Source of the DNA: Microcystis aeruginosa NIES-4325
GTDB lineage: Bacteria; Cyanobacteriota; Cyanobacteriia; Cyanobacteriales; Microcystaceae
Length of the DNA stretch: 64,000 bases
Assembly (NCBI RefSeq): GCF_008974145.1
Contig: NZ_BJKP01000012.1
Coordinates: 1-64,000 of the forward strand
Direction of reading: 5' to 3'
Every line of letters starts with the position of its first letter. Within the stretch, counting starts at the first letter, position 1. Below the pieces are notes generated by a model. The model saw nothing but the letters and a program-made list of their open reading frames with translations. It made no database searches and was not told where the DNA came from. Made by a program: the position numbers and the translations under genes. Of the stretch, positions 1 to 64,000 are shown one piece after another.

Positions 1-36
1 ATGTTGGTTAAGTTCTTGTTGTTGCTCTGGAGTCAT
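1..36 (-). CDS. 5' end of an unidentified gene running off the window
   Basis: An ATG at 36-34 overlaps the TGA stop of the kinase gene (ATGA arrangement), and the frame stays open to the window edge: M-T-P-E-Q-Q-Q-E-L-N-Q-H. From memory this resembles the N-terminus of transposases common in Microcystis. That is recall, not evidence in the window. Only 12 codons are visible. If it is a transposase, the kinase frame would have been cut by the insertion. Confidence 0.3.
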   Translation of the reverse strand, partial: MTPEQQQELNQH

Positions 37-1049
37 TTTTGTCTTTTCCCTACTCTTTTCTCTATCCCATACCCAATTGATGCTTTTGTCAAGTAGTTTA
101 TTTGTTCTTCAGCTTTGACTTGCTCCCAAGTGCGGGGATTAGAAACAGGTTTTGAAGTTACAGGAGAAATTACCTGAGTAGGAGCGGGAGGAGTGGGGAG
201 AACGATATTTGTTGCTACAATTGATGGGGGAGTTTGTAGCGCCTCTAACATCTCTTTTGCAGTTAAATAACGTTCGTTAGAGCGCAGTGAAATAGTTTTA
301 TCTAGCACGGCTGCTAAACTGATATTAGTATTTAAAGCGAACTGCCGCCAATAAATTTTTCCTGTCATCGGATCGCTCTCTAACATTTCAGGAGTTTTGC
401 CGGTTAGTAGATAAATAGCTGTCAATCCTAAAGCGTAGAGATCACTACTATAAACCGGACGACCGATCGCCTGTTCTGATGGCATAAAACCGGGAGTACC
501 GATAACAATAGAATTAAGAGAATGGCCCGAATTAGAAACCACCGTTCCCATAGTTTCTTTAACCGCACCGAAATCAATTAGGATCGGTAAATTATCATAA
601 ATCCGTAGGATGATATTATCGGGTTTTATATCTCGATGGATAATTTTTTGTCCGTGAACATAAATTAAAACCTGTAGAATACTAACTAAAATCTCTTTGA
701 CTTGATCATCGGTAAAAACTCCTTTACTCTGTATTCTTTGGCTGAGAGTTTCTCCCTCGATAAATTCCTCGACTAAATAAAATTGATTATTTTCCTCAAA
801 ATAAGCGTATAGTTTGGGAATTTGAGGACTATTTTCGCTCAATTTTTCCAGGATAGCGGCTTCTCGATCAAATCTTTCTTTGACAAGATTGTGAACCTGG
901 GGATTATCATTAATCGGTTTTAGCTGTTTAACCAGACAGAGCCGTTTTGAGGGCATTTGGCTATCTTCTGCCAAAAAAGTCTCTCCGAAACCACCATCGG
1001 CAATTAATCGCAAGACTTTGTAACGATTTTGTAGAATTAAATCCGTCAT
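33..1049 (-). CDS. Serine/threonine protein kinase (Hanks type), possibly C-terminally truncated
   Basis: A 338-residue protein with a eukaryotic-type kinase domain at about residues 10-270: glycine loop (ADGGFGET), Lys41 in LVKQLKP as ATP-anchoring lysine, HRDIKPDN at 138-145 (catalytic loop), DFG at 159-161 and a GTPGFMPSE activation-segment end. A Pro-rich linker (about 273-305) follows. Cyanobacterial members usually carry a further TM or sensor region after the linker. Here the frame ends about 30 residues later in a basic stretch, with its stop overlapping the next ORF, so truncation by an insertion is possible. Substrate unknown. Cytoplasmic as read; no TM segment is seen. Confidence 0.85.
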   Translation of the reverse strand: MTDLILQNRYKVLRLIADGGFGETFLAEDSQMPSKRLCLVKQLKPINDNPQVHNLVKERFDREAAILEKLSENSPQIPKLYAYFEENNQFYLVEEFIEGETLSQRIQSKGVFTDDQVKEILVSILQVLIYVHGQKIIHRDIKPDNIILRIYDNLPILIDFGAVKETMGTVVSNSGHSLNSIVIGTPGFMPSEQAIGRPVYSSDLYALGLTAIYLLTGKTPEMLESDPMTGKIYWRQFALNTNISLAAVLDKTISLRSNERYLTAKEMLEALQTPPSIVATNIVLPTPPAPTQVISPVTSKPVSNPRTWEQVKAEEQINYLTKASIGYGIEKRVGKRQK

Positions 1050-1153
1050 GGGGAAACATTAAGTAGGGAGGAACAGTTATACCATTTTTCTTTATTTGCG
1101 TCACAACGAATGCAGGCTTGGCAAGCATTCGAGCGTGGATGTCTGTCATGGAT

Positions 1154-1258
1154 TTAGAAATTTGGTATTAGTCGGTTTTCGATCGCCTTCTGTACGTTGG
1201 CAATGCCGATAATTAAATCCTCCAATCTTTTTAAATCTTTTTCAGTGGCGGCTGTCAT
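1154..1258 (-). CDS. Small 34-residue ORF, possible remnant
   Basis: An ATG at 1258 is preceded by a good Shine-Dalgarno (TAGGAG, about 8 nt upstream). It encodes MTAATEKDLKRLEDLIIGIA and 14 more residues before TAA. The start resembles that of small cyanobacterial coiled-coil proteins such as those at 50914 and 52073 in this window, but it lacks their coil and hydrophobic tail. It is probably a truncated relic, although the RBS makes expression conceivable. The flanks 1050-1153 and 1259-1333 show nothing else. Confidence 0.35.
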   Translation of the reverse strand: MTAATEKDLKRLEDLIIGIANVQKAIENRLIPNF

Positions 1259-1333
1259 CAGTTAAACTCCTATTAGCTGAATTTTTCTGGACCCGATTCG
1301 ATACTTTATTGATTGCGGATAACTTTCTCATTA

Positions 1334-3469
1334 TCAACTTCCCTCCCAGATTTTTAGATAGGCATTTTCCATATTTTCAGCGAATTTTTTCCCTTGCCAG
1401 AGGGGGGCTGTGTCACGATTTCCTAACAGTTGATGGCTGATCTCTTGACGAAGGGAGCGATCAAGTCCTAATTTTACTCCCCAGTGGATATATTCTGCCT
1501 CATTCCAGCCAATTCCAGCTTCAATACCGGCATTAATCATAAAAGTATAACTATTGCGCGCGGAAAATTGTTCTCCTACCAGTGTCACTAAAGGGATTCC
1601 TTGCCATAAAACTTCTAAGGTGGTGGTAGCGCCATTGTAGGGATAGGTATCTAACACCACATCGGCAATCTGTAAATTAGCGCGATGGGTATATTCATCT
1701 ATATCTCTCGGTAAAAATCGCAATCTTTGGGGATTAACTCCCTCCTGAATTGCTATTTCAGTAAATAATTCTTGAATTTTTTCAGTCTTACCAACTCCCT
1801 TAATCAGAAAATAACTATTGGGTACTTGTGCGAGAATTTTCATCTGAAGTTTAATAGTATCAGGATGGCGTTTCATGCCACTTTGTACGGAAAAATAGAT
1901 GGTAGCATCGGGGGGAATTTCTAAATCTTCTCGACGTAGATTGGGAGTGCCGATTTCAAAACCATCCACTGCTAAATATGTCTCTGGTAAACGATAGATT
2001 TTTTCTCGATAATATTCCTCAGCTTGCTGGGGTAAAACGTAGGGATCGGCGATATAGTAATCAATAGTTGCTAATCCAGAAGCATCCCAACCTAACCAAG
2101 TAACTTGTTTTGCTGCGGGTTTCAGTGCCATAATCTGATTGGTAAGATTATGGGTTAAACTGTCTAAATCTACCAGAATATCTATATGATCTTGTTGAAT
2201 TTGTTTGGCAACTTCTAGGGGATTTTGAGCGTAGGGAAAATGACGGATAATATCTCGGCTATCCCGAAACCATTGACGGGTAATTTCATCTTCTTCTTGG
2301 TTAATAGTATAGATGGCTATTTGCAATTTTTCTCGATCGTGATGGTGAATTAACCAACGACTTAACCAACCAACAGAATGATGTTTTAAGGTACTGGCAA
2401 GATAACCAATCGTAAGTTTTTCTGGGACTTTTTTGATAGTAATAAAAGGAGTTTGTAAACTATTATTATCAAGGAAAATTTCGGTGATGCGATTAGTTAA
2501 TTGTCGGTTGGCTAAGGCTTGATCGCCTAGGTAGGGTAGGGGACTAGAAATATTGAGAAAGCTAGTTTTAATAATCGGTTCTAAAGTAATATTTTTCTGA
2601 CGGGTTAATTCTTGCAATAAATTCTGATATTCTTGATAAATATGATCAATTTCTTGCCAGACTCCCCAGCGCAAAAGTATTGACAAAATTAGATAATTGC
2701 TGTATAATTTTAGAGTTGAAGTTAGACAAAATTCTCGCAATTGATAGGCAGTTTTTAAAGAATTATCAAAGTCTTCGGCTAAAATATAGAGGTTAACTAA
2801 CTGTTCCAAAAGACTCAGATCATTTGGTCTTAATTGCAGACAAAGTTTAATAATTTCTACTCCAAAAGCGGGACTTTGTTGCTCGTTGGTGACTCGTGCT
2901 GCTATCTGAAAAGCTTGCGGGATAAAACTATCGGCTAATTCCTCTAGGTAGGGTAAACTTGCTTGAGCTAAATCTAAAGTTAATTCGTGGGGATATAAAA
3001 GACTTTTGAGAACTACATTTAAAAGCAATTCTCGATCAGGATTATATCTGAGATTGTCTTGAATAGGATAATTAAGTAGTTCTCCTGGATCGAATATTTC
3101 TAAATCTAAAGCTAAGTCGAATAAAGCTAATAAATTATTAATTGACTTGGGAACAATTTCCTGTAGATGATAGCGAAAATATTCTACAGCTGCCAGATCA
3201 CCTTTTCTTTGTTGTCGTTGCGCTTCCGCGTCTAAAACCGCTTCTAATTCTGCTTGCCATTGCTTAACTTCTTCCGGATTACCTCCCCTGAAAACATTTT
3301 GCCACATCACCTGTGCCTCTGCTTCTAAATTTTGCAGAAGATAGGCAACTCCCAAGTACCAATAGTAAGAAATACTTTCAGGATTGTTATCGATTAGTTC
3401 CTCGTAGATTGCCGCAACTTGAGGATAATCTTCGGCAATTAAAGCTTGATAAGCGTCAGGATGCCACAT
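1334..3469 (-). CDS. SPINDLY-type O-linked N-acetylglucosaminyltransferase-like protein with TPR region
   Basis: A 711-residue protein. The N-terminal half (to about 330) is helical and TPR-like, beginning with a typical TPR signature (YEELIDNNPESISYYWYLG). The C-terminal half matches the O-GlcNAc transferase/SPINDLY family (GT41): residues such as GYLASTLKHHSVGWL, a VTWLGWDASGL stretch, the FLPRDIDEY region and the VLDTYPYNGATTTLEVLWQG sugar-nucleotide-binding signature. In this family the enzyme moves a sugar from a UDP/GDP donor to Ser/Thr of proteins or to glycans. The acceptor cannot be told. Such multi-TPR SPINDLY proteins are abundant in cyanobacteria. It is separated from argD by a repeat tract. 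Confidence 0.85.
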   Translation of the reverse strand: MWHPDAYQALIAEDYPQVAAIYEELIDNNPESISYYWYLGVAYLLQNLEAEAQVMWQNVFRGGNPEEVKQWQAELEAVLDAEAQRQQRKGDLAAVEYFRYHLQEIVPKSINNLLALFDLALDLEIFDPGELLNYPIQDNLRYNPDRELLLNVVLKSLLYPHELTLDLAQASLPYLEELADSFIPQAFQIAARVTNEQQSPAFGVEIIKLCLQLRPNDLSLLEQLVNLYILAEDFDNSLKTAYQLREFCLTSTLKLYSNYLILSILLRWGVWQEIDHIYQEYQNLLQELTRQKNITLEPIIKTSFLNISSPLPYLGDQALANRQLTNRITEIFLDNNSLQTPFITIKKVPEKLTIGYLASTLKHHSVGWLSRWLIHHHDREKLQIAIYTINQEEDEITRQWFRDSRDIIRHFPYAQNPLEVAKQIQQDHIDILVDLDSLTHNLTNQIMALKPAAKQVTWLGWDASGLATIDYYIADPYVLPQQAEEYYREKIYRLPETYLAVDGFEIGTPNLRREDLEIPPDATIYFSVQSGMKRHPDTIKLQMKILAQVPNSYFLIKGVGKTEKIQELFTEIAIQEGVNPQRLRFLPRDIDEYTHRANLQIADVVLDTYPYNGATTTLEVLWQGIPLVTLVGEQFSARNSYTFMINAGIEAGIGWNEAEYIHWGVKLGLDRSLRQEISHQLLGNRDTAPLWQGKKFAENMENAYLKIWEGS

Positions 3470-3473
3470 AAAT

Positions 3474-3587
3474 CAGTTATCAGTAAACAGTAACCAGTAA
3501 TCAGTGAAAAAGTGACAGTTAGGGGAATAAAGCTCAAAAAGAATTGACTCATAACTGATAACTGATCACTGATAACTGATAACTGAA
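3474..3587. repeat. Cluster of ATCAGTTATCAGT-type short repeats
   Basis: The spacer between the glycosyltransferase and argD is made of variants of the motif cagttatcag / ctgataactga in both orientations, so the two halves can pair (atcagttatcagt against actgataactgat). Similar motifs occur at 18530-18560 and 52985-53050. This is a dispersed intergenic repeat of cyanobacteria with no evident coding function. A hairpin between the two convergent-facing halves could act on mRNA ends. Confidence 0.6.
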
Positions 3588-3588
3588 A

Positions 3589-4872
3589 TTAAACCACTTT
3601 AGCGATAGCAACTTCTAGCTTATCCATAGCCTCATCTACTTCTGTTTCCGAGACAATTAAAGGCGGTACAAAACGGAGAACCTTCGGACCTGCGGGAGCA
3701 ATTAATAAACCCTCAGTCAAGGCTGCATTAACAATAGTAGATGAAACCAACTCACTTTCTGAATTAATTTCCAGACCATTAATTAAACCCCAACCGCGCA
3801 CATCGACAAATAGATGGGGATATTGAGAAGCAATCACCCGTAAACGGCTGCGTAATTGTTCCCCTCGCTGCTGAACATTTTCGAGAAGATGATCCCGTTC
3901 AATGGTTTGTAATACTGTTAAAGCTGAGGCACAAGCGAAAGGATTACCCCCAAAGGTACTCGCATGACTCCCCGGTTCAAACACATCACAGAATTTTCTG
4001 CACATCATCGCACCGATGGGAATACCCCCCGCTAAACCCTTGGCAGAAGTGAAGATATCTGGTTCTACTCCTAAATTCTCATAACCCCAGAGTTTACCAG
4101 TTCTTCCGACTCCCACCTGTACTTCATCAAAGACAAGCAAAATGTTATTTTCGTCGCAAATTTGCCGTAAACGTTGGAAATATTCGATATCTCCCGGACG
4201 AACTCCCCCTTCACCCTGCAGCGGTTCCAACATAATCGCGGCCACCCGACGATTACCCTCATCGATATCAGCGATCGCATTTTCCACCGCTTCGATATCA
4301 TTATAGGGAATATAGGCAAACCCCGGCATCAGGGGTTCAAAGTCTTTTTGATACTTTGGTTGACCGGTTGCGGTGATGGTAGCTAAAGTCCGACCGTGAA
4401 AACTAGCGTGAGCGGTTAAAATAACCGGCTGTTCGAGGAAATCTAGCACCGTATGGGCATATTTTCGTACTAATTTAATCGCCGCTTCGTTCGCTTCCGC
4501 ACCAGAATTACAGAAAAAGACCTTATCAGCGCAGGAATGATCGACAATCCATTTAGCTAGTTCCCCTTGTTCGGGAATATAGTATAAATTCGAGACATGA
4601 TGGAGTTTTTGGATTTGCTGGCTAACCACTTCAATTAAAGCGGGATGCGCGTGACCGAGGGTACAGGTGGCAATTCCCGCGACAAAATCAAGGTATTGTT
4701 TACCGGAAGTATCCCAGAGAAGACACCCCAATCCCTTGGCGATCGCAATGGGAAAACGACCATAAGTATTCATCACATAGCTGTTAAAACTATCTCGATC
4801 GAAGGTCTGATTCGGGTTTAAATTGGAAGTGGGATCAACTAGGGTTGGTTCTAAAAGGGTTTCTGGACTCAC
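3589..4872 (-). CDS. argD: Acetylornithine aminotransferase
   Basis: A 427-residue PLP-dependent class III aminotransferase for arginine biosynthesis (N-acetylglutamate semialdehyde plus glutamate to N-acetylornithine). Visible signatures are FVAGIATCTLGHAHP near the N-terminus, FFCNSGAEANEAAIKLVRKY (phosphate-binding region), the LVFDEVQVGVGRTGKLW block with the PLP-ring Asp, and the Schiff-base Lys in TSAKGLAGGIPIGA. The first ~25 residues precede the conserved NTYGRFP. Length is normal. It is transcribed alone; the channel gene diverges upstream. Confidence 0.93.
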   Translation of the reverse strand: MSPETLLEPTLVDPTSNLNPNQTFDRDSFNSYVMNTYGRFPIAIAKGLGCLLWDTSGKQYLDFVAGIATCTLGHAHPALIEVVSQQIQKLHHVSNLYYIPEQGELAKWIVDHSCADKVFFCNSGAEANEAAIKLVRKYAHTVLDFLEQPVILTAHASFHGRTLATITATGQPKYQKDFEPLMPGFAYIPYNDIEAVENAIADIDEGNRRVAAIMLEPLQGEGGVRPGDIEYFQRLRQICDENNILLVFDEVQVGVGRTGKLWGYENLGVEPDIFTSAKGLAGGIPIGAMMCRKFCDVFEPGSHASTFGGNPFACASALTVLQTIERDHLLENVQQRGEQLRSRLRVIASQYPHLFVDVRGWGLINGLEINSESELVSSTIVNAALTEGLLIAPAGPKVLRFVPPLIVSETEVDEAMDKLEVAIAKVV

Positions 4873-4998
4873 TGGGGAACTCCTGCGCGATTAGACATAG
4901 GGGAAATTATAATCAAATCCGTCTGAGAAGGACGGGTTATTTAGATTAAAAACTGATTTTATTGTAATTTACTAGACAGTCTTAGGGGTGAATTTTGC

Positions 4999-6057
4999 TT
5001 GTCTATCAGTGAAGATAAATATCGTCGTCTGCGTCAGGAATTAATCGGGGGAATTTTTGCCCTGATCGTGGTATTTTTGCTGGGTACGCTTTGGTATCAT
5101 CTGATCGAGGGTTGGAGTTGGCTAGATTCGGCCTATATGACGATTAGTACCCTCGCTACCGTCGGTTTTGGCGAAATTAATCCCCTAGGTGAACGGGGAC
5201 GACTGTTTACAATGGTTTTGATCGTGATGGGAGTAGTCAGCATCGGTTATATTGTTAATCGCTTGACCGAAGCTTTAATTCAAGGCTATTTTCAAGAGGG
5301 ACTCAAACAGAGACAGGAGAAACGCTTGATCGATCGACTATCAGAACACTATATCATCTGTGGTTTAGGTCGCACAGGCAGACAGGTAGCGATCGAATTT
5401 TACGCGGAAAATATTCCTTTTGTAGTTATTGATACAGACCCCCTACAGGTAAATCGGGCCAAAGAATTAAATTATATTGTTGTTCAAGGAGATGCCACCT
5501 TAGATAAATCTTTACAAATGGCAGGAATTGAACGCGCTACTTGTATTGTGGCCGCTTTAACTTCCGATGCGGAGAATTTATATACAGTTTTGTCTGCTAA
5601 AACTCTTAATCCGAAAATCCGCGCTATTGCTAGGGCCAGTACCGAGGAAGCAGTACAAAAATTACAACGGGCCGGGGCCGACGCGGTGGTATCTCCCTAT
5701 ATTACCGGTGGTAGAAGATTAGCGGCTGCAGCCCTACGACCCCAGGTTATGGATTTTGTTGATGGTATTTTAACAGGAACCGATCGATCGTTTTATATGG
5801 AAGAATTTTTAATCGATCCGAGGACTTGTCCCTGTGTGGGTTTAAGTCTTAGTCAAGCACATTTAAGATCTCGATCGGGGGCGTTAGTTTTGGCTATACG
5901 TCGCGCTGATGGTACGCTAATAGGGGGACCGAATGGCGATACGGAATTAATGGCCGGGGATTTATTAATTTGTATGGGAACGGCCGAACAATTACGCAGT
6001 TTAACTCAGATTTTAATCCCCATGCGATCGGATGGTTTACGTTTACCGAAGCATTAG
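4999..6057 (+). CDS. Potassium channel with TrkA-N (RCK) domain
   Basis: A 352-residue membrane protein with a TTG start, as no ATG lies near. Two TM helices (about 16-32 and 68-88) flank a pore loop with the selectivity filter TVGFGE at 54-59. A cytoplasmic RCK domain follows with a Rossmann NAD-binding motif GLGRTGRQV at 122-130 and an acidic strand end (VVIDTD). A TrkA-C-like segment ends the protein. It should form a gated K+ channel at the plasma membrane, like the MthK/Kch two-TM family. It diverges from argD across a spacer containing a CCGTC/GACGG hairpin at about 4920-4937. Confidence 0.88.
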   Translation: MSISEDKYRRLRQELIGGIFALIVVFLLGTLWYHLIEGWSWLDSAYMTISTLATVGFGEINPLGERGRLFTMVLIVMGVVSIGYIVNRLTEALIQGYFQEGLKQRQEKRLIDRLSEHYIICGLGRTGRQVAIEFYAENIPFVVIDTDPLQVNRAKELNYIVVQGDATLDKSLQMAGIERATCIVAALTSDAENLYTVLSAKTLNPKIRAIARASTEEAVQKLQRAGADAVVSPYITGGRRLAAAALRPQVMDFVDGILTGTDRSFYMEEFLIDPRTCPCVGLSLSQAHLRSRSGALVLAIRRADGTLIGGPNGDTELMAGDLLICMGTAEQLRSLTQILIPMRSDGLRLPKH

Positions 6058-6276
6058 TTAAAGAATCAATAAAAAATCTACTGGTAGCATTGCGGGAACG
6101 GGGGAAGCGGCAAAATCTCTATAGATTAATTACCCTTCACTCTTAATTCTCGTGACTCGGAGACTACTGAATGCTTATTACTCAATCTAACGTCTGTCAG
6201 CAATTGAGAAATTGAGGATAATTTGATGAGATGTTAGTACAATCGGGGAATAGTAAAAGAAAAACCCCTATTTCTC

Positions 6277-7596
6277 ATGAGTCAAAATCCCAATTCTTCC
6301 TCGCGACCACTGCAACCGCTGCCGGTTCCCTCCATCCCGATATCTCCCTCAGAGTTAATCAAGGGAACCAGCACGGAGATAACTCAAGAAATAAACCAAC
6401 AAGTGGCGATACAGACCAAACAAGCTCCAAATATGCGGCAAAATGGTCAAATTCCAGCCCGAAGTTCTCCCCAAAATCGCGCTCCCAGTCAGGCTGCTTC
6501 TCCCCAAACCCCACCCCGGCCGGGTCGCGATCCCAATCAACCCACCTTAGAACATTTGATCCGGATGGCCTTTGATCGGGGTTATTCGGACGTTCACCTG
6601 GGAGTTGGAGAAAAAACCCGGATGCGGGATCGTGGTGAAATGATTATTCTCGACTATCCCGAAATTGACATCAACACTTTTTATAGTTGGTTACGGGAAA
6701 TTCTCGGTGAAGAAGAAATCCTTCGCTTTCAAAAAGACCTAGAATTTGACGGTGCAACTCAGTACGAATTCGCTAGGGTGCGGATTAACATCTTTGAAAG
6801 TCTGCGCGGTCCGGGAATGGTTTTGCGTCTGATTCCCATGAAAATCCTCACAATGGAACAATTGCGCTTACCAGAGGTGTTCCGGGATGTGTGCGATGTG
6901 CATAAGGGATTGATTTTAATCACTGGTCCGACGGGTTCAGGGAAATCCACCACCCTCGCAGCCATGATCGATTACATCAATAAAGAACACCCCAAACATA
7001 TTATCACCATCGAAGACCCGATCGAATTTGTCCATCAAAGTCGTCGCAGTTTGATCAAACAACGGGAAGTGGGAATGCACACCCACGAGTTCGATAATGC
7101 CCTAAAAGCCTCTTTGCGGGAAGACCCAGATATTATTCTGGTGGGGGAGATGCGGGACAAATCCACCGTTAATACTGCCCTGAAAGCTGCCCAAACTGGT
7201 CACTTAGTTATGGGAACCCTGCACACCAACAGCGCCGTAAAAACCCTGGAGCGGATTTTAACTCTTTATACCGCCGAGGAACGGGAATCGATGCAAGTTG
7301 CGATCGCAGAATCCTTGGTTTGTATTATTTCCCAGGGTTTATGTCGTACCACCGACAATAAACGGGCTGCTTTTCACGATATTCTCATCAACACAGAAAC
7401 CGTCAAAGATTGCATTCGCAGCGGCAAAAATGACGAAATTCTCGAATTAATGAAAGATGGCGAATACTATGGCATGATTACCACTAATCAATCTCTATTT
7501 AACCTCTATCAAGAGGGACGGATTACCAGGGAGGTCGCCCTAGAAATGTCCCCAGTTCCCAATGAAATGGAGATGATGCTGCGGGGTAGAATCTAG
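6277..7596 (+). CDS. pilT: Type IV pilus retraction ATPase PilT-like
   Basis: A 439-residue secretion-superfamily ATPase. The first ~85 residues are a Pro/Gln-rich extension. The PilT core follows with Walker A GPTGSGKST at 217-225, an Asp box around IITIEDPIEFVH, the Walker B-like DPDIILVGEMRD and the His box GHLVMGTLHTNSA. In PilT this ATPase depolymerises the pilus for twitching/phototactic motility at the inner membrane. Length exceeds enterobacterial PilT (~345) because of the extension. An ATG at 6277 gives MSQNPNSSSR. The next gene is 90 nt downstream. Confidence 0.9.
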   Translation: MSQNPNSSSRPLQPLPVPSIPISPSELIKGTSTEITQEINQQVAIQTKQAPNMRQNGQIPARSSPQNRAPSQAASPQTPPRPGRDPNQPTLEHLIRMAFDRGYSDVHLGVGEKTRMRDRGEMIILDYPEIDINTFYSWLREILGEEEILRFQKDLEFDGATQYEFARVRINIFESLRGPGMVLRLIPMKILTMEQLRLPEVFRDVCDVHKGLILITGPTGSGKSTTLAAMIDYINKEHPKHIITIEDPIEFVHQSRRSLIKQREVGMHTHEFDNALKASLREDPDIILVGEMRDKSTVNTALKAAQTGHLVMGTLHTNSAVKTLERILTLYTAEERESMQVAIAESLVCIISQGLCRTTDNKRAAFHDILINTETVKDCIRSGKNDEILELMKDGEYYGMITTNQSLFNLYQEGRITREVALEMSPVPNEMEMMLRGRI

Positions 7597-7686
7597 AAAA
7601 ACCCTGAAGGAAATTCTTGAGGGGTCAAGAGTTTAGTAGTCTAGAACAATAGAAGCTCCTATTTTTTCTCTACGGGAACCCCTCAA

Positions 7687-8433
7687 GTGGCTACTTCCGC
7701 GATTGTGTTGCCCGATATTTTTAAAGGCATCGCCCTGTTTACTCCCGGGGGCGACCTGATCTACTGTATCGATCCTGATAAACAAACTCATTGGCATCTG
7801 AATCTCTGCACTGCTCTCCAGTCTGCTTTAGGATTGCCAGAACCTCCCCATTTTTTAGTTCCTAGTTTTACCGCTACCATCGATCGCTGGCGAGATTCCT
7901 ACAGTCACCGTATTCATACCAGCGCCGAAGTCTATCCCCTTGTCCGTCGCTATCAGCCGTTATTAAATGCTATTTTCGGCACGGATGATCGAGCTTGGTT
8001 TACTGTGCCTTGGCAGGAACAATCCTCTAATCCCACTATCTTAGAAACCTATCGTCAGCAGTTTCCCCAACTTTGGCAATCCCACGATCTGATTCTCCGT
8101 TATCAGGAGCACCCCGCAACTACTTCAGTGATTACTGCTGACTCTGACTATACCAATCCTAGTCCTAAGGGTTATGTTTTGCGGTTATTTGTCTCTGGTA
8201 ATAATGCCAATACTAAGCACACCCTAGAATCGATCCATCAGCTTCTAGAACGAGAATTACACCATCCCTATACCCTGAAAGTGATCGATATCTCTAAGCA
8301 TCCAGAACAAGCAGAATCCAATCATGTCTCTGCTATTCCCACTTTAGTCCGGGTTTGGCCGCAACCGGTGAAACGCATCATCGGCGAATTTGAGGATTTA
8401 CCGCGAGTATTACAGATTATCGCCACCGCTTAG
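7687..8433 (+). CDS. KaiB-domain protein with an unrelated N-terminal half
   Basis: A 248-residue protein with a GTG start. Residues about 160-248 match the KaiB thioredoxin-like fold: YVLRLFVSGNNANTKHTLES, HPYTLKVIDISKHPEQAE and IPTLVRVWPQPVKRIIGEF are hallmark KaiB/SasA-N segments. Canonical KaiB is only ~102 residues. Here ~150 N-terminal residues of unknown function precede it, with no kinase domain, so it is neither KaiB nor SasA. It lies in line with pilT. Family knowledge places KaiB in the circadian oscillator with KaiC; a partner here is not known. Confidence 0.75.
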   Translation: MATSAIVLPDIFKGIALFTPGGDLIYCIDPDKQTHWHLNLCTALQSALGLPEPPHFLVPSFTATIDRWRDSYSHRIHTSAEVYPLVRRYQPLLNAIFGTDDRAWFTVPWQEQSSNPTILETYRQQFPQLWQSHDLILRYQEHPATTSVITADSDYTNPSPKGYVLRLFVSGNNANTKHTLESIHQLLERELHHPYTLKVIDISKHPEQAESNHVSAIPTLVRVWPQPVKRIIGEFEDLPRVLQIIATA

Positions 8434-8642
8434 GGTTTAAAGACTTCTGACTCGATTCCTCGCCACCATTCGCCCAATTTCATTAAGTCTTGCTGAATAT
8501 CATCCAATTCTTGGATATATTCCTGTTGGGAAAGACTGGCGCGACGTTCTTGCAGTTTTTTGAGACGTAATTGCACCAACAGCCAAGGCTTAGAAATACC
8601 GTTAGTTTCTTCAATATAGCGAGCAATATCTTGACTATTCAT
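8430..8642 (-). CDS. Small conserved-type hypothetical protein
   Basis: A 70-residue, mostly helical charged protein (MNSQDIARYIEETNG start, KLQERRASLSQQEYIQELDD centre). Its 3' end overlaps the convergent KaiB-domain gene by 4 bp. I do not recognise a named family. The compact gene and convergent overlap suggest a real cyanobacterial gene. The spacer 8643-8794 contains a ctctgtgttctttgtgcctc tract seen also near 39510. Confidence 0.55.
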   Translation of the reverse strand: MNSQDIARYIEETNGISKPWLLVQLRLKKLQERRASLSQQEYIQELDDIQQDLMKLGEWWRGIESEVFKP

Positions 8643-8794
8643 AGTTTTTTAGGGAACGCCGGAATCGAATCTGTCTTCCTCTCTGTGTTCTTTGTGCCTC
8701 TGTGGTTTATCCTTAATTTTTGGACTAAGTAACTCCTATTATCCCATATTTCGTCAAATTAACCCGAGACTCCTTTTTTTAGTTGCAGAAGATT

Positions 8795-10456
8795 ATGTTT
8801 GATTTTAGTCACTATTACCCCTACCAAGAATTAGTTTCTTTCCTGAAAAACCTAGCTTCATCCTATCCTAATTTAATTAGCCTCACCTCGATCGGTAAAA
8901 GCTACGAAAATCGAGATATATGGTTAACTACCCTCACAAATCAAGCCACAGGCCCCTATTTAGAAAAACCTGCCTATTGGATCGATGCTAACACCCATGC
9001 GGGGGAAGTAACAGGCTCTGCCGTAGCTCTCTACACTATCTCCCATCTTTTGCGCCAATACGGTCATAATTCCCAAATTACCAGACTTCTTGACCATTAC
9101 ACTGTCTATATTTTGCCGCGATTAGCCGTGGATGGAGCGGAAAAATATCTCACCACTCCCTATCTGTTACGATCGAGTATTCGCCCCTATCCCCACACGG
9201 ATGAGAAACCGGGGCTATATCCTGAAGATATTAACGGCGATGGTTTAATCCTACAAATGCGCCAAAAAGATACCTGTGGTGCTTGGAAAATTTCTGAACA
9301 AGATCCTCGCATTATGGTGCGTCGCGAACCAGAGGAATTCGAGGGAACTTTTTACACTTTGCTCACCGAAGGTTTAATCCGCGATTACGATGGCTATAAT
9401 TTTACCACTGCCCCCACCCTAGAAGGCTTAGATTTTAACCGCAATTATCCCGTTTATTGGGTTCCTGAAGGGGAACAACAGGGAGCTGGAGATTTTCCAT
9501 TTTCAGAGCCAGAAACCCGTGCAGAAGCCGAATTTTGGGCAAATAACACCAATATTAATGGCTTCGTTACCTATCATACCTATTCGGCAGTAATGTTGCG
9601 TCCCTATAGCACCCATCCCGATGAATATTTCCCCGTGGAAGACTTAGAAATGTATAAATATATTGCTGATAAAGGAAAAGCAATGACTGGTTATGAATGC
9701 GTTTCTGTCTATCACGATTTTCGTTATCATCCCAAAGAAGTGACTAACGGTGCCATGGATGATTATGGTTACGATCATTTTGGTTGGTATGGTTTTACAG
9801 TGGAGTTATGGGATGCACCCACCCAAGCGGGAGTGAAAAAAGATGATTATATTCAATGGTTTCGCTGGCATCCTTTTGAAGATGAATTGAAATTACAGCG
9901 TTGGAATGATGAGAATTTAGCGGGAAAGGGTTTTATCAATTGGCAAGGTTTTGATCATCCCCAATTGGGAGAGGTGGAAATTGGCGGTTGGGACTTTAAA
10001 AATGTCTGGCAAAATGCCCCCGACAAGTATTTACCAGATTTATGTGAGAAACAATGTCAGTTTACTATTGCCCATGCTTTAATGTCACCTCTTTTAGCTA
10101 TCTCTCGTCTCGATCTTAAGTCGGAGGGAAATGGTATTTATCATCTGGTTTTACAGTTAGAAAATCAGGGATTTTTACCAACTTATACCAGTAAAAAAGC
10201 ACTGGAAAGAAAGATCGTTTGTCCCATTCAAGTCAAGTTAAATTTAGCCGATGAGGTGAGTTTAATAGTGGGAAAATTAGATCAGGAAATCGGTCACTTA
10301 GAAGGGCGATCAAACAAAGTATATAGTAGTCTCGCTCACGGTTTAGATTATCGCTGTACGGTGGAATGGGTAATTAAGGGAGTTTCTGGTCAAGAAATCG
10401 AGGTTATTGCTATAGCTGAAAGAGCCGGAACAGTCAGACAAAAAGTGATTTTATAG
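8795..10456 (+). CDS. M14-family zinc carboxypeptidase
   Basis: The ATG at 8795 is preferred over an in-frame TTG at 8783; product 553 residues. The M14 zinc-binding motif HAGEVTG has His68 and Glu71. The third ligand His lies downstream in GFVTYHTYSAVMLRPY and the catalytic Glu in FTVELWDAPTQAG. The domain also has DFNRNYP. The C-terminal ~150 residues form a beta-rich extension. The family removes C-terminal residues from peptides. No clear signal peptide, so probably cytoplasmic. It converges with the aspartic protease-like gene (6-bp overlap). Confidence 0.82.
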   Translation: MFDFSHYYPYQELVSFLKNLASSYPNLISLTSIGKSYENRDIWLTTLTNQATGPYLEKPAYWIDANTHAGEVTGSAVALYTISHLLRQYGHNSQITRLLDHYTVYILPRLAVDGAEKYLTTPYLLRSSIRPYPHTDEKPGLYPEDINGDGLILQMRQKDTCGAWKISEQDPRIMVRREPEEFEGTFYTLLTEGLIRDYDGYNFTTAPTLEGLDFNRNYPVYWVPEGEQQGAGDFPFSEPETRAEAEFWANNTNINGFVTYHTYSAVMLRPYSTHPDEYFPVEDLEMYKYIADKGKAMTGYECVSVYHDFRYHPKEVTNGAMDDYGYDHFGWYGFTVELWDAPTQAGVKKDDYIQWFRWHPFEDELKLQRWNDENLAGKGFINWQGFDHPQLGEVEIGGWDFKNVWQNAPDKYLPDLCEKQCQFTIAHALMSPLLAISRLDLKSEGNGIYHLVLQLENQGFLPTYTSKKALERKIVCPIQVKLNLADEVSLIVGKLDQEIGHLEGRSNKVYSSLAHGLDYRCTVEWVIKGVSGQEIEVIAIAERAGTVRQKVIL

Positions 10457-10918
10457 AGCTATTTTGTTCGATAAAATTGTTAAATAAGTCTCGTGGGATT
10501 CCGTGGGTAAAACTCGCAACTTTTGGCTGTGAAGATCTGGTTCTAATCCCAAAGCTTCTAAGGGAATTACCCCTAATAAATTGTTTTGTCCTCCGGGTAA
10601 TTCCAAACATTCAAAAGTTCCCTCCCGTCCCGCGATAATCAAGGTGGCATCGCGAAAAATTCTCGCTTTTCCTATGCCTTTAGCCGTGGCCACATCTACT
10701 TCTTTTAAAAGCTGTAAACCCAAGTGGGAGATGACTTCTGGCACCAGACAAAGAGTGGTTGCTCCCGTATCCACCAAGACATTTTCTAGGGTAAGAGAGC
10801 GAATTTGATCGGGAGAGATTACAGCCGCTGCTGCTAAAATTTGATCGGCGCGATTGATAACTGTAATGCTGGTGTAGATTTTGCCCATATCTTCTGTAAT
10901 AATTGCTGGATCAACCAT
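10451..10918 (-). CDS. Retropepsin-like aspartic protease family protein
   Basis: A 155-residue single-domain protein with the catalytic-type motif LVDTGATTLCL (Asp50-Thr-Gly). It is followed by a hydrophobic flap-like region and LLGVIPLEALGLEPDLH, the second conserved block (G-x-x-x-L-E-x-L-G) of bacterial retropepsin-like (clan AA) proteins. Such proteins act as homodimers. Substrate unknown. Its start region is followed upstream by an A/T-rich spacer, and it overlaps the M14 gene end by 6 bp. Confidence 0.75.
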   Translation of the reverse strand: MVDPAIITEDMGKIYTSITVINRADQILAAAAVISPDQIRSLTLENVLVDTGATTLCLVPEVISHLGLQLLKEVDVATAKGIGKARIFRDATLIIAGREGTFECLELPGGQNNLLGVIPLEALGLEPDLHSQKLRVLPTESHETYLTILSNKIAL

Positions 10919-10983
10919 AATATTACCCTCAATTCTACCTCTAATTATACCAGAACAATTGCCAACAAATTTGTCCAGTAATT

Positions 10984-11976
10984 TTAATTATTAATCCGGC
11001 CATCGGGCATAATTGCACCGAGGAAGTTAACTCCTATCAGATTAGCACTCATTAACTCGGCACGAGTTAGATTAGCATTACTTAAATCAGCACCGGTAAG
11101 ATTTGCTCTAGCCAAGAAAGCATCGATTAAATCCGCTTCCCTGAGATTAACTTCTGAAAGATTAGCCCTTCTTAAGTCAGCATGATTCATTCTTGCCGCT
11201 TGAAAATTGGCTTGACTAAGATTAGCTCGATCGAATTTTATTTGATTCATAATTGCACTATGGAAATTTGCCCCCATTGCTTCCGTATCGCTCATTTTTG
11301 ACCGCACTAAATTGGCTCCCGCTAGATTTGCCCCCACTAAACGCGCCCCGATTAAATTAGCATCAGTAAGTAAAGCACCTTGCAGATTAGCATTAGTTAA
11401 ATCTGCTTTTCTGAGGTCAACATTGCACAAATTAGCCTCCTTTAAATTAGCCTCCTTTAAATTAGCACGCAGCAGTTCAACCCCTTTCATATTAGCTCCT
11501 TGCAGGTCGGCGCGATAGAGATTAGCCGTTTGTAATTTAGTTTTATTATTTTTCGTTTCCTGACGCATATTTGTTCCCCGCAAACAAGCACCAGTGAGGT
11601 TAGCCCCACTTAAATCCGCCCCCCGTAAATCCGCCCCGATTAAGTTAGCATCAAGTAAAATACCTAGGGTTATATCGGTATCACGAAGATTAGCCCCTTG
11701 TAGCAGCGCTCCGTGTAAATTGGCACTGCGTAAATCTGCCCTATTTAAGTCAGCTTGGTTGAGACTAGCACCGCTTAAATTAGCTGCCACGAGATTAGCT
11801 TGAGCGAGATTAGCCCGGTTAAGATAGGTAAAGATAAGATTAGCTCCGTGCAGATCCGCTTCATTTAAAACAATGCCAACTAAGTCAGCACCAACTAAAT
11901 TAACTCCAGATAATCTTAAGCCACTAAATTGAGTTTCTCCTGCGGCATAACGTTCGATTAATTCGGCGGGTTTCAT
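10984..11976 (-). CDS. Pentapeptide-repeat protein
   Basis: A 330-residue protein built almost wholly of A(D/N)LXX repeats (for example ANLSGASLNQADLNRADLRS), giving about 50 units and a predicted right-handed quadrilateral beta-helix. One interruption of about 8 residues (QETKNNKTK) lies near residue 142. There is a short capping N-terminus (MKPAELIERYAAGETQFSG). No signal peptide. Function unknown; some family members mimic DNA, but nothing here points to that. It sits 33 bp downstream of the next minus-strand gene, so the two may be co-transcribed. Confidence 0.88.
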   Translation of the reverse strand: MKPAELIERYAAGETQFSGLRLSGVNLVGADLVGIVLNEADLHGANLIFTYLNRANLAQANLVAANLSGASLNQADLNRADLRSANLHGALLQGANLRDTDITLGILLDANLIGADLRGADLSGANLTGACLRGTNMRQETKNNKTKLQTANLYRADLQGANMKGVELLRANLKEANLKEANLCNVDLRKADLTNANLQGALLTDANLIGARLVGANLAGANLVRSKMSDTEAMGANFHSAIMNQIKFDRANLSQANFQAARMNHADLRRANLSEVNLREADLIDAFLARANLTGADLSNANLTRAELMSANLIGVNFLGAIMPDGRINN

Positions 11977-12009
11977 AGGTAGAATATCCAGATAAATTTG
12001 GTTAAAAAA

Positions 12010-13218
12010 TTAGAGAACTCTTTGTAAAGCTTGCACCAGAATACTGGCAGTTTGAACGTTAGCATCTGCATCCATTTGGGTTTGAGCAATATTGTACAGT
12101 TGACTTTCGATATCCTTGAGAGATTTCCCACTTTGGATGAGTTTTTGTAGTAAATCTTCTAGGGTATAACGTCGCAGGGTTGACCAATCTTCATCGCTCT
12201 CACACCAAGGATGAAATAGTAGCGAGAAAATCAATATTTTGACTCGTAAAGGATTAGCATACTGGAAAATTTCTAAACGAATTTCAAAGGGGTCGTAGGC
12301 AGGAATTTGTGGGGAATTACTGGGGTTGTCATTTAAGGAAGCTGGCTCGTCAAAGGGCAATTCTATGACTAATTGCGGTTCATTTAAATCGATGATCGAA
12401 GCAGGCAAATCCGCGGTTTCACTTCTAGAGGGGGAGAAAGATGGGGTTTCAGCCGCAGAATCACAATCATTATTCAGATGAACCATTTGACTGTTCAAGA
12501 TTTGAGTTTTTGACGCCTTATCCTGCTCTTTGTCATCGTTATCAGTATCGTAGAGAGGCTCTAGCTGGGTAAGAATAATATCGGCTAGGGCTAGGTACAG
12601 AGCTTTTTTATTAATATTTTTGGCAACCTGGTTGAGATTTTGTCGCAAGCCCAAGAAACTAGGATTGTTTTGCTGTAGTTCTAAAATAATATTTTTTAAG
12701 CCATAACTATTAATCACCCCCTGATCGTTTTCCCAACGATTTTTAGAAGCGGCAAACATTAATTTTTGAATTCTCGCCGTCTCTCGATGATTTTCTAGGC
12801 TACTAACCACCTGTCTTAATAAATCATCTTCGTCGTTGTTGACAGGCTTATTAACGGCAGCAAAGCTGGTGTTAACTTCTGGTTCTCCTGATAATGATTG
12901 GGGGTCTTGGTCGGCAGCAATATTACTATATAATTTACTGATTTGCTCGATAATCACTGTGGCTACGCCGGCATAAACTTTAGGCCGATTGAGGTTTTTA
13001 ACTGATTGATAAACGGAAAAAGTTAATTGTTCTTTATTGGGTTTGAGTTGCACTAACTCCTCTACCAAGTCTTGCATCGACACAGTGTTTAAAATATTAG
13101 GATCATTTTCCCAACGTTTTTTACAGATACAAAAGATTAATTTTTTGATCCGTAATTTTTCTTTATGATTGTCGAGATAACGAACTACGTCATTAAAAAT
13201 GTCGATGGATAATTGCAT
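12010..13218 (-). CDS. Hypothetical protein with three diverged ~90-residue modules
   Basis: A 402-residue protein I cannot assign to a family. Three related segments are visible at about 1-98, 128-225 and 310-402. Each starts with a helix carrying a (K/R)I-x-K-L-(I/M)F pattern (LRIKKLIFCICKKRWENDP, ARIQKLMFAASKNRWENDQ, LRVKILIFSLLFHPWCESD), then an L-x-x-(L/I)-(L/V)-x-x-L stretch and a final helix ending near Y or L. Low-complexity acidic/Ser-rich linkers join them. Predicted soluble and helical. It precedes the pentapeptide-repeat gene by 33 bp on the same strand. Confidence 0.65.
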   Translation of the reverse strand: MQLSIDIFNDVVRYLDNHKEKLRIKKLIFCICKKRWENDPNILNTVSMQDLVEELVQLKPNKEQLTFSVYQSVKNLNRPKVYAGVATVIIEQISKLYSNIAADQDPQSLSGEPEVNTSFAAVNKPVNNDEDDLLRQVVSSLENHRETARIQKLMFAASKNRWENDQGVINSYGLKNIILELQQNNPSFLGLRQNLNQVAKNINKKALYLALADIILTQLEPLYDTDNDDKEQDKASKTQILNSQMVHLNNDCDSAAETPSFSPSRSETADLPASIIDLNEPQLVIELPFDEPASLNDNPSNSPQIPAYDPFEIRLEIFQYANPLRVKILIFSLLFHPWCESDEDWSTLRRYTLEDLLQKLIQSGKSLKDIESQLYNIAQTQMDADANVQTASILVQALQRVL

Positions 13219-13589
13219 AGTAACCTCTGAGCCGAGAAAGTAGCCCGCCCTCGCACGCGTCTATTATGATTATAGCTGTATGCCATTAGTCTCTAGCCAG
13301 TCAGCTTGCAGGAATATAATATAAGTTGTTCTTGGCTTGTGGTGCCTGAAGATATTCTAATCTAAAAGCGTGGCACTATTCAGTTGGGAGGGCTAAATCT
13401 AGTCCATCTTCCCTAAGAGTAGCCAGTCCAACTCCTAAAATTAGCACAAGATTATTTTTTCGCCTTTCTCGTTTTTAGTACAAATGTATGAATACAATCG
13501 GAGTAAAGTCTTTAAGTTTAGGCGATCGATGCCCGATAGGGTTAGAGTAATCAGATAGAAACTGATTTATCAAGAGGCCATATCATCCC
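13219..13589. other. Intergenic region without recognised genes
   Basis: 371 bp between divergent genes. It contains a partial inverted repeat (agttgggagggct / agccagtccaact, about 13381-13436) and the likely RBS AAGAGG at 13573-13578 for the GST gene. No ORF with a usable RBS, no tRNA and no clear promoter were seen. Confidence 0.5.
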
Positions 13590-14387
13590 ATGCTAGAGCT
13601 TTACCAATTTGAATTATCCGCCTATTGTGAGAAAGTCCGTCTCATCCTCGACTATAAAGGACTTGCCTATAAAAAAAGGGACGTGGTGCCGGGAGTGGGA
13701 CAATTGGAATTATTCCGTCTTTCTGGACAGCGACAGGTTCCCGTCCTCAAGGATGGTGATACTTATATCGCTGACTCGACGGAGATTGCTTTTTATCTCG
13801 ATCGCAAGTATCCTGAAAAACCAATTATACCCACAGATCCCCTCCAACGGGGTCAATGTTTATTAATCGAAGAATGGGCCGATGAATCCTTGGGATTAAA
13901 AGGAAGAACCGCTTTTCTCGGCGCTTTTGCCCAAAATCAAAACTTTCGTACCGCTTTTTTACCCCGGGAAACTCCCGATTTTATGCGCTTGTTGCTGGGT
14001 TCCTTGCCCGGGGAATTAATTGATATTTTGGGGACGGGTGTAGGTCTGGGAAAAGATGCTATCAATACCGCAAAAAAGGGGCTACAACAAGACTTAGAGG
14101 CTTTAAACCTCATTTTAACCAATCGTCCCTATTTAGTCGGAGATCAGCCCACTTTAGCCGATTTAGCCGTGGCGGGATTAAGTGTACTGCTTCAGTTTCC
14201 CCAGGGTTCCTATCTCAACTTACCCAGGGAATTGCAGGGCAAGGGGATTCCAGGGTTAGCCGATAATAGCGCCTACGAGGGCTTTTTTGCTTGGCGCGAT
14301 CGTCTTTATAGTCAATACCGTCAAACTATCACCCCTGGCAGTTCCACCCCTCCTATAGATTCCCCCACCTCCATCCAGATCGAATAG
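13590..14387 (+). CDS. Glutathione S-transferase family protein
   Basis: A 265-residue protein with an N-terminal thioredoxin-like GST domain (MLELYQFELSAYCEKVRLIL, with the S-x-Y-C-x-K-V-R active-site pattern; QVPVLKDGDTYIADSTEI is the glutathione-binding cis-Pro and D-S region). A helical C-terminal domain carries NRPYLVGDQPTLADLAVAG. The C-terminal tail is Pro/Ser/Thr rich. Family role is glutathione conjugation, reduction or isomerisation; substrate unknown. An AAGAGG RBS lies 11 nt before the ATG. Confidence 0.82.
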   Translation: MLELYQFELSAYCEKVRLILDYKGLAYKKRDVVPGVGQLELFRLSGQRQVPVLKDGDTYIADSTEIAFYLDRKYPEKPIIPTDPLQRGQCLLIEEWADESLGLKGRTAFLGAFAQNQNFRTAFLPRETPDFMRLLLGSLPGELIDILGTGVGLGKDAINTAKKGLQQDLEALNLILTNRPYLVGDQPTLADLAVAGLSVLLQFPQGSYLNLPRELQGKGIPGLADNSAYEGFFAWRDRLYSQYRQTITPGSSTPPIDSPTSIQIE

Positions 14388-14421
14388 CAGCCCTTGACTA
14401 GGATGGTGGGGTGTGGGGTGT

Positions 14422-14487
14422 GGGGAAGTGGAGCATTTGGCTGAAATTTCCCTAAACCCCTAAATCCCTATCACCCTGTCTCCTGAA
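14422..14487. repeat. Left arm of an inverted repeat pair flanking 14.5-15.8 kb
   Basis: The tract tggggaagtggagcatttgg plus tgaaatttcccta and tccctatcaccctgtctcct matches the reverse complement of 15801-15882 with small differences and a short internal copy-number change. Immediately after it, ctgtctcctgaata repeats three times (about 14476-14515). Confidence 0.65.
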
Positions 14488-14527
14488 TACTGTCTCCTGA
14501 ATACTGTCTCCTGACTCCTATCTCCTG

Positions 14528-15217
14528 TTAAGATTCCCGTAAAACGTAGCCGACACCGCGCACGGTATGAATGAGACGTTTTTGACCACCAGCTTCCATC
14601 TTCAGGCGTAAATAACGAATATACACCTCAATAACGTTTGATTCTCCTTGAAATTCATCTCCCCAGACATTTTCGAGAATTTGATCCCTTGATAATACTT
14701 CTTTCGGGTGAATCATGAGGTAGCGGAGCAGTTCAAATTCCTTCATCGTCAACTCAATATTTTTGTTTTTATAGGAGAGACGACGAGTGGCTAAATCTAA
14801 TACTAAGTCACCGAAGCACAATTGTTCGGGGATAGTTTCCAGAGGTTGCAGGTAAAAACGGATTAATTTAAGAAAAGATTGCGAATTATAGGGTTTGAGA
14901 AAATAATCGTCGGCTCCCGCTTCCAAACAGGCGAGACGTTCTTCTAGGGTTTCTTGAGATACTAACAAAATAATATAAACACGACTTCCCTCGGAACGTA
15001 AACGACGACAAAAAATCACACCGGCCTCCGCTGCGAGGAGGCGATCGAGTATAATCATCGCGGGCTGCCAACTTTTCACTTCTGGGAAAGCGATATCAAT
15101 GCTAGGCACAATCAGGGGACGATAACCTGCTTCTTTCAAGTCCGCACTAGCTAGTTTAGCGATATTCTCCTCAATTCCCACCAAGAGAATCGAAGAACTC
15201 GTAACGGATGTACTCAT
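14528..15217 (-). CDS. OmpR/PhoB-family response regulator (NblR/RppA-like)
   Basis: A 229-residue protein. The receiver domain spans about 9-120 with phospho-acceptor candidate Asp58 (MIILD) and Lys108 (YFLKPY). The usual acidic pair at the first strand end is replaced (LLVGIEEN). The winged-helix DNA-binding domain spans about 132-229 (LTMKEFELLRYLMIHPKEVL, SNVIEVYIRYLRLKM, RGVGYVL). The partly atypical acidic pocket recalls NblR, the regulator of phycobilisome degradation, but the assignment is tentative. No histidine kinase is adjacent. Confidence 0.8.
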   Translation of the reverse strand: MSTSVTSSSILLVGIEENIAKLASADLKEAGYRPLIVPSIDIAFPEVKSWQPAMIILDRLLAAEAGVIFCRRLRSEGSRVYIILLVSQETLEERLACLEAGADDYFLKPYNSQSFLKLIRFYLQPLETIPEQLCFGDLVLDLATRRLSYKNKNIELTMKEFELLRYLMIHPKEVLSRDQILENVWGDEFQGESNVIEVYIRYLRLKMEAGGQKRLIHTVRGVGYVLRES

Positions 15218-15258
15218 GAGTTGGCAGCGGTAAAGAAATAGGAAAGATAGGGAGGGTA

Positions 15259-15768
15259 CTAGCTAATTATACTTAATTGATTCTTGCCTAACCGATTTGA
15301 TAAAAAAGTTAACGCTGTGGTGCGTTGGACAAAATTACCATTTATAGACCAACCATTTACTCGATCGGGGGACGACCAGAGGCTAAGATGATCTACAGGG
15401 GGATCTGCATAAAAATTTTCTTGACCGCTACCCAATAAACAGGAACTCCAATGGGTAAAATAATCGTGACTAAGGCGATAAATGGGAAAATTACCGATTA
15501 ATGGCACTCCCCACCCGTCCAGAGCAATTAAAGCTGCAATTTTTGCCCCTTGAGCTTGCCAATAATGAGCTAAAGCGATCGCATTTACCACCCCCGCACT
15601 AAACCCAATTAAGGTTAGGTTTTCTCCGGGTGAAAAAGCTTCATTTAAGCAAGAAAAAGGAGAAATAATAATATAGGGACTTAATTTGACCGATTTGCTC
15701 TCCAGGTGTCCTAAAAAATCCTCCGTCAATCTAGAATCATGAAAACCCGGACAAATCACTAAGGTCAT
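15259..15768 (-). CDS. Small alpha/beta-hydrolase-like protein
   Basis: A 169-residue protein starting MTLVICPGFHDSRLTEDF with a nucleophile-elbow motif GFSAGV (G-x-S-x-G). A helix (NAIALAHYWQAQGAKIAALI) and ALDGWGVPL follow, as in alpha/beta hydrolases. It is shorter than most; the catalytic Asp/His cannot be placed with confidence. It follows the response regulator gene on the same strand with the upstream flank formed by repeats. Substrate unknown. Confidence 0.6.
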   Translation of the reverse strand: MTLVICPGFHDSRLTEDFLGHLESKSVKLSPYIIISPFSCLNEAFSPGENLTLIGFSAGVVNAIALAHYWQAQGAKIAALIALDGWGVPLIGNFPIYRLSHDYFTHWSSCLLGSGQENFYADPPVDHLSLWSSPDRVNGWSINGNFVQRTTALTFLSNRLGKNQLSIIS

Positions 15769-15800
15769 AAAATTAAGTAAAAAGCAATGAGGAGCCGGTC

Positions 15801-15882
15801 GTCAGGAGATAGGGTGATAGGGTTTTGGGGTGATAGGGTTTTGGGGAGATAGGGAAATTTCATCCAAATGCTCCACTTCCCC
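15801..15882. repeat. Right arm of the inverted repeat pair
   Basis: Reverse complement of the tract at 14422-14487 (gagatagggaaatttcat, aaatgctccacttcccca). It contains an extra copy of tgatagggttttgggg. The two arms bracket the regulator and hydrolase genes. Confidence 0.65.
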
Positions 15883-15966
15883 ACTTCCCCATCTCCCCAC
15901 TTCCCCATCTCCCCACTTCCCACATCCCACTTCCCCATCTCCCCACTTCCCACATCCCACTTCCCC
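15870..15966. repeat. Pyrimidine-rich tandem repeats (cttcccc/atctcccc)
   Basis: Tandem variants of ccccacttccccatctcc and cccacttcccacatcccact follow each other up to the start of the DICT gene. This is simple-sequence expansion with no spacer structure; any promoter of the downstream gene must lie in or before it. Confidence 0.7.
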
Positions 15967-15980
15967 TAATCTTGCCACCT

Positions 15981-17354
15981 ATGACCGTAGAATCCAGCTT
16001 ACAACAATTAAAAAGAGCTTCATCGGGACGATTACCCAGCAGTTACGGGGTCTATTTTAAGAATACCCTGGTGGCTCTCTGTCATGCTCTTGAAGATCAT
16101 ATCTTGCAAACTAGCAGCCCAGACAGTACAAATAAACCACTGGTCTTAGTCACCTTTCAACAGGGTAAATGGTATTTACAGGAAGCTGAGCGCTATTTAG
16201 ATATCGCTCGCTCTTCTCGTCACATTGCGATCGCTGCTGTGGCCGATAGCGGTTTTTCTGAGCATAAAACCGGCAGTTTAGAGAATGTTTCGCTAGTGAA
16301 CTTAGATAATAGCGATAGTTTGGTTAATGAGTGGAATTTAATCATTCTTTCCCCCGATTACGCCTCCATGGTACTCTGTCATGAGTTATCCCCGGAAGAA
16401 TACCGGTCTGATAGTCAACCCCAAATAGACACGGAGCGAAAATTCTACGGTTTATGGACATTTGATCGCGATTTAGTCGAAAAAGCCGCTAGGATATTAA
16501 TTGAGCGTCTCCATCCCTATAATCCCAGTCTAGCGGCCGATTTAAGCAGACAACAGCAAGAAATTAGTCAAAATATTAATCCCATTGCCACGGATTTAAC
16601 CGGAGTAGTCTCTCGCATTGTCACCTATCTGCAAACCAGTCAACAGCAGTTAGTCACCGTCAGCAGACAAACGCGGGAATTAAGCGACTTAGAAGGACAA
16701 GCATCCCGTTTAAATAAAAATTTAGCCGCTAATAAACTGCAAGCTTTTCTAAGAATGGCTCAAAAAGTCGATGAAAGAGATATTGATAATCCCCTTGCTT
16801 CCCTACAGGTGGCCGCTTTAGCGGAAATGTTGGGACAATTCCTCGATTTACCCACCCTGAGATTACGACGCTTACGATTAGCCGGTTTATTATACCGCAT
16901 CGGTCTAGCGGAGGCTCCGATCGAAGTTTTTAGACAGCGTGCCAGTCAGTTAGAGGGAGCAAATGCGTTATTTTGGCGGGATCGATCGGTGCTAGGCGCA
17001 CAATTACTCGCCACTATGCCCGAATTAGCTCCAATTCAACAGATTATTTACCATGAGTTTGAATACTGGGATGGTAGCGGGGTTCCCAATGGTTTAAAAG
17101 GAGAAGAAATCAGCCTAGAGTCGAGAATTTTGGGATTATCAGCCTATTTTCAGGAATTAACTCAACCGCGAGGCGATCGACTAGCTCTAGATTTAGGAGA
17201 GTCTCTAGAGCGTTGTCAAAATTATAGCGGGATTCGTTTCGATCCCGCTTTGGTAGAAAAATTAAGTTCGGTAATTCGTCTGTGCGAAATGGGATGGATG
17301 CAATTACCCGATCGCCCTAGTCAAGTCCCCGCCGTCTGGTTAGAATCAGTTTAG
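15981..17354 (+). CDS. DICT sensory-domain protein with degenerate HD-GYP-like C-terminus
   Basis: The ATG at 15981 (MTVESSLQQLKRASSG) is preferred to the TTG at 15972; 457 residues. The N-terminal ~185 residues match the cyanobacterial DICT sensory domain (SYGVYFKNTLVALCHALEDH, FYGLWTFDRDLVEKAARILI). A helical linker (about 195-255) precedes an HD-GYP-like region. There HDIGK is replaced by YRIGL, HHE..DG..GYP by YHEFEYWDGSGVP, and the later Asp by Ala/Tyr, so phosphodiesterase activity is doubtful. Likely a signalling adaptor; stimulus unknown. Confidence 0.72.
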   Translation: MTVESSLQQLKRASSGRLPSSYGVYFKNTLVALCHALEDHILQTSSPDSTNKPLVLVTFQQGKWYLQEAERYLDIARSSRHIAIAAVADSGFSEHKTGSLENVSLVNLDNSDSLVNEWNLIILSPDYASMVLCHELSPEEYRSDSQPQIDTERKFYGLWTFDRDLVEKAARILIERLHPYNPSLAADLSRQQQEISQNINPIATDLTGVVSRIVTYLQTSQQQLVTVSRQTRELSDLEGQASRLNKNLAANKLQAFLRMAQKVDERDIDNPLASLQVAALAEMLGQFLDLPTLRLRRLRLAGLLYRIGLAEAPIEVFRQRASQLEGANALFWRDRSVLGAQLLATMPELAPIQQIIYHEFEYWDGSGVPNGLKGEEISLESRILGLSAYFQELTQPRGDRLALDLGESLERCQNYSGIRFDPALVEKLSSVIRLCEMGWMQLPDRPSQVPAVWLESV

Positions 17355-17356
17355 GA

Positions 17357-18373
17357 CTAGACTCCGATTAAACTCTGCATGGCACGTCCCATATTAGCCG
17401 GTTTAAAAGCGGCCATGGCCGCGGTCGGTTCATAGCCGCAATGTACCATACAATCGGCACATTGAGGATTGCCACTGGCCTGACCGTAGTTATCCCAATT
17501 GGTTTCTTCTAAAAGTTCCCGAAAGCTTTTGTAATGTCCTTCGTTGAGCAGATAACAGGGTTTTTGCCATCCTAAAAGACTATAACTAGGACTACCCCAA
17601 GGAGTGCATTCATAGTCCTGTTCACCGATGAGAAAATCGAGAAAGAGAGGATTATGGTTAAAATTCCACTTTTTCTGACCTGATTTCCAAGGTGAGAGAA
17701 TTTCTCGGAATAAAGCTCTGGTTTGCTCCCGTTTTAAGAAACTATCTTGATCCGGGGCCCACTCATAACTATAACCGGGGGAAATCATCATACCATCGAT
17801 ACCCAAAGTAGCGAGAAAATCGAAAAATTCCTGCATTTCTCGCGGATCTGTGCCTTCAAAAACCGTGGTATTAGTAGTAACCCGAAAACCTCTCGCTTTC
17901 GCTGCTTTAATCCCTTGTACTGCCTTATCGAATACTCCCTCCCGATCCACACAGCGATCGTGATGTGCTTTTAACCCGTCCAGATGGACACTAAAGGTAA
18001 GATAGGGGGAAGGAGTAAATTTATCTAGGCTTTTTTCCAATAACAGGGCATTGGTGCAGAGATAGACGAATTTTTTTCTGTCCACTAACCCCTTGACAAT
18101 TTCATCAATTTGTGGATGTAAAAGCGGCTCGCCCCCGGGGATGGAAACCACGGGAACCCCGCATTCTTCCACCGCTGCGAAACATTCTGCTGGGGTAAGA
18201 TGATTGCGGAGGATTTCTGGAGGATGTTGAATCTTACCGCAGCCAGTACAGGCTAAATTACAGCGAAATAGCGGTTCTAGCATTAAAACTAAAGGAAAAC
18301 GCTTTTTTCCTGCTAGACGCTGTTTCAAGATATAGGAAGCAACCACTAAAGCTTGTTGTAGTTGGACAGCCAT
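17357..18373 (-). CDS. hpnH: Adenosyl-hopene transferase HpnH (radical SAM)
   Basis: The start is set at the ATG at 18373 ([16 protein letters not shown]), the usual HpnH N-terminus, rather than 27 codons upstream; 338 residues. The radical-SAM cluster motif CNLACTGC gives Cys38, Cys42 and Cys45. [11 protein letters not shown] binds SAM, and the C-terminal half has [12 protein letters not shown] as in family members. HpnH joins a 5'-deoxyadenosyl group to hopene, the first step to C35 hopanoids of cyanobacterial membranes. No other hpn gene is in the window. It converges with the DICT gene (2-bp gap). Confidence 0.9.
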
Positions 18374-18671
18374 TTTTTGCTCACACCAATAGGATTTTAA
18401 GTCATTATAGACTGTTAGCAGGGCATCAAGGCATAGGAGCCTAGAAGATGGCAAGATAAATAAAAGCTGAGGGCTTTTTTGGCTGTTTACTTGATTATCG
18501 GATAGATTAAACCCCTTGCCTGATTAAGTCCTATCAGTGATCAGTCTTTTTAGCTATCAGCTTTTATTTATCCCACTTAATGAGCCATTATCACCTTGAT
18601 CCAGCTAATGGCTCCAAGACTACTGACTCCTAACCTTAACGACAATTTTTGATTTTTACCAGAGGTCTATT
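18374..18671. other. Intergenic region between divergent genes
   Basis: 298 bp. It contains a tatcagtgatcag repeat fragment (about 18530-18545) and a probable RBS-like AGAGG (18661-18665) before the next ATG. No gene recognised. Confidence 0.45.
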
Positions 18672-19271
18672 ATGAGTTCTTTAGGCGATCGCTTTAAGAA
18701 ATTTGCGGGTAAAACTCGCTATGTGGTCTGTCGCTTATTTTTGCATCTCTACGGCCAAGAAATCGCACCCCTGATCGGTATTCTTAATCGTACCGGCCGG
18801 GATGCGATCGATTCCGAAGGCGATTTAGAGGTCATGGGAGAGGGTTTAGTAGAAATTTGTCAAAATCTGCTGCAGATGAACCTCTATTGGTTTTCTGTAG
18901 CTAATGAGGGCGATGTTTTTTGGAATGAGGGGGAAGCGGGAGACTACGTTAACGAACTGTTTACCGATTCTGCAGCCAGATATCTAAGTGAATCGGTGTC
19001 TCCGGACGTGGGGGAAAAAGAACCCTTAACTTTACCCGTCACCGATAACTTAGTTGTTATGATCACAATAGCATTCGAGGGTGAGAGTGCTGCTTTAGAA
19101 ACTAGCCTAGCCGATCGAGAGGCCCTAGAAGATGGTTTAAAATCAATAATTAACCTCCACTACCAAGGTCGGCTGCGGGCAATTCAGGTACATTTTTCTC
19201 CTGCTCAATTGGGAGATGAATTAACCAATGAGCAACTATTACTCAATTTCCCAGAATTGCTGCCTTTATAG
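18672..19271 (+). CDS. Conserved-type cyanobacterial protein of unknown function
   Basis: A 199-residue acidic protein, start MSSLGDRFKKFAGKTRYVVC with an AGAGG RBS 6 nt upstream. The N-terminus is basic and helical. The C-terminal part has alternating strands (LVVMITIAFEG, LRAIQVHFSPAQLG) reminiscent of DUF1517-type proteins, which I cannot confirm. No TM segment or signal. It ends 16 nt before the lipoprotein start, so the two are probably co-transcribed. Confidence 0.6.
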   Translation: MSSLGDRFKKFAGKTRYVVCRLFLHLYGQEIAPLIGILNRTGRDAIDSEGDLEVMGEGLVEICQNLLQMNLYWFSVANEGDVFWNEGEAGDYVNELFTDSAARYLSESVSPDVGEKEPLTLPVTDNLVVMITIAFEGESAALETSLADREALEDGLKSIINLHYQGRLRAIQVHFSPAQLGDELTNEQLLLNFPELLPL

Positions 19272-19287
19272 TCTTAATTTTGCCCTT

Positions 19288-20160
19288 ATGCTGCGCCAAG
19301 TAACGACAATCTTTTTAATTCTTACCCTTTGTTACACAACGGTGGCCTGTGGTTCCTCGTCAAATCAAACTCAGTCACCGTCAGCTAATAACAGTAGTGT
19401 AAGACAAGAATCCAATCAGGTTAGTAGCGGTCGCTACGAGGTACAACAAGCTACCTACGATGATGGAGATGGCACTTATACCCTAATGCTGTTAAACACC
19501 CCTGGGGGAACTTCTCCCCTCTTTCGCACCACTAACCTGCAAATGGCTAGATTAAGCGATGAAGCTATCGCTAAAGGGGAAAAAACCGCGGTGGAAATCA
19601 ACGGCGATCAGGCTACCCTGTACATGACCGAAGATTTTAAAATTGAGTATGTCCATAATGTCACGGAAGTGCGGAACAATCCCCAAACTGGACAACAGGA
19701 AACCGTGGTGATTCGACAAGAATCGAGTTTTTGGAGTCCTTTTTTTGGTGCTGTTGCTGGTCAAGCTTTGGGTAGTTTGCTTTTTCGTCCTCAATACTAC
19801 GTTCCTCCCCTCTATACTCCGGGTGGTGTGATGACCGGTTTTGGTGGTTACGGTTCCACCTATAATCAGGCAGTAGATCAATACCAGACTAAACATAATA
19901 GCCCACCTCCGGCAGTCAAAAATCAGCAAACTCTCCGTTCTACCGGCAATTTACGTCGTTATCCTAGCAATACTCCCTCTAGTCCCAATCGCAGTACCAC
20001 CACCACCACAAAACCCAGTGGTTCCGGTTATGGTTCCAGTACCCTGAAGAATTCGGGTAAATCTGATAATGTCAAACGTTCTCCTAGTTTCGGTTCCTCC
20101 GGTTCCCGTCGTACCCCTACTCGCAGTGGTTTTGGCAGCAGCAGACGCGGCCGACGTTAG
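19288..20160 (+). CDS. Putative lipoprotein with Ser/Gly/Arg-rich tail
   Basis: The ATG at 19288 gives a signal peptide (MLRQVTTIFLILTLCYTTVAC) with a lipobox-like TVAC/G, whereas the longer frame lacks one. Mature residues have a soluble domain (ADGD-type repeats around YDDGDGTYTLML), then FFGAVAGQALGSLLFRPQYYV. About 100 C-terminal residues are rich in Ser, Gly, Thr, Pro and Arg and end SSRRGRR. Such tails occur on envelope proteins. Function unknown. It lies 16 nt after the preceding gene. Confidence 0.62.
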   Translation: MLRQVTTIFLILTLCYTTVACGSSSNQTQSPSANNSSVRQESNQVSSGRYEVQQATYDDGDGTYTLMLLNTPGGTSPLFRTTNLQMARLSDEAIAKGEKTAVEINGDQATLYMTEDFKIEYVHNVTEVRNNPQTGQQETVVIRQESSFWSPFFGAVAGQALGSLLFRPQYYVPPLYTPGGVMTGFGGYGSTYNQAVDQYQTKHNSPPPAVKNQQTLRSTGNLRRYPSNTPSSPNRSTTTTTKPSGSGYGSSTLKNSGKSDNVKRSPSFGSSGSRRTPTRSGFGSSRRGRR

Positions 20161-20226
20161 CAGGATTTGACTGGAGTGGTGGAAGATTAACCCTGTCTTC
20201 CCCACCTCAGACATTGGAGATGACAA

Positions 20227-20742
20227 CTACTTAGAAGCAACCATTTTGCGAATTTCCGAATAGAAAACCGTCTGGCGATCGCCAGACGCTGACTGGATAA
20301 TACTGGTACGCAATCTCAGATTAGGACTAGCAAACCAGATTCTTTCCTCGATACGATGGTGATTGTCCTCGATGGTCAAAGTTAAAGCTTGATCGCTTCT
20401 GAGATGATATTCTCCCAGCGATGCCGATTTACCGTCCGATGTGATCAATTTTCCTTGCCAAGCATTCTGTGAGGGTAGCCAAACTAAATAGCTAGAACCG
20501 ATTTTTTTCGGTTGTCCATAGTCCACAGAATTATCCCAAGTCGCTTTCCATCCCCCTAGACTGGTGTGGGACTGACAGTTATTTTCTAAACATAATTGCA
20601 CCACATCGGCGGCATCGGCAGCCAGCAAATCGATGGTGATTTCTGCTTTATTATTGGCAACTTTTTGGGCGGCTAATTGATAACTGGTGCGCTGGGAAAA
20701 CCATTTACCCGCACAGAGATTAATAAATTCTTGAATGTCCAT
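20227..20742 (-). CDS. cpcU: CpcS/CpeS-family phycobiliprotein lyase (CpcU-like)
   Basis: A 171-residue protein starting MDIQEFINLCAGKWFSQRTS, the diagnostic CpcS/CpcU N-terminus. A lipocalin-like beta-barrel follows, with LTIEDNHHRIEERIWFASPN and a closing FYSEIRKM. These lyases attach phycocyanobilin to Cys-84 of phycobiliproteins. CpcS and CpcU work as a pair in some species; which of the two this is cannot be fixed here. It lies next to the NblB/CpcE-like HEAT gene on the same strand, 61 bp apart, so both may act on the phycobilisome. Confidence 0.8.
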   Translation of the reverse strand: MDIQEFINLCAGKWFSQRTSYQLAAQKVANNKAEITIDLLAADAADVVQLCLENNCQSHTSLGGWKATWDNSVDYGQPKKIGSSYLVWLPSQNAWQGKLITSDGKSASLGEYHLRSDQALTLTIEDNHHRIEERIWFASPNLRLRTSIIQSASGDRQTVFYSEIRKMVASK

Positions 20743-20803
20743 GAATGGCTGTAGGCAAAGATCGATCGCTCTGGAAGACTAGATTATTTATTCTATCCTA
20801 TCC

Positions 20804-21472
20804 CTAGACGTTGGCCAATTTTTGCAAGGATAAACGGGCAGCTTCGCGCACTTGTGGATGTTCGTCCTTGACCAAAAATTTTAAGGCTGCGATCGTTTTT
20901 TCCGCCGGAAGATGACCTAAAGCTTCCGCTAATCGCTGCCGGATTAACCAGTCATCGGAGTTAACAAAGGTTAAAAGCTTCTCGACGGTTTCCACTGCTT
21001 TGATTTCGCCAAGGGCGGCAATAGCGGCCTGTTGAATAACCGCTTCGTTACTATCGAGAGCCGATAATAACACCTGTTTAGCCCGAATATCGCGCAAATT
21101 GCCCAAAGCGACGGCAGCACTGAAGCGGACTAACCATTGCGTGTCTTCGTAAAAAGCCCGTTGTAGGGGTTCAAAAGCGCGAATATCTTCTAAATAACCT
21201 AAAGCCCCCGCAGCATCGGCGCGAATGCCATAATCGGCATCATTGGCTAACAATTCCACCAGGATAGGAAAGCATTCCTCGGTTTGTTTGACCCCCAAAG
21301 CAAAGACAGCCATCGATCGCACCGGCAGCATTTCATCATAAAGGACTTTTTTGATCAAGGGTACAGCTTCCTCCGGGGTCACTTCGCGCAGGGATGCCAA
21401 GGCCAGCAGACGGTCTTTAGAGTTGCTGCTTTCTAGCTGGAGGGCAATCGCTTCTATATCAGGCTTACTCAT
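20804..21472 (-). CDS. HEAT-repeat protein, NblB/CpcE-like
   Basis: The ATG at 21472 (MSKPDIEAIALQLESS) is preferred to a TTG at 21481; 222 residues. The protein consists of about six HEAT/PBS-lyase repeats (VRSMAVFALGVKQTEE, IRADAAGALGYLEDIRA, VRFSAAVALGNLRDIRA, IRQRLAEALGHLPAEK, VREAARLSLQKL). The family includes NblB (phycobilisome disassembly) and CpcE/F lyases. Being next to a CpcS/U lyase supports a phycobilisome role. Its 5' end and upstream 37 bp are duplicated at 23653-23689. Confidence 0.78.
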   Translation of the reverse strand: MSKPDIEAIALQLESSNSKDRLLALASLREVTPEEAVPLIKKVLYDEMLPVRSMAVFALGVKQTEECFPILVELLANDADYGIRADAAGALGYLEDIRAFEPLQRAFYEDTQWLVRFSAAVALGNLRDIRAKQVLLSALDSNEAVIQQAAIAALGEIKAVETVEKLLTFVNSDDWLIRQRLAEALGHLPAEKTIAALKFLVKDEHPQVREAARLSLQKLANV

Positions 21473-21504
21473 TTTTGTCAACTACTTGTAATATTTCTTT
21501 AATT
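21468..21504. repeat. Left copy of a 37-bp direct repeat flanking the PEP-CTERM gene
   Basis: Covers the start codon and upstream region of the HEAT gene (ctcatttttgtcaa then c then tacttgtaatatttctttaa). It matches 23653-23689 at 36 of 37 positions, same orientation. Confidence 0.85.
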
Positions 21505-21867
21505 CTAACGCAATTCTTGGCAATTCAGAAACGAGAGTGGGGAAAGTAGTTATCCTCTTGGGGAGATTTTATGTCTTCCGCGTAACATCTGAGTAATTTT
21601 TTTTGAGCTAAAGTTACCCAAAAATCCCGATTAAAAATCAAAAATATGGACAATTATTCCCAGTAAAAATTTTAATGTCCAAGTTTTTTCTGGTATCAAA
21701 AATGTTCTCAATGGTATTTTCTAAAATAAAAGTTTTTGGGGGATGTAAAAATATATAAAGATGTGCTTAATCTCGGTTCAAAGATAGATTGATTAGGATA
21801 AATTGAATTATGTGGTTGACTTAACGACATGAACCAACTCATCTATAAAGAAAGAGGAAAAACACAA
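21505..21867. other. AT-rich upstream region of the PEP-CTERM gene
   Basis: Between divergent genes. The part 21600-21820 is AT-rich and contains the probable 5' leader. An AGAGG RBS lies about 10 nt before the ATG at 21868, favouring this start over the in-frame ATG at 21829. No other gene seen. Confidence 0.45.
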
Positions 21868-23574
21868 ATGTCAATAAATAACCTAGTAAAAATTTCTTCC
21901 ACTGTTGTTTTACTTTTGGGAACGATAGGAACAACAACAGCAACAGCATCCAGCATATTTAGCTTCACCACGGTTGCTAATAATGGGGATCTCATACCTG
22001 ATTCAAATCGAAATTTTAATAGTTATAACCAGCCCTCTGTCAATAGTGATGGATTGGTAGTATTTCGCGCCCGCAGTCAAGGAGGGCAAGGACAACCGAT
22101 CACAGGAATTTTCACCAGAGATATGGCTGATTTAGTCAATCCTGGCCCAATTTTCTCCCTGACAACTCGTGGGAGCATTGTTCCCAATCCCAATAATACA
22201 GGAGCAATTTTCAACGAATTCCCTTCCTTTCCGCGCATCGATATCAACTCCGATACTGCTGCTACTAGAGGACAATCGCGGCCGGTTTGGGAATTTTCCC
22301 TTAACGGAGTTGACACTAGAGTTGGTACGGCGGGTATTTATACTAATCCCAACGGTCAGCTAATCACCGGGGCCAGTCAATTGGGGAATGTACCCGGGTT
22401 TGAATACTTTCAAGTACCCGGTGCGCCCACTCAAACCCGATTCGATCAGTTTCCCGGCGCGCCCTCGCCAACGAATGGCAATATCATCGTTTTTAAAGGT
22501 AATTGGACGGATTTAACTGCCCCTGTAGGAGAGCAAAGTAGAACAGGGGTTTACTTCCGTGATCTGGTGGCCAATGGTGGCAATGCCCCCGTACAATTAA
22601 TCGCCGATAGCAATACTCTCATTCCTGGCGAAGTTGTCAAATTTGGTTCTACCGCTCCTCCAAGTGCCGCCGGCGGAAAGGCGGTTTTTCTCGGAGTCGA
22701 TAATGAAGGAAGTCCCACTGTTGGCGGTATTTATTTATCTTCTCTCCTGAACAACCCAACGGAACTGGAAAATGTGGTCAGTATCGGTGGTTTATCAAGT
22801 ATAGTTGGCCCCGGGGGACTAAAAGCGATTGGCGAGGCTCTCTCTTTTGATGGCAGAAATGTTTCCTACTGGGGGGCTTGGGGGACAGAAACCTTCTCCC
22901 AGATTGTTTCCTGTCCAGAGGAAGGTAATCCAGAACTGCTAAATTTTTGTTTAGGGGAGTCTAACAACCCCAACAATCCTAACGCGATCGGTAATGGTCA
23001 ATTTAAATTTGAGATTCTCAGCAATCAAGGCTTTTTTGTTACCGATACTGAAACTCTGGAAACTCGCTTAATCGCTCAAACTGGCCCTGAGTTTGTTACC
23101 TTTCTCTCTTGGAATTTTTCGGGACGCGCCCCCGGAGAAGAAGAGGAAGGTGAATTAGCGCGCTGGCGCAGCGCCGCTTTTGTGGCTGTGGACGGTTTCA
23201 ATACCTTATTTAAAGCTACGAAGGGTTCAATCGATAATCTGGGATTTTTGCAACCCTTATCCGATGGTATCTATCTTCAACTTGGTGACGGCACTCCCAT
23301 CGTGACTATTGCCGAAACGGGAATGGATGGCTCGGTATTAGACCCCGAAGCGGCGGGTTTGCCCATTACTTCTCTCGGTATCGAACGGGATGGTCTTCGT
23401 AATGGTTGGCTGACGCTCGCTGCTAGTATGGCTAACGACGAAGATAGTTGGGCTGGGGTTTACATAACTCGGACATCTACAGTTCCCGAACCTTCCAATC
23501 TTTCTGCCCTTATTGGTGCTGGTGTCGCTATTGGTGTCGGTTCCTTGCTCAAGCGCAAATTCAACCGCAAATAA
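21868..23574 (+). CDS. PEP-CTERM sorting-signal protein, secreted
   Basis: 568 residues from the ATG at 21868. An N-terminal signal peptide (NLVKISSTVVLLLGTIGTTT, then ATASS) is followed by a beta-rich extracellular region of repeated FTTVANNGDLIPD / FRARSQGGQGQPITGIF-like units. The C-terminus is a PEP-CTERM signal: VPEPSNLSALI, a hydrophobic span and basic KRKFNRK. The family is sorted by exosortase and tied to exopolysaccharide. Substrate or ligand unknown. Flanked by 37-bp direct repeats. Confidence 0.82.
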   Translation: MSINNLVKISSTVVLLLGTIGTTTATASSIFSFTTVANNGDLIPDSNRNFNSYNQPSVNSDGLVVFRARSQGGQGQPITGIFTRDMADLVNPGPIFSLTTRGSIVPNPNNTGAIFNEFPSFPRIDINSDTAATRGQSRPVWEFSLNGVDTRVGTAGIYTNPNGQLITGASQLGNVPGFEYFQVPGAPTQTRFDQFPGAPSPTNGNIIVFKGNWTDLTAPVGEQSRTGVYFRDLVANGGNAPVQLIADSNTLIPGEVVKFGSTAPPSAAGGKAVFLGVDNEGSPTVGGIYLSSLLNNPTELENVVSIGGLSSIVGPGGLKAIGEALSFDGRNVSYWGAWGTETFSQIVSCPEEGNPELLNFCLGESNNPNNPNAIGNGQFKFEILSNQGFFVTDTETLETRLIAQTGPEFVTFLSWNFSGRAPGEEEEGELARWRSAAFVAVDGFNTLFKATKGSIDNLGFLQPLSDGIYLQLGDGTPIVTIAETGMDGSVLDPEAAGLPITSLGIERDGLRNGWLTLAASMANDEDSWAGVYITRTSTVPEPSNLSALIGAGVAIGVGSLLKRKFNRK

Positions 23575-23914
23575 AAACTCGGCTAAAGCAGGGAAACGCT
23601 CCTGAGAATTAGATCCGTCTAGCTGTAAGGAGATGTTTCCCTATCGTGTCTGCTCATTTTTGTCAATTACTTGTAATATTTCTTTAATTAATTCTCAGGC
23701 AATTGTTTCTAAGTCAGCAGCCCTGGTAGACTGAAACAGCTAATTTCTGTGTGTTACAGTGTTTCTCCTAAAGATGAAGTGTAACCTAATTTGGTATCGA
23801 AGACCGACTCCCGAAAACGAAAACTTCCTACCTGATCATTAAGATAACTGCTATCAACAGGTTTGGGATCTTGCTTGAGAAAAATTAATTTTTGCTGTCG
23901 GAATGTTCAATTTG
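23575..23914. other. Intergenic region with repeat relics
   Basis: 340 bp between convergent genes. It holds the right copy of the 37-bp direct repeat and, at about 23797-23856, a diverged relative of the 66-bp repeat found in tandem at 55526-55657 (gaccgactcccgaaaacgaa, acctgatcattaagataact). No gene seen. Confidence 0.55.
23653..23689. repeat. Right copy of the 37-bp direct repeat
   Basis: Copy of the HEAT-gene 5' end/upstream sequence, one mismatch in 37. The sequence diverges after ctttaatt, although a ggcaatt remnant continues on both sides. Confidence 0.85.
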
Positions 23915-24718
23915 CTATAACTTCGGTTGACGGAATTGATAAACATCAGCGATCGCCTGTACCCAACCATTAGCAACGGATTCTAATAATCGATCGCCTT
24001 TTGCTTTACTTGCATTAGTAGCATCTCCCATCACTCCACTTTTAGTTAATTCCTTAGTTAACCAAGCAAAGGGTAATTTTCCTTCCATAGTTAACAAACT
24101 ATTTTCTGGCAAACCTTGGGGATATTCTCGGACGGCGCGCTCAATTTTTACCTGTTCTGGCAGTAATGATAACATAATGCTAGTTTCCACATCTCCTGCG
24201 TGAATACCGTATTCTAATTCATATTCCGAGAATAATTCAGCTGCGTTGTGGGGAACTCGCCAAGTGAAAAAAGGAAATACTAAAAAATCGGGATATTGTT
24301 GATGAATATCCCTAGCGGCAATTTCCATAACTTGCGGTTGTCCGCCGTGAGAGTTCATTAATACTAACTTGCGAAAACCCGAACGATAGAGACTTTCAGC
24401 TATATCTTGAATGAGGGTTAATAAGGTGGCTGCCGAGAGGGTAATCGTGCCAGGGAAAGACCAATGTTCGTTAGATTTTCCGTAGTAGAGACAGGGTAAA
24501 GCAAAGGCAGGAATATTATCATCTAACTTCTCGAAAGCTTTGCCTAAAACCCCTAAACTAATGGCAGCATCGACGGCAATAGGGAGATGGGGTCCGTGTT
24601 GTTCGATCGCACCGATGGGCTGAATAATTACCACATTTTCCTTATCTGGCATTGAATCTATATCAGTCCAAGTAAGATAGGGAAAATAACGATGAGGGGG
24701 AATAAAACCGTGCATCAT
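23915..24718 (-). CDS. Creatininase-family amidohydrolase
   Basis: A 267-residue protein with the creatininase/FAPy-deformylase signatures: IQPIGAIEQHGPHLPIAVDA (metal-binding E-x-H-G-P-H-L-P), NEHWSFPGTITLSA, VLMNSHGGQPQVM and AGDVETSIMLSL. In this family two metal ions hydrolyse cyclic amides such as creatinine, or act on formamidopyrimidine riboflavin intermediates; the substrate is not determinable. Upstream lies the selO-tail relic that marks the island edge. Confidence 0.85.
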   Translation of the reverse strand: MMHGFIPPHRYFPYLTWTDIDSMPDKENVVIIQPIGAIEQHGPHLPIAVDAAISLGVLGKAFEKLDDNIPAFALPCLYYGKSNEHWSFPGTITLSAATLLTLIQDIAESLYRSGFRKLVLMNSHGGQPQVMEIAARDIHQQYPDFLVFPFFTWRVPHNAAELFSEYELEYGIHAGDVETSIMLSLLPEQVKIERAVREYPQGLPENSLLTMEGKLPFAWLTKELTKSGVMGDATNASKAKGDRLLESVANGWVQAIADVYQFRQPKL

Positions 24719-24755
24719 AATTTTATTGGGGGTGAGGGATTAGGGTTAGGGGAAA

Positions 24756-24836
24756 AATTACTGTTTATTTGGTAATTTTATCACTAATTCTTGGCAAGGC
24801 TGCCAATCGTCTTTATAGGTAATGGCTTGTCAAAAC
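24756..24836 (-). pseudogene. Duplicated 3' end of selO (island left boundary)
   Basis: The 81 bp match 35765-35845, the end of the intact selO gene, with 9 mismatches in the same orientation. Translated on the minus strand it reads [18 protein letters not shown] then PNKQ-stop, against [18 protein letters not shown] then QNRQ-stop in intact selO. Frame and stop are thus retained although no 5' part exists. It marks a direct repeat bounding the ~11 kb island. Confidence 0.85.
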
Positions 24837-24967
24837 TAATCCCCATAGCAACAAAACCTGTTTCATTAATTATAATCTGCAATATCGTCGGGCAAAACAC
24901 CAGGGGTGACTTGTTTTTTTACCCTTGTTACTGATCATCTTTAAGCCTTTTTTTAAGTATTGTTGTT
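24837..24967. other. Unassigned sequence inside the island edge
   Basis: 131 bp between the selO tail relic and the DUF2283-module relic. On the minus strand a short open stretch reads VTPGVLPDDIADYN-stop, which could be the end of another small gene, but no start is visible. Confidence 0.3.
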
Positions 24968-25079
24968 TTGATTTTTTCGCGGTGGTTGCCAAAAGACGGT
25001 TAACAATTCCATTTCGGGTTCGTAGTAGATTGTTACTTGTGCCATAGGGTTTCTCCTTCTTTGATTGCATCAGTTTGGT
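24968..25079 (-). pseudogene. Relic of the toxin-like/DUF2283 gene junction
   Basis: Near-copy of about 25618-25729: it carries the end of the upstream small gene (aaggagaaaccctatggcac in minus sense) and the first ~20 codons of a DUF2283 gene (MAQVTIYYEPEMELLTVFW-like), after which the frame is lost. It shows that this two-gene module existed twice and that one copy decayed. Confidence 0.75.
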
Positions 25080-25085
25080 AAATCA

Positions 25086-25214
25086 TAAGCTAAGACGCAT
25101 TTAAAGCACTTATTCTTAAGATTAGCCGAATCTCCCCCAATCCCTTTACTGTTGCCTCTTGCCTCTTGCCTCTTGCCTCGTCTCAACAAGCAATTTAAAT
25201 GCGCGGGCAGCTTA
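25086..25214. mobile_element. 129-bp MITE-like element, copy 1
   Basis: Imperfect terminal inverted repeats (TAAGCTAAGACGCATTTAAA at the left; the right end reads TAAGCTGCCCGCGCATTTAA in reverse complement). The centre has ctcttgc repeated three times. A second copy lies at 63327-63480. It abuts the DUF2283 stop codon; TCA occurs on both sides and may be a 3-bp target duplication. It has no coding capacity. Confidence 0.75.
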
Positions 25215-25427
25215 TCAGGATGCGATCGCCGCTTGAGCAATCATATAGTCAATGGCTTGCGGGTTATCAATCCGTTTGGGAGTCTGAAGAATTTCGATGC
25301 CAACGACATTTCGGTTAGAGTCAAAGTCCAGGATAATGCCGGGGGTTTCTTCATCACTCTCGTCAATCTCCACATCCTTGAGGGTAATCCGAATCACATC
25401 TACTTCGGGGTCATATTTGATTTTCAT
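25215..25427 (-). CDS. DUF2283-family small protein, copy 1
   Basis: 70 residues from the ATG at 25427 (MKIKYDPEVDVIRITLKDVE), preceded by a strong GGAGG RBS. The family pattern is K-x-x-Y-D-P-E-x-D, a strand, then PGIILDFDSNRNVVGIEIL. DUF2283 proteins are often partners of small RelE/BrnT-fold toxin-like proteins (family knowledge), so an antitoxin-like role is possible but unproven. It ends directly at a MITE, 36 bp downstream of the second DUF2283 gene. Confidence 0.75.
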   Translation of the reverse strand: MKIKYDPEVDVIRITLKDVEIDESDEETPGIILDFDSNRNVVGIEILQTPKRIDNPQAIDYMIAQAAIAS

Positions 25428-25463
25428 GGGTTCCTCCAATGTTTTTTAATTTCGAGGACGCGA

Positions 25464-25691
25464 TCATAATATTGCTGCCTGCCGACCTATTTCGACGCTG
25501 ACAGTATCAAAACGGTTATCGCTAGGACGATAGGATAAAAGTTCCATGCCAATGGGTTCGCCTGTTGTTTCATCTTTAATTAAAATCACGCCATCACCCA
25601 GTTCTGTGGCAATTTGATTTTTTCGCGGAGGTTGCCAGAAAACGGTTAACAATTCCATTTCGGGTTCGTAGTAGATTTTTACCTGTGCCAT
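25464..25691 (-). CDS. DUF2283-family small protein, copy 2
   Basis: The ATG at 25691 (MAQVKIYYEPEMELLTVFWQ) is used instead of a longer frame; 75 residues. The pattern is GDGVILIKDETTGEPIGMELL as in DUF2283. The start overlaps the end of the upstream toxin-like gene by 13 bp, typical of toxin-antitoxin-style coupling. A decayed copy of its 5' part lies at 24968-25079. Confidence 0.75.
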   Translation of the reverse strand: MAQVKIYYEPEMELLTVFWQPPRKNQIATELGDGVILIKDETTGEPIGMELLSYRPSDNRFDTVSVEIGRQAAIL

Positions 25692-25984
25692 AGGGTTTCT
25701 CCTTCTTTGATTGCATCGGTTTGATAGGCTGTGATTAGAAATCCATCTCCATTTAAGCGTCGGGCGACGGCAACGACCCATCGCTTTTCCTTCAAAGTTA
25801 GGTAAAATAGCAACAGGTTTGGATCGCGGCTACTGCGACGAATTTCATCGGGACTGTTCAGCGCTTGTCTGACTTCGGCTTCGAGGTCGGCAATGTCTGG
25901 ATGTTTGACGATTAGTTTTTGCCAATATTCTTCTGAGGTACGGACGGTGAAGTTGAGGGGAGTAAGGACTTCAAATTTACTCAT
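25679..25984 (-). CDS. Small toxin-like protein (BrnT/DUF4258/PBECR-type fold suspected)
   Basis: 101 residues. The pattern EEYWQKLIVKHPDIADLEAE, SPDEIRRSSRDPNLLLFY, KRWVVAVARRLNGDGFLITA then YQTDAIKEG resembles small RNase-fold families paired with DUF2283; the exact family is uncertain. Its ATG (25984-25982) overlaps the TGA of the methyltransferase-tail relic, so it would be translationally coupled to that tail. The next gene, DUF2283, overlaps its end by 13 bp. Confidence 0.65.
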   Translation of the reverse strand: MSKFEVLTPLNFTVRTSEEYWQKLIVKHPDIADLEAEVRQALNSPDEIRRSSRDPNLLLFYLTLKEKRWVVAVARRLNGDGFLITAYQTDAIKEGETLWHR

Positions 25985-26156
25985 CAGTCATCACCCCCTG
26001 AGTCTCTGCCCATGCGGTATTTGATGTCGTAGTTGATGATGAGGTCGAGTTCTTCGTCGGTGAAGCAGTAGTGTTGGGCAAGGACGCGATTCTCCACAGG
26101 AGAGGCTGCGCCAACGATTTTGTCAATAATGGGTTTTGAGAGGCTTTGAAAAAATA
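25984..26156 (-). pseudogene. Copy C of the methyltransferase gene 3' end
   Basis: Minus-strand frame ...LSKPIIDKI, an 8-residue insertion, then LAQHYCFTDEELDLIINYDI and KYRMGRDSGGDD-stop. It matches the C-terminus of the methyltransferase at 27798; 28 of the last 33 residues agree. Frame and stop are kept but no 5' part exists, and a MITE interrupts the upstream side at 26157. A 24-bp palindromic insertion lies at 26091-26115. Confidence 0.88.
26091..26115. repeat. 24-bp palindromic insertion inside tail copy C
   Basis: Tctccacaggagaggctgcg plus ccaac is absent from the intact methyltransferase, where gcgat is followed directly by cgatttcgtc. The net gain is 24 bp (8 codons), with a CTCC-aca-GGAG core. 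It fits the class of tiny dispersed palindromes described in cyanobacterial genomes (small dispersed repeats in Nostoc). Confidence 0.65.
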
Positions 26157-26273
26157 TATAGCGTTTTTCAGTCTGCTGAGGTACAAAAGTTATGGGTTTT
26201 AGGCAAAAGGCAAGAGGCAAAAGGCAAAAGGGAAGAAAAATAGGTGTACCTCACTAGCTTAGGAAACGCTATA
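26157..26273. mobile_element. 117-bp MITE (TATAGCG ends), copy 1
   Basis: Terminal inverted repeats TATAGCGTTT...GAGGTAC, with TA at both ends as expected for IS630/Tc1-type target sites. Between them is a purine-rich ggcaaaaggcaagaggcaaa core. An apparently identical 117-bp copy lies at 45425-45541. It sits at the broken upstream edge of tail copy C and 8 bp past the hepT stop. No ORF. Confidence 0.85.
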
Positions 26274-26280
26274 GATGGAT

Positions 26281-26622
26281 TCATAAACTTGCTTGTAATT
26301 GTTGTAATGGTTTCATCAGGGGAGAAAGGTTATTTTGAATCGTTGACCAGGTAATTCGTAGATTTACTTGAAAATATTCGTGAGCCATGATATTTCTCAT
26401 GTCACTCATTAGCCGCCAGGGAAGTTCAGGGGCTAAGGCTTGAACGTCAGCAGGAATATTAATCGCGGCTTCACCAATAACAATTAGGTCATAAAGCACG
26501 GCTTTAACGATGGTTTCATCTTGACTAAATTGATTAAAACTCATGTCAGCAGTCCGGCTTTGAATGCTATCAATGGCGTTGAGAATATCTTGAATTCGTT
26601 CTTTTGCAGCTCTAGAAGACAT
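26281..26622 (-). CDS. hepT: HepT-type HEPN ribonuclease toxin (DUF86)
   Basis: 113 residues from the ATG at 26622 (MSSRAAKERIQDILNAIDSI); the longer frame overlaps the partner gene. It has the all-helical HEPN fold with the RX4HXY motif: Arg76, His81 and Tyr83 (RNIMAHEY). In characterised pairs HepT cleaves RNA and is silenced by MntA through AMPylation of the Tyr. The start overlaps the mntA stop by 11 bp, giving a coupled pair. Confidence 0.88.
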   Translation of the reverse strand: MSSRAAKERIQDILNAIDSIQSRTADMSFNQFSQDETIVKAVLYDLIVIGEAAINIPADVQALAPELPWRLMSDMRNIMAHEYFQVNLRITWSTIQNNLSPLMKPLQQLQASL

Positions 26623-26902
26623 GAATGGCTTCCTCCAAAATCGGTTGCCTGAGATGTTCCTTGAGAGCGTCAACTGTCCCTAAGTCAACAGGACATTGAA
26701 AAAGATCTTCCAGATAATGTTTGATGCGAAAAAAATCAAAGAAGCCAATAGATTCATCTAGTTCCACTAAAATATCTACATCACTTTGAGAGTTGGCTTG
26801 ATCACGGGCAACGGAGCCAAAAAGATTGAGCGACTTAACTCCTAACTTTTGTAGCTCCTCTTGGTGAGATTTAACTAGCTTGAGTGCATCCAACTTTCTC
26901 AT
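26612..26902 (-). CDS. mntA: MntA-type nucleotidyltransferase antitoxin
   Basis: 96 residues from the ATG at 26902 (MRKLDALKLVKSHQEEL); longer readings run into tail copy B. The minimal nucleotidyltransferase motif is GSVARDQANSQSDVDILVEL: Gly29-Ser30 and the Asp41-x-Asp43 metal ligands. It is expected to AMPylate HepT. RBS-like aaggtaaaaggtaaaact stretches precede it. It lies about 36 nt after tail copy B. Confidence 0.88.
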   Translation of the reverse strand: MRKLDALKLVKSHQEELQKLGVKSLNLFGSVARDQANSQSDVDILVELDESIGFFDFFRIKHYLEDLFQCPVDLGTVDALKEHLRQPILEEAIHVF

Positions 26903-26937
26903 AGTTTTACCTTTTACCTTGTTACATTTAACTTTCA

Positions 26938-27046
26938 CTATCTCTGCCCATGCGGTATTTGATGTCGTAGTTGATGAGGTCGCCCTTGTTCTTCGTCGGT
27001 GAAGCCCCAATCAGTTTTTGGGTGTTGGGCAAGGATGCGATCGATT
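26938..27046 (-). pseudogene. Copy B of the methyltransferase gene 3' end
   Basis: The + strand tract tctctgcccatgcggtattt through gatgtcgtagttgatga to gttgggcaaggatgcgatcg matches the intact gene end and copy C. Translated it gives IDRILAQH, a 5-residue insertion, then GFTDEE, after which a small deletion breaks the frame. It lies immediately after xisI and before mntA. Confidence 0.82.
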
Positions 27047-27052
27047 CTAAGT

Positions 27053-27388
27053 TTAGGCAATTGCAAACCCCGTATGAAGTCGAACTTCGGGTTCATGGAA
27101 ACCAAGCACGATATCTTCTTTGGGAATGCCTGCTTTAAGGAGTTCATCGGTAATACCATCCTCGGTGCCATCATATTGCACCCAAACTTTTCCATTGGCA
27201 ATTTCAAGGTGCAGTAAAATACTATGCAAATGGCGCTGGTGATCCCAACCTTCAGACAAAATAATATACTGGTCAGTTTCAGGATCAAAGGCAGCACGAT
27301 TTTTGACGTTGACGTTGGCATAGGTAATGTCAGCGTAAGGTTTGAGAACATTACGGATAATTTGCCGATAAGTATTTAAGCGATCCAT
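27053..27388 (-). CDS. xisI: XisI-family protein
   Basis: 111 residues, full-length for XisI: MDRLNTYRQIIRNVLKPYAD, then YIILSEGWDHQRHLHSILLH and KVWVQYDGTEDGI, TDELLKAGIPKEDIVLGFH. In Anabaena XisI and XisH are needed, with the recombinase XisF, for excision of the fdxN element. Here no XisF is present. The start overlaps the xisH stop by 13 bp, indicating coupling. Confidence 0.92.
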   Translation of the reverse strand: MDRLNTYRQIIRNVLKPYADITYANVNVKNRAAFDPETDQYIILSEGWDHQRHLHSILLHLEIANGKVWVQYDGTEDGITDELLKAGIPKEDIVLGFHEPEVRLHTGFAIA

Positions 27389-27792
27389 CGAGTGATAACC
27401 TCCTGATCAGGGTTAAATGTAAACAGCTTTAAAACTTGATTCTCTAAAAGAATTTGTCCGACTTCTTGTTCAAATAATTTTAAGAAGCTGGCATCACGGA
27501 TGGCTAGGTAGAGGGTGCGTTCAGGGTCAATTCGGCTCAGAATGTTTTGATATAAGACGTACTGACCGAGAGCCGTTTCAAGATCGCGAATTTCAGAAGG
27601 ACTGATAAAGCTTTTGATCTCGACAGCTATCTTTTGGGTGTCTTTTTCAGCAGTGATGAGTTTTTCACCTGCTAGATCGATGAACAGATCTTTTCTGCCA
27701 ATTTTTAGGTTGTAGGGATCGTGGGTGATGATCCAACCATCCTTAATCAGAGCTTGTTTGCAGTTGTCGTGATAAATATCTTTGGCTGGCAT
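27376..27792 (-). CDS. xisH: XisH-family protein (endonuclease-like fold)
   Basis: 138 residues, MPAKDIYHDNCKQALIKDGW. GRKDLFIDLAGEKL and KIAVEIKSF supply the Asp and Glu-x-Lys of a PD-(D/E)XK-like nuclease core, then LETALGQYVLYQNIL. Its ATG is 5 nt after the methyltransferase stop, so it is coupled to the R-M-like operon. Biochemical activity of XisH alone is not established. Confidence 0.92.
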   Translation of the reverse strand: MPAKDIYHDNCKQALIKDGWIITHDPYNLKIGRKDLFIDLAGEKLITAEKDTQKIAVEIKSFISPSEIRDLETALGQYVLYQNILSRIDPERTLYLAIRDASFLKLFEQEVGQILLENQVLKLFTFNPDQEVITRWIA

Positions 27793-27797
27793 AGATA

Positions 27798-30700
27798 CTA
27801 ATCCTCTCCTCCGCTATCGCGACCCATTCTGTACTTAATGTCGTAGTTGATGATGAAGTCGAGTTCTTCCTCGGTGAATCCGTAGTGTTGGGCAAGGATG
27901 CGATCGATTTCGTCAATTATGGGTTTTGAGAGTCTTGGCTGAAAAGACTGGATAGTCAAAACACCATATTTACCATAATTATTTGTTAGGTCTTGAGAAT
28001 TTATCTGAAAATCCTGCATTAATTCATTTGCAAGACTACTAAGAGTTGGTACCAACTCAGATTCAATTTCATTCATTGATAGCCTGAATTCTTCAATTTC
28101 TCTTCGGTTAACGTTCCTAACGTCAGAGTAGCAATTAAAAAACCAGAAGAACAGGCTGGAATTCAAGGCAGCAATCGCAACATCCCTTAATACATTAGAT
28201 GAAAAAGAGAGCATCTTTAATTCTGATGGTTCAACTACTTCACCCTGACTATTAACGATTCTGGGTACAAAATCACAAAATTGAACAAAGTATCGAAGTT
28301 TTCTTGTATAATAAATAATACTTCGATTACCCTTTGAAAAGAATGCCTTTAATGGCTTTTGTTCAGACAATCGTGTCAGTATATTAGCCTCTATAGCTGA
28401 AGATATTTTAGGGATTGATGTACTGACTAAATGTAATAAATAATTGTGCTTTACAAATTTAATTTGAGCAAAAAGATTGTCTCTTTCCTCTGCAAGCCAT
28501 CGCTTGTATCCTTCGAGATAAGATAATGTTTGTATTTCTTCACTAATTTTACTTGTAAGCCATATAGTCAAACGTTTCTCAACTCCAGTAAATAATTTGG
28601 AAGGGCGTTCTGCAAAATTCAGGTTCCATGATATATATTTCTGCCCCTTAAGGAGCTTTCGTAAGGAGTCAAATCCATCGGTACTTACGATAGATATGGG
28701 AACAATCATACCGATCCGCCCTTTCTTGAATAAAAGACTTAAAGAACGCTCGATCGTAAATGCATATAAATCCGAGCAGTCTATAGTCTTAAACTCTCGA
28801 ACCCTGTAAGTATTCTGTACATTTTTGTACTCAACATAAGGTGGATTACCGATAATCACATCAAAGCCACCGCGATTAATGATGCTGTAAAACTCCACAA
28901 ACCAATGAAACAGCTGATGACTTTCCTTCCATTTCTGAAAAGCCCCTGACTTTTTCGACAAACCCAACTCATATTCTTCCGCTAAATAGCGATCCAACTC
29001 CTCCCGCAATTGTGCCAAAGCCGCCTTTAATAACCGCTTAGATTCTGCAACATCCGCACCCGCAATAGAATCTTGCACTTGCAGCGACTTAAACCGCTTA
29101 AACTCCATATCCGCCGCCACCGCACCCTGCACAATCCGATTCAACACCCCATCATCAAAAATTAAACGACCTTGCCCGGTTTGGGTATCCCTGGCCATCG
29201 CCTCGCAAACTTCATTCAGCGACGCAAACCCCACCAACGTATTACCCGGCCGAATATTAAAATCAATATCCGGCAACGGTTCCAGTCCAAAGTTTTGCTT
29301 CTTGGGTTGCGGTTCCATCTGCGCCACCAGCTTCAGGAATAGCCGCAGCTTACAGATTTCCGTCGCTTCCTCCATGATGTCCACACCATAGAGGTTGTTG
29401 AGCATGATCGACTTCAGCACAAAATAGCGCGGGTTGGGGTGTTTTGCCATCTCCGCCAACACCTTGCGGAAGTATTCATAACGCGGTTTTGCCTCTGGTT
29501 CCTGTGAGAGCCTCAGATCATCCTCATCGACAAACCCCTGCATCCGTTCCAAACAAGCTGTATAGAGTGGCTCCAGAATATTCAACGCCGCAAACAAAAA
29601 CGCCCCCGATCCACAGGTCGGATCAAGCACTGAAACCTGCTCGATCGCTTGATACAATGCCTTCAGCAAATCCGAACTTTCGCAACTGGTGATCACATCC
29701 TGGGCAAACTGACGAATATCTAGGTTGTAGGTAATCAGGTCATTGATCTGGGTAACTTCTCCTGCAGCCAGTTTTTGCCGCAATTCCAAGCAGCGTTTGC
29801 GCCGCGCCACATACTCCCGCCAGGTTTCTGTGGGTAGGGCAAATCCATCGGCGGCAGGCTTATTCCAGCCGCCTCGTTGCGAGACATCCTCAATACCAGC
29901 GGCAATCTCAGTCGGGAGTTCGATATCTACACCCTGACGAACCGCAGGATAGATGTAATGGTCAGGATTTTCCCGCAGCAACGCCCATACCGCCCCTTCT
30001 GGCTCAAACGCAACCTGACAGCCCTTCTCTGCCTGATCAAATAAAAAGGGAAGAATCGTGTTCTTGCTGATGTATTCGGTGATGTCTTCCTTGGTGTAGT
30101 ACGCCCCCATTTGCTTCTGGTTGATGTACTTCTCAAAGATGTAGCCCAGTACATCCGGGTTAATTTCGTTTTGGTTGCGAAGCGGTCTGTCGTCTAAATG
30201 CCAGTCGTACTCATCAAAAAAACTAAAGACCTGCTCAAACGCTGCATCGGGAATTTGCAGGGTGCTGTCATACTTTTCCTCCAACTGATGGACTTCAAAC
30301 AAGCCGCCATTTAGATAGGGAATTTTGCCCAAGAGTTTCTCTAATTCAGGATTGCGATCGGGCTTGCCTAACCCCTCATGGAACAGCTTCAGCAAAAACT
30401 GTCGATAAAACGAATGAAACGTATCCGTTCCCCATTCTGCCTGACACCGCTTGAGCCGATTTCGCAAATAATTAATATCGCCATCCAGAAAGTTTTTCTT
30501 TTGGATGAAATAAACAAACATCAGCCGATTGAGCATCAGCGAAGCATACCAGGTGCGACCAAATTCTGACTGAATACCTTGAATAAATTGAAGAAATTTC
30601 CCGTGTTCCTTTTCAAATCGGGTAAAAAATTTCTTGGTGACTTTCTCGACATCAAAAGCTTTTTTGACTCGCTGGGCAACTTCCACCAGAGTTAGCTTTT

Positions 30701-31121
30701 CCTCTTCCGCAAAGGCGATCGCCAACGCCTCTAACTTCTGCAACAACCGCTCCGCCGACTGTCCCACCTGATATTGCTCAAATCGAGGGGCGAGGGGTTT
30801 TCCCAGTTCTTGCCGCACCCACATCCAAATTTGTTGGGTTTTGCCCTCATCACCAAATACCAACAGGTGGGATTTGCTGTAGTCCGTCAGTTGGCGATCG
30901 AGCTTCACCCGGATTGGACGGGTTGGAATTTCTGGGGTGATGCACTTGAATACAGTGAAGCCGCGCTTTTGAGTAATAGAAACCACCTCAAAGGGTTCGC
31001 CATCCACCTCAAACGGTAACGTGACGCGATCGACCGTATCCCAGCCCAATTCTTCAATGAACAGAGACTCAAAATCAAACTTCTGGAGATACTTTTGGGC
31101 GCGTTGGCGATTCAGTGGCAT
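27798..31121 (-). CDS. Large adenine-specific DNA methyltransferase (Type IIG/Eco57I-like)
   Basis: 1107 residues. The N-terminal ~330 residues are helical with KIPYLNGGLFE near 266-276. GAYYTKEDITEYI (339-351) and DPTCGSGAF (500-508, SAM-binding motif I) are followed by IIGNPPYVEY (catalytic NPPY 759-762), defining an N6-adenine methylase. The ~300 C-terminal residues resemble a target-recognition domain. No nuclease motif is evident, so cutting may be done by partners (PLD-helicase). It lies downstream of helicase and DUF29 genes on the same strand; its 3' end recurs as copies B and C. Confidence 0.88.
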   Translation of the reverse strand: MPLNRQRAQKYLQKFDFESLFIEELGWDTVDRVTLPFEVDGEPFEVVSITQKRGFTVFKCITPEIPTRPIRVKLDRQLTDYSKSHLLVFGDEGKTQQIWMWVRQELGKPLAPRFEQYQVGQSAERLLQKLEALAIAFAEEEKLTLVEVAQRVKKAFDVEKVTKKFFTRFEKEHGKFLQFIQGIQSEFGRTWYASLMLNRLMFVYFIQKKNFLDGDINYLRNRLKRCQAEWGTDTFHSFYRQFLLKLFHEGLGKPDRNPELEKLLGKIPYLNGGLFEVHQLEEKYDSTLQIPDAAFEQVFSFFDEYDWHLDDRPLRNQNEINPDVLGYIFEKYINQKQMGAYYTKEDITEYISKNTILPFLFDQAEKGCQVAFEPEGAVWALLRENPDHYIYPAVRQGVDIELPTEIAAGIEDVSQRGGWNKPAADGFALPTETWREYVARRKRCLELRQKLAAGEVTQINDLITYNLDIRQFAQDVITSCESSDLLKALYQAIEQVSVLDPTCGSGAFLFAALNILEPLYTACLERMQGFVDEDDLRLSQEPEAKPRYEYFRKVLAEMAKHPNPRYFVLKSIMLNNLYGVDIMEEATEICKLRLFLKLVAQMEPQPKKQNFGLEPLPDIDFNIRPGNTLVGFASLNEVCEAMARDTQTGQGRLIFDDGVLNRIVQGAVAADMEFKRFKSLQVQDSIAGADVAESKRLLKAALAQLREELDRYLAEEYELGLSKKSGAFQKWKESHQLFHWFVEFYSIINRGGFDVIIGNPPYVEYKNVQNTYRVREFKTIDCSDLYAFTIERSLSLLFKKGRIGMIVPISIVSTDGFDSLRKLLKGQKYISWNLNFAERPSKLFTGVEKRLTIWLTSKISEEIQTLSYLEGYKRWLAEERDNLFAQIKFVKHNYLLHLVSTSIPKISSAIEANILTRLSEQKPLKAFFSKGNRSIIYYTRKLRYFVQFCDFVPRIVNSQGEVVEPSELKMLSFSSNVLRDVAIAALNSSLFFWFFNCYSDVRNVNRREIEEFRLSMNEIESELVPTLSSLANELMQDFQINSQDLTNNYGKYGVLTIQSFQPRLSKPIIDEIDRILAQHYGFTEEELDFIINYDIKYRMGRDSGGED

Positions 31122-31181
31122 AGAGTTAAGGGCTTGGAGAATTAATCAGCAATACATCTGGAAATATGAATGATGTCAAGC

Positions 31182-31622
31182 CTAGTTCAAAGTCTGAGGA
31201 AAATTAGGGTCGAAAATTTGCTCTGGTGTGTACTGACAATCGGCGGGTAAATCTTGATCGTCCAAGGGCGTTTCGCGCACCACTAGATCAATCCCAGATT
31301 GATAAGCGTAGGCGATCGCCTCTTCTAGATAAGGCTTGAGGCTAGGGTTTGCTTGCATCAGTCTTTGAATCGCTCGTCGTTGTTCACGAATAGTAGCTTT
31401 CCAGCTTTTGCTACGGCGTTCGGGCTGGTAGTCCCACTTAAGAAGATGACCAAGCAAGATTGCTAAACGGTTCTCTAATTCTTGCCGCTGTTGTTTACCC
31501 AAAGATTCAATTTCCTCGACCAAATTCACAATATCTAATCCCTTAAAATCGCTTATTTGGAGTAACTTAGATTGCTCCAAAGTCCAAGCATAAAAATCTG
31601 TTTCATAGAGGTTGGATTGCAT
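31182..31622 (-). CDS. DUF29-family protein
   Basis: 146 residues with the DUF29 pattern: YETDFYAWTLEQSKLLQ, LVEEIESLGKQQRQELENRL, LLGHLLKWDYQPERRSKSWK. Soluble and helical. Function is unknown; DUF29 genes are very common in cyanobacteria. Its location between helicase and methyltransferase, 60 bp before the latter, could mean a role in the system or a hitchhiking insertion. Confidence 0.82.
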   Translation of the reverse strand: MQSNLYETDFYAWTLEQSKLLQISDFKGLDIVNLVEEIESLGKQQRQELENRLAILLGHLLKWDYQPERRSKSWKATIREQRRAIQRLMQANPSLKPYLEEAIAYAYQSGIDLVVRETPLDDQDLPADCQYTPEQIFDPNFPQTLN

Positions 31623-31662
31623 TGTTTCTTCTCCTAAGTAGGTAGGCGTTAAAAGTTGTCAG

Positions 31663-31752
31663 ATGCCCCCCTTATTAAGGGGGGATTAAAGGGGGGACTA
31701 AGGGGGGATCGGCACCCCCCTTATCAAGGGGGGATCAAGGGGGGATTAAAGG
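31663..31752. repeat. CCCCCCTTAT-AAGGGGGG repeat cluster
   Basis: Units cccccttatta-aggggggatt and ccccccttatcaaggggggat repeat with ggggggactaagg variants, forming strong hairpins in the 226-bp gap between the helicase and DUF29 genes. A known style of cyanobacterial intergenic repeat. It could attenuate transcription through the operon. Confidence 0.7.
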
Positions 31753-31847
31753 CAAAATCCATTTTTAATTTAATTATAACCAGCTACTTAGTTTCAGTCA
31801 TAGGTTGTTTTCTCAACAGGGGGAAATACTGGGAACCTGCCTCTACT

Positions 31848-34800
31848 TTAGCCTCTAAATAATCCCATCGAACAGATAATTCGTGCTCCGTCTTGCCGTT
31901 CCTCCGGGTTGATCACACACAAAGCATCATGCTCCCGCAGAAATGTCACCAGTTTTGCCAACTGCTCATCACTGATGCCTGCTTTAAGTTCCCTGTTGAG
32001 GCGAGCGATCTCGCGTAGCGAGCGCGTTGCGACCGCATTTTGCTTTAACGGATGCTGGTTGATTTCTTCGATCGCCCGTGACCGGTTTTCCCATTCCGTC
32101 CCCATGGCCAGTAGAGGCGTGGTTTCACGGATCCGTTGGGTGTAGGCCATCAGGCGATCATAAGTCCGTGCCGCTGCACTGCGCTTATTGCCCAAAGTAC
32201 CCGCCACCGTTTTGGTTTGCTCCGCGATCAGTTCCGCCCCCCGTGTCACGAGTTCATGGTGCTGGGGATGGCGGGGCAAAGGCGGAGTATCAATGCTGCA
32301 TCGCGCCATACGCAAGATTCGCATTTGCGACTGGGTAACACTGTTGCCGTCTTTGTCTACCCATGCCAAAGCATCGGTGCCGCTATCCGTGCGGAGGTAC
32401 AACAACACACCCTCTGGATCAGATACTGTAGATTCATGCTCCCGTGTGGAGTACACCACATCGGGCAGTTTTTCGATCATCCCTTTCAGGGCAGGGTTGG
32501 CATCGATCGCACTTTGCCAGATCTGCAACGCCTCGGAGGTTAGATCCACCTCCCCTTCATCGGCTTCATCCAGCACCCCCGATCGCTCATTATAAAGATT
32601 TAGCAGCATCTCCCGCGCTTGTTCATCCTCAAAAAAGGCTTCATCGGTGCCTACCACTTCTTGATTTTCGTTCAGGCGATCGCGCAAACGTCCCCGCAGG
32701 TTAATCAGCCGTTCCACCCCCTCCGCAGGCAAAAACGAATAGCAGAGAATTTCGTCCGCCTGCTGCCCAATCCGGTCTACCCGTCCTGCCCGCTGAATCA
32801 GACGAATAATCGCCCAGGGCAAGTCGTAGTTGAGAATGATGGCACAATCTTGCAAGTTTTGCCCCTCACTCAACACATCCGTCGCCACCAACACCCGTAA
32901 TTGCTCGGCTGCTGGGATGGATTTTTCATTACTGATGGGACTAAACCGCCAAGCCAGAGCCGTCGGGTCAACCGATTGTCCCGTTGCTAAGCCCACTTGC
33001 TGAATGCCCTGGTCTTCGAGCGCTTTTGCCAGATACCGAGCGGTATCGGCAAACTGAGTGAAAATTAGCACCTTATCTGTAGGATGTTGCTGTTGAAGCA
33101 AATCCACCAATGCTACCAGCTTGCCATCCTCAACTGGGTTCCAACTACCCGCCAGTTGCAAAATTCCAATCAAAGCAGCAGCATCTTCAGCAAGATGCTG
33201 CTGCAACTCTGGACTAAACAGATTGGCACGAATCCACTTAAACCGACGCGGGTATTGATCTCGGTATAAGCGATAGATCTCCGCTGCCCGTTGAGTAAAA
33301 CTCTGCTGCGGGTCAATGTCTTCTTCATCCACAGCCTCAGTTGTCTCTTCAGAACTTTCCCAGTCCTGATTCAGGAGCGAATCGACCTCTTCATCGTTTC
33401 CCACCTCGTCCAGCAATGCGGCATCTTGGGTGCCAATCGGCAGAGGAAGATCGTGGGCGATCGCATGGAGATAGACATAATTCCGCAGAATGTGTCGTTC
33501 CAACGACTGGATAAAGGCAGCACCGCTACTCTCTAATCGCTTGAACAAATTCGTGCGGCAAAAGCCCATCAATCGCTGCCCCGCATGGGAAAGATTGGCT
33601 AACAATTGCTCTTCCTCAGCACTAGCAATCGGACTGGCTAGGGGCGCAATGTATAACCCCAATCCATAGCGGGGCAAATTGAGAGCGTTGATGATATCCA
33701 CCACGCGATCGGCATATAGCCTGGCATAGGGATCGCTCTGGGGTTCTCCAATGATGAATCGAACCGTCTGAGGACGACGGTTCGGGAAATAGGATCGCCG
33801 CCCATCGGCAAATTCCAGATAGTACCGTTCCCCATCCTGTCTGGCATAGGTATTTTTGATAAAACTGCGGGTTCGCCGCACCATGTAGCGACTCATCAAC
33901 TGCTGCCAGTCCTCCGGCTCTGGACTTTGCTCAAATGCCAAGAGCGATCGCACCGGGCTGGTGTTATGCCTGCGGCGAAACTGCATCTCACCGCCAATGC
34001 TGCGAATGTAAGCTTCTGGCTTAATGCCTAAATCGGCATCGGGACGCAAAAATAACTGCAACTGAGCCGACAAGTCCAGATAGGTCTTGTTGTAGGGGGT
34101 TGCTGTCAACAAAATACATCGACTGCCGCTCTGCTCAATGTAATCCTTGATGGCTTGATACCGCTTGCCCTCTTTGTTTCGCAGATTGTGACTTTCATCA
34201 ATCAACACCAACCGAAACCGCGCTGGGACATTGGGCAATTCTTTTTCAACGCGGCTTATGGGAACCACCTTACCCCGCAACCCGTAGCGATCGATGTAAC
34301 CCTGCCACATTTTTTCCAGGTTCTTGGGGCAGATAATCAGCGTACTGGTGCCGTAGTCTTCCTCGCAGAGATGGGCGATTGCGGTTCCCACCAAGGTTTT
34401 ACCCAACCCCACCACATCGCCAATGATCACCCCATTCCGCTTACTGACATGGTGTGCCGCAATCTGCACTGCCGCTTCCTGAAAGGGCAAAAGTCCAAAA
34501 CTGGCAGGAGCGCGATACTGACTCAACCCATCTCGTGCTTCCTGGGACAGGTGATACGCCATTTTTAGATAGACCAAATAGGGTTTGAGCGATCGCCCAG
34601 CCCAGCTTTCATCGATAATTTCCGCTAATTGCTCCGTAATATCCAAGCAAAAGCGATCATCCCAACGCTCTTCAAACCACTGCTCCAGCTTACTTGTATC
34701 ATCCCGATCCACCACTTCCACATTTAGCTCACCCTGAGATCTCAGTCCAGAAAGGGTCAAATTACTGCTGCCCACATAGCCAATGATGGGCGTGGCGCGA

Positions 34801-35246
34801 TCTCGGCGATAAATCAGATACAGCTTGGCATGGAGGGGATGCCGCAAAAACAACTTGACCTGCAATTTGTGGGCGAAGAGTTGCGATCGCAACCGATGCA
34901 AACCCTCCTCATCAGCGGCACTGGGAGCACCATAGGTTAGTTGCTCGCGGAACTCCTGTGCCATCAAGGTTTGTAACCGAATCGCCTGCCCCTGATCAAT
35001 CCGATCTGACTCAACCCCGATTGCTACCGCTTGCCGTAATTCCTCCTTCGGCAAACGGTACATCCCCACCAGCAATCGACAAGCCTGCCCCTCACTACCC
35101 TCAAACCGCTCAATATCGGCATCAATTTGTCGCCATCCCCGCAAATTAAAATAGCCCACACAGAAATCAGCACGGTAGGCTTGCTTCAGGTAATGTTGCA
35201 ACTCAGGCAGGATGGGTTGCTCGATATTGTCGTAAATACTGGACAT
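31848..35246 (-). CDS. PLD-nuclease/SNF2 helicase fusion
   Basis: 1132 residues from the ATG at 35246 (MSSIYDNIEQPILPEL); an in-frame TTG lies 6 codons upstream. In the longer numbering: PLD-like domain at about 10-210 with a single HxK motif (HAK 145-147) and GSSNLTLSG (165-173); Walker A VVGLGKT (284-290); DESH box (356-359); LLTATPYNKT; later FTQFADTARYL and QRAGRVDRIGQ (SF2 motif VI). The architecture recalls the SNF2 helicase of DISARM-like systems, but drmA/drmB are absent. Likely the effector partner of the methyltransferase. Confidence 0.85.
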   Translation of the reverse strand: MSSIYDNIEQPILPELQHYLKQAYRADFCVGYFNLRGWRQIDADIERFEGSEGQACRLLVGMYRLPKEELRQAVAIGVESDRIDQGQAIRLQTLMAQEFREQLTYGAPSAADEEGLHRLRSQLFAHKLQVKLFLRHPLHAKLYLIYRRDRATPIIGYVGSSNLTLSGLRSQGELNVEVVDRDDTSKLEQWFEERWDDRFCLDITEQLAEIIDESWAGRSLKPYLVYLKMAYHLSQEARDGLSQYRAPASFGLLPFQEAAVQIAAHHVSKRNGVIIGDVVGLGKTLVGTAIAHLCEEDYGTSTLIICPKNLEKMWQGYIDRYGLRGKVVPISRVEKELPNVPARFRLVLIDESHNLRNKEGKRYQAIKDYIEQSGSRCILLTATPYNKTYLDLSAQLQLFLRPDADLGIKPEAYIRSIGGEMQFRRRHNTSPVRSLLAFEQSPEPEDWQQLMSRYMVRRTRSFIKNTYARQDGERYYLEFADGRRSYFPNRRPQTVRFIIGEPQSDPYARLYADRVVDIINALNLPRYGLGLYIAPLASPIASAEEEQLLANLSHAGQRLMGFCRTNLFKRLESSGAAFIQSLERHILRNYVYLHAIAHDLPLPIGTQDAALLDEVGNDEEVDSLLNQDWESSEETTEAVDEEDIDPQQSFTQRAAEIYRLYRDQYPRRFKWIRANLFSPELQQHLAEDAAALIGILQLAGSWNPVEDGKLVALVDLLQQQHPTDKVLIFTQFADTARYLAKALEDQGIQQVGLATGQSVDPTALAWRFSPISNEKSIPAAEQLRVLVATDVLSEGQNLQDCAIILNYDLPWAIIRLIQRAGRVDRIGQQADEILCYSFLPAEGVERLINLRGRLRDRLNENQEVVGTDEAFFEDEQAREMLLNLYNERSGVLDEADEGEVDLTSEALQIWQSAIDANPALKGMIEKLPDVVYSTREHESTVSDPEGVLLYLRTDSGTDALAWVDKDGNSVTQSQMRILRMARCSIDTPPLPRHPQHHELVTRGAELIAEQTKTVAGTLGNKRSAAARTYDRLMAYTQRIRETTPLLAMGTEWENRSRAIEEINQHPLKQNAVATRSLREIARLNRELKAGISDEQLAKLVTFLREHDALCVINPEERQDGARIICSMGLFRG

Positions 35247-35764
35247 GGATTTTATACAGAGCAAGATTTTGGGCTGACGTGATTAATCATATTCGGCAGG
35301 TTTTCAATTGGCTAAACGCTACCCTTAACCTAAGCAGCACAACTATTGATTACACGGAAACTTTCTATATAACACTCTCTGGGGTAACGATATGGGTCAA
35401 CTTTTTGTATGTCACTCTATTTAGGCGCAATCGCCAGAAACTTTCCCTATATTACGCCCAAAAACCTGTTAGCCAGATTAGCTTACTGCAAACAGCCTCC
35501 TTTAAGGATACTGATCACAGAATCCTTCCAGAATTTTAGCAAAGATTCTTAGATATGACTGCACTTTGTCACAAAATTTTACTATTATTTTGACACTCTT
35601 AATGGTTAGAAGGGAAACATTGATCGCGAAGTCTGGTCAATTTTTGTCCAACGCATTTCAGGAAACGACCTAAATAAGTAGCTAGACATAATTAATTACA
35701 CATATTTAACGACCTGTTGCCTATTCTAACCAAGAAATTAATTTTGCACCACTACTTATTACTT
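35247..35764. other. Intergenic/island right end, no confirmed gene
   Basis: About 520 bp between the helicase start and selO stop. An 86-codon plus-strand frame (35279-35539) lacks an RBS and recognisable family. The region is AT-rich and probably contains the promoter of the helicase operon. The sequence left of 35765 is island-side DNA. Confidence 0.4.
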
Positions 35765-35845
35765 AATTACTGTCTATTTTGTAATTTTATCACTAATTCG
35801 TGGAAAGGTTGCCAATCGTCTTTATATGTAATGGCTTCCCAAACC
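35765..35845. repeat. selO 3' end, right copy of the island-flanking direct repeat
   Basis: 81 bp including the selO stop; 72 of 81 positions match 24756-24836. It is in the same orientation as the left copy, the arrangement expected when DNA integrates at a gene 3' end and supplies a new tail. Confidence 0.85.
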
Positions 35846-37191
35846 GATTCGATTAGCGGTCTAAGTAAAGCGGTCTTAGGATTATAATGCGTTAAGGTAT
35901 CGCCAATTTGAGCCAAAGAATCTGAGGGTAATTGATTTAAGACCAAACTATATAATTCTCGCCAACGTTGCCAATCAGCTTTCGGTAAATCCATATTTTC
36001 AATAATTAGAGAACTATTTTCTCGCCAACCGTAATTAAATTGTTCACTGAATTGATAGAAAAATTCGTGATAACCGAGGCCAGTTTCTTGGAGAACTTCC
36101 ACGGTTTTGCTGACCAGTAAAGCAGATTCGGGAGTAAAAATATCCTCAAAACCTAACTTTTTAAGCATCATTTTTTGATAATAAAAATTGTAATGCTGGT
36201 CATAGTTAGCCAAAGCCATATCTAACTCTAACAAGGAGACAACCATGGCTAGGGGAGATTGCAGTAACTCTAGATTTAAACGACAGATAAAAGGCTGATT
36301 ACCATAACTATAACGGCCGCCGTAGTCGAAATAAGCCGCCGTAAATTGGGGATTATAGGAAGGAATAAAAGCGTAGGGACCATAATCGAAACTTTCCCCA
36401 GTAATTGACATATTATCGGTATTGAGAACCCCATGACAAAAACCTGCGGCCATCCATTGGGCTGCTAATTTAGCGGTTCTTTCAATCAAAGCGGCGTAAA
36501 ATTTTAAATAGCGCTCGCTATCTTGAGGGTCGATTTCAGGATAATAATAAATAATCACATGATCGAGGAGTCTTTTAATTAAATCACTACGTTTAATATG
36601 AAATAAACGCTCAAAAGTCCCGAAACGAATATGAGAATTACTAACTCGAATCATCACCGAAGATCGCGTCGGGGAAGGTTCATCACCGCGCCAGAGGGAT
36701 TCCCCCGTTTCCACCAAACTGAGACAGCGAGAGGTATTCACCCCTAAACTGCGTAAAGCTTCCCCAGCTAAGACTTCTCTAACTCCACCCTTGAGAGTTA
36801 ACCTACCGTCCGCATGACGAGAATAGGGGGTCCGTCCCGATCCTTTCGTACCAAAATCGTATAATTTGCCATCAATACCCCTAACTTGACCGTAGAGAAA
36901 ACCGCGACCATCTCCCAAGAAAGGATTATACTCGCCAAATTGATAACCGTGGTAACGCAGGGCTAAAAAAGGGGTCAGGGATTGAAATTTACCAAAAGCC
37001 TCGATAAAATGCTCATCTAAGGTTAATTCTGGCTGGATTCCCACCAAAGGTAATAAAGCATTATTGCGAAAACGAAGAGTATAACGGGGAAAATCCGCAG
37101 CCGCAACTTGATCATAGTATTGGTCCCCCAAGTCCTGCATGGCGCTTTCGTAAGGGAGACTGAGAAAGGGATTGGTGAGATGGTCTGTCAT
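35767..37191 (-). CDS. selO: SelO/YdiU pseudokinase (protein AMPylator)
   Basis: The ATG at 37191 ([20 protein letters not shown]) is favoured over the frame start at 37242; 474 residues. SelO signatures: [54 protein letters not shown] and [20 protein letters not shown]. SelO transfers AMP to proteins and is linked to redox stress (family knowledge). The 3' end serves as the island boundary but the gene stays intact. Confidence 0.9.
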
Positions 37192-37273
37192 AGTGGTGGT
37201 GTCGATCGAGCTTTGAGGCGATAATGTGATAAAGATAGCCAAAAAATTTTCCTACTGAGACAATCAAACAGCG

Positions 37274-37531
37274 ATGCCCGATTCTATTATGTATCAAGGG
37301 GACTATTTTCTTGTCCTTGAGGTCGATCAACCTGAACAATTCCAGACTCCCGACCAGTTACGGGATAAGTTAAAAGATTTAATCACCGCAAAACCGGAGA
37401 TTTGTCCCCGACAATTGACGAAATTCTCTAGTTTTGAGGAAAAAGCTCTCTATCTGCGCGATAATTATTGCGAGTTAGACCTGGGTGAGGAGGGTTATCT
37501 ACAATGGTATGTGGTCCGTTTGGAAAAATAA
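37274..37531 (+). CDS. CRR7-family protein (chlororespiratory reduction 7-like)
   Basis: 85 residues: MPDSIMYQGDYFLVLEVDQP, then FSSFEEKALYLRDNYCELDL and GYLQWYVVRLEK. This matches my recollection of the CRR7 family, a small cyanobacterial/plastid protein needed for the NDH-1 complex in plants. Full length; cytoplasmic. Divergent from selO and followed by the next gene after 42 bp. Confidence 0.65.
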   Translation: MPDSIMYQGDYFLVLEVDQPEQFQTPDQLRDKLKDLITAKPEICPRQLTKFSSFEEKALYLRDNYCELDLGEEGYLQWYVVRLEK

Positions 37532-37573
37532 GGGAACCCGCTTTTTGACTTTTTACTTTCTAACTTGATCATT

Positions 37574-37984
37574 ATGGGAGAAATAGAAGATTTACTGGCA
37601 CAAATGAAGGCAGAATACCAGAAACGGGATCAGGAAAAACCGATGCCGTCCCCTTCTTCTCGCCAAGAAAAAGATCGTTCCCCAGACGAATTTAAGGTTA
37701 ATTATGCTGGCGATTCTTCTACCGATGCGCTTTTAAAAGCTTTAGCCTTAGAAAACCAAGAAAGGGAACAACAGGAGGCAGCGGAAAAAGAAAAAGCGGC
37801 GGCATTAAAAAAGCAGCGTAAGCGAGAAGCTTTAACTAGAAAGGCAAAGCAATGGTTAGATAAGTTGGATGCTAAATCGGAGGAAGGACGCTGGTTTGAG
37901 GAGTTTTCCTATGGCTACGATTCTCCTTTAGAAGCGGCGATCGCCTATCTAGAAGCTTTGGGAGAAGTGGATATTTTTAAATGA
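37574..37984 (+). CDS. Slr1339-type salt-stress family protein (tentative)
   Basis: The ATG at 37574 (MGEIEDLLAQMKAEYQKRDQ) is chosen over the TTG at 37565; 136 residues. A highly charged coiled coil at about 65-100 (rich in E/K/Q) is followed by AKQWLDKLDAKSEEGRWFEE and a helical end. This pattern fits the cyanobacterial family annotated as salt stress protein Slr1339; assigned from memory. Convergent with the next gene, 6-bp gap. Confidence 0.6.
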   Translation: MGEIEDLLAQMKAEYQKRDQEKPMPSPSSRQEKDRSPDEFKVNYAGDSSTDALLKALALENQEREQQEAAEKEKAAALKKQRKREALTRKAKQWLDKLDAKSEEGRWFEEFSYGYDSPLEAAIAYLEALGEVDIFK

Positions 37985-37990
37985 TAAGGT

Positions 37991-39295
37991 CTAATTTAAA
38001 GTTGTGGGTAAATTGGCCGCCTCAAAAACTCGATTATGCCACCAAATATTATCACCAGCTATAATATTTGTACCGTAACGGGGAACGATACCATAAACAG
38101 TGCCGGGGTCATAACCTAAAGCTTCACTGATTAGATTGTAGAGACGTTGTAGATCAAAACCCCGGGGGTCACAATGGGGGTATTTTCCTTGATTAATCAG
38201 AAAACTATCGACGGCAAAATGGCTGACAATTTGCGGTAATTGTCCCGTTTGTAGGGCTGCGAGGAGATAATATTTCGCCGTTTGTTGGTATTGAAAATCG
38301 CTGTAACCGGGGAGGGGTTGCAAGCGTCCTTTGGTCAAACAGTGGGATCCCGGTGCTTGTACCAGTTCAATGTTAACACTGGAGATGACCCGACGATTTC
38401 TTTCGGCAAAAACCGGCTGCAAGCGATCGCAATTAGGGTGAGATAGCTGCTGACAAATCGCTTCCGTTGCCCATAATGCGGTGCTTTTTGCCCCATCAAA
38501 GTAATTTGTGGGATATTTTTTCACTAAACGCCTAAAAACGGCTTCTGAAGGCGTATTTAACCAAATTCTCGCTCTTTTTTCTAACTCAGGGGCTGATCGC
38601 GTACTCAAGGGAACACCCTCTAAAGCAAGTGCAAAACCCTTGATGCGGACAGTTTCTGGGGTAATTTGCCACAGTTGACGCACTAATTGATCCCTGGTGT
38701 CTGCGGGCAGCATTTCGGCCGCTTGTTCGTAAAAAGTGGCCGTGGGACGGTGACGCTCAAAAAAAGGCCGGGCGATCGAGTCTAAAATATCTCTATCCCT
38801 GGAATGGGGTTTGCGGGGGATGTAAACATTGGGACCCAATTTCATCGGACCGCGAGCATATTTTTTCTGTTCCTCGATGTTACCCGCAGTCATACTCCAA
38901 GCTGTATCGTGGAGAATAAACAAAGGAGTGCGATCGAGGTTTAATGGGGTTTCTGGCGGAGCAATTTGCAAAAATTCGGCGATTTTCTGGTTTTCTAACT
39001 CATCTAGGCTCTTACCTGCTAAATTCTCCCCCACAGTGGAGGGATTAAAAATATTTATTTTCTGGTTTTCTAACTCATCTAGACTCTTATCGGCTAAATT
39101 CTCCCGGACAGTGGAGGGATTAAAAATATTTATGGTTGTAGTGGAGAGACTAGAGGTATTCAGTTTTAAAATCAGTAGGGACAAGACCAAACTAATCACC
39201 AGAGAAGTCACTCCCCATCGCCATTGCTCCCGGGGAAAGATAGAATATCTGGGGGAAGAAAATTGTCTTAATTTTTGCCGTCTTTGTCGATTCAT
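37991..39295 (-). CDS. Membrane-anchored protein of unknown function with duplicated 25-residue unit
   Basis: 434 residues. A basic N-terminus is followed by one TM segment (about 28-44, GVTSLVISLVLSLLILKL), then a duplicated unit INIFNPSTVRENLADKSLDE..., repeated as INIFNPSTVGENLAGKSLDE..., and a large extracytoplasmic domain (FILHDTAWSM, HFAVDSFLINQGKYPHCDPR, GTVYGIVPRYGTNII). The FILHDTA start and a later FAVDSFLI region faintly recall amidase-type folds, which is not firm. Type II topology, periplasmic domain. Confidence 0.6.
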   Translation of the reverse strand: MNRQRRQKLRQFSSPRYSIFPREQWRWGVTSLVISLVLSLLILKLNTSSLSTTTINIFNPSTVRENLADKSLDELENQKINIFNPSTVGENLAGKSLDELENQKIAEFLQIAPPETPLNLDRTPLFILHDTAWSMTAGNIEEQKKYARGPMKLGPNVYIPRKPHSRDRDILDSIARPFFERHRPTATFYEQAAEMLPADTRDQLVRQLWQITPETVRIKGFALALEGVPLSTRSAPELEKRARIWLNTPSEAVFRRLVKKYPTNYFDGAKSTALWATEAICQQLSHPNCDRLQPVFAERNRRVISSVNIELVQAPGSHCLTKGRLQPLPGYSDFQYQQTAKYYLLAALQTGQLPQIVSHFAVDSFLINQGKYPHCDPRGFDLQRLYNLISEALGYDPGTVYGIVPRYGTNIIAGDNIWWHNRVFEAANLPTTLN

Positions 39296-39413
39296 CGGAC
39301 TCTTTTAACTCTTTCCACCCATTGTATTCACTTTCTCGAAAAAGGGAATTAACTAGGGCCCGCTAAATAAATCTAAAAACTTTGTTGGATAAGACCTTTA
39401 GACTTTTGGGAAA

Positions 39414-39443
39414 TCAAAAAATACCGACCCTTGGAGTGGTCGG
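39414..39443 (-). terminator. Rho-independent terminator after menD
   Basis: On the minus strand CCGACC-actccaag-GGTCGG (plus 39424-39443) is followed by TATTTTTTG. It lies ~110 bp downstream of the menD stop, in the direction of menD transcription. Confidence 0.6.
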
Positions 39444-39555
39444 GGGAAAAATTTAGGACTCTCTTATTCTTTGTGCGATCAGTTTAACTTATATAGGAGC
39501 GATCAATCTTTGTGTCCTTTGTGTTTTTGTGGTTCGTTCCACAAAACCCCACACT

Positions 39556-41265
39556 CTACACATAATTACTGAGGAACCATTGAGTATTAAAAGCTCGATC
39601 GCAGGATATTTCTAGTAATCTTAGTCCTGATTCCGGTAAAACTGCGATTTTTTGCTGAAAATCAGTCCAATCGCTGATTAAATGGTAATCGATACCGTAG
39701 GTGTGACAGAGTTGGCAAAAGTCGATATTTTGGGGAGTGGCAAAAAATTCTTCAAAGGGAGGGTCAAATTTGGCGATCGGCAACATCTGGAAAATGCCTC
39801 CCCCCTTGTTATTGATTAAAATTATGGTCAAGGAGCCAACAAAATATTTTTTGATTAAAAAACCATTTGTATCGTGTAATAGGGCTAAATCTCCCGTTAA
39901 TAGCAGACTGGGGAGATTTTTATAAGCTATTCCCATGGCAGTGGAGAGGTTGCCGTCGATGCCATTGGCCCCGCGATTAAAATAGGGACGAATTTGACGA
40001 TCGCTAGGCGGGTTAAAAAATTCGGCATAGCGAACAGGCATACTATTAGAGATAAAGATCGGGGTGCGGGGGGGGAGGTATTGGGAGAGCAGCCAGGGGA
40101 TTTTTCCTTCAATCAGTTTAGTTTCTGCTGCCAAAAGGCGATCGATGGTTAATCTAGCTTGCTGGTCAAATTTTTGCCATAATTGCCGATATTCTTGGTT
40201 ATTATCGGTGTTTTCTGGGAATAAATGCCCTAATTGCTCGATATTTCCCCTGAGATGTCTGGTTTTTCCCTGTAGAGGATCGTAATTATCGGGATGGGGA
40301 TCGATAATCCAGCGCGGACAGTCGATTTCTTCTAACCAGGTCCGTAATTCTTTGCTGGTGGGTAATTCCCCAATTTGCAGGACAACATCGGGGGTTAATT
40401 GGGTTCTAAGGGCAGGATTCCGCAATAATAAATCATAGGTGGTGATGAGATGGGGATTTAAGCCTGCATAGTTTCGCAGAGGAGATAAAGCTTCCGCTAA
40501 GACGGGATATTGTTGCGATCGAGCTAAGTTAGCGATCGCCTGACAGTAACTTTCGGGGTTTTGCGGGGAAGCTAATCCGGCGATGATAATTCCTTGGCAG
40601 GGTAAAGAAGGAATTTCGAGAATTGAGGGGTTAATTGAGATATTTTGCCGATATATATGGCTAAAAAAAGCCTCTTGGTCAAAATTAGCCTCTAAATTGC
40701 TGATTTCTAGATCGGGAGTTGGTGCGAGGGGATCCCGAAATGGTAAGTTGAGATGCACCACTCCGGGGACAGGATCGAGACAGCGCAACCACGCGTGGAT
40801 GATGGTTTGACGTAGATAGCGTAAACGCTCGATATTGGCACTAGGACAGCTAATTTCCGCTTGCCAGTTGGGATAATTACCGTAGAGTTTGACTTGATCG
40901 ATCGTTTGGCCGGCATGAGCATGACGCAATTCTGGGGGGCGATCGGCGGTTAGAATTAATAAGGGGACATGACTTTCTTTTGCTTCAATGACTGCGGGAT
41001 AAAAATTAGCCGTGGCGGTCCCAGAAGTGCAGACTAAAACCACCGGTTGATATAATTGTTTGGCTAATCCTAGGGCAAAAAAGGCGGCCGAGCGCTCGTC
41101 TAGGATGGGAATAGCTTCAATCTGGGGATGTCTTGCCAAGGCTACCGTTAAAGGAGTCGATCGCGATCCGGGAGAAACCACCCCTATCTTCAATCCCAAA
41201 CGGGCTAATGTTTCGACTAAAATAGAACCCCAAAGTGTATTAAGATTGCGAAAATCGATCGACAT
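39556..41265 (-). CDS. menD: 2-succinyl-5-enolpyruvyl-6-hydroxy-3-cyclohexene-1-carboxylate synthase
   Basis: 569 residues, ThDP-dependent. The N-terminal PYR domain carries VVSPGSRSTPLTVALARHP and VCTSGTATANFYPAVIEAKE (catalytic Glu region). The C-terminal PP domain has GANGIDGNLSTAMGIAY and LTGDLALLHDTNGF (ThDP/Mg binding). It condenses 2-oxoglutarate with isochorismate for phylloquinone (photosystem I) synthesis. Full length; monocistronic in this window. Confidence 0.92.
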   Translation of the reverse strand: MSIDFRNLNTLWGSILVETLARLGLKIGVVSPGSRSTPLTVALARHPQIEAIPILDERSAAFFALGLAKQLYQPVVLVCTSGTATANFYPAVIEAKESHVPLLILTADRPPELRHAHAGQTIDQVKLYGNYPNWQAEISCPSANIERLRYLRQTIIHAWLRCLDPVPGVVHLNLPFRDPLAPTPDLEISNLEANFDQEAFFSHIYRQNISINPSILEIPSLPCQGIIIAGLASPQNPESYCQAIANLARSQQYPVLAEALSPLRNYAGLNPHLITTYDLLLRNPALRTQLTPDVVLQIGELPTSKELRTWLEEIDCPRWIIDPHPDNYDPLQGKTRHLRGNIEQLGHLFPENTDNNQEYRQLWQKFDQQARLTIDRLLAAETKLIEGKIPWLLSQYLPPRTPIFISNSMPVRYAEFFNPPSDRQIRPYFNRGANGIDGNLSTAMGIAYKNLPSLLLTGDLALLHDTNGFLIKKYFVGSLTIILINNKGGGIFQMLPIAKFDPPFEEFFATPQNIDFCQLCHTYGIDYHLISDWTDFQQKIAVLPESGLRLLEISCDRAFNTQWFLSNYV

Positions 41266-41438
41266 TTATCAGTTCAGTGCAAAGGTTAGGGGACAATAAG
41301 TTAAAGAGTCTATTAATAAATTTAACATTGACCGGAACTGGCCAAGAATAAGTTATTCCTGATTCAGTGATCCTAGTTAAGTTTACTCTCGATTCCCAGT
41401 CCAATTTATCCCTTTTCCGGTTCCCTTATTGCTAAGTT

Positions 41439-42779
41439 TTAACCAGAAAACTTATAGGTTAATACCACATTAATATTAGCTGCCAGCAGGGCCAAGAAGA
41501 GCAGGAAAGTAAAGCGATCGATCCAGAATTTTTTAAAGAGACCAAAGATATCCTTGAGATAGAATACTCCCAGAATGGCTGCCGTACCGATCATAAAATA
41601 ATAGCGACCGTAGGGAGAGGCTAAAATCCATGCTGTCAGATTGAGATGAATCGACCAAACTCCCAGAAAGATAAAAATAATTGAGGCAGTTAATCCGTCC
41701 GTTTCTTGGCGAAAATCATCGAGAAAGATGCCTAAAATAATAAACATAAACGGATAAAAAGGAATCATATACCAAGTAAAAAAGTGACTTTGCGCTCCTG
41801 TGGAAACTAAAATTAAGGTGTAGAGGATTACTGGTAAAGCGAGTAATCTAACTTGGGGACTAGCGGGATTTTTTCTGAGAAAGGGTAAGAGGGTTAACCA
41901 GCTAAAAATTAACCAACCATCCTCAAAAAATACCGTGGGAGTGATTAGATATTTGACAAAGTTAAAGTCCTCGAAGCGCAGGGATTGTTCTTGAAATATT
42001 TTACGAAAGAAATCGTAGTCATAGATAGCACCGTAGAGAAAATAGAGAGAAAAAAAGAAAGCACCGATCACAGTCACATAAATGGCCTCTCGTCCTTGCT
42101 TTTCGTAAATCAAGAGGACAATTAATAATACTACTAAATAAATAGCCGTTACCTTGACTAAACAGGCTAAACCAGCTAAACAAGCGGCGATGTATAGATA
42201 TTTTTTCTGCTTAGTTTGATAGTATTGCCAATAAAGTAAGACGACCAACAAGCATAAAACAATCATTAAATTTTCACTAATAGCTAACCGAGAGAGAAAA
42301 ACTGTATTGGGATTGGTGGCATAAATTAAACTAGCGATAATAGCGATCGATAAATTACTCAACTTCAGAGCCAGTAAATATACTAAAACTATCGAGGCAA
42401 TACCTAAGAGTAAAGAAGGGACTCTAATAATAGTTAAACTGCAATCAAAAAAAGTCTTTGCTCCTCCTAAAAGAGCAAATAAACCCACCAATAAACCAAA
42501 TAAAGGAGGATGATCAAACCAGGGAGTTACCAAACGATAACGGAGATTTTTCGCTTCCCAAACCACCGTAGGAAAATTATCCGTCGGACTCAACCATGAC
42601 CAACTGGTGGGGATACCCGTTTGTAATAAACTCATGCCACTCCAAGCAAAAGCATATTCGTCAGCAGTCCAATTATCCGGAGGCAAAGAATCATAATTAT
42701 AGATTCGCAAAAAAGCACCTAAGCAGGTGATAATTGCTGCAATCAACCAATATTTATGGACAGTCAAAAAGCTGGGCAT
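41439..42779 (-). CDS. GT39-type glycosyltransferase (dolichyl-phosphate-mannose/ArnT-like)
   Basis: 446 residues with about 11-12 hydrophobic helices. The first periplasmic loop has NWTADEYAFAWSG (D-E acidic pair) and WFDHPPLFGLLVG, as in GT39/ArnT-family enzymes using polyprenyl-phosphate sugars. Acts at the plasma membrane; the acceptor is unknown. The nearby GT2-GtrA gene at 43.9 kb is a candidate supplier of the lipid-linked sugar (inference). Confidence 0.82.
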   Translation of the reverse strand: MPSFLTVHKYWLIAAIITCLGAFLRIYNYDSLPPDNWTADEYAFAWSGMSLLQTGIPTSWSWLSPTDNFPTVVWEAKNLRYRLVTPWFDHPPLFGLLVGLFALLGGAKTFFDCSLTIIRVPSLLLGIASIVLVYLLALKLSNLSIAIIASLIYATNPNTVFLSRLAISENLMIVLCLLVVLLYWQYYQTKQKKYLYIAACLAGLACLVKVTAIYLVVLLIVLLIYEKQGREAIYVTVIGAFFFSLYFLYGAIYDYDFFRKIFQEQSLRFEDFNFVKYLITPTVFFEDGWLIFSWLTLLPFLRKNPASPQVRLLALPVILYTLILVSTGAQSHFFTWYMIPFYPFMFIILGIFLDDFRQETDGLTASIIFIFLGVWSIHLNLTAWILASPYGRYYFMIGTAAILGVFYLKDIFGLFKKFWIDRFTFLLFLALLAANINVVLTYKFSG

Positions 42780-42866
42780 CGATTATTAAGGATAAGTGGC
42801 AGTGACCAAATAAGAGTCAGAATTTTATGGTATAATAGATGGGGTGATAATGACAGAAAAATCGGG

Positions 42867-43862
42867 ATGATTAAAGTAAACAGACGTAAATTTGGCCAGT
42901 GGATCAGTCTGATCGGTGCAGGAGTCGGCCTGGCAGCGATTCTAGACAGAAAAAATATTTTTTCCCCCTCCACCGCTACAGCAATCATCCCCCCGCAACC
43001 TCCCCAAAATTCCTCTTTCCCCCCCCGACAAAGCTTTTCCTTTGAAACCGTCACTCTCGATCCTAACGGTTTCGTGATCGAGCGCAATTCCCGCAGTGCC
43101 GAATACTACAGCGAAACCCTGGCGGGATTAGAGATGATTGCTATCCCTGCTGGCACTTTTATCATGGGGACACCGGACGGAGAAAAAGGAGACTTTACCG
43201 GTAGTGATAAACCCCAGCGCTCAGTCAAGGTGAACAGTTTTTACCTGAGTAAATACCCGATAACCCAAAAACAATGGCAAATTGTCGCTAATCTGCCCAA
43301 AATTAACCGCGATTTAAACCCCAATCCCTCCCACTTCCAAGGAGATAACTTACCCGTCGATAGCATCTCTTGGTATGATGCGATCGAGTTTTGCGATCGA
43401 CTTGCCAAGGCCACCGGGAGAAACTATCGACTCCCAAGCGAGGCACAATGGGAATATGCTTGTCGTGCCGGCACTACCACACCCTTTTATTTTGGTGCCA
43501 CCCTTACCAGTGAATTCGCTAACTACTATGCCCTTAAATTTCCCTACGCAGTGGAAAGAGAGAGCGAATTTCGAGCTAAAACCACCCCTGTCGGCAGTTT
43601 TCCCCCAAATGCCTTCGGATTATACGATTTACACGGCGGTTTATACGAATGGTGTGCCGATCCTTGGCATCGCAATTATAACAATGCTCCCAGCGATGAC
43701 CAAGTATGGCCGGCCGATCCTGATACCACCGGCAATCGTTATCGCGTCCTGCGCGGAGGTGGTTGGGGGACAGAATTGAGGGAATGTCGCTCCGCTAGTC
43801 GGGGCCAATTTAGCCCCGATAATCGCTATAGTGTATTAGGATTCCGCATCGCCAGTAGTTAG
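42867..43862 (+). CDS. Formylglycine-generating-enzyme/SUMF1-family protein with twin-arginine-like leader
   Basis: The ATG at 42867 (MIKVNRRKFGQWISLIGAGV) gives an Arg-Arg leader plus hydrophobic stretch, likely Tat-exported or anchored; 331 residues. The FGE-sulfatase domain has IPAGTFIMGTPDGEKGDF, PITQKQWQIVANLP, PVDSISWYDAIEFCDRLA, YRLPSEAQWEYACRAGTTTP and RVLRGGGWGTELRECRSASR. The family includes formylglycine-generating oxidases and many non-catalytic relatives; only one candidate active-site Cys is evident late, so catalysis is uncertain. Confidence 0.82.
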   Translation: MIKVNRRKFGQWISLIGAGVGLAAILDRKNIFSPSTATAIIPPQPPQNSSFPPRQSFSFETVTLDPNGFVIERNSRSAEYYSETLAGLEMIAIPAGTFIMGTPDGEKGDFTGSDKPQRSVKVNSFYLSKYPITQKQWQIVANLPKINRDLNPNPSHFQGDNLPVDSISWYDAIEFCDRLAKATGRNYRLPSEAQWEYACRAGTTTPFYFGATLTSEFANYYALKFPYAVERESEFRAKTTPVGSFPPNAFGLYDLHGGLYEWCADPWHRNYNNAPSDDQVWPADPDTTGNRYRVLRGGGWGTELRECRSASRGQFSPDNRYSVLGFRIASS

Positions 43863-43897
43863 CTCAAAATTCTGGTTTCAACAACTTTGCCGGTGAA

Positions 43898-45202
43898 TTG
43901 TGCGTCTCTAAACCTGTTTTAGTCTGTGAGTGTAAGCGAGTGACCAACTCTCCACCCTATCCCTTTTTAACCACCCCCGTCGGCTCTTTGCAAATTCCTT
44001 TTTTAGAGCAAATTGAAGGAATTATTAGCAATAATAGTTATATTTTCAAGGATGAACCCCACTTACTCAAATTATCTCTAGTTATTCCCACTTATAACGA
44101 GCGAGATAACGTTATTCCCCTAGTCGAGAATCTCAGTCAATTACTCGATCGAAAAATTCCCGATCAGTATGAACTAATTATCGTCGATGATGACAGTCCC
44201 GATCGCACGTGGGAATTAGCCGGCAAATTAACCTCGGATTACCCGCAACTACGGGTGATGCGTCGTCAGGGAGAAAAAGGATTAGCGTCGGCAGTGGTGC
44301 GGGGTTGGCAAGGGTCAAGGGGTGAGATACTAGGAGTAATCGATGGAGATTTGCAACATCCTCCCGAAATTCTCTATAATCTCCTCGAAACTATCGAAAA
44401 AGGAGCCGATTTAGCTCTTGCTAGTCGTCACGTTGAAGGGGGAGGAGTGAGCGAGTGGAGTCTGCTACGACGATTTCTCTCCCGCGGCGCCCAAATTCTT
44501 GGTTTAATTCTACTGCCAGAGGTGGTCGGTCGCGTCTCCGATCCCATGAGCGGTTACTTTATGGTCCGCCGTCAAGCGATCGCCGGTCCGATTCTCAATC
44601 CCACCGGTTACAAAATTTTACTAGAAGTCATCGGCAAAGGCCGCATTGAAACCATCGGAGAAGTGGGTTATGTCTTCCAAGAGCGACAGGAGGGGGAAAG
44701 TAAGGTAACTTGGAAACAATGGCTAGAATATATCTTCCATCTGCTGCGTTTGCGCTCTCAAAAGCCATTAAGGTTTTTAGATGCAATTGTCAATCTACCT
44801 TTAGATAGATTTATTCGCTTCGGTTTAGTGGGATTAACCGGGGTTTTTGTCGATATGGCCTTTCTCTATCTTCTCAGTGATCCCGCCGCTTTGGGTTGGG
44901 GATTAACCCGCAGTAAAATCATCGCCGCCGAATTAGCAATTATTAATAATTTTATCTGGAATGATCTCTGGACTTTTGGCGATTTATCCGCTCGTCAACG
45001 GGGTTGGAATAAACGCTGGAAAAGATTTTTCAAGTTCAATTTGATCTGTTTAGCCGGTTTAATCTTAAACGTCTTGCTGCTCAACCTTCTCTTTAATGGT
45101 TTAGGAATCAATCGCTATCTAGCTAACTTTATTGCCATTGCTATCGTCACGGTTTGGAACTTTTGGGTTAATCTTAAACTCAGTTGGCGGGTGACAAAAT
45201 AG
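43898..45202 (+). CDS. GT2 polyprenyl-phosphate mannosyl/glucosyltransferase fused to GtrA
   Basis: The frame opens with TTG at 43898; GTG at 43940 is an equally likely start. Residues about 55-270 are a GT2/DPM1-like domain (LSLVIPTYNERDNV, IIVDDDSPDRTWE, GVIDGDLQHPPE). About 300-430 form a GtrA-like domain with four TM helices (FIRFGLVGLTGVFVDMAFLY). Such fusions make polyprenyl-phosphate sugar and help flip it. Functional tie with the GT39 gene is inferred from proximity. Confidence 0.85.
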   Translation: MCVSKPVLVCECKRVTNSPPYPFLTTPVGSLQIPFLEQIEGIISNNSYIFKDEPHLLKLSLVIPTYNERDNVIPLVENLSQLLDRKIPDQYELIIVDDDSPDRTWELAGKLTSDYPQLRVMRRQGEKGLASAVVRGWQGSRGEILGVIDGDLQHPPEILYNLLETIEKGADLALASRHVEGGGVSEWSLLRRFLSRGAQILGLILLPEVVGRVSDPMSGYFMVRRQAIAGPILNPTGYKILLEVIGKGRIETIGEVGYVFQERQEGESKVTWKQWLEYIFHLLRLRSQKPLRFLDAIVNLPLDRFIRFGLVGLTGVFVDMAFLYLLSDPAALGWGLTRSKIIAAELAIINNFIWNDLWTFGDLSARQRGWNKRWKRFFKFNLICLAGLILNVLLLNLLFNGLGINRYLANFIAIAIVTVWNFWVNLKLSWRVTK

Positions 45203-45684
45203 CCAGCTAGAAGCAAAAAAAGGTGCTAATTATAGGGGATAAGTGGACTTTAGCCATCATCCCCAAAATCCCCATAGGTGAATCCTGTTTTAGCGTCCGT
45301 TAGGGAGTTACGATATTGATAGCGGTTCTCCCATCTGTGCGGCACACTTAAACCTTTGCTGATTAAGCTGTTCAGGATCGAGAATGTACCTCGTGTGAAT
45401 CAGAAACGCTATATCATAATCAGATATAGCGTTTTTCAGTCTGCTGAGGTACAAAAGTTATGGGTTTTAGGCAAAAGGCAAGAGGCAAAAGGCAAAAGGG
45501 AAGAAAAATAGGTGTACCTCACTAGCTTAGGAAACGCTATAAATACTGTATTCACGTTTTTTCTCCTCGGAGTCTGGGCAAGTAATTGATTTTCAGGGAT
45601 TGAGATACAATTGCTTCTAGGTCTAGTTTTAAAGTTCCCTATAGCCAAAACAAACTAACATCAATAGGTTTGGTATTTTCGATT
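45203..45684. other. Intergenic region containing MITEs
   Basis: 482 bp. It holds a second TATAGCG-type element (45425-45541). Immediately before it, at about 45317-45416, a related 100-bp element has ends tgatagcggttctc and gaaacgctatatca that pair imperfectly and a gtacctcgtgtgaa inner motif. No gene is recognised. Confidence 0.5.
45425..45541. mobile_element. 117-bp MITE (TATAGCG ends), copy 2
   Basis: Same length and apparently identical sequence to 26157-26273, including the purine-rich core. Termini TATAGCGTTT and AAACGCTATA. The lack of differences between copies indicates recent movement or gene conversion. Confidence 0.85.
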
Positions 45685-46095
45685 ATGATCCTGATTACAG
45701 ACCAAATTTACCAGTCTATTTTTACCCACGCAGAATCCACCTATCCCGAAGAATGTTGTGGGTTACTCTTGGGAAAAATGACCGAGACAGCAGCCGAAGT
45801 TATCAGCATCCAAGCCACAGAAAATAATTGGTCAGGTAATAGGAGAAACCGCTTTAGTATTGCCCCAAAAGTGCTTTTACAAGCTCAAAAATCGGCGCGG
45901 GAAAATCAGCTAGAAATTATTGGTATCTATCATTCCCATCCCGATCATGCCGCCATTCCCTCGGAAATCGATCGCCAATTAGCCTGGTCAGGATATACTT
46001 ATTTAATTGTCTCCGTAGTTTCAGGACGAGCGATCGATTTACAAGCTTGGCAACTGGACGAAGGCGAACAATTTCAACCAGTAAAAATATTCTAG
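45685..46095 (+). CDS. JAMM/Mov34 (M67) metalloprotease-family protein
   Basis: The ATG at 45685 (MILITDQIYQSIFTHAESTY) is chosen; 136 residues. The JAMM zinc motif is complete: Glu in PEECCGLLLG and HSHPDHAAIPSEID with His83, His85, Ser93 and Asp96. Bacterial JAMM proteins remove C-terminal extensions from ubiquitin-like sulfur carriers. No sulfur carrier is adjacent. Full-length and likely active. Confidence 0.85.
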   Translation: MILITDQIYQSIFTHAESTYPEECCGLLLGKMTETAAEVISIQATENNWSGNRRNRFSIAPKVLLQAQKSARENQLEIIGIYHSHPDHAAIPSEIDRQLAWSGYTYLIVSVVSGRAIDLQAWQLDEGEQFQPVKIF

Positions 46096-46327
46096 TCTGG
46101 TTGGAAATACCAGGGCAACCCTAATCCTGCGACAATTAACTAGAGCTTCAATCGATTTAATCGGGATCGGTCTTCTTCCGGATCGGTTTTAGCCAACGTC
46201 GTATTTCCCCGATTTTTCCCGGGCAAAAGTGCAATGGCATCCACGGGTGTTATGCCTAGGAATAAGTGGCATCCGTGGCACCTGGTTGGCTCTCTTTTTC
46301 CTTTTTAGAAGGAGTGGTAAATTAATC

Positions 46328-47260
46328 TTACCAATTAAAAGGCCCTAAAGCCCGATCGTTGTAATCGCCACCTTCGGCAATAAAATGAATGACCATCGAT
46401 TTACGGGTTAGCAGGGTATTATTAATCTTCCCACCACCGTGAATTAACATTCCGTGCCAGAGAAGAATCTCTCCTTTTTTAGCAGTAAATGATTGACAGT
46501 CATAATTCTGGGCGCGTTGGTTAACATAATCTTGGTATTGGGGAATTTTATCGGGAGTAATATTTTTAAGATTGATGGCGGGATAGTCTGGAAAAAAGTC
46601 AGTTACTTTGATATTTTTATGAGATTTAGGATAAAAAATTAGTGGGCCAGCATCTGCGGAAATATCTTCCAATGCAATCCAAACACCGACTAAATGATTA
46701 GCAGGATGAACATAAAAAACTGCCATATCCTCGTGCAGTCCTTGCTCTGTGCCGTGCAGAAAGTTAATAGAATATCTCGGTTCGCAGGATTTGCCAATAA
46801 TTAAATTAACTAAATCTCTCAGATTTTGATTGTCAAAAATTGCTTGAGCTGCGGTGGAAATCTCATGAAAGGCATGGAGTCGCCAAATAGAATTAACTAA
46901 GGCTTTTCTTTGCTCCATATCTAGAGCTAAAACTTGCTCGTGATTCAAACTCGCCGGTAGATTTTCTGCTTGAATGCCTTCAATTCTTAATCCAGGAATC
47001 GCCGATTCTAGGAAAAATAAATTGGCTAATTCCGCTACTAAATTATCGATCGCTGTTGGGGGAATTAAATCTTTGACAATACAATAACCCAATTCTCGCC
47101 AATGGTCAAGGAGTTGATATTCTCGTGCGGAAATTCGCTGTTGTTGACGAGCTTTTTGCAGGGATTTTTCGGCTCGCGATCGATCCAACCAGGGTAATTC
47201 GGCAGTAGAATCGAAAGACCAGGGCAAATTTTTTAAGATATCGGCAATTTTAAGAATCAT
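46328..47260 (-). CDS. Phytanoyl-CoA dioxygenase (PhyH)-family protein
   Basis: 310 residues. Fe(II)/2-oxoglutarate dioxygenase signature: GLHEDMAVFYVHP (H-x-D pair), VWIALEDISADAGPLIFYPK, and GEILLWHGMLIHGGGK (distal His), then LLTRKSMVIHFI (2OG Arg region). Substrate unknown. The intergenic stretch 46096-46327 upstream of its stop contains an imperfect direct repeat (ggcatccacgggtg / ggcatccgtggcac), with no gene. Confidence 0.82.
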   Translation of the reverse strand: MILKIADILKNLPWSFDSTAELPWLDRSRAEKSLQKARQQQRISAREYQLLDHWRELGYCIVKDLIPPTAIDNLVAELANLFFLESAIPGLRIEGIQAENLPASLNHEQVLALDMEQRKALVNSIWRLHAFHEISTAAQAIFDNQNLRDLVNLIIGKSCEPRYSINFLHGTEQGLHEDMAVFYVHPANHLVGVWIALEDISADAGPLIFYPKSHKNIKVTDFFPDYPAINLKNITPDKIPQYQDYVNQRAQNYDCQSFTAKKGEILLWHGMLIHGGGKINNTLLTRKSMVIHFIAEGGDYNDRALGPFNW

Positions 47261-47345
47261 GGTGAGTTCATCTTTTCCGAGCTACTTTCGGACTATTTTA
47301 ATCCATGAGCGATCGATTTAAGCTGTCAACAGATATAAATTATCT

Positions 47346-47378
47346 TAAAAACCCCCTAGGATGAATTAGGAGGTTATA
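47346..47378 (-). terminator. Terminator of the rplU-rpmA operon
   Basis: On the minus strand AACCTCCTA-attcatcc-TAGGGGGTT (one mismatch) is followed by TTTAAG. It lies 30-60 bp downstream of the rpmA stop. Confidence 0.65.
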
Positions 47379-47406
47379 GGTAAAAAATTAACCAGGGTTG
47401 ATGGGA

Positions 47407-47676
47407 TTAACTAGCACTAACTTCAGCGGGATAAACGCTAACTTGACGGCGACTTTTATCCTTGTATTCAAATTTGACCACACCATCAATTAAAGCGAAT
47501 AAAGTATCATCGCCACCACGACCAACATTTTTACCCGGATGAACTTTAGTACCCCGTTGACGGATGAGAATATTTCCCGCTTTTACTACTTGACCACCGT
47601 AGCGCTTAACGCCTAGGCGTTGGGAACGAGAATCGCGTCCGTTGCGGGTACTACCCGTACCTTTCTTATGAGCCAT
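47407..47676 (-). CDS. rpmA: 50S ribosomal protein L27
   Basis: 89 residues: [49 protein letters not shown] and [14 protein letters not shown] are L27 signatures. The N-terminus reaches the peptidyl-transferase centre. Downstream of rplU by 34 bp in the classic L21-L27 operon. Confidence 0.97.
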
Positions 47677-47710
47677 AATTTCTCTCCAAATGCTTTTTTG
47701 ATTCTAAAAG

Positions 47711-48100
47711 TTATTCTTCTTCGTCGCTACTATCTTCCACAACTTCAGCGCCGGAGGTAACAGCGGCAGCAGTTAGGGTCTTACCGTTATAATTGATTGA
47801 ATCAATCATAAAACGGGTAATTTCTTGACGATGACCGCGTTTTTTACGGGTTTTCTTTTTCGGGCGCATTTTATAGACAATAACTTTTTTGCCCCGACGA
47901 TGTTGCATGACAGTCCCTTCCACGGTGGCTCCTTCGATAAAGGGCTGACCGATGCTAATATCATCCTCATCATGGATTAATAGCACTTTGTCGATGGTAT
48001 GGGTACTTTGTTCATCGACGGGAAGAAGTTCGATATCGTAATAGCGACCGGGTTCTACCCGAATCTGTTTGCCACCGGTCTCAATAATTGCGTAACTCAT
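47711..48100 (-). CDS. rplU: 50S ribosomal protein L21
   Basis: 129 residues: [40 protein letters not shown], then [20 protein letters not shown] binding 23S rRNA. An acidic C-terminal extension ([11 protein letters not shown]) is present beyond the usual ~103 residues. First gene of rplU-rpmA, divergent from murQ. Confidence 0.96.
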
Positions 48101-48295
48101 GAATTTTCTGCGCTCGTTTTGCCGTACAGGTAGCTGAAAAAAATTCCAGCTTTTGTGCTAATGTCTTCACCTGATCCGAGCAGGAATTGACACAATTCAC
48201 TATCATCTAATATTCGGGTGGCAATTGTCAAGCTTTTAGCCCACCGATTCGCTATATACTAAAAATAATCTTACGAAAAGCTCAATTAAACCGTT

Positions 48296-49216
48296 ATGGA
48301 ACAGTGGGAAAGCAGAGGACACCTGTTAACCGAACAAATTAACCCAAACAGCCTAAATTTAGACCAATTAAACCCGCTCGAATTGGTGGATCTCTTCAAT
48401 CGCGAGGATGCCCAAACCCTAAAAGCGATCGCCATGGCCCGACAAGAATTAGCTCTGGCGATCTCCCTGACCGGTCAAGCCTTGGCTAAAGGTGGTAGGC
48501 TCTTTTACATTGGGGCGGGAACCAGTGGCCGGCTGGGGGTTTTGGACGCAGCCGAATGTCCTCCCACCTTCTGCACTCCCCCGGAATTGGTACAGGGAAT
48601 TATTGCCGGTGGGGCAGCGGCACTGGTGCGTAGTTCCGAAGATTTGGAGGATAAAGCGGAAGATGGGGCGGCGATTATTGCCCAGCGAGAAATTCACGAA
48701 TTAGACGTGGTAGTGGGGATTACCGCCGGGGGAACAACCCCCTACGTTCACGGGGCTTTACAGGCGGCAAAACAGCGAGGTGCGACGACGATTGCCATTA
48801 GTTGTGTCCCCGCCGAACAAGTGGATATCCCTGTGGATGTGGATATCCGCTTATTGACTGGACCAGAACTTCTGGCCGGCTCCACCCGACTGAAAGCGGG
48901 AACGGTGACGAAAATGGCTTTAAATATCCTTTCCACAGGGACAATGGTAATGTTAGGCAAGGTTTATGGCAACCAGATGGTCGATGTGGCTGTTACTAAT
49001 CATAAACTCCATGACCGCGCCCTGCGGATTATCTGCAACCTTAGCGATATTAGTCGCGAAGAGGCGGCAATTTTACTGGAAAAAAGTGGCCGCCGGGTTA
49101 AACTGGCTTTGTTAATGCAGAAAACGGGACTTTCGGCGGCCGCAGGACAAGAATTGTTACAAAAGCATCGGGGTCAATTACAGGCCGCTCTGCAAGCTTA
49201 TAATCAAATTGATTGA
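48296..49216 (+). CDS. murQ: N-acetylmuramic acid 6-phosphate etherase
   Basis: 306 residues with SIS fold: RLFYIGAGTSGRLGVLDAAE, CPPTFCTPPELVQGIIAGG, VVGITAGGTTPYVHGALQ and GPELLAGSTRLKAGTVTKMA match MurQ. It cleaves the lactyl ether of MurNAc-6-P in peptidoglycan recycling. Full length. The upstream 48101-48295 includes an AT-rich stretch with TATACT at about 48254; the next gene follows after 27 bp. Confidence 0.95.
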   Translation: MEQWESRGHLLTEQINPNSLNLDQLNPLELVDLFNREDAQTLKAIAMARQELALAISLTGQALAKGGRLFYIGAGTSGRLGVLDAAECPPTFCTPPELVQGIIAGGAAALVRSSEDLEDKAEDGAAIIAQREIHELDVVVGITAGGTTPYVHGALQAAKQRGATTIAISCVPAEQVDIPVDVDIRLLTGPELLAGSTRLKAGTVTKMALNILSTGTMVMLGKVYGNQMVDVAVTNHKLHDRALRIICNLSDISREEAAILLEKSGRRVKLALLMQKTGLSAAAGQELLQKHRGQLQAALQAYNQID

Positions 49217-49243
49217 TAAAAACCTATTGATTTTGACTTTCCT

Positions 49244-50734
49244 ATGGTTAATATTTCTTTGGAAATTGCTGCAATCGCTGTTATTTTCCTCGTCGCTGGT
49301 GCTATCTTGACTTGGAGTTTTTATCGGTCTAAACCCTACGGCCAACAGGGAATTTTAGCTTGGTTACAATCCTTGGTACTAATCGCTCCTTGGTTAATTT
49401 TTTTCGGCCTATTTGCTGCGGGAATTGATCTCAATCTAGCGGTAATTCTCTTTTTACTGGTTGCCGCCACAATTATCTATATTTATTTAGGCAACCGTTT
49501 ACGCTTACTGAAAACTAATCAGATAATTGAACCGAAAGTTAACCCAGCAGTTAGCCAGTCCGTTACTCCTCTAGAAACCCCGGCAGCGGTGACAGCAATT
49601 GTGCCGGATGTGATGCCAATTTCCGAACAGGATTTAAAAGTTATTCAGAGTATTTTTGGGATAGATACTTTTTTTGCCACCGAGACTATTTCTTTTCAGG
49701 AAGGGGCAATTTTTAAAGGCAATTTACGGGGAGAACCAGATATAGTTCACTCTCGCTTAACCCAGAAATTAAGTGATAATTTTGGCGATAAATATCGTTT
49801 ATTTCTAGTGGAAGGAACCGAGGAAAAACCGGTGGTAATTATCCTTCCCAAAACTAATGATCCTAGTCCTGCGACTCTTGCTCAAAAAAATCTCTCTTTA
49901 GTTTTGTTAGTAGCCACCATTGTCACCAGCTTAGAAGCGGCGGGAATTTTATTGGGTTTTGATTTGTTTAGTAATTGGCAGAGATATAGAGAAGCAATTC
50001 CCCTGAGTTTGGGTTTATGGTCGGTATTAATTGCCCACGAAATTGGTCATCTAATTATCGCTAAACGCCATAATGTTCGTCTCAGCTTACCCTATTTTCT
50101 TCCCACTTGGCAGATTGGTTCTTTTGGGGCGATTACTCGTTTTGAATCTTTATTGCCTAACCGCAGTATCCTATTTGATATAGCTTTCGCTGGCCCCGCT
50201 TTGGGAGGTTTGGTTTCTTTAATCCTGTTAATTGTTGGACTGACTTTATCTAATTCTGCCAGCCTTTTTCAAATCCCTAGTACCTTTTTCCAAAGTTCAA
50301 TTTTAGTGGGTTCTTTAGCGCGGATAGTTTTGGGTGACGAGTTACAAAATGCGGTTATCTACGTCCATCCTTTAACTGTTATCGGTTGGTTAGGATTGGT
50401 GATTACTGCCCTTAATTTACTGCCCGCAGGACAGTTAGATGGTGGCAGAATTGTTCAGGCTATTTATGGTCGCAAAATTGCCCGCCGTACCACTGTGGCC
50501 ACTTTGGTCATTTTGGGCATTATTTCCTTAGTTAATTCTAGCAATCCCATTCCTCTCTATTGGACAATTTTAGTCGCTTTTTTACAAAGAGAGTTGGAAA
50601 GACCTAGTTTAAACGAGTTAACTGAACCCGATGACACCCGCGCCGGTTGGGGTTTATTACTGCTCTTTTTAATGTTAGCAACTCTGATTCCTTTAAGCCC
50701 TAGTTTAGCAGGACGTTTAGGAATCGGTGGCTAA
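49244..50734 (+). CDS. Site-2 protease (M50) family membrane protease
   Basis: 496 residues with N-terminal TM helices (about 7-25, 45-62, 67-84), then a soluble segment, then a zinc-binding helix with HEIGH at 265-269 and the third ligand in LPAGQLDGGRIVQ (Asp399 region). Long cyanobacterial/plastid EGY-like S2P with the soluble N-terminal domain. Predicted to cleave a TM substrate within the thylakoid or plasma membrane; substrate unknown. Follows murQ in the same direction. Confidence 0.85.
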   Translation: MVNISLEIAAIAVIFLVAGAILTWSFYRSKPYGQQGILAWLQSLVLIAPWLIFFGLFAAGIDLNLAVILFLLVAATIIYIYLGNRLRLLKTNQIIEPKVNPAVSQSVTPLETPAAVTAIVPDVMPISEQDLKVIQSIFGIDTFFATETISFQEGAIFKGNLRGEPDIVHSRLTQKLSDNFGDKYRLFLVEGTEEKPVVIILPKTNDPSPATLAQKNLSLVLLVATIVTSLEAAGILLGFDLFSNWQRYREAIPLSLGLWSVLIAHEIGHLIIAKRHNVRLSLPYFLPTWQIGSFGAITRFESLLPNRSILFDIAFAGPALGGLVSLILLIVGLTLSNSASLFQIPSTFFQSSILVGSLARIVLGDELQNAVIYVHPLTVIGWLGLVITALNLLPAGQLDGGRIVQAIYGRKIARRTTVATLVILGIISLVNSSNPIPLYWTILVAFLQRELERPSLNELTEPDDTRAGWGLLLLFLMLATLIPLSPSLAGRLGIGG

Positions 50735-50778
50735 ATAATTCTCCGAAATTCTGGCCATTGATTGCCGTCACAAAAAGC

Positions 50779-50808
50779 TTGACAAAAACTCAAGTCTTGA
50801 ATTATAAT
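50779..50808 (+). promoter_or_regulatory. Sigma-70-type promoter
   Basis: TTGACA (50779-50784), 18-bp spacer, TATAAT (50803-50808), both perfect consensus hexamers. It would drive the coiled-coil gene at 50914. Confidence 0.7.
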
Positions 50809-50913
50809 TTTATTATAATGGTAGTCCGTGTCCGCCTATAGACTCCTGATTTTTCGGTAAGATATAGCCTCCAGCATTTAGCCCTGAAGATTTGACTTTT
50901 GGAGTTGCTTAAA

Positions 50914-51258
50914 ATGTCTAACGAAACTGTCACTTATTCCCTAGAAGCTGTCCTGACAAGGATTGAGGGGAAAATCGACTCTCTGGAAAAACGCCTTGAC
51001 GAGAAAATCGACTCTCTTGAACAACGTATTGATGAGAGATTTGACAAGATAGAAGACCGGTTAACTAAAGTAGAAATAGGACAGGCCGAACTCAAGGGAG
51101 AAATCAAAGCTCTGGATGAACGACTAAGCACAAAAATCGAGGGATTAACTGCAAGGGTTGCCTATCAGGAATTCACCAATCGAGGGATTCTGATAGCATT
51201 GGTAGTCGCTATTTTAGGAGGTGCCGCTAAACTTTTTGGTTTTTTCCCTAATCCTTAG
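50914..51258 (+). CDS. Coiled-coil protein with C-terminal hydrophobic helix
   Basis: The ATG at 50914 (MSNETVTYSLEAVLTRIEGK), GGAG RBS at 50901; 114 residues. A heptad-like coil at 15-85 (repeats of I-D-S-L-E-x-R-(L/I)-D-E) is followed by GILIALVVAILGGAAKLFGF as a TM anchor. Similar in plan to 52073-52441. Function unknown; probably an oligomeric membrane-anchored small protein. Confidence 0.7.
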   Translation: MSNETVTYSLEAVLTRIEGKIDSLEKRLDEKIDSLEQRIDERFDKIEDRLTKVEIGQAELKGEIKALDERLSTKIEGLTARVAYQEFTNRGILIALVVAILGGAAKLFGFFPNP

Positions 51259-51366
51259 AAGCTGCCGGTAGCCGTACCTAGTAGATAGGCTCTCCCCAAA
51301 AAATTTCGCTCATTACCCCGATCATCCGTTAGAATAGATTCAGAATTCAAGGATAAAACCTCATCT

Positions 51367-51945
51367 ATGAATCCCGTTGTTTTGGTGCATGGTTTTCTGG
51401 ACACTACTGCTGTTTTTAAACCGATGAGTGAGTATTTAAACTATTATGGTTGGCAGGTTCATAGTTTTAATCTAATTCCCAATCATGGTTACGAAAAGTT
51501 AGAAGTTTTAGCGGGTCAGGTGGACAATTATATCGAAAAAAACTTTGCTAAAGAGCAGAAAGTAGATCTGATTGGGTTTAGTATGGGAGGACTAATTACC
51601 CGCTACTACCTGCAAAGATTGGGAGGAGTGGCAAGAGTGCAACGTTACCTAAATATTTCTGCCCCGAATCGAGGCACTTTAACCGCGTATAGTTTACCCT
51701 TAGATGGGATTAGACAAATGCAGCCGGGTAGTCAATTTCTAGAGGATTTAAATCAAGATTGTCAACAAATTTTAAATAAAATTAAAACCACAATTATCTG
51801 GACTCCCTACGATTTAATGATATTTCCTGCCCATAGTTCCCGTTTATCGGTGGGCAAAGAAATTTCCATTCCCGTATTGCTTCATGCTTGGATGGTCAAA
51901 GATAGCAAAGTTTTAACAACAATTAAAGAGACCTTATTAGAATAG
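51367..51945 (+). CDS. Lipase-like alpha/beta hydrolase
   Basis: 192 residues: MNPVVLVHGFLDTTAVFKPM (oxyanion HG), DLIGFSMGGLITRYYLQ (nucleophile Ser in G-x-S-x-G), TTIIWTPYDLMIFPAHSSRL (catalytic Asp region) and a C-terminal His in LLHAWMV. Resembles class 2 lipase/PGAP1-like esterases. No signal peptide. Substrate unknown. Confidence 0.82.
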   Translation: MNPVVLVHGFLDTTAVFKPMSEYLNYYGWQVHSFNLIPNHGYEKLEVLAGQVDNYIEKNFAKEQKVDLIGFSMGGLITRYYLQRLGGVARVQRYLNISAPNRGTLTAYSLPLDGIRQMQPGSQFLEDLNQDCQQILNKIKTTIIWTPYDLMIFPAHSSRLSVGKEISIPVLLHAWMVKDSKVLTTIKETLLE

Positions 51946-52072
51946 AAATACTGGTTGTCTCCAACACCGGAACAAGGTCAAAATATTACCGACAAAAAAG
52001 TTAATTTTTATCAAAAAAGCTTGACTTAAGGTTATAATTGTGCTAGGCGATCAAATTCCCCTAGGTGTCACC

Positions 52073-52441
52073 ATGTCCACTCAAGAACCCACCCTAACCG
52101 ATGTTCTCAACGAATTGAAAAGCTTCCAAACAGCAGTAAATCAACGTTTTGAAGCTATAGACCAACGTTTTGAGGAAATAGACCAACGTTTTGATGCTAT
52201 GGGGCAACGCTTTCAGGAAATAGACCAACGTTTTGATGCTATGGGGCAACGCTTTCAGGAAATAGACCAAAGATTAGACAAACTCGACTATAAATTTGAC
52301 ACCTACGAAAAAGCCTCCGAGAAAGTGCTGAGATTAGCCACGACCATTATTATCGCAGCCGCCACCGTAGCGGTTTTACCCTCGGCCTTTCAGGCAATCG
52401 GTCCCCTATTAACCCAGATCATTGCCGCCGGCAATAACTAA
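52073..52441 (+). CDS. Coiled-coil protein with tandem QRF-x-EIDQRF repeats and membrane tail
   Basis: The ATG at 52073 (MSTQEPTLTDVLNELKSFQT) is used; 122 residues. The coil is made of 7-residue units (QRFEAID, QRFEEID, QRFDAMG, QRFQEID), including an exact 42-bp DNA duplication at 52184-52267. A hydrophobic C-terminal helix (TTIIIAAATVAVLPSAF) follows. It shares its plan with the gene at 50914. Function unknown. Confidence 0.68.
   Translation: MSTQEPTLTDVLNELKSFQTAVNQRFEAIDQRFEEIDQRFDAMGQRFQEIDQRFDAMGQRFQEIDQRLDKLDYKFDTYEKASEKVLRLATTIIIAAATVAVLPSAFQAIGPLLTQIIAAGNN
52184..52267. repeat. Exact 42-bp tandem duplication in the coiled-coil gene
   Basis: Two identical 42-bp units (52184-52225 and 52226-52267) encode QRFDAMGQRFQEID each. 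The exact match indicates recent slippage; the coil register (2 heptads) is kept. Confidence 0.9.
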
Positions 52442-52510
52442 CTTGTGATCAAGATTTGACGATTCCATGGTATGATAGAGGTTTTGGAACTATTGTTTTA
52501 GGTCAAGATC

Positions 52511-52969
52511 ATGGCGAAACGAATGCAGGTTATCCTCAATCAAAAAGTCAGCAAATTAGGTGAAAATGGCGATGTGGTGGAAGTGGCCCCCGGTTATGCA
52601 CGCAATTACCTTATCCCCCAAGGTGTCGCCGTTTTAGCCACCAAAGGCGCGATGAAACAGGCAGAATTTAGGAAAGAAAAAGAGCGTCAACGTCTCCTCG
52701 CTGAAAAACAAGAAGCGGAAACCAGAAAAACTGCGATCGAAAAACGCAGTCCCTACAGCATCCCTAAACAGGTGGGTGAAAACGAGGCAATTTTCGGTAC
52801 TGTCACCAGTCAAGATGTAGCTACGGTTATTCTAGAAAATGCTAAATTAGAAATTGATCGCCGTGGTATTACCGTCCCCGATATCGGTCAATTGGGAGTC
52901 TATAAAGTACAAGTCAAACTCCATCCCGAAGTTAGTGCCGATATCGAAATTAAAGTAATTGCACAATAA
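52511..52969 (+). CDS. rplI: 50S ribosomal protein L9
   Basis: 152 residues: MAKRMQVILNQKVSKLGENG, VEVAPGYARNYLIPQGVAVL is the L9 N-domain signature, then a long charged helix and the C-domain (IFGTVTSQDVATVI). Binds 23S rRNA. Upstream 52442-52510 probably holds its promoter. Confidence 0.96.
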   Translation: MAKRMQVILNQKVSKLGENGDVVEVAPGYARNYLIPQGVAVLATKGAMKQAEFRKEKERQRLLAEKQEAETRKTAIEKRSPYSIPKQVGENEAIFGTVTSQDVATVILENAKLEIDRRGITVPDIGQLGVYKVQVKLHPEVSADIEIKVIAQ

Positions 52970-53068
52970 CAATTATTGGGCCATAGTTATCAGTAATCAG
53001 TGAAAACTTATCAGAGCCATTAACTAGCTGATGGCTGATAGCTAATAGCCATTCATATCTCAAAAACT

Positions 53069-53653
53069 ATGACTCATTCCACGGATATAAAAACCCTAGC
53101 ACGCTGGATGGCGGCGGATTTTAGTAATCAAGAACAAGCTTTTGCTAATCCGCCTTTTTTTGCCCATATTCGCGTGTGTATGCGTCCTTTACCCGATGAA
53201 TTACTCAAGGGAACCAGTTTATTTTTAGAGCAGGCCTACGATTTTATGCTCAATACTCCCTATCGTTTACGAGTATTTAAATTGTCGGTAGTCGATGATC
53301 ATATTGAACTAGAAAACTTTAAAGTAAAAGAGGAAGCTAACTTTTTTGGTGCTTCTAGAGAACCCCAGCGTCTCAAAAATCTCAGATCAGATCTATTAGA
53401 ACCGATGCCGGGTTGTGATATGAATGTCACCTGGACAGGTAACAGTTTTAAAGGGGTGGTGAAACCGGGGAAACAATGTTTAGTCTTTCGCAAAGATAAA
53501 ATGACTTATTTAGATAATAGTTTTGAAATTAGTGAACAGGGATTGATTAGCGTTGATCGCGGTTTAGATACGGAAACCGATCAATTAGTCTGGGGTTCGA
53601 TCGCCGGTCCCTTTGAGTTTGTGCGTCGCAGTAGTTTTGCTGAGGAAGTGTGA
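53069..53653 (+). CDS. cpcT: CpcT/CpeT-type phycocyanobilin lyase
   Basis: 194 residues: TLARWMAADFSNQEQAFANP, PPFFAHIRVCMRPLPDE, YRLRVFKLSVVDDHIELENF, GCDMNVTWTGNSFKG and QLVWGSIAGPFEFVRRSSF are CpcT hallmarks. CpcT attaches phycocyanobilin to Cys-153 of beta-phycocyanin. Full length. It complements the CpcS/U-type lyase at 20227. The gap to xth is 22 nt, so they may share a transcript. Confidence 0.92.
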   Translation: MTHSTDIKTLARWMAADFSNQEQAFANPPFFAHIRVCMRPLPDELLKGTSLFLEQAYDFMLNTPYRLRVFKLSVVDDHIELENFKVKEEANFFGASREPQRLKNLRSDLLEPMPGCDMNVTWTGNSFKGVVKPGKQCLVFRKDKMTYLDNSFEISEQGLISVDRGLDTETDQLVWGSIAGPFEFVRRSSFAEEV

Positions 53654-53675
53654 GAAAAATTCTCGGTTTTTAGCT

Positions 53676-54479
53676 ATGAAAATCGCCACATGGAATGTCA
53701 ACTCGATTCGCAGCCGACAAGAGCAGGTAATTAACTGGTTACAACTCAATCCCGTTGAGGTTTTGTGCTTGCAAGAAACCAAGGTAATCGATCGAGATTT
53801 TCCCAGAGAAGCTTTTGAATCTTTGGGTTATCATCTCTATATTTCTGGACAAAAAGCCTATAATGGTGTAGCGATTTTTAGCCAAAAACCCATGGACGAT
53901 ATCACTATGGGATTTAGTCCCATTATCGGTGAAAATGTAACGGGAGAACTAGACGAACAAAAACGGCTAATTACTGGAGTAATCGACGATATTAGGATTA
54001 TTAATCTCTATGTTCCTAATGGTTCTTCTCTAGAGAGTGACAAGTATATTTATAAGCTTAAATGGTTAGCAACTCTCAGGAAATATCTAGATAGAATAAT
54101 TAATTCTCAACCCCAAGAATTATGTATCTGTGGTGATTTTAATATTGCCTTAGAAGATAAAGATATTTATGATCCCAAAGGCAAAGAAAATCATATTATG
54201 TCTTCAGCTAAAGAAAGAGAAGCTTTAGAAAAAGTCTTAGAAATTGGTTTACAAGATGCCTTTAGAAAATTCACCTCAGCAGCGGGACATTATAGTTGGT
54301 GGGATTATCGCAGCGGTGGTTTTACTCGTAACCGAGGTTGGCGAATCGATCATCTTTATTTAACTCCTCAGCTATACGAAAAGGCCGTTAATTGTCTAAT
54401 CGATCGAGAACCCAGAAAACAAGAAAAACCCAGCGATCATACCCCTGTGATTCTGGAAATATCAAGCAAAAATAGCTAA
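53676..54479 (+). CDS. xth: Exodeoxyribonuclease III (AP endonuclease)
   Basis: The ATG at 53676 (MKIATWNVNSIRSRQEQVIN) is favoured since the longer frame overlaps cpcT; 267 residues. Catalytic pattern: WNVNSIR, LCLQETKV (metal Glu), INLYVPNG, ICGDFNIA and WRIDHLYLTP...PSDHTPV (Asp-His). Base-excision repair enzyme cutting 5' to AP sites. Confidence 0.93.
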   Translation: MKIATWNVNSIRSRQEQVINWLQLNPVEVLCLQETKVIDRDFPREAFESLGYHLYISGQKAYNGVAIFSQKPMDDITMGFSPIIGENVTGELDEQKRLITGVIDDIRIINLYVPNGSSLESDKYIYKLKWLATLRKYLDRIINSQPQELCICGDFNIALEDKDIYDPKGKENHIMSSAKEREALEKVLEIGLQDAFRKFTSAAGHYSWWDYRSGGFTRNRGWRIDHLYLTPQLYEKAVNCLIDREPRKQEKPSDHTPVILEISSKNS

Positions 54480-54613
54480 AGGATCAACCTAGACTTTGCA
54501 CAGCCAGAATTTTGCTCTCTTAGCTTCCCTAACTAGGGACTTTCACCTTGAGGATTTATTCAGTAACGAGAAAATGCTATGATTCGGGTTGAATTTACCA
54601 AGTTTATTAAATT

Positions 54614-55168
54614 ATGCGTTCTCCCCAATTAATTGTTCTATTGCTCGGTTTATCCCTTCTCCCCGGCATCTCTCCCCCTTTTGTCCATGCTAATCCCTCG
54701 ATAGTGCCAGTGAAACAATCGAGTAATCGCGATGGGGGACAAAAAATCAGTGAAGCGGAAATTAAAGCAATGATTCAAGACATTGAAACCGCTATTAAAG
54801 ATAAAAATATCGCCCTAATCCTCAAACACTATGCCCCGTTTATTTCCTCGCAATTGACCATTAAAACCGATGCTAGTACCGAAATTTTTGAGTTAGAAGG
54901 CATCACGGAACATAAAAGATTTTTAGAGGAATCCTACAAAAATATTAAAAGTATAGAGGTTCTTTCTGAGAATTGGGACGTGGATATTCTTGCTAATGAC
55001 GAGATGGCGATTATCACTCGCGAGCGGGTAGTCAATATTACCAACACCGAGGGTGATAACTATATAGTGGCATCGGCAGCAGTCGCTAAAGTCGCTCCCA
55101 TCGACGGCAAATTGAGGATCTTTTCCATTCAAGAAACCGCCGAAGTGGGACGCAGACCAAAAAAATAA
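54614..55168 (+). CDS. Secreted NTF2-like-fold protein
   Basis: 184 residues with signal peptide (MRSPQLIVLLLGLSLLPGIS, cleavage near VHA-NP). A cystatin/NTF2-like pattern follows (IKAMIQDIETAIKDKNIAL, ILKHYAPFISSQL, EITRERVVNI region). Probably periplasmic; ligand unknown. Its stop abuts the convergent gene at 55169 with no spacer. Confidence 0.6.
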   Translation: MRSPQLIVLLLGLSLLPGISPPFVHANPSIVPVKQSSNRDGGQKISEAEIKAMIQDIETAIKDKNIALILKHYAPFISSQLTIKTDASTEIFELEGITEHKRFLEESYKNIKSIEVLSENWDVDILANDEMAIITRERVVNITNTEGDNYIVASAAVAKVAPIDGKLRIFSIQETAEVGRRPKK

Positions 55169-55486
55169 TTAGTTTCTCTGGTTAGGACTAGACCAACCCG
55201 ACTCCCGCCGTCTTCGTCCCTCGATAAAACCGTCATCGTAGTCTCTGGAATTGCGCGGATTATCATAGCGGGCAAAGTTAAAACCGTCCTCTAGTCCGCG
55301 CTGAAATTCTTGTTCTGGTGGCACAAATCGATAACGTTGTCTATTATCCTGTACCACTCGATTGATTAACAAGGCCCCCGCTCCAATACCAACAGCCTCA
55401 CCAAAGGTTAAAGACTTAGCATAATCGATGTTAATTGTCAAGAAAGTTGTTGTTAAAATTAAGGCTTTTCCCCAATGTTTACCCAT
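55169..55486 (-). CDS. Small exported protein of unknown function
   Basis: The ATG at 55486 (MGKHWGKALILTTTFLTINI), GAAGGAGG RBS just upstream; 105 residues. N-terminal hydrophobic signal, a glycine-rich helix (GEAVGIGAGALLINRVV), and a basic/Asn/Arg-rich tail (RNSRDYDDGFIEGRRRRESG). No family recognised. The tail is similar in style to other envelope proteins. Confidence 0.6.
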   Translation of the reverse strand: MGKHWGKALILTTTFLTINIDYAKSLTFGEAVGIGAGALLINRVVQDNRQRYRFVPPEQEFQRGLEDGFNFARYDNPRNSRDYDDGFIEGRRRRESGWSSPNQRN

Positions 55487-55525
55487 AAAATCCTCCTTCA
55501 AAAAATCAGGTTGACAACGAAACCC

Positions 55526-55657
55526 CTACAGATAGAGAGTTTCTCATAAAATCGACCAATGACTCCCTAAAATGAAAACTTTGTACCTCATCTACAGATA
55601 GAGAGTTTCTCATAAAATCGACCACTGACTCCCTAAAATGAAAACTTTGTACCTCAT
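55526..55657. repeat. 66-bp tandem repeat, two copies
   Basis: 55526-55591 and 55592-55657 differ at one position (gaccaatgactcc versus gaccactgactcc). The unit contains ctacagatagagagtttctc and aaaatgaaaactttgtacct. A third, diverged relative lies at about 23797-23856. Between the small exported gene and crtR. Confidence 0.85.
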
Positions 55658-55674
55658 CATTACGATAAGTGAGA

Positions 55675-56565
55675 TCAAGAAGTTTTAGAAGAATGGGAGT
55701 GAAAGCGAATACCTAGGAAGACATCGTAGAGGAAACTCCAGAAATTCTTACCTTGCAGTAAACCTAAAGACTGTTCACACTCTTTTGCGTCTAAAAGCGG
55801 TTTAGTGGCATAGTATGCCGGTTGGTATTTGTACCAGGGAATCGAGGGCCAGAGATGATGCACGAGATGATAATTCTGCCCTAAAATCAGCAGATTTAAC
55901 AGGGGACTGGGGTAAACGCGGGCATTTTTCCAACGATCGCGCTCTTGGAAAGGACGATGGGGGAGATAATCAAAAAATAAACCGAGGGCAATTCCCACCA
56001 CTAAAGCGGGAACAAACCAAAAATTCATCACATAGCCAATAAAACCGTATTGACAGGCGACGATGACTATGGTAGCAACAAAAAGACGACTGAGGAACCA
56101 TTCCAGCAGTTCATATTTTCGCCAGAGTTGCCGCTTAAAAAAGAAGATTTCGTGATAAAAAAATCTGGCCGCAATCATCCACAACGGTCCACCAGTGGAG
56201 ACAAAATGATCCGGATCATTTTCGGGATCGTTAACGTGAGCATGGTGCTGTAGATGGACTCTTGTGAAGACGGGAAAGGCAAAACCGAGCATTAAAGCAC
56301 TGCCATGACCTAAAATAGCATTAAATACCCGATTGCTATGGGCAGAATTATGAGAGGCATCATGGATAACTGTCCCCGATAAATGTAAAGCGAGGACATT
56401 AGCACTAAAACAAATCCAGTCGGGCCAGGACCATAGCCAATAGCCACAGGTAGATAGGGTTATTAGGCTCAAGGCACTAAAAAACATGGTAACGTTTGGG
56501 TTGAAGCCCCCCGGTGCTTTTAAATACTCTTTGGGGACTGTCAGCAACATCTCGGCCGACTGCAT
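55675..56565 (-). CDS. crtR: Beta-carotene hydroxylase CrtR
   Basis: 296 residues, membrane di-iron hydroxylase: HDASHNSAH (H-x3-H), HLQHHAHVND (H-x2-HH), and NYHLVHHLWPSIPW (H-x3-HH). N-terminal EYLKAPGGFNPN is typical CrtR. It hydroxylates the beta-ionone rings of beta-carotene to zeaxanthin and of deoxymyxol precursors. Full length. Confidence 0.92.
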   Translation of the reverse strand: MQSAEMLLTVPKEYLKAPGGFNPNVTMFFSALSLITLSTCGYWLWSWPDWICFSANVLALHLSGTVIHDASHNSAHSNRVFNAILGHGSALMLGFAFPVFTRVHLQHHAHVNDPENDPDHFVSTGGPLWMIAARFFYHEIFFFKRQLWRKYELLEWFLSRLFVATIVIVACQYGFIGYVMNFWFVPALVVGIALGLFFDYLPHRPFQERDRWKNARVYPSPLLNLLILGQNYHLVHHLWPSIPWYKYQPAYYATKPLLDAKECEQSLGLLQGKNFWSFLYDVFLGIRFHSHSSKTS

Positions 56566-56728
56566 TATGGGTGTTGCTCCTTATTGTGTTCGCTTTACTG
56601 GCGTAAATTATCATACTACGGCTTTTTCATAAAGTTTTGTAACATTACCTTAATTAATCTAAAGTTATGAAGAAAGTAAGGATTTGTTATATGGTCTTCC
56701 CCCCTCAGTCCCCGAAGGAAAAGCGAGG

Positions 56729-57148
56729 CTACAAGAGAAAATCACGGGCGCTTAACGCCAGTTTCGCACTTAAACGATTAAAAAATTCGGCTAGAGACTC
56801 GGCTTGAGGGGGAGCGATCGCCTGTTTCCCCAGCATCACCGATTCTACCCTATCCCGATCACCGAAAATATCGATAAGACACTCCCTATCGATATCGAAT
56901 TCATGCAGTAAAGATTCTAACGTAGCGGTAGGATTTGTTCGGGCGATCGGATAATGTTTCCGCTCGTATTCTTCCACTAATAACACCAATAAATCAAATA
57001 ATAGTCCTTCGTCATTGCTTAACTCCCGTGACATCATCCCTTCAATTATGCTTAAAAATCGCTCGTATTCTTGCGAGTTATTAATCGGTTTCGGTTGATA
57101 CTGCAAGAGTAAATCACCATAGGTTAATGGATTAGAAGTAGGGATCAT
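56729..57148 (-). CDS. higA: HigA-type antitoxin
   Basis: 139 residues. The N-terminal helical part (YERFLSIIEGMMSRELSNDE) is followed by an HTH of cyanobacterial HigA antitoxins (ATLESLLHEFDIDRECLIDI, FNRLSAKLALSARDFLL). It neutralises HigB and autoregulates. The start overlaps the end of higB by 17 bp, with the toxin gene first as usual for higBA. Confidence 0.82.
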   Translation of the reverse strand: MIPTSNPLTYGDLLLQYQPKPINNSQEYERFLSIIEGMMSRELSNDEGLLFDLLVLLVEEYERKHYPIARTNPTATLESLLHEFDIDRECLIDIFGDRDRVESVMLGKQAIAPPQAESLAEFFNRLSAKLALSARDFLL

Positions 57149-57431
57149 TTTTCCAGTTCTCCTTATTGTATTCAGCGTGACTTAGAATATATTTAACGAA
57201 AATGGTTTGACGAGAATAATTGATGTCAGCGATTAAACGGTATTTGTTTCCCTTGATATTAAAAACTGTAAAATTTCCCACCGCCTCCGCTTTCGGGTAG
57301 CGACCTTGAACCTCTACTAAATTTTTCCAGTTAGCCTTACTAGCGAAGTTATACCAATCGCTAAGAGCGTCTTCCGCGTCCGAGTGGCGTTGCCAAAACT
57401 CTCGTAATTTGACTTTACTGATCACGCGCAT
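57132..57431 (-). CDS. higB: HigB-type mRNA interferase toxin
   Basis: 99 residues: MRVISKVKLREFWQRHSDAE, SKANWKNLVEVQGRYPKAEA, RLIADINYSRQTIFVKYILS and HAEYNKENW match the HigB/RelE-like family. Catalytic residues are expected among the late Arg/Tyr/His. Upstream of and overlapping higA. Confidence 0.86.
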   Translation of the reverse strand: MRVISKVKLREFWQRHSDAEDALSDWYNFASKANWKNLVEVQGRYPKAEAVGNFTVFNIKGNKYRLIADINYSRQTIFVKYILSHAEYNKENWKNDPYF

Positions 57432-57691
57432 CGATCGCTAGTTTTATTGTTCTCTTTAACCCAGATAAACATTGATCACTCTAATAATTATAGTATATGT
57501 CAATTTGACCGATCGCCTCCCGCACCCCAGAAAAGCGCACCCCTTCGCGCATCTCTGGGAGATCGCCCTCAATCCCCAATCGAGTAATCAATAGCTAGAT
57601 AAAGCATAAGAAATATAAATAACAAAAACCTTGACAAAATGGGCGGGGGTGGGTCTTGAACAAAGACTTGATAGCTCACTTACCTAAAATG

Positions 57692-57735
57692 TCGGCTTGA
57701 AGGCTCTCGGTTTTACCGATGAGATGAAAAGCCGA
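57692..57735. other. IS200/IS605 left-end hairpin
   Basis: TCGGCTT (57692) pairs with AAGCCGA (57729), with inner CTCGGT/ACCGATGAG pairing. It lies just outside the tnpA 3' end where the LE hairpin recognised by Y1 transposases is expected. The exact element end and target tetranucleotide are not certain; TTGAC at 57631 and TTGAT at 57668 are candidates. Confidence 0.55.
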
Positions 57736-57759
57736 CCAATATAGAACAGCGAAGCACGA

Positions 57760-58179
57760 TTAAAAATCAGGACTGTCTTGATTTTCGACATATTTTTTGA
57801 GTTGGTCTATTGTGACACCGCCACAACTAGCCACAAAATAAGCCCCCGTCCACAAAACTCGCTTGTCTTGACCATATATCTTTTTTAAGTGGTCAGGGTA
57901 GTTGTCCCACAATAGCTTACAAGAGATTGACTTCAGGTTGGCTATTAACCCGCTTAACAGCTTGTGGGGTGGGTAAGTAAGAAGAATGTGTACATGGTCT
58001 GATTCTCCGTTAATCTCGACTACTTCCGCATCCCATTTAGCGGCAATAGAGTTAAAAGCTACCTTCAAAAACTCCAAATGCTCCTTTTGAAACACCTTCC
58101 TACGATATTTTGTCACGAGGACTATATGTACAGTGAGATTAAAGGTAGCCCTACGAGTCTTAAAATAATTAACTTTCAT
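57760..58179 (-). CDS. tnpA: IS200/IS605-family Y1 transposase TnpA
   Basis: 139 residues: HIVLVTKYRRKVFQKEHLEF, SDHVHILLTYPP (HUH pair His-x-His) and the catalytic Tyr in LKKYVENQD near the C-terminus. Complete; catalyses single-strand excision/insertion. Divergent from tnpB with a 64-bp gap. Confidence 0.92.
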   Translation of the reverse strand: MKVNYFKTRRATFNLTVHIVLVTKYRRKVFQKEHLEFLKVAFNSIAAKWDAEVVEINGESDHVHILLTYPPHKLLSGLIANLKSISCKLLWDNYPDHLKKIYGQDKRVLWTGAYFVASCGGVTIDQLKKYVENQDSPDF

Positions 58180-58183
58180 GCCC

Positions 58184-58213
58184 TTGACACTTTGTACGGT
58201 GGATTGCTATAAT
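58184..58213 (+). promoter_or_regulatory. Promoter of tnpB
   Basis: TTGACA (58184-58189), 18-bp spacer, TATAAT (58208-58213), 31 bp before the tnpB ATG. Confidence 0.7.
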
Positions 58214-58243
58214 CATAGCGTAGCACATTGAGAGGTCGAGTCA

Positions 58244-59473
58244 ATGCGAGTCATAGAGTTTAAGTTAAAGACCAATTCTCACCAAGAAATAGCCATTCAA
58301 GAAGCTATCAGGGTGGGACAGTTCATCAGGAATAAGTGTTTAAGATTTTGGATGGACTCTACCAAAGAAGACAAAGTAAACTATGCTACTTTGTGCCGAT
58401 TAGTCACAGATTTAACACAAAATCCTGAGTTCCCTTTTGTGGGTAAACTTAACTCTATGGCTCGTCAGGCGAGTGTTGAAAGAGCTTGGTTTTCTATATC
58501 CCGTTTCTACAACAATTGTAAAAAGCGCACCGCCCGCGCCGAATCGAATTCGGCGAGCGGACGGAGCAAGAAGGGTTTGGCGAAAAAAGGCTATCCTAAA
58601 TTCAAAAAGTTCTCAAGGTCTGTAGAGTACAAATCTTCTGGTTGGAAATTAACGGAAGATAAAAAGTTTATTCACATCACGGATAAAACAGGGATTGGGA
58701 AGCTAAAACTCATCGGGACTTTTAACCGTCAACTCTTAGACAAAACCACAATCAAAAGAGTCAGGCTTATTAAAAAGGCAGACGGCTTTTATTGTCAATT
58801 TGTTTTAGACATTGAGAGAGTGGAACCGCTTGACTCTACAGGAAAAGAAGTAGGGATTGATTTAGGTTTAAACCATTTCTTGACTGACTCTAATGGGGAT
58901 AAAATTGATAACCCACGGTTTCTTCGTAAGTCTGAAAAAAGACTAAAAAAGGCTCAACGTAAACTCTCAAAAAAGAAAAAGGGAAGCCAAAAAAGGTTAA
59001 AGCAGAAATCTAGAGTAGCCCGCCTTCATTTAAAAGTTTCTAGACAACGTAAAGATTTTGCCGTTAAGACAGCAAAAGCGTTGATCCAATCTAACGATTT
59101 GGTAGTCTACGAGGACTTGAAGGTTTCTAATATGGTGAAAAACCGAAAACTTGCTAAATCAATTCAAGATGCGAGTTGGTCAATGTTCACCAATTGGTTA
59201 GACTATTTTGGAAAAATTCACGGGAAGTTTGTCATAGCGGTAAACCCCCAATACACTAGCCAACAATGCTCTGATTGTGGCAATATCGTCAAGAAAACAT
59301 TATCGATAAGGACACATATTTGTTCTTGTGGTTGCGTTTTAGACCGGGATGAAAACGCCGCTATAAACATACTTCATAAAGCAAATACTGTCGGGCGGAC
59401 AGAAATTCAAGCCCTCGGACAGACTACCCACTGTCTAACAGGTGAAAGCTTGTTAGATAAGGTAACTGGTTGA
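58244..59473 (+). CDS. tnpB: RNA-guided nuclease TnpB of the IS605 element
   Basis: 409 residues: N-terminal domain (MRVIEFKLKTNSHQE), RuvC-I GIDLGLN (Asp206), RuvC-II LVVYEDLKV (Glu290), zinc ribbon (Cys342, Cys345, Cys360, Cys364) and RuvC-III DRDENAA (367-373). In this family TnpB binds an omega RNA from its own 3' end and cuts DNA next to a TAM. Residues about 96-107 (RTARAESNSASG) come from a GC-rich palindrome at 58530-58564. Confidence 0.9.
   Translation: MRVIEFKLKTNSHQEIAIQEAIRVGQFIRNKCLRFWMDSTKEDKVNYATLCRLVTDLTQNPEFPFVGKLNSMARQASVERAWFSISRFYNNCKKRTARAESNSASGRSKKGLAKKGYPKFKKFSRSVEYKSSGWKLTEDKKFIHITDKTGIGKLKLIGTFNRQLLDKTTIKRVRLIKKADGFYCQFVLDIERVEPLDSTGKEVGIDLGLNHFLTDSNGDKIDNPRFLRKSEKRLKKAQRKLSKKKKGSQKRLKQKSRVARLHLKVSRQRKDFAVKTAKALIQSNDLVVYEDLKVSNMVKNRKLAKSIQDASWSMFTNWLDYFGKIHGKFVIAVNPQYTSQQCSDCGNIVKKTLSIRTHICSCGCVLDRDENAAINILHKANTVGRTEIQALGQTTHCLTGESLLDKVTG
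58530..58564. repeat. GC-rich imperfect palindrome inside tnpB
   Basis: CCGCCCGC-GCCGAAT-CGA-ATTCGGC-GAGCGGACGG forms a 35-bp imperfect palindrome (perfect 8-bp core CGCCGAAT/ATTCGGCG). Its GC content is far above the flanking AT-rich tnpB. The frame is kept. Confidence 0.75.
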
Positions 59474-59480
59474 ACAGGGA

Positions 59481-59510
59481 ATCCCTCGCTTTTAGCGATG
59501 GGAGCGTCAA
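59481..59510 (+). other. IS605 right end hairpin / omega RNA scaffold end
   Basis: CCCTCGC-ttttta-GCGATGGG followed by agcgtcaa (ends ~59510) has the typical shape of cyanobacterial IS605 right ends. It lies 8 bp after the tnpB stop. The omega RNA would span the tnpB 3' end to here, with guide sequence starting near 59511 (aaaaaccgttttttaacttc). The exact end is inferred. Confidence 0.55.
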
Positions 59511-59563
59511 AAAAACCGTTTTTTAACTTCTTGCCAAGAAAGGATTATTCTCGTGGATAAGAT

Positions 59564-60589
59564 TTATTCAGCCAGCCCTAATTGGTTTAATAATTCTTGT
59601 GTTACCACATCGGGATGCTGCGCTTCCATGATCGCCCGGACTACAGCTACCCGTTGCGCTCCTGCCGTTAAAACCTCTTTAATGTTATTACTATCAATAC
59701 CACCGATCGCAAACCAGGGTAAAGGGCAATTTTCCCGCGCATAACGGACGTATTCCAATCCTGCCGGGGTTTTCCCTGCTTTGGTGGGGGTGGCATAAAC
59801 CGGACCGACTCCCACATAATCGGCCTTTTCTTGGATTGCTTTGGCCATCTCTTGGGGATTAGTGGTGGACCGACCGATAATTGCCCCAGGGCCGAGAAAT
59901 TGCCGCGCTAGGGAAATCGGTACATCCTGTTGACCGAGATGAACACCATCGGCATGAATGGCCTTAGCAATATCGACGCGATCGTTCATAATAAATAAAG
60001 CATCGTAACGGTGGCATAACTCACACAGTTTAGCCGCCTCTTCTAAACGAATCGTATCAGCGGCGGTTTTATGGCGGTACTGCACCAATTTTAACCCCCC
60101 TTTTAGAGCTAATTCAACGATTTCTAACAGATTTTCGGCGGGAGAAGTGACTAGATAGAGGGGAGATGCTTGCAGTTTTTCTAGGGGTGGAGAGATTAAT
60201 AGTTTACTCTCTAGCTGATAAACCCGATAGCGCAGCTGTTTACAGGCTATGCCTAGCTCTAGATCATAAAGTTTACCGTATTCTTCTAAAACCCGAAAAG
60301 CCTCCTGTACGCGGGCGAGATTGGCCTGCAGCAGTCCCTCGATAGTCTCCCGGATTTCCTCCCTGGGATGGCTTAAATCCCTGCCGATATCCCCGGCCGT
60401 GTCTCGATGTCGTTTCAGATCGATCGAGTGCCAACTAGCCAACTGATGGCGCATTTCTTTACATTCTTGGGCTAAATCCGGATTATCTAAGCCAAAACGA
60501 CACCATTCTTCGATAATTCGCAGTCCTTCTCTGGCCCGGTCAAGGTTAGCATCAAGAATCCGTTTAATCGCCGTAGTTTCTAGTTTCAT
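59564..60589 (-). CDS. thiE: Thiamine-phosphate synthase with N-terminal extension
   Basis: 341 residues. The first ~140 form the helical cyanobacterial N-domain (LDANLDRAREGLRIIEEWCR). A TIM-barrel ThiE follows: LYLVTSPAENLLEIVELALK, LVQYRHKTA, FIMNDRVDIAKAIHADGVHL, GQQDVPI, IIGRSTTNPQEM, YVGVGPVYATPTKAG and PWFAIGGI. Joins HMP-PP and thiazole-P to thiamine-P. Full length; upstream spacer shows no TPP-riboswitch motif. Confidence 0.93.
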   Translation of the reverse strand: MKLETTAIKRILDANLDRAREGLRIIEEWCRFGLDNPDLAQECKEMRHQLASWHSIDLKRHRDTAGDIGRDLSHPREEIRETIEGLLQANLARVQEAFRVLEEYGKLYDLELGIACKQLRYRVYQLESKLLISPPLEKLQASPLYLVTSPAENLLEIVELALKGGLKLVQYRHKTAADTIRLEEAAKLCELCHRYDALFIMNDRVDIAKAIHADGVHLGQQDVPISLARQFLGPGAIIGRSTTNPQEMAKAIQEKADYVGVGPVYATPTKAGKTPAGLEYVRYARENCPLPWFAIGGIDSNNIKEVLTAGAQRVAVVRAIMEAQHPDVVTQELLNQLGLAE

Positions 60590-60725
60590 TTGCCGTCAAT
60601 GTGGAGTTATTATAGCCATTAGCTGTCAGCTAAAATATTACTATTCTTGGCCTGTGTTCGGGGAATAGTAGGGGCAGCACCAGACAACCAAAAAGAGGGA
60701 TGAGAAACCCAAGTTTTCGGTAATT

Positions 60726-61337
60726 TTAACCCACAGGGACATTCTTAAGCGCCGCTAGGTATTCCAGTAATTGCCGATGATCTGGGTGATGTAGCGGGTA
60801 GAGACGATTGTAACAGATGGTGACGAGGGCTTGCAGATCCTCCATTAAATCCTCAGCTGCAATGGATTCATGGGATTGATTGAGGAGAATGACTTGGATT
60901 TTAAAGAAACCGCACAAACCCCAAATAAAATCATGACAAAAGCGGCCAACACTTTCCTGATGGGTTAAAACTAGACATTCCAACCCACCGTTACAAATCA
61001 TCTCCACTACACGCATAAGATTAGGATGATTGTGGCTGACTCCGTTGCCGATATCGGTGAGAATTTCAAAGGGTTGACCCTGCTGACTACAAAATTCTTC
61101 TAACGCTTTTATCTGGGTTTCTAATTGTGGTTTTTGTTCAGGTCGATTAACACGAGCATAGCCAATAATGGAGCGGGTTGCTTGGACAGATTGTAAGATG
61201 TCTTGCCGTCGATAGCGGCGATGACCGCCGGGGGTACGAATTGAGGTAATTTTACCCTGTTGTTCCCAGCGTCGGAGAGTTTTAATGCTAACTCCCAGCA
61301 AATCCGAGGCTTCTCGAATAGTGATTAGGTTATCCAT
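60726..61337 (-). CDS. IS607-like MerR-HTH/serine recombinase homologue lacking the catalytic serine
   Basis: 203 residues. N-terminal MerR-type HTH (TIREASDLLGVSIKTLRRWE, ITSIRTPGGHRRY), then a resolvase-like domain IIGYARVNRPEQKPQLETQ. IS607 transposases have Ser after ARV; here it is Asn. The later D-R-x-x-R-F motif is HQESVGRF. The protein is therefore probably not a recombinase and may work as a DNA-binding regulator. No tnpB is adjacent. Its 5' part and upstream region recur in decayed form at 61421-61536. Confidence 0.75.
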   Translation of the reverse strand: MDNLITIREASDLLGVSIKTLRRWEQQGKITSIRTPGGHRRYRRQDILQSVQATRSIIGYARVNRPEQKPQLETQIKALEEFCSQQGQPFEILTDIGNGVSHNHPNLMRVVEMICNGGLECLVLTHQESVGRFCHDFIWGLCGFFKIQVILLNQSHESIAAEDLMEDLQALVTICYNRLYPLHHPDHRQLLEYLAALKNVPVG

Positions 61338-61420
61338 AGATATAACTCGGTTTTAAATTAAGAAAATTTATTTGGTTAGAATTGTCCAACTTTGGATAGG
61401 TATTTGTTCACTTTCAACCC

Positions 61421-61536
61421 ATGACCACCGGGGGTACGAATTGAGGTAATTTTACCCTGTTTTTGCAAAGGCTGGAGAGTTCTAATGCTAACCCCAAACC
61501 AATCCGAAGCTTTTCCAGGAGTAATTAATTATACAT
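61421..61536 (-). pseudogene. Partial tandem copy of the IS607-like gene 5' end
   Basis: Minus-strand frame ITPGKASDWFGVSIRTLQPL, QKQGKITSIRTPGGH matches the intact gene N-terminus (ITIREASDLLGVSIKTLRRW). It stops there; the start region is split from its upstream region by the MITE at 61536-61632. The flanks on both copies (ggttttaaattaagaaaatt, agaattgtccaactttggat) are also alike. Confidence 0.75.
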
Positions 61537-61632
61537 ATAGCGGTGTGCAGTCGTATGAGGTACAGTGTCACGAGCTATAAACCATGCTAGGCAAAGCTTG
61601 GTTTGTATCTCACTCAAGCGCTTACCGCTATA
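61536..61632. mobile_element. ~97-bp MITE (TATAGCGGT ends)
   Basis: Ends TATAGCGGTGTGCAGTCGTA and TACCGCTATA in reverse, with gtatgaggtaca / tgtatctcac inner arms, TA-type termini. Related in ends to the 117-bp family but different inside. Inserted between the relic's start and its upstream region. Confidence 0.65.
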
Positions 61633-62282
61633 TACAAGAATCGGTTTTCAATTTAAAAAATTTATAGGGTAGAATTGTCCAATTTTATACAAATAGTTGT
61701 CCATTTTCATCCTGTGATTAGCTCCTACTGGTGATTGTCGGTCATTAATAAACATTAATAATAACCCTTGAGACAAATATATGAAACAGGATTTTGTCTC
61801 TTTTTCAAACCTGAGTTTGTTTCAGGGTCGCACCGGTGACACTTTTATAGTAGCAAAGCAAAAAGACCTTACTGTAGGGATGAATTGCCTTCGCCCATTT
61901 ACCCCTTGAGGGAATTGATTATTATGGAACTCCAGTTTTAACGGTCAAAACTATTAAGTTTTATATATTTTCTCTCTCTTGATTAAGTTTTGTAACTATC
62001 AGAGAAATTTTTAAAAAGTAGAGCTTGTTTGTTTGTCCAACTTTGACTGGAAAAGCTTGGGTATATTTGTATATTTTTAGGTAGTTATCTTCAAGAAAAA
62101 CTGCTGTAAATTGGAAAAAAAAATAAAGAAATGTTGCCGAAAATAATTTTCTCAAACACTTGTTTTTTTTTGGAAAAGTTTGTTATGCTTCTGTCAAGCC
62201 AAAAGTCATTAGCGAGCCTTAAGCTCGCTTAACTTCTTCTGATGGCTATTACTACACACAATTAAAGCTGGATAATTCAGTT
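61633..62282. other. Intergenic region with second upstream copy and PEP-CTERM leader
   Basis: 650 bp. 61640-61710 repeats the upstream region of the recombinase-like gene (aatcggttttcaatttaaaa, agaattgtccaattttatac). 61900-62200 is very AT-rich. A short hairpin (62211-62229) precedes the PEP-CTERM start. No ORF was supported. Confidence 0.5.
62211..62229 (+). promoter_or_regulatory. Perfect hairpin in the PEP-CTERM gene leader
   Basis: AGCGAGC-CTTAA-GCTCGCT, a 7-bp perfect stem 54 bp before the ATG at 62283. It may act as a 5' UTR stabiliser or attenuator; role inferred. Confidence 0.5.
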
Positions 62283-63029
62283 ATGATGACAACCAACAAA
62301 TTAACCAAAACCTTTGCTTCTGGCTTAGCCACCCTCAGCATCGCTGCCGTCTCCTCTGTTGCTGGCTCGATGTTACTAGCACCTTCAGCAAGAGCATTAA
62401 CCTTTGTCGGTAACTTCGAAGGTGTTATCAATGACAATTCTACCGTAAGAGATGCTAATGGCACTATATATGATCGCATTGAGGTAGGTGACAAGGCATT
62501 CTATAACTTCAATTTTAATACTGGAACAGGAACAGGCGATGTTCTACCTGGAGATGGAATCGATATATTCGAAGTAGGTGGTTCTTGGGTTTTTGAATAC
62601 GATCATCAAGGGTTGGATGGTCTTTTGAATGGTACTATTGAGTACGACGTCCATATAATTGACGATCCCTCAACACCCATTAATGAAGCTACGGCTAACC
62701 TCTATTTCGATCAAATCGATTTTGATACGGAAACAGCTGGTCCCATCGGTTATCTGGGGACAAAAAATGTATATGCTCTTGATGATTTGCTGAATCCAGT
62801 TCTTACTTTAAAATCCATAAATGGCAGTCAGGATAGCGGGTCTATTCTAGGAGAGAACCTCAAAACCATCAAGGTGGTCGATATTTTAACCTCTAGTGGC
62901 GGTTTCCTGCGGGGTCTTGATAACGACTTCACCCAAAGCACCCACAAAGTTCCCGAACCGGGTACTATTCTCGGACTTCTGACTGTGGGTGGTTTAGGAT
63001 TGGTGTCCCGCTTCAAAAAACAAAAATAA
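62283..63029 (+). CDS. PEP-CTERM sorting-signal protein
   Basis: 248 residues. Signal peptide (KTFASGLATLSIAAVSSVAG, cleavage near ARA-LTF); beta-rich acidic extracellular domain (FVGNFEGVINDNSTVRD); C-terminal VPEPGTILGLLTVGGLGLVS then basic RFKKQK, the PEP-CTERM signal. Exosortase substrate; ligand unknown. Shorter than and unrelated in the core to the protein at 21868. Confidence 0.82.
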   Translation: MMTTNKLTKTFASGLATLSIAAVSSVAGSMLLAPSARALTFVGNFEGVINDNSTVRDANGTIYDRIEVGDKAFYNFNFNTGTGTGDVLPGDGIDIFEVGGSWVFEYDHQGLDGLLNGTIEYDVHIIDDPSTPINEATANLYFDQIDFDTETAGPIGYLGTKNVYALDDLLNPVLTLKSINGSQDSGSILGENLKTIKVVDILTSSGGFLRGLDNDFTQSTHKVPEPGTILGLLTVGGLGLVSRFKKQK

Positions 63030-63326
63030 CAGTTACCAATGTCTTGCACACATTGATAACTGTGACGTTGAACAAGAATAGCTAAAGGTTAGATGCCCTG
63101 TTTGGTTTTCTAGCTTTTAGCTTTCCTTTAGGTGTTGACTATAACACAAGTCAAGGGCTAATTTTTGTTTTTAATCAATAAATCCTTAGAAAGTTTTCAG
63201 GTTTTATACCAAATCCGTTTAGTATAGGCTAGTTATGAGGAGAGGCACTTATGCAAAGGGGAGAATCAATAATCAGTTTTTAATAACCAGATTTAGTATT
63301 ACCCCCCAAACCCAAGAGAGCCGAGA
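63030..63326. other. Intergenic region downstream of the PEP-CTERM gene
   Basis: No gene seen. The stop is followed by aacagttaccaatgtcttgc / gataactgtgacgttga, a weak hairpin that could end the transcript, then AT-rich sequence. Confidence 0.4.
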
Positions 63327-63480
63327 TAAGCTAAGACGCATTTAAAGTGCTTATTCTTAAGATTAGCCGAATCTCCCCCAATCCCTTTACTGTTGCCTCT
63401 TGCCGTTCGGCTGAGCTCACGGCCGAAGCCTCTTGCCTCTTGCCTCGTCTCAACAAGCAATTTAAATTACGAACAGCTTA
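63327..63480. mobile_element. MITE-like element, copy 2, carrying a 24-bp palindromic insertion
   Basis: Same ends and core as 25086-25214 (ctaagacgcatttaaagtgc, ctcttgcctcttgcctcgtc). At 63405-63428 it has an extra gttcggctgagctcacggcc plus gaag, placed between ctcttgc units with flanks preserved. Confidence 0.75.
63405..63428. repeat. 24-bp palindromic insertion in the MITE
   Basis: TTCGGC-tgagctcac-GGCCGAA, an imperfect palindrome with central GAGCTC, absent from the other copy at 25086-25214. Same length as the net insertion in tail copy C. Confidence 0.7.
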
Positions 63481-63541
63481 TTTGGCTGAGAGTGCGTTTT
63501 CACTGACTCACCTTTGACTTTCCCTCCCAATTCCCACTTAT

Positions 63542-64000
63542 CTACTGGTCTTGCATATACGGTTGATTATTCTTGAGACAATTATATGCCTTTTGTAACT
63601 CGATTCCCAGATAACCTATATGTTCGGGAATAATTGCCGGATTGGTAGCGGCAAGCTCGCGGATTAATTTGAGGGGATTTTTGCCTCGATAACAGGCGAC
63701 AATTTCCCCACTGCCGGGGGTAGTTTGTTGGATAAGAATTTGTTCTTCCTCTACGGAAATCAGAAAGTTACCGCTAGGGTCAAAAAAATTGCGCTGATTG
63801 ATAATTTTATCGTACTGGGTGGCGATTAATCGTTCGACATTCTCCCAAGTATCATCGTATATGTGAGCAGATTGACTAATAGTAATTAATGGACCCATTG
63901 ATAAATTGTAGTCAGAGTGCTTGCTAATCTCATCTCTAATATGTTGCTGTAAAGCGCGCAATCCCATGGCATTTGCCGGCCAAGCGGCAAACATATCATT
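63542..64000 (-). CDS. C-terminal part of a thymidylate-synthase-like protein (partial)
   Basis: The frame is open to the window edge; an ATG at 63994 is internal. Visible: NDMFAAWPANAMGLRALQQH, which matches the R-S-N-D-x-F-x-A-W-P-x-N motif of thymidylate synthases, then LSMGPLITISQSAHIYDDTW and a ~60-residue extra C-terminus ending NNQPYMQDQ. Likely the cyanobacterial thymidylate-synthase-like/DUF4346 protein; catalysis cannot be judged because the Cys lies outside. Confidence 0.65.
   Translation of the reverse strand, partial: NDMFAAWPANAMGLRALQQHIRDEISKHSDYNLSMGPLITISQSAHIYDDTWENVERLIATQYDKIINQRNFFDPSGNFLISVEEEQILIQQTTPGSGEIVACYRGKNPLKLIRELAATNPAIIPEHIGYLGIELQKAYNCLKNNQPYMQDQ

Follow-up and report, generated by a model that had tools for sequence, protein, structure and literature searches.

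How small toxin-antitoxin modules spread and accumulate is an open question, and a locus of Microcystis aeruginosa NIES-4325 lets it be read directly. The locus lies in a 64 000 nt stretch of DNA (hereafter the window), and its genes are all encoded on the reverse strand. A gene with SNF2-rel_dom, Helicase_C and PLDc_2 domains (31848..35264), whose top PADLOC match was C3a139 HKD+Snf2 (156 bits), is followed by a DUF29 gene (31182..31622; PF01724, E 5e-52) and by an intact gene of 1107 aa (27798..31121). Family models predict the product of the latter to be a type IIG restriction enzyme-methyltransferase, that is, an N6-methyltransferase and a nuclease in one polypeptide, as it matched PDLC03628 over residues 1-1102 (1611 bits) and Eco57I and MmeI_Mtase domains. 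Three gene pairs lie behind it. The first consists of xisH (27376..27792; PF08814, E 4e-54), which starts 5 nt past the methyltransferase stop as the initial annotation had reported, and the adjoining xisI (27053..27388; PF08869, E 2e-40), a putative toxin-antitoxin pair. The second, a predicted MntA-HepT pair, combines adjacent and overlapping genes for an mntA-type nucleotidyltransferase (26612..26902; MNT domain PF01909, E 5e-14) and a hepT-type HEPN protein (26281..26622; PF01934, E 3e-26). The third holds a toxin-like gene (25679..25984), labelled RelE in tables and showing a weak DUF4258 likeness (PF14076, E 0.0037, 18 bits with a cut-off of 25), and a DUF2283-like partner (25464..25691; PF10049, E 0.086, below cut-off). 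A PDB sequence search with the toxin-like protein of the window returned nothing usable. Further downstream lie a DUF2283 gene (25215..25427; PF10049, E 1e-16), which is a further array remnant, and a second, truncated copy of the overlap region of the two genes of the third cassette (24967..25080; 94% to 25613-25726, repeat family D1). In G419, a genome of the same genus, the whole locus is absent between shared flanks.

A copy of the 3' end of the methyltransferase gene, hereafter the tail, lies in front of each of the three cassettes. Tail A is the last ~150 bp of the intact gene itself (27798-27947, mapped match 27817-27944, reverse strand). Tail B (26941..27047, reverse strand) is a degenerate, out-of-frame copy, with a GATCGC motif 13 nt past the end of the xisI match, and tail C (25984..26154, mapped 26003-26154, stop 25984-25986, reverse strand) ends in CAGGGGGTGATGACTGATG and contains an insertion of ~25 nt at about 26091-26115. 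Tail mapping and the repeats D2 (25988-26090 pairing ungapped with 27802-27904, 82%), D3 (copies at 26003, 26941 and 27817), D4 (26071, 27022 and 27885) and D5 (26110 and 27900) bore out the three gene-end copies recorded in the initial annotation. The same holds for the overlap of the toxin-like ATG with the tail C stop, which amounts to one base (TGATG), and for the agreement of tails A and C in 28 of their last 33 residues, recounted by eye. At the hepT/tail C joint a 126 bp MITE-like repeat (26151..26276, without assigned strand; inverted repeat I2) abuts the 5' edge of tail C, and about a dozen more near-full-length copies of it (81-100% identity) are found in the window genome.

Listing what follows each tail copy across cyanobacteria, as had been suggested, revealed the tail-guided cassette array far beyond the window. 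The tail was present in 31 of 388 cyanobacterial genomes, with two or more matches in 18 of the 388 (16 on a single contig) and a maximum of six in G190. Most tails comprise the last 70-150 bp of the methyltransferase gene, the minimum being about 40, and a recognised gene was found behind 57 of 72. Weak matches of less than 30 bits inside model positions 30-100 were dropped, and L182, L178, L177 and L200, taken as the same records as L052, L064, L085 and L101, were each counted once. Both L101 tails, whose arrangement is the same as in L057, were left out of the joint, mosaic, start-offset and motif counts; the single tail of L196 (G366) and two L200 tails, on the contig shared with L101, were found but left out of later counts. 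To judge the recurrence against chance, we used 64 of the 78 named relatives, namely those in which the gene is followed by 400 nt or more; in the other 14 loci the gene end lies less than 400 nt from a contig end. The gene's own last 200 nt were recopied in the next 5 kb in seven of the 64, whereas internal 200-nt pieces of the same gene were recopied over this distance in 2, 2, 0 and 1 of 64, and the helicase 3' end, followed over 8 kb, in 2 of 64. L064 and L085, in which the reading frame is broken, also hold tail copies and are not among the seven. The excess in this mixed-phylum set is modest, and the strong signal comes from the cyanobacterial arrays.

The genes between the tails matched XisH/XisI, MntA/HepT, HicA/HicB, DUF4258 or toxin-like/DUF2283, PemK-like and PIN pairs. 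Types were assigned by Pfam for representatives and by match to these for the rest; a class thus means the best match to hand-picked representatives, and the HicB class is mixed (54-57% matches, L173 and L167). As in integron and CALIN arrays, a shared cassette pool occurs in variable order: of the 35 joints flanked on either side by classified genes, 30 were distinct (29 if xisH2 and xisI2 behind a DUF2283-like gene are taken as one), eight upstream types had more than one downstream partner, and nine downstream types had more than one upstream partner, the methyltransferase being one of the two for xisH1. A DprA-like ORF lies directly behind the tail in L198, and in seven of the 64 named loci (L054, L059, L075, L100, L110, L111 and L118) no more than 30 nt separate the stop from the beginning of a DprA-like match. 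Cassettes are horizontally shared among cyanobacteria, as the window cassette genes showed 86-97% DNA identity in 21 of 27 comparisons outside the genus, against 53-65% for the ThiE protein, which was compared in 16 genomes, a set to which G021 and G027 of the cassette comparison do not belong. Six plasmid records matched the window DNA, two of them Synechocystis plasmids with the toxin-like/DUF2283 pair; on pSyn7339_1, the one Synechocystis plasmid examined, a GTGA overlap fuses this pair to a methyltransferase whose C-terminus is different. The window DNA gave no match to phages.

This variability bears on two simple origins of the repeated tails. An assembly artefact at short repeats might be suspected, the window genome comprising 166 contigs and several array genomes being drafts, but its probability is negligible: the arrays of G190, G135, G387 and G005 lie on contigs of more than 4 Mb (6.43, 5.35, 4.26 and 4.44 Mb, respectively), and three genomes share the joint hepTc>mntAa and two the joint hepTc>toxin-like. 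It is also highly improbable that the methyltransferase gene was duplicated in tandem, lost all but the tails and was inherited vertically. In L101 and L057 a full gene and a PIN-type pair do occur together with a second copy of the gene (927 and 931 aa), as such a duplication would leave, but their two gene copies are only 71-72% identical and thus different alleles, and elsewhere array order and content differ between genomes and cassettes are horizontally shared. For the arrays compared, vertical tandem duplication is already contradicted. A search for other cassette numbers yielded relatives with fewer, more and different cassettes, and for this reason neither the same order with uniform divergence nor one tandem duplication, which the initial annotation had named as outcomes contrary to its model, holds.

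The model itself had cassettes join the methyltransferase end one at a time, each bringing a tail of its own and pushing older tails downstream. That most tails end at a cassette start agrees with this, as do G006 (L183), where a toxin-like cassette lies directly behind the methyltransferase's own tail, and the match of window tail C and its cassette to the toxin-like locus of G006 (L048) over 636 bp at 91.8%. In three of the nine arrays with at least two later tails (L166, L170 and L178), similarity to the first tail also falls with position. However, no such fall was seen in the other six (91, 92, 88, 92 and 96% in L165; 85 and 88% in the window), cassette neighbours vary on both sides, and the 5' part of the tail tracks the upstream cassette. 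The gene-tail-guided array is found widely, whereas the order of ageing is mostly unsupported. The toxin-like cassette heads the array in L183, takes third place in the window and closes the array in L190, and we regard stepwise addition as decidedly unlikely.

Analysis of the tails pointed in another direction. At tail positions 36-60, tails sharing the upstream cassette were more alike (0.855 vs 0.736; 0 of 2000 label shuffles, which do not control for genome relatedness), and sharing of the downstream cassette gave 614 of 2000. At positions 110-131 it was tails sharing the downstream cassette that were more alike (21 of 2000, with 432 of 2000 for upstream sharing). Tails are mosaic, the 5' part going with the upstream and the 3' part with the downstream cassette. 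Downstream sharing also had a slight effect at positions 14-40 (39 of 2000 vs 36 of 2000 for upstream sharing), which is outside the prediction of a simple picture of two halves. In G190, two MntA/HepT cassettes with genes 84% and 87% identical share 89 exactly identical nt reaching from the end of hepT into the tail and then diverge. The switch from upstream-like to downstream-like sequence has no single tail position, and entry from the upstream side is inconstant within a type: hepTc enters five tails at position 4 but the L168 tail at 74, and xisI1 enters three tails at 38 but that of L177 at 12. The 3' joints are exact. The next gene starts at +19 in 30 of 57 tails, overlapping the tail stop; xisH type 1 starts at +25 in five of five and mntA type c at +39 in four of four, neither overlapping it. 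The commonest class of joint has a 3' part that closes with the ribosome-binding-like GGAGGTGAT and a stop codon overlapping the start of the next gene.

As the 5' part of the tail goes with the front cassette, cassettes have apparently been exchanged by crossovers inside tails. The locus is a row of toxin-antitoxin-like cassettes behind a type IIG gene, with copies of the methyltransferase end as the joints, and we consider it probable that cassettes are exchanged through these joints by homologous recombination. We conclude that the tail serves as a recombination joint, with homologous recombination the most likely route, which we infer; each tail is a junction whose 5' part goes with the front gene pair and whose 3' part goes with the pair behind, and gain, loss and reordering of cassettes would most likely follow from homologous recombination between tails. 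Recombination enzymes might act on tails of the same array, on those of an array and of incoming DNA after uptake, or on excised tail-cassette circles. All tails being the same gene end, crossing over within a tail need not disrupt the methyltransferase frame. Rare illegitimate joins, some of them near GATCGC in the tail, presumably gave rise to new cassette types. In 7 of 15 upstream gene types, at least one copy of the type had this motif no more than 30 nt from its gene end, which makes the motif a lead only, because other upstream types enter the tail earlier or later. Two observations count against this reading: the tails, short and with 79-96% identity to the first one of their own array, are a poor RecA substrate, and the +19 offset common to several unrelated first genes needs either repeated exact founding joins or selection for overlap, beyond homologous recombination alone. 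Neither a circle nor an excision product nor a recombination event was observed.

Selection of this kind is central to the view of the tail as a portable translation start, with stop/start overlap and ribosome binding under selection and no role in recombination. Many first genes do lie behind GGAGGTGATGACTGATG-type ends, and of the shortest tails the 3' end alone is left (39 nt in L189). But the anti-SD match of first and second cassette genes did not differ significantly (p 0.095), xisH type 1 and mntA type c lack the stop overlap, and a portable start leaves the 5' tail parts and their linkage to the upstream cassette unexplained; as the sole explanation it appears hardly probable.

A tail serving as the attachment site of a site-specific recombinase, be it an integron integrase or another, is also unlikely. 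The fixed nucleotide of the 3' joint in 30 of 57 tails would suit it, the arrays resemble integron cassette arrays, and an integron integrase over the curated cut-off was detected in 10 of 17 array genomes checked vs 0 of 14 control genomes, including G190, where it lies ~6 kb before the array methyltransferase. This integrase (L208) is, however, located upstream of the array's helicase gene and not at the array end, and that of the window genome is on contig C26 and the array on C12. Among the array cassettes no recombinase gene was recognised. The attC signature (RYYYAAC..GTTRRRY) was sought by a simple pattern and Rfam; one of 72 tails with flanks carried it, with a shuffled mean of 0.7, and the five array loci searched gave no attC-like Rfam match, all hits falling below gathering score. 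At E 1e-60 or better, an integrase was present in 14 of the 31 genomes with a tail as against 116 of the remaining 357 (p 0.17) and in 10 of 19 multi-tail genomes as against 120 of the remaining 369 (p 0.08), neither association being significant; multi-tail genomes such as G387 and G005 have none at this threshold, fragments matching weakly. Five integrase loci contained neither a tail nor a cassette homologue, and the switch point inside the tail, as noted above, varies. The integron explanation thus drew no support from the integrase search, the class-wide association, the attC pattern, Rfam or the five integrase loci.

Integron cassette arrays consist of small cassettes in one orientation, often toxin-antitoxin pairs, with repeats of about 60-150 bp as the joints between them and with an order that is reshuffled between strains. 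The present arrays share the small, one-orientation, often toxin-antitoxin cassettes, the repeated joint and the reordering between strains, but here the joint is the coding 3' end of an upstream restriction gene, the attC signature is lacking and the association with an integrase is not significant. Orphan toxin-immunity modules behind CDI/Rhs genes carry a homology block in one reading frame with, and 5' of, a toxin domain that is fused into the main protein. They too are displaced gene parts behind a full-length gene, homologous to it and able to recombine, whereas here whole operons lie past the stop codon, unfused to the protein, and the tail stop overlaps or precedes the next start in the joints examined. 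Islands that insert in gene 3' ends, such as SCC in rlmH and those in tRNA genes or guaA, restore the end; they likewise leave the target gene intact, and their tandem insertions leave repeated ends, but in our arrays no recombinase was recognised among the cassettes, and the repeat, of up to ~150 bp, is mosaic. Behind the MaOC1 gene of M. aeruginosa PCC 7806, of the same genus as the window, a toxin-antitoxin pair lies between two 152-bp direct repeats that start 14 bp past the stop (PMC7935541). These repeats are therefore not the gene's own tail, and the passages on this locus mention one pair and no array (PMC7935541). We found no description of tail-joined cassette arrays in the literature searched, a scope outside which most subscription journals and preprints fall.

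Displaced tails were also observed in loci of Clostridia, Caldilineaceae and Chloroflexi, which suggests that the principle of the tail joint is older and wider.

A common pool of gene pairs, exact joints and reordered arrays are thus found across many cyanobacterial families. There is a fair chance, somewhat below even, that they represent a recombinase-free cassette system, in which the conserved 3' end of a restriction-modification gene is both homology joint and translation start for captured toxin-antitoxin operons, and a defence gene collects and trades addiction or defence modules across cyanobacterial families without being broken. This would be a second route to a gene cassette array besides integrons, with a coding gene end replacing the dedicated site, and restriction-modification loci would be linked by a concrete route to addiction-type modules; the captured pairs may act in defence or addiction.

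On its minus strand the window has a restriction locus with a PLD/SNF2 helicase gene (31848-35264), a DUF29 gene and a type IIG restriction-methyltransferase gene that is intact and encodes 1107 aa (27798-31121); downstream of the latter lie xisH-xisI, mntA-hepT and a toxin-like/DUF2283 pair. A copy of the methyltransferase 3' end (tail) stands ahead of each pair, confirming the three copies, A to C, recognized in the initial annotation. Tail B has lost its reading frame, tail C carries an insertion of ~25 nt, and a MITE-like repeat of 126 bp (26151-26276), with about a dozen further copies in the genome (81-100% identity), one of them in the window (45424-45544), is inserted at the hepT/tail C joint. 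The toxin-like protein resembles DUF4258 weakly, under the Pfam cut-off, and 'RelE', as the gene is called in our tables, is a label. Similar sequences of ~80 nt flank the locus on both sides (24756-24834 and 35772-35850) and are perhaps related to insertion of the island. A repeat of ~100 nt at about 23754-23854 matches many times in every one of 12 genomes of the genus, and a TnpB family RNA-guided endonuclease gene lies at 58244-59473.

A profile built from 12 tails and run on 388 cyanobacterial genomes detected a tail in 31, at least two matches in 18 and, in 16 of these, two or more on the same contig; the methyltransferase matched in 24/388 (E 1e-100 or better). Tail numbers were highest in genomes G190 (six), G133 (five) and G387, G135 and G226 (four each), and tails were present in four of the 50 genomes of the window's family and two of the 12 of its genus. 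As the arrays of G190, G135, G387 and G005 sit on contigs of >4 Mb, they are not short-read artefacts. Forty stretches, 39 of them new loci, were scanned with a nucleotide-level tail profile, and genes were mapped on 37 loci, including the window and L101/L057, by hand-picked representatives. The tail array proposed for the window was thereby extended to other multi-tail genomes with cassettes behind their tails. The units between tails are mostly of two genes: three kinds of XisH/XisI, four kinds of MntA with five kinds of HepT, several HicA/HicB pairs, toxin-like/DUF2283, DUF4258/DUF2283, a PemK-like pair, PIN-type pairs and a DUF4258 gene with a small Cys-rich partner (Pfam was applied to representatives, the other genes being named by match to these and a few by eye). 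Behind 15 of 72 tails no recognized gene was found.

Where both flanking genes were classified, 30 of 35 joints were distinct, or 29 if xisH2 and xisI2 behind a DUF2283-like gene represent one cassette with a broken xisH. Among these 35, eight upstream gene types had more than one downstream partner and nine downstream types more than one upstream partner, one partner of xisH1 being the methyltransferase itself; the DUF2283-like gene, for example, has on the other side of a tail mntA type a, mntA type b, hicA or, in two cases, the type 2 xisH/xisI cassette. Compared with copies outside the genus, the six window cassette genes showed 86-97% DNA identity in 21/27 comparisons and 78-85% in six, in line with horizontal sharing of the cassettes. 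By comparison, the window's ThiE protein (searched without G021 and G027) was 53-65% identical to those of the genomes searched outside the genus and 97% to that of G413; ThiE is a single marker, and DNA identity is here set against protein identity.

Tails that act as joints would be expected to track different neighbours at their two ends, and this was observed in label shuffles of tail identity, whose statistics ignore the relatedness of the genomes. At tail positions 36-60, pairs sharing the upstream but not the downstream type had an identity of 0.855 versus 0.736 for differing upstream types, a value reached in 0/2000 shuffles, and sharing the downstream type was without effect (614/2000). 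Positions 50-75 behaved alike (upstream 37/2000, downstream 735/2000), and the pattern was reversed at positions 110-131 (downstream 21/2000, upstream 432/2000). Both effects were weak from position 76 to 115 (53 to 145 of 2000) and modest at positions 14-40, a region covered by few pairs (36/2000 upstream, 39/2000 downstream); the downstream effect there is not predicted by a simple two-halves picture. In G190, two mntA/hepT cassettes, whose mntA genes are 84% and hepT genes 87% identical, have 89 consecutive nt exactly in common, running from the end of hepT into the tail, after which the sequences diverge, with xisH behind one copy and a 352-aa gene behind the other. Joints, mosaicism and reordering are shown by these comparisons.

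The initial annotation had cassettes added at the methyltransferase 3' end and older tails pushed downstream, so that similarity to the first tail should drop with position. Nine arrays had two or more later tails, and in only some of them is the first tail formed by the end of the methyltransferase itself. The prediction held for three (L166: 90, 86, 88, 80%; L170: 89, 83%; L178: 93, 87%) and failed in six (L165: 91, 92, 88, 92, 96%; L167: 91, 93, 92%; L168: 90, 91, 91%; L169: 88, 85, 89%; L188: 79, 80%; window: 85, 88%). In our view, the arrays are most likely driven mainly by homologous recombination at their tails; cassettes would be exchanged and reordered by recombination within them. 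Inferred parts of this mechanism are the enzyme, the intermediate form of the DNA and the way in which new cassettes are founded.

Strains with fewer cassettes, which the initial annotation had proposed to look for, do exist. The two-contig genome G419, of the same genus, has about 2.4 kb of other genes between the shared flanks (window 35439 and 24967), and the whole restriction locus is therefore optional. Empty and INTERMEDIATE forms were also examined. L198 (G211) has a tail without cassette and a DprA-like ORF directly behind it. Of 64 named loci from several phyla, seven (L054, L059, L075, L100, L110, L111 and L118) likewise have a DprA-like gene directly behind the type IIG methyltransferase, the match starting no more than 30 nt from the stop. 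Together with the upstream helicase, the two may constitute a separate defence operon. As a DprA-like gene (matching PF02481 in L165) often also lies behind the last cassette of cyanobacterial arrays (L165, L172, L177, L178, L183, L190), cassettes fill the space between the methyltransferase and this gene. In L101 (Anabaena sp. FACHB-1237, 8773-12280) and L057 (Dolichospermum, 11461-14975), the full methyltransferase and a PIN-type pair are followed by another methyltransferase copy, of 927 aa and 931 aa, respectively, that shares only 71-72% identity with the first. This shows that a displaced remnant can be long and can stem from another allele. Displaced tails are not confined to cyanobacteria: they follow an OLD-like gene in a clostridial locus (L055) and different genes in L069 (Caldilineaceae) and L087 (Chloroflexi), and L088 has a short repeat 91 nt behind the methyltransferase gene. 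On the Chloroflexota plasmid NZ_CP128403.1 (L214), a 344-aa ORF ends in a tail and is overlapped by a CBS-domain gene. An alternative methyltransferase C-terminus, ending in or near ..AYRD.., was found in L165, L170, L171, L181, L192 and L213, followed by tails or tail arrays and, in L213, directly by a toxin-like cassette; this suggests swaps of the whole C-terminal module.

In 30 of the 57 tails with a recognized following gene, the next gene starts exactly 19 nt past the profile end, over the stop codon. This class, typified by GGAGGTGATGACTGATG, which closely resembles the complement of the anti-Shine-Dalgarno sequence, includes mntA types a and b, xisH types 2 and 3, two kinds of hicA, and DUF4258 and toxin-like genes, the last two of which may be distantly related. 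First genes did not match the anti-Shine-Dalgarno sequence significantly better than second genes did (p 0.095). Other offsets were +25 for xisH type 1 (5/5 tails) and +39 for mntA type c (4/4). The entry point into the tail is often constant for an upstream type irrespective of the following gene (hepTc 4 in 5/6; hepTa 13-14 in 4/4; xisI1 38 in 3/4), with exceptions such as the DUF2283-like gene, which enters at 24 to 63; GATCGC lies within 30 nt of the gene end in at least one copy of 7/15 upstream types. Exact start-codon joints in unrelated genes are the hardest fact to account for, and need either selection for overlapping starts or a precise capture of a hypothetical kind. The same toxin-like pair is also found on a Synechocystis plasmid, joined by an exact stop/start overlap to a methyltransferase whose C-terminus differs; precision may thus be a property of the cassette edge, irrespective of the sequence in the tail.

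Membership of the arrays in integrons was also considered, as an integron integrase above the curated cut-off occurred in 10/17 array genomes checked and 0/14 controls. However, such integrases are common in the class (130/388 cyanobacterial genomes at E 1e-60), and their association with tails across the 388 genomes, with 19 multi-tail genomes (the 18 of the census and G231, three tails by DNA profile), was not significant. Moreover, the attC pattern was no commoner in tails with flanks (1 of 72) than in shuffled sequence, and five integrase loci, including that of the window's genome, contained neither tail nor cassette. Integron membership was therefore rejected, and a functional likeness to integrons is retained. 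The surroundings of the integrase genes in L209 (contig C26 of the window's genome) and L208 (G190) held no tail or cassette homologue, and no long direct repeats were found near the former.

No such tail-joined array was described in the literature searched. The nearest report concerns a toxin-antitoxin pair between 152-bp repeats (PMC7935541), and differs in that the pair is single rather than one of a row and the repeats are not a gene tail. The tail arrays are counted here among cassette arrays, with a fair chance that they deserve a class of their own.
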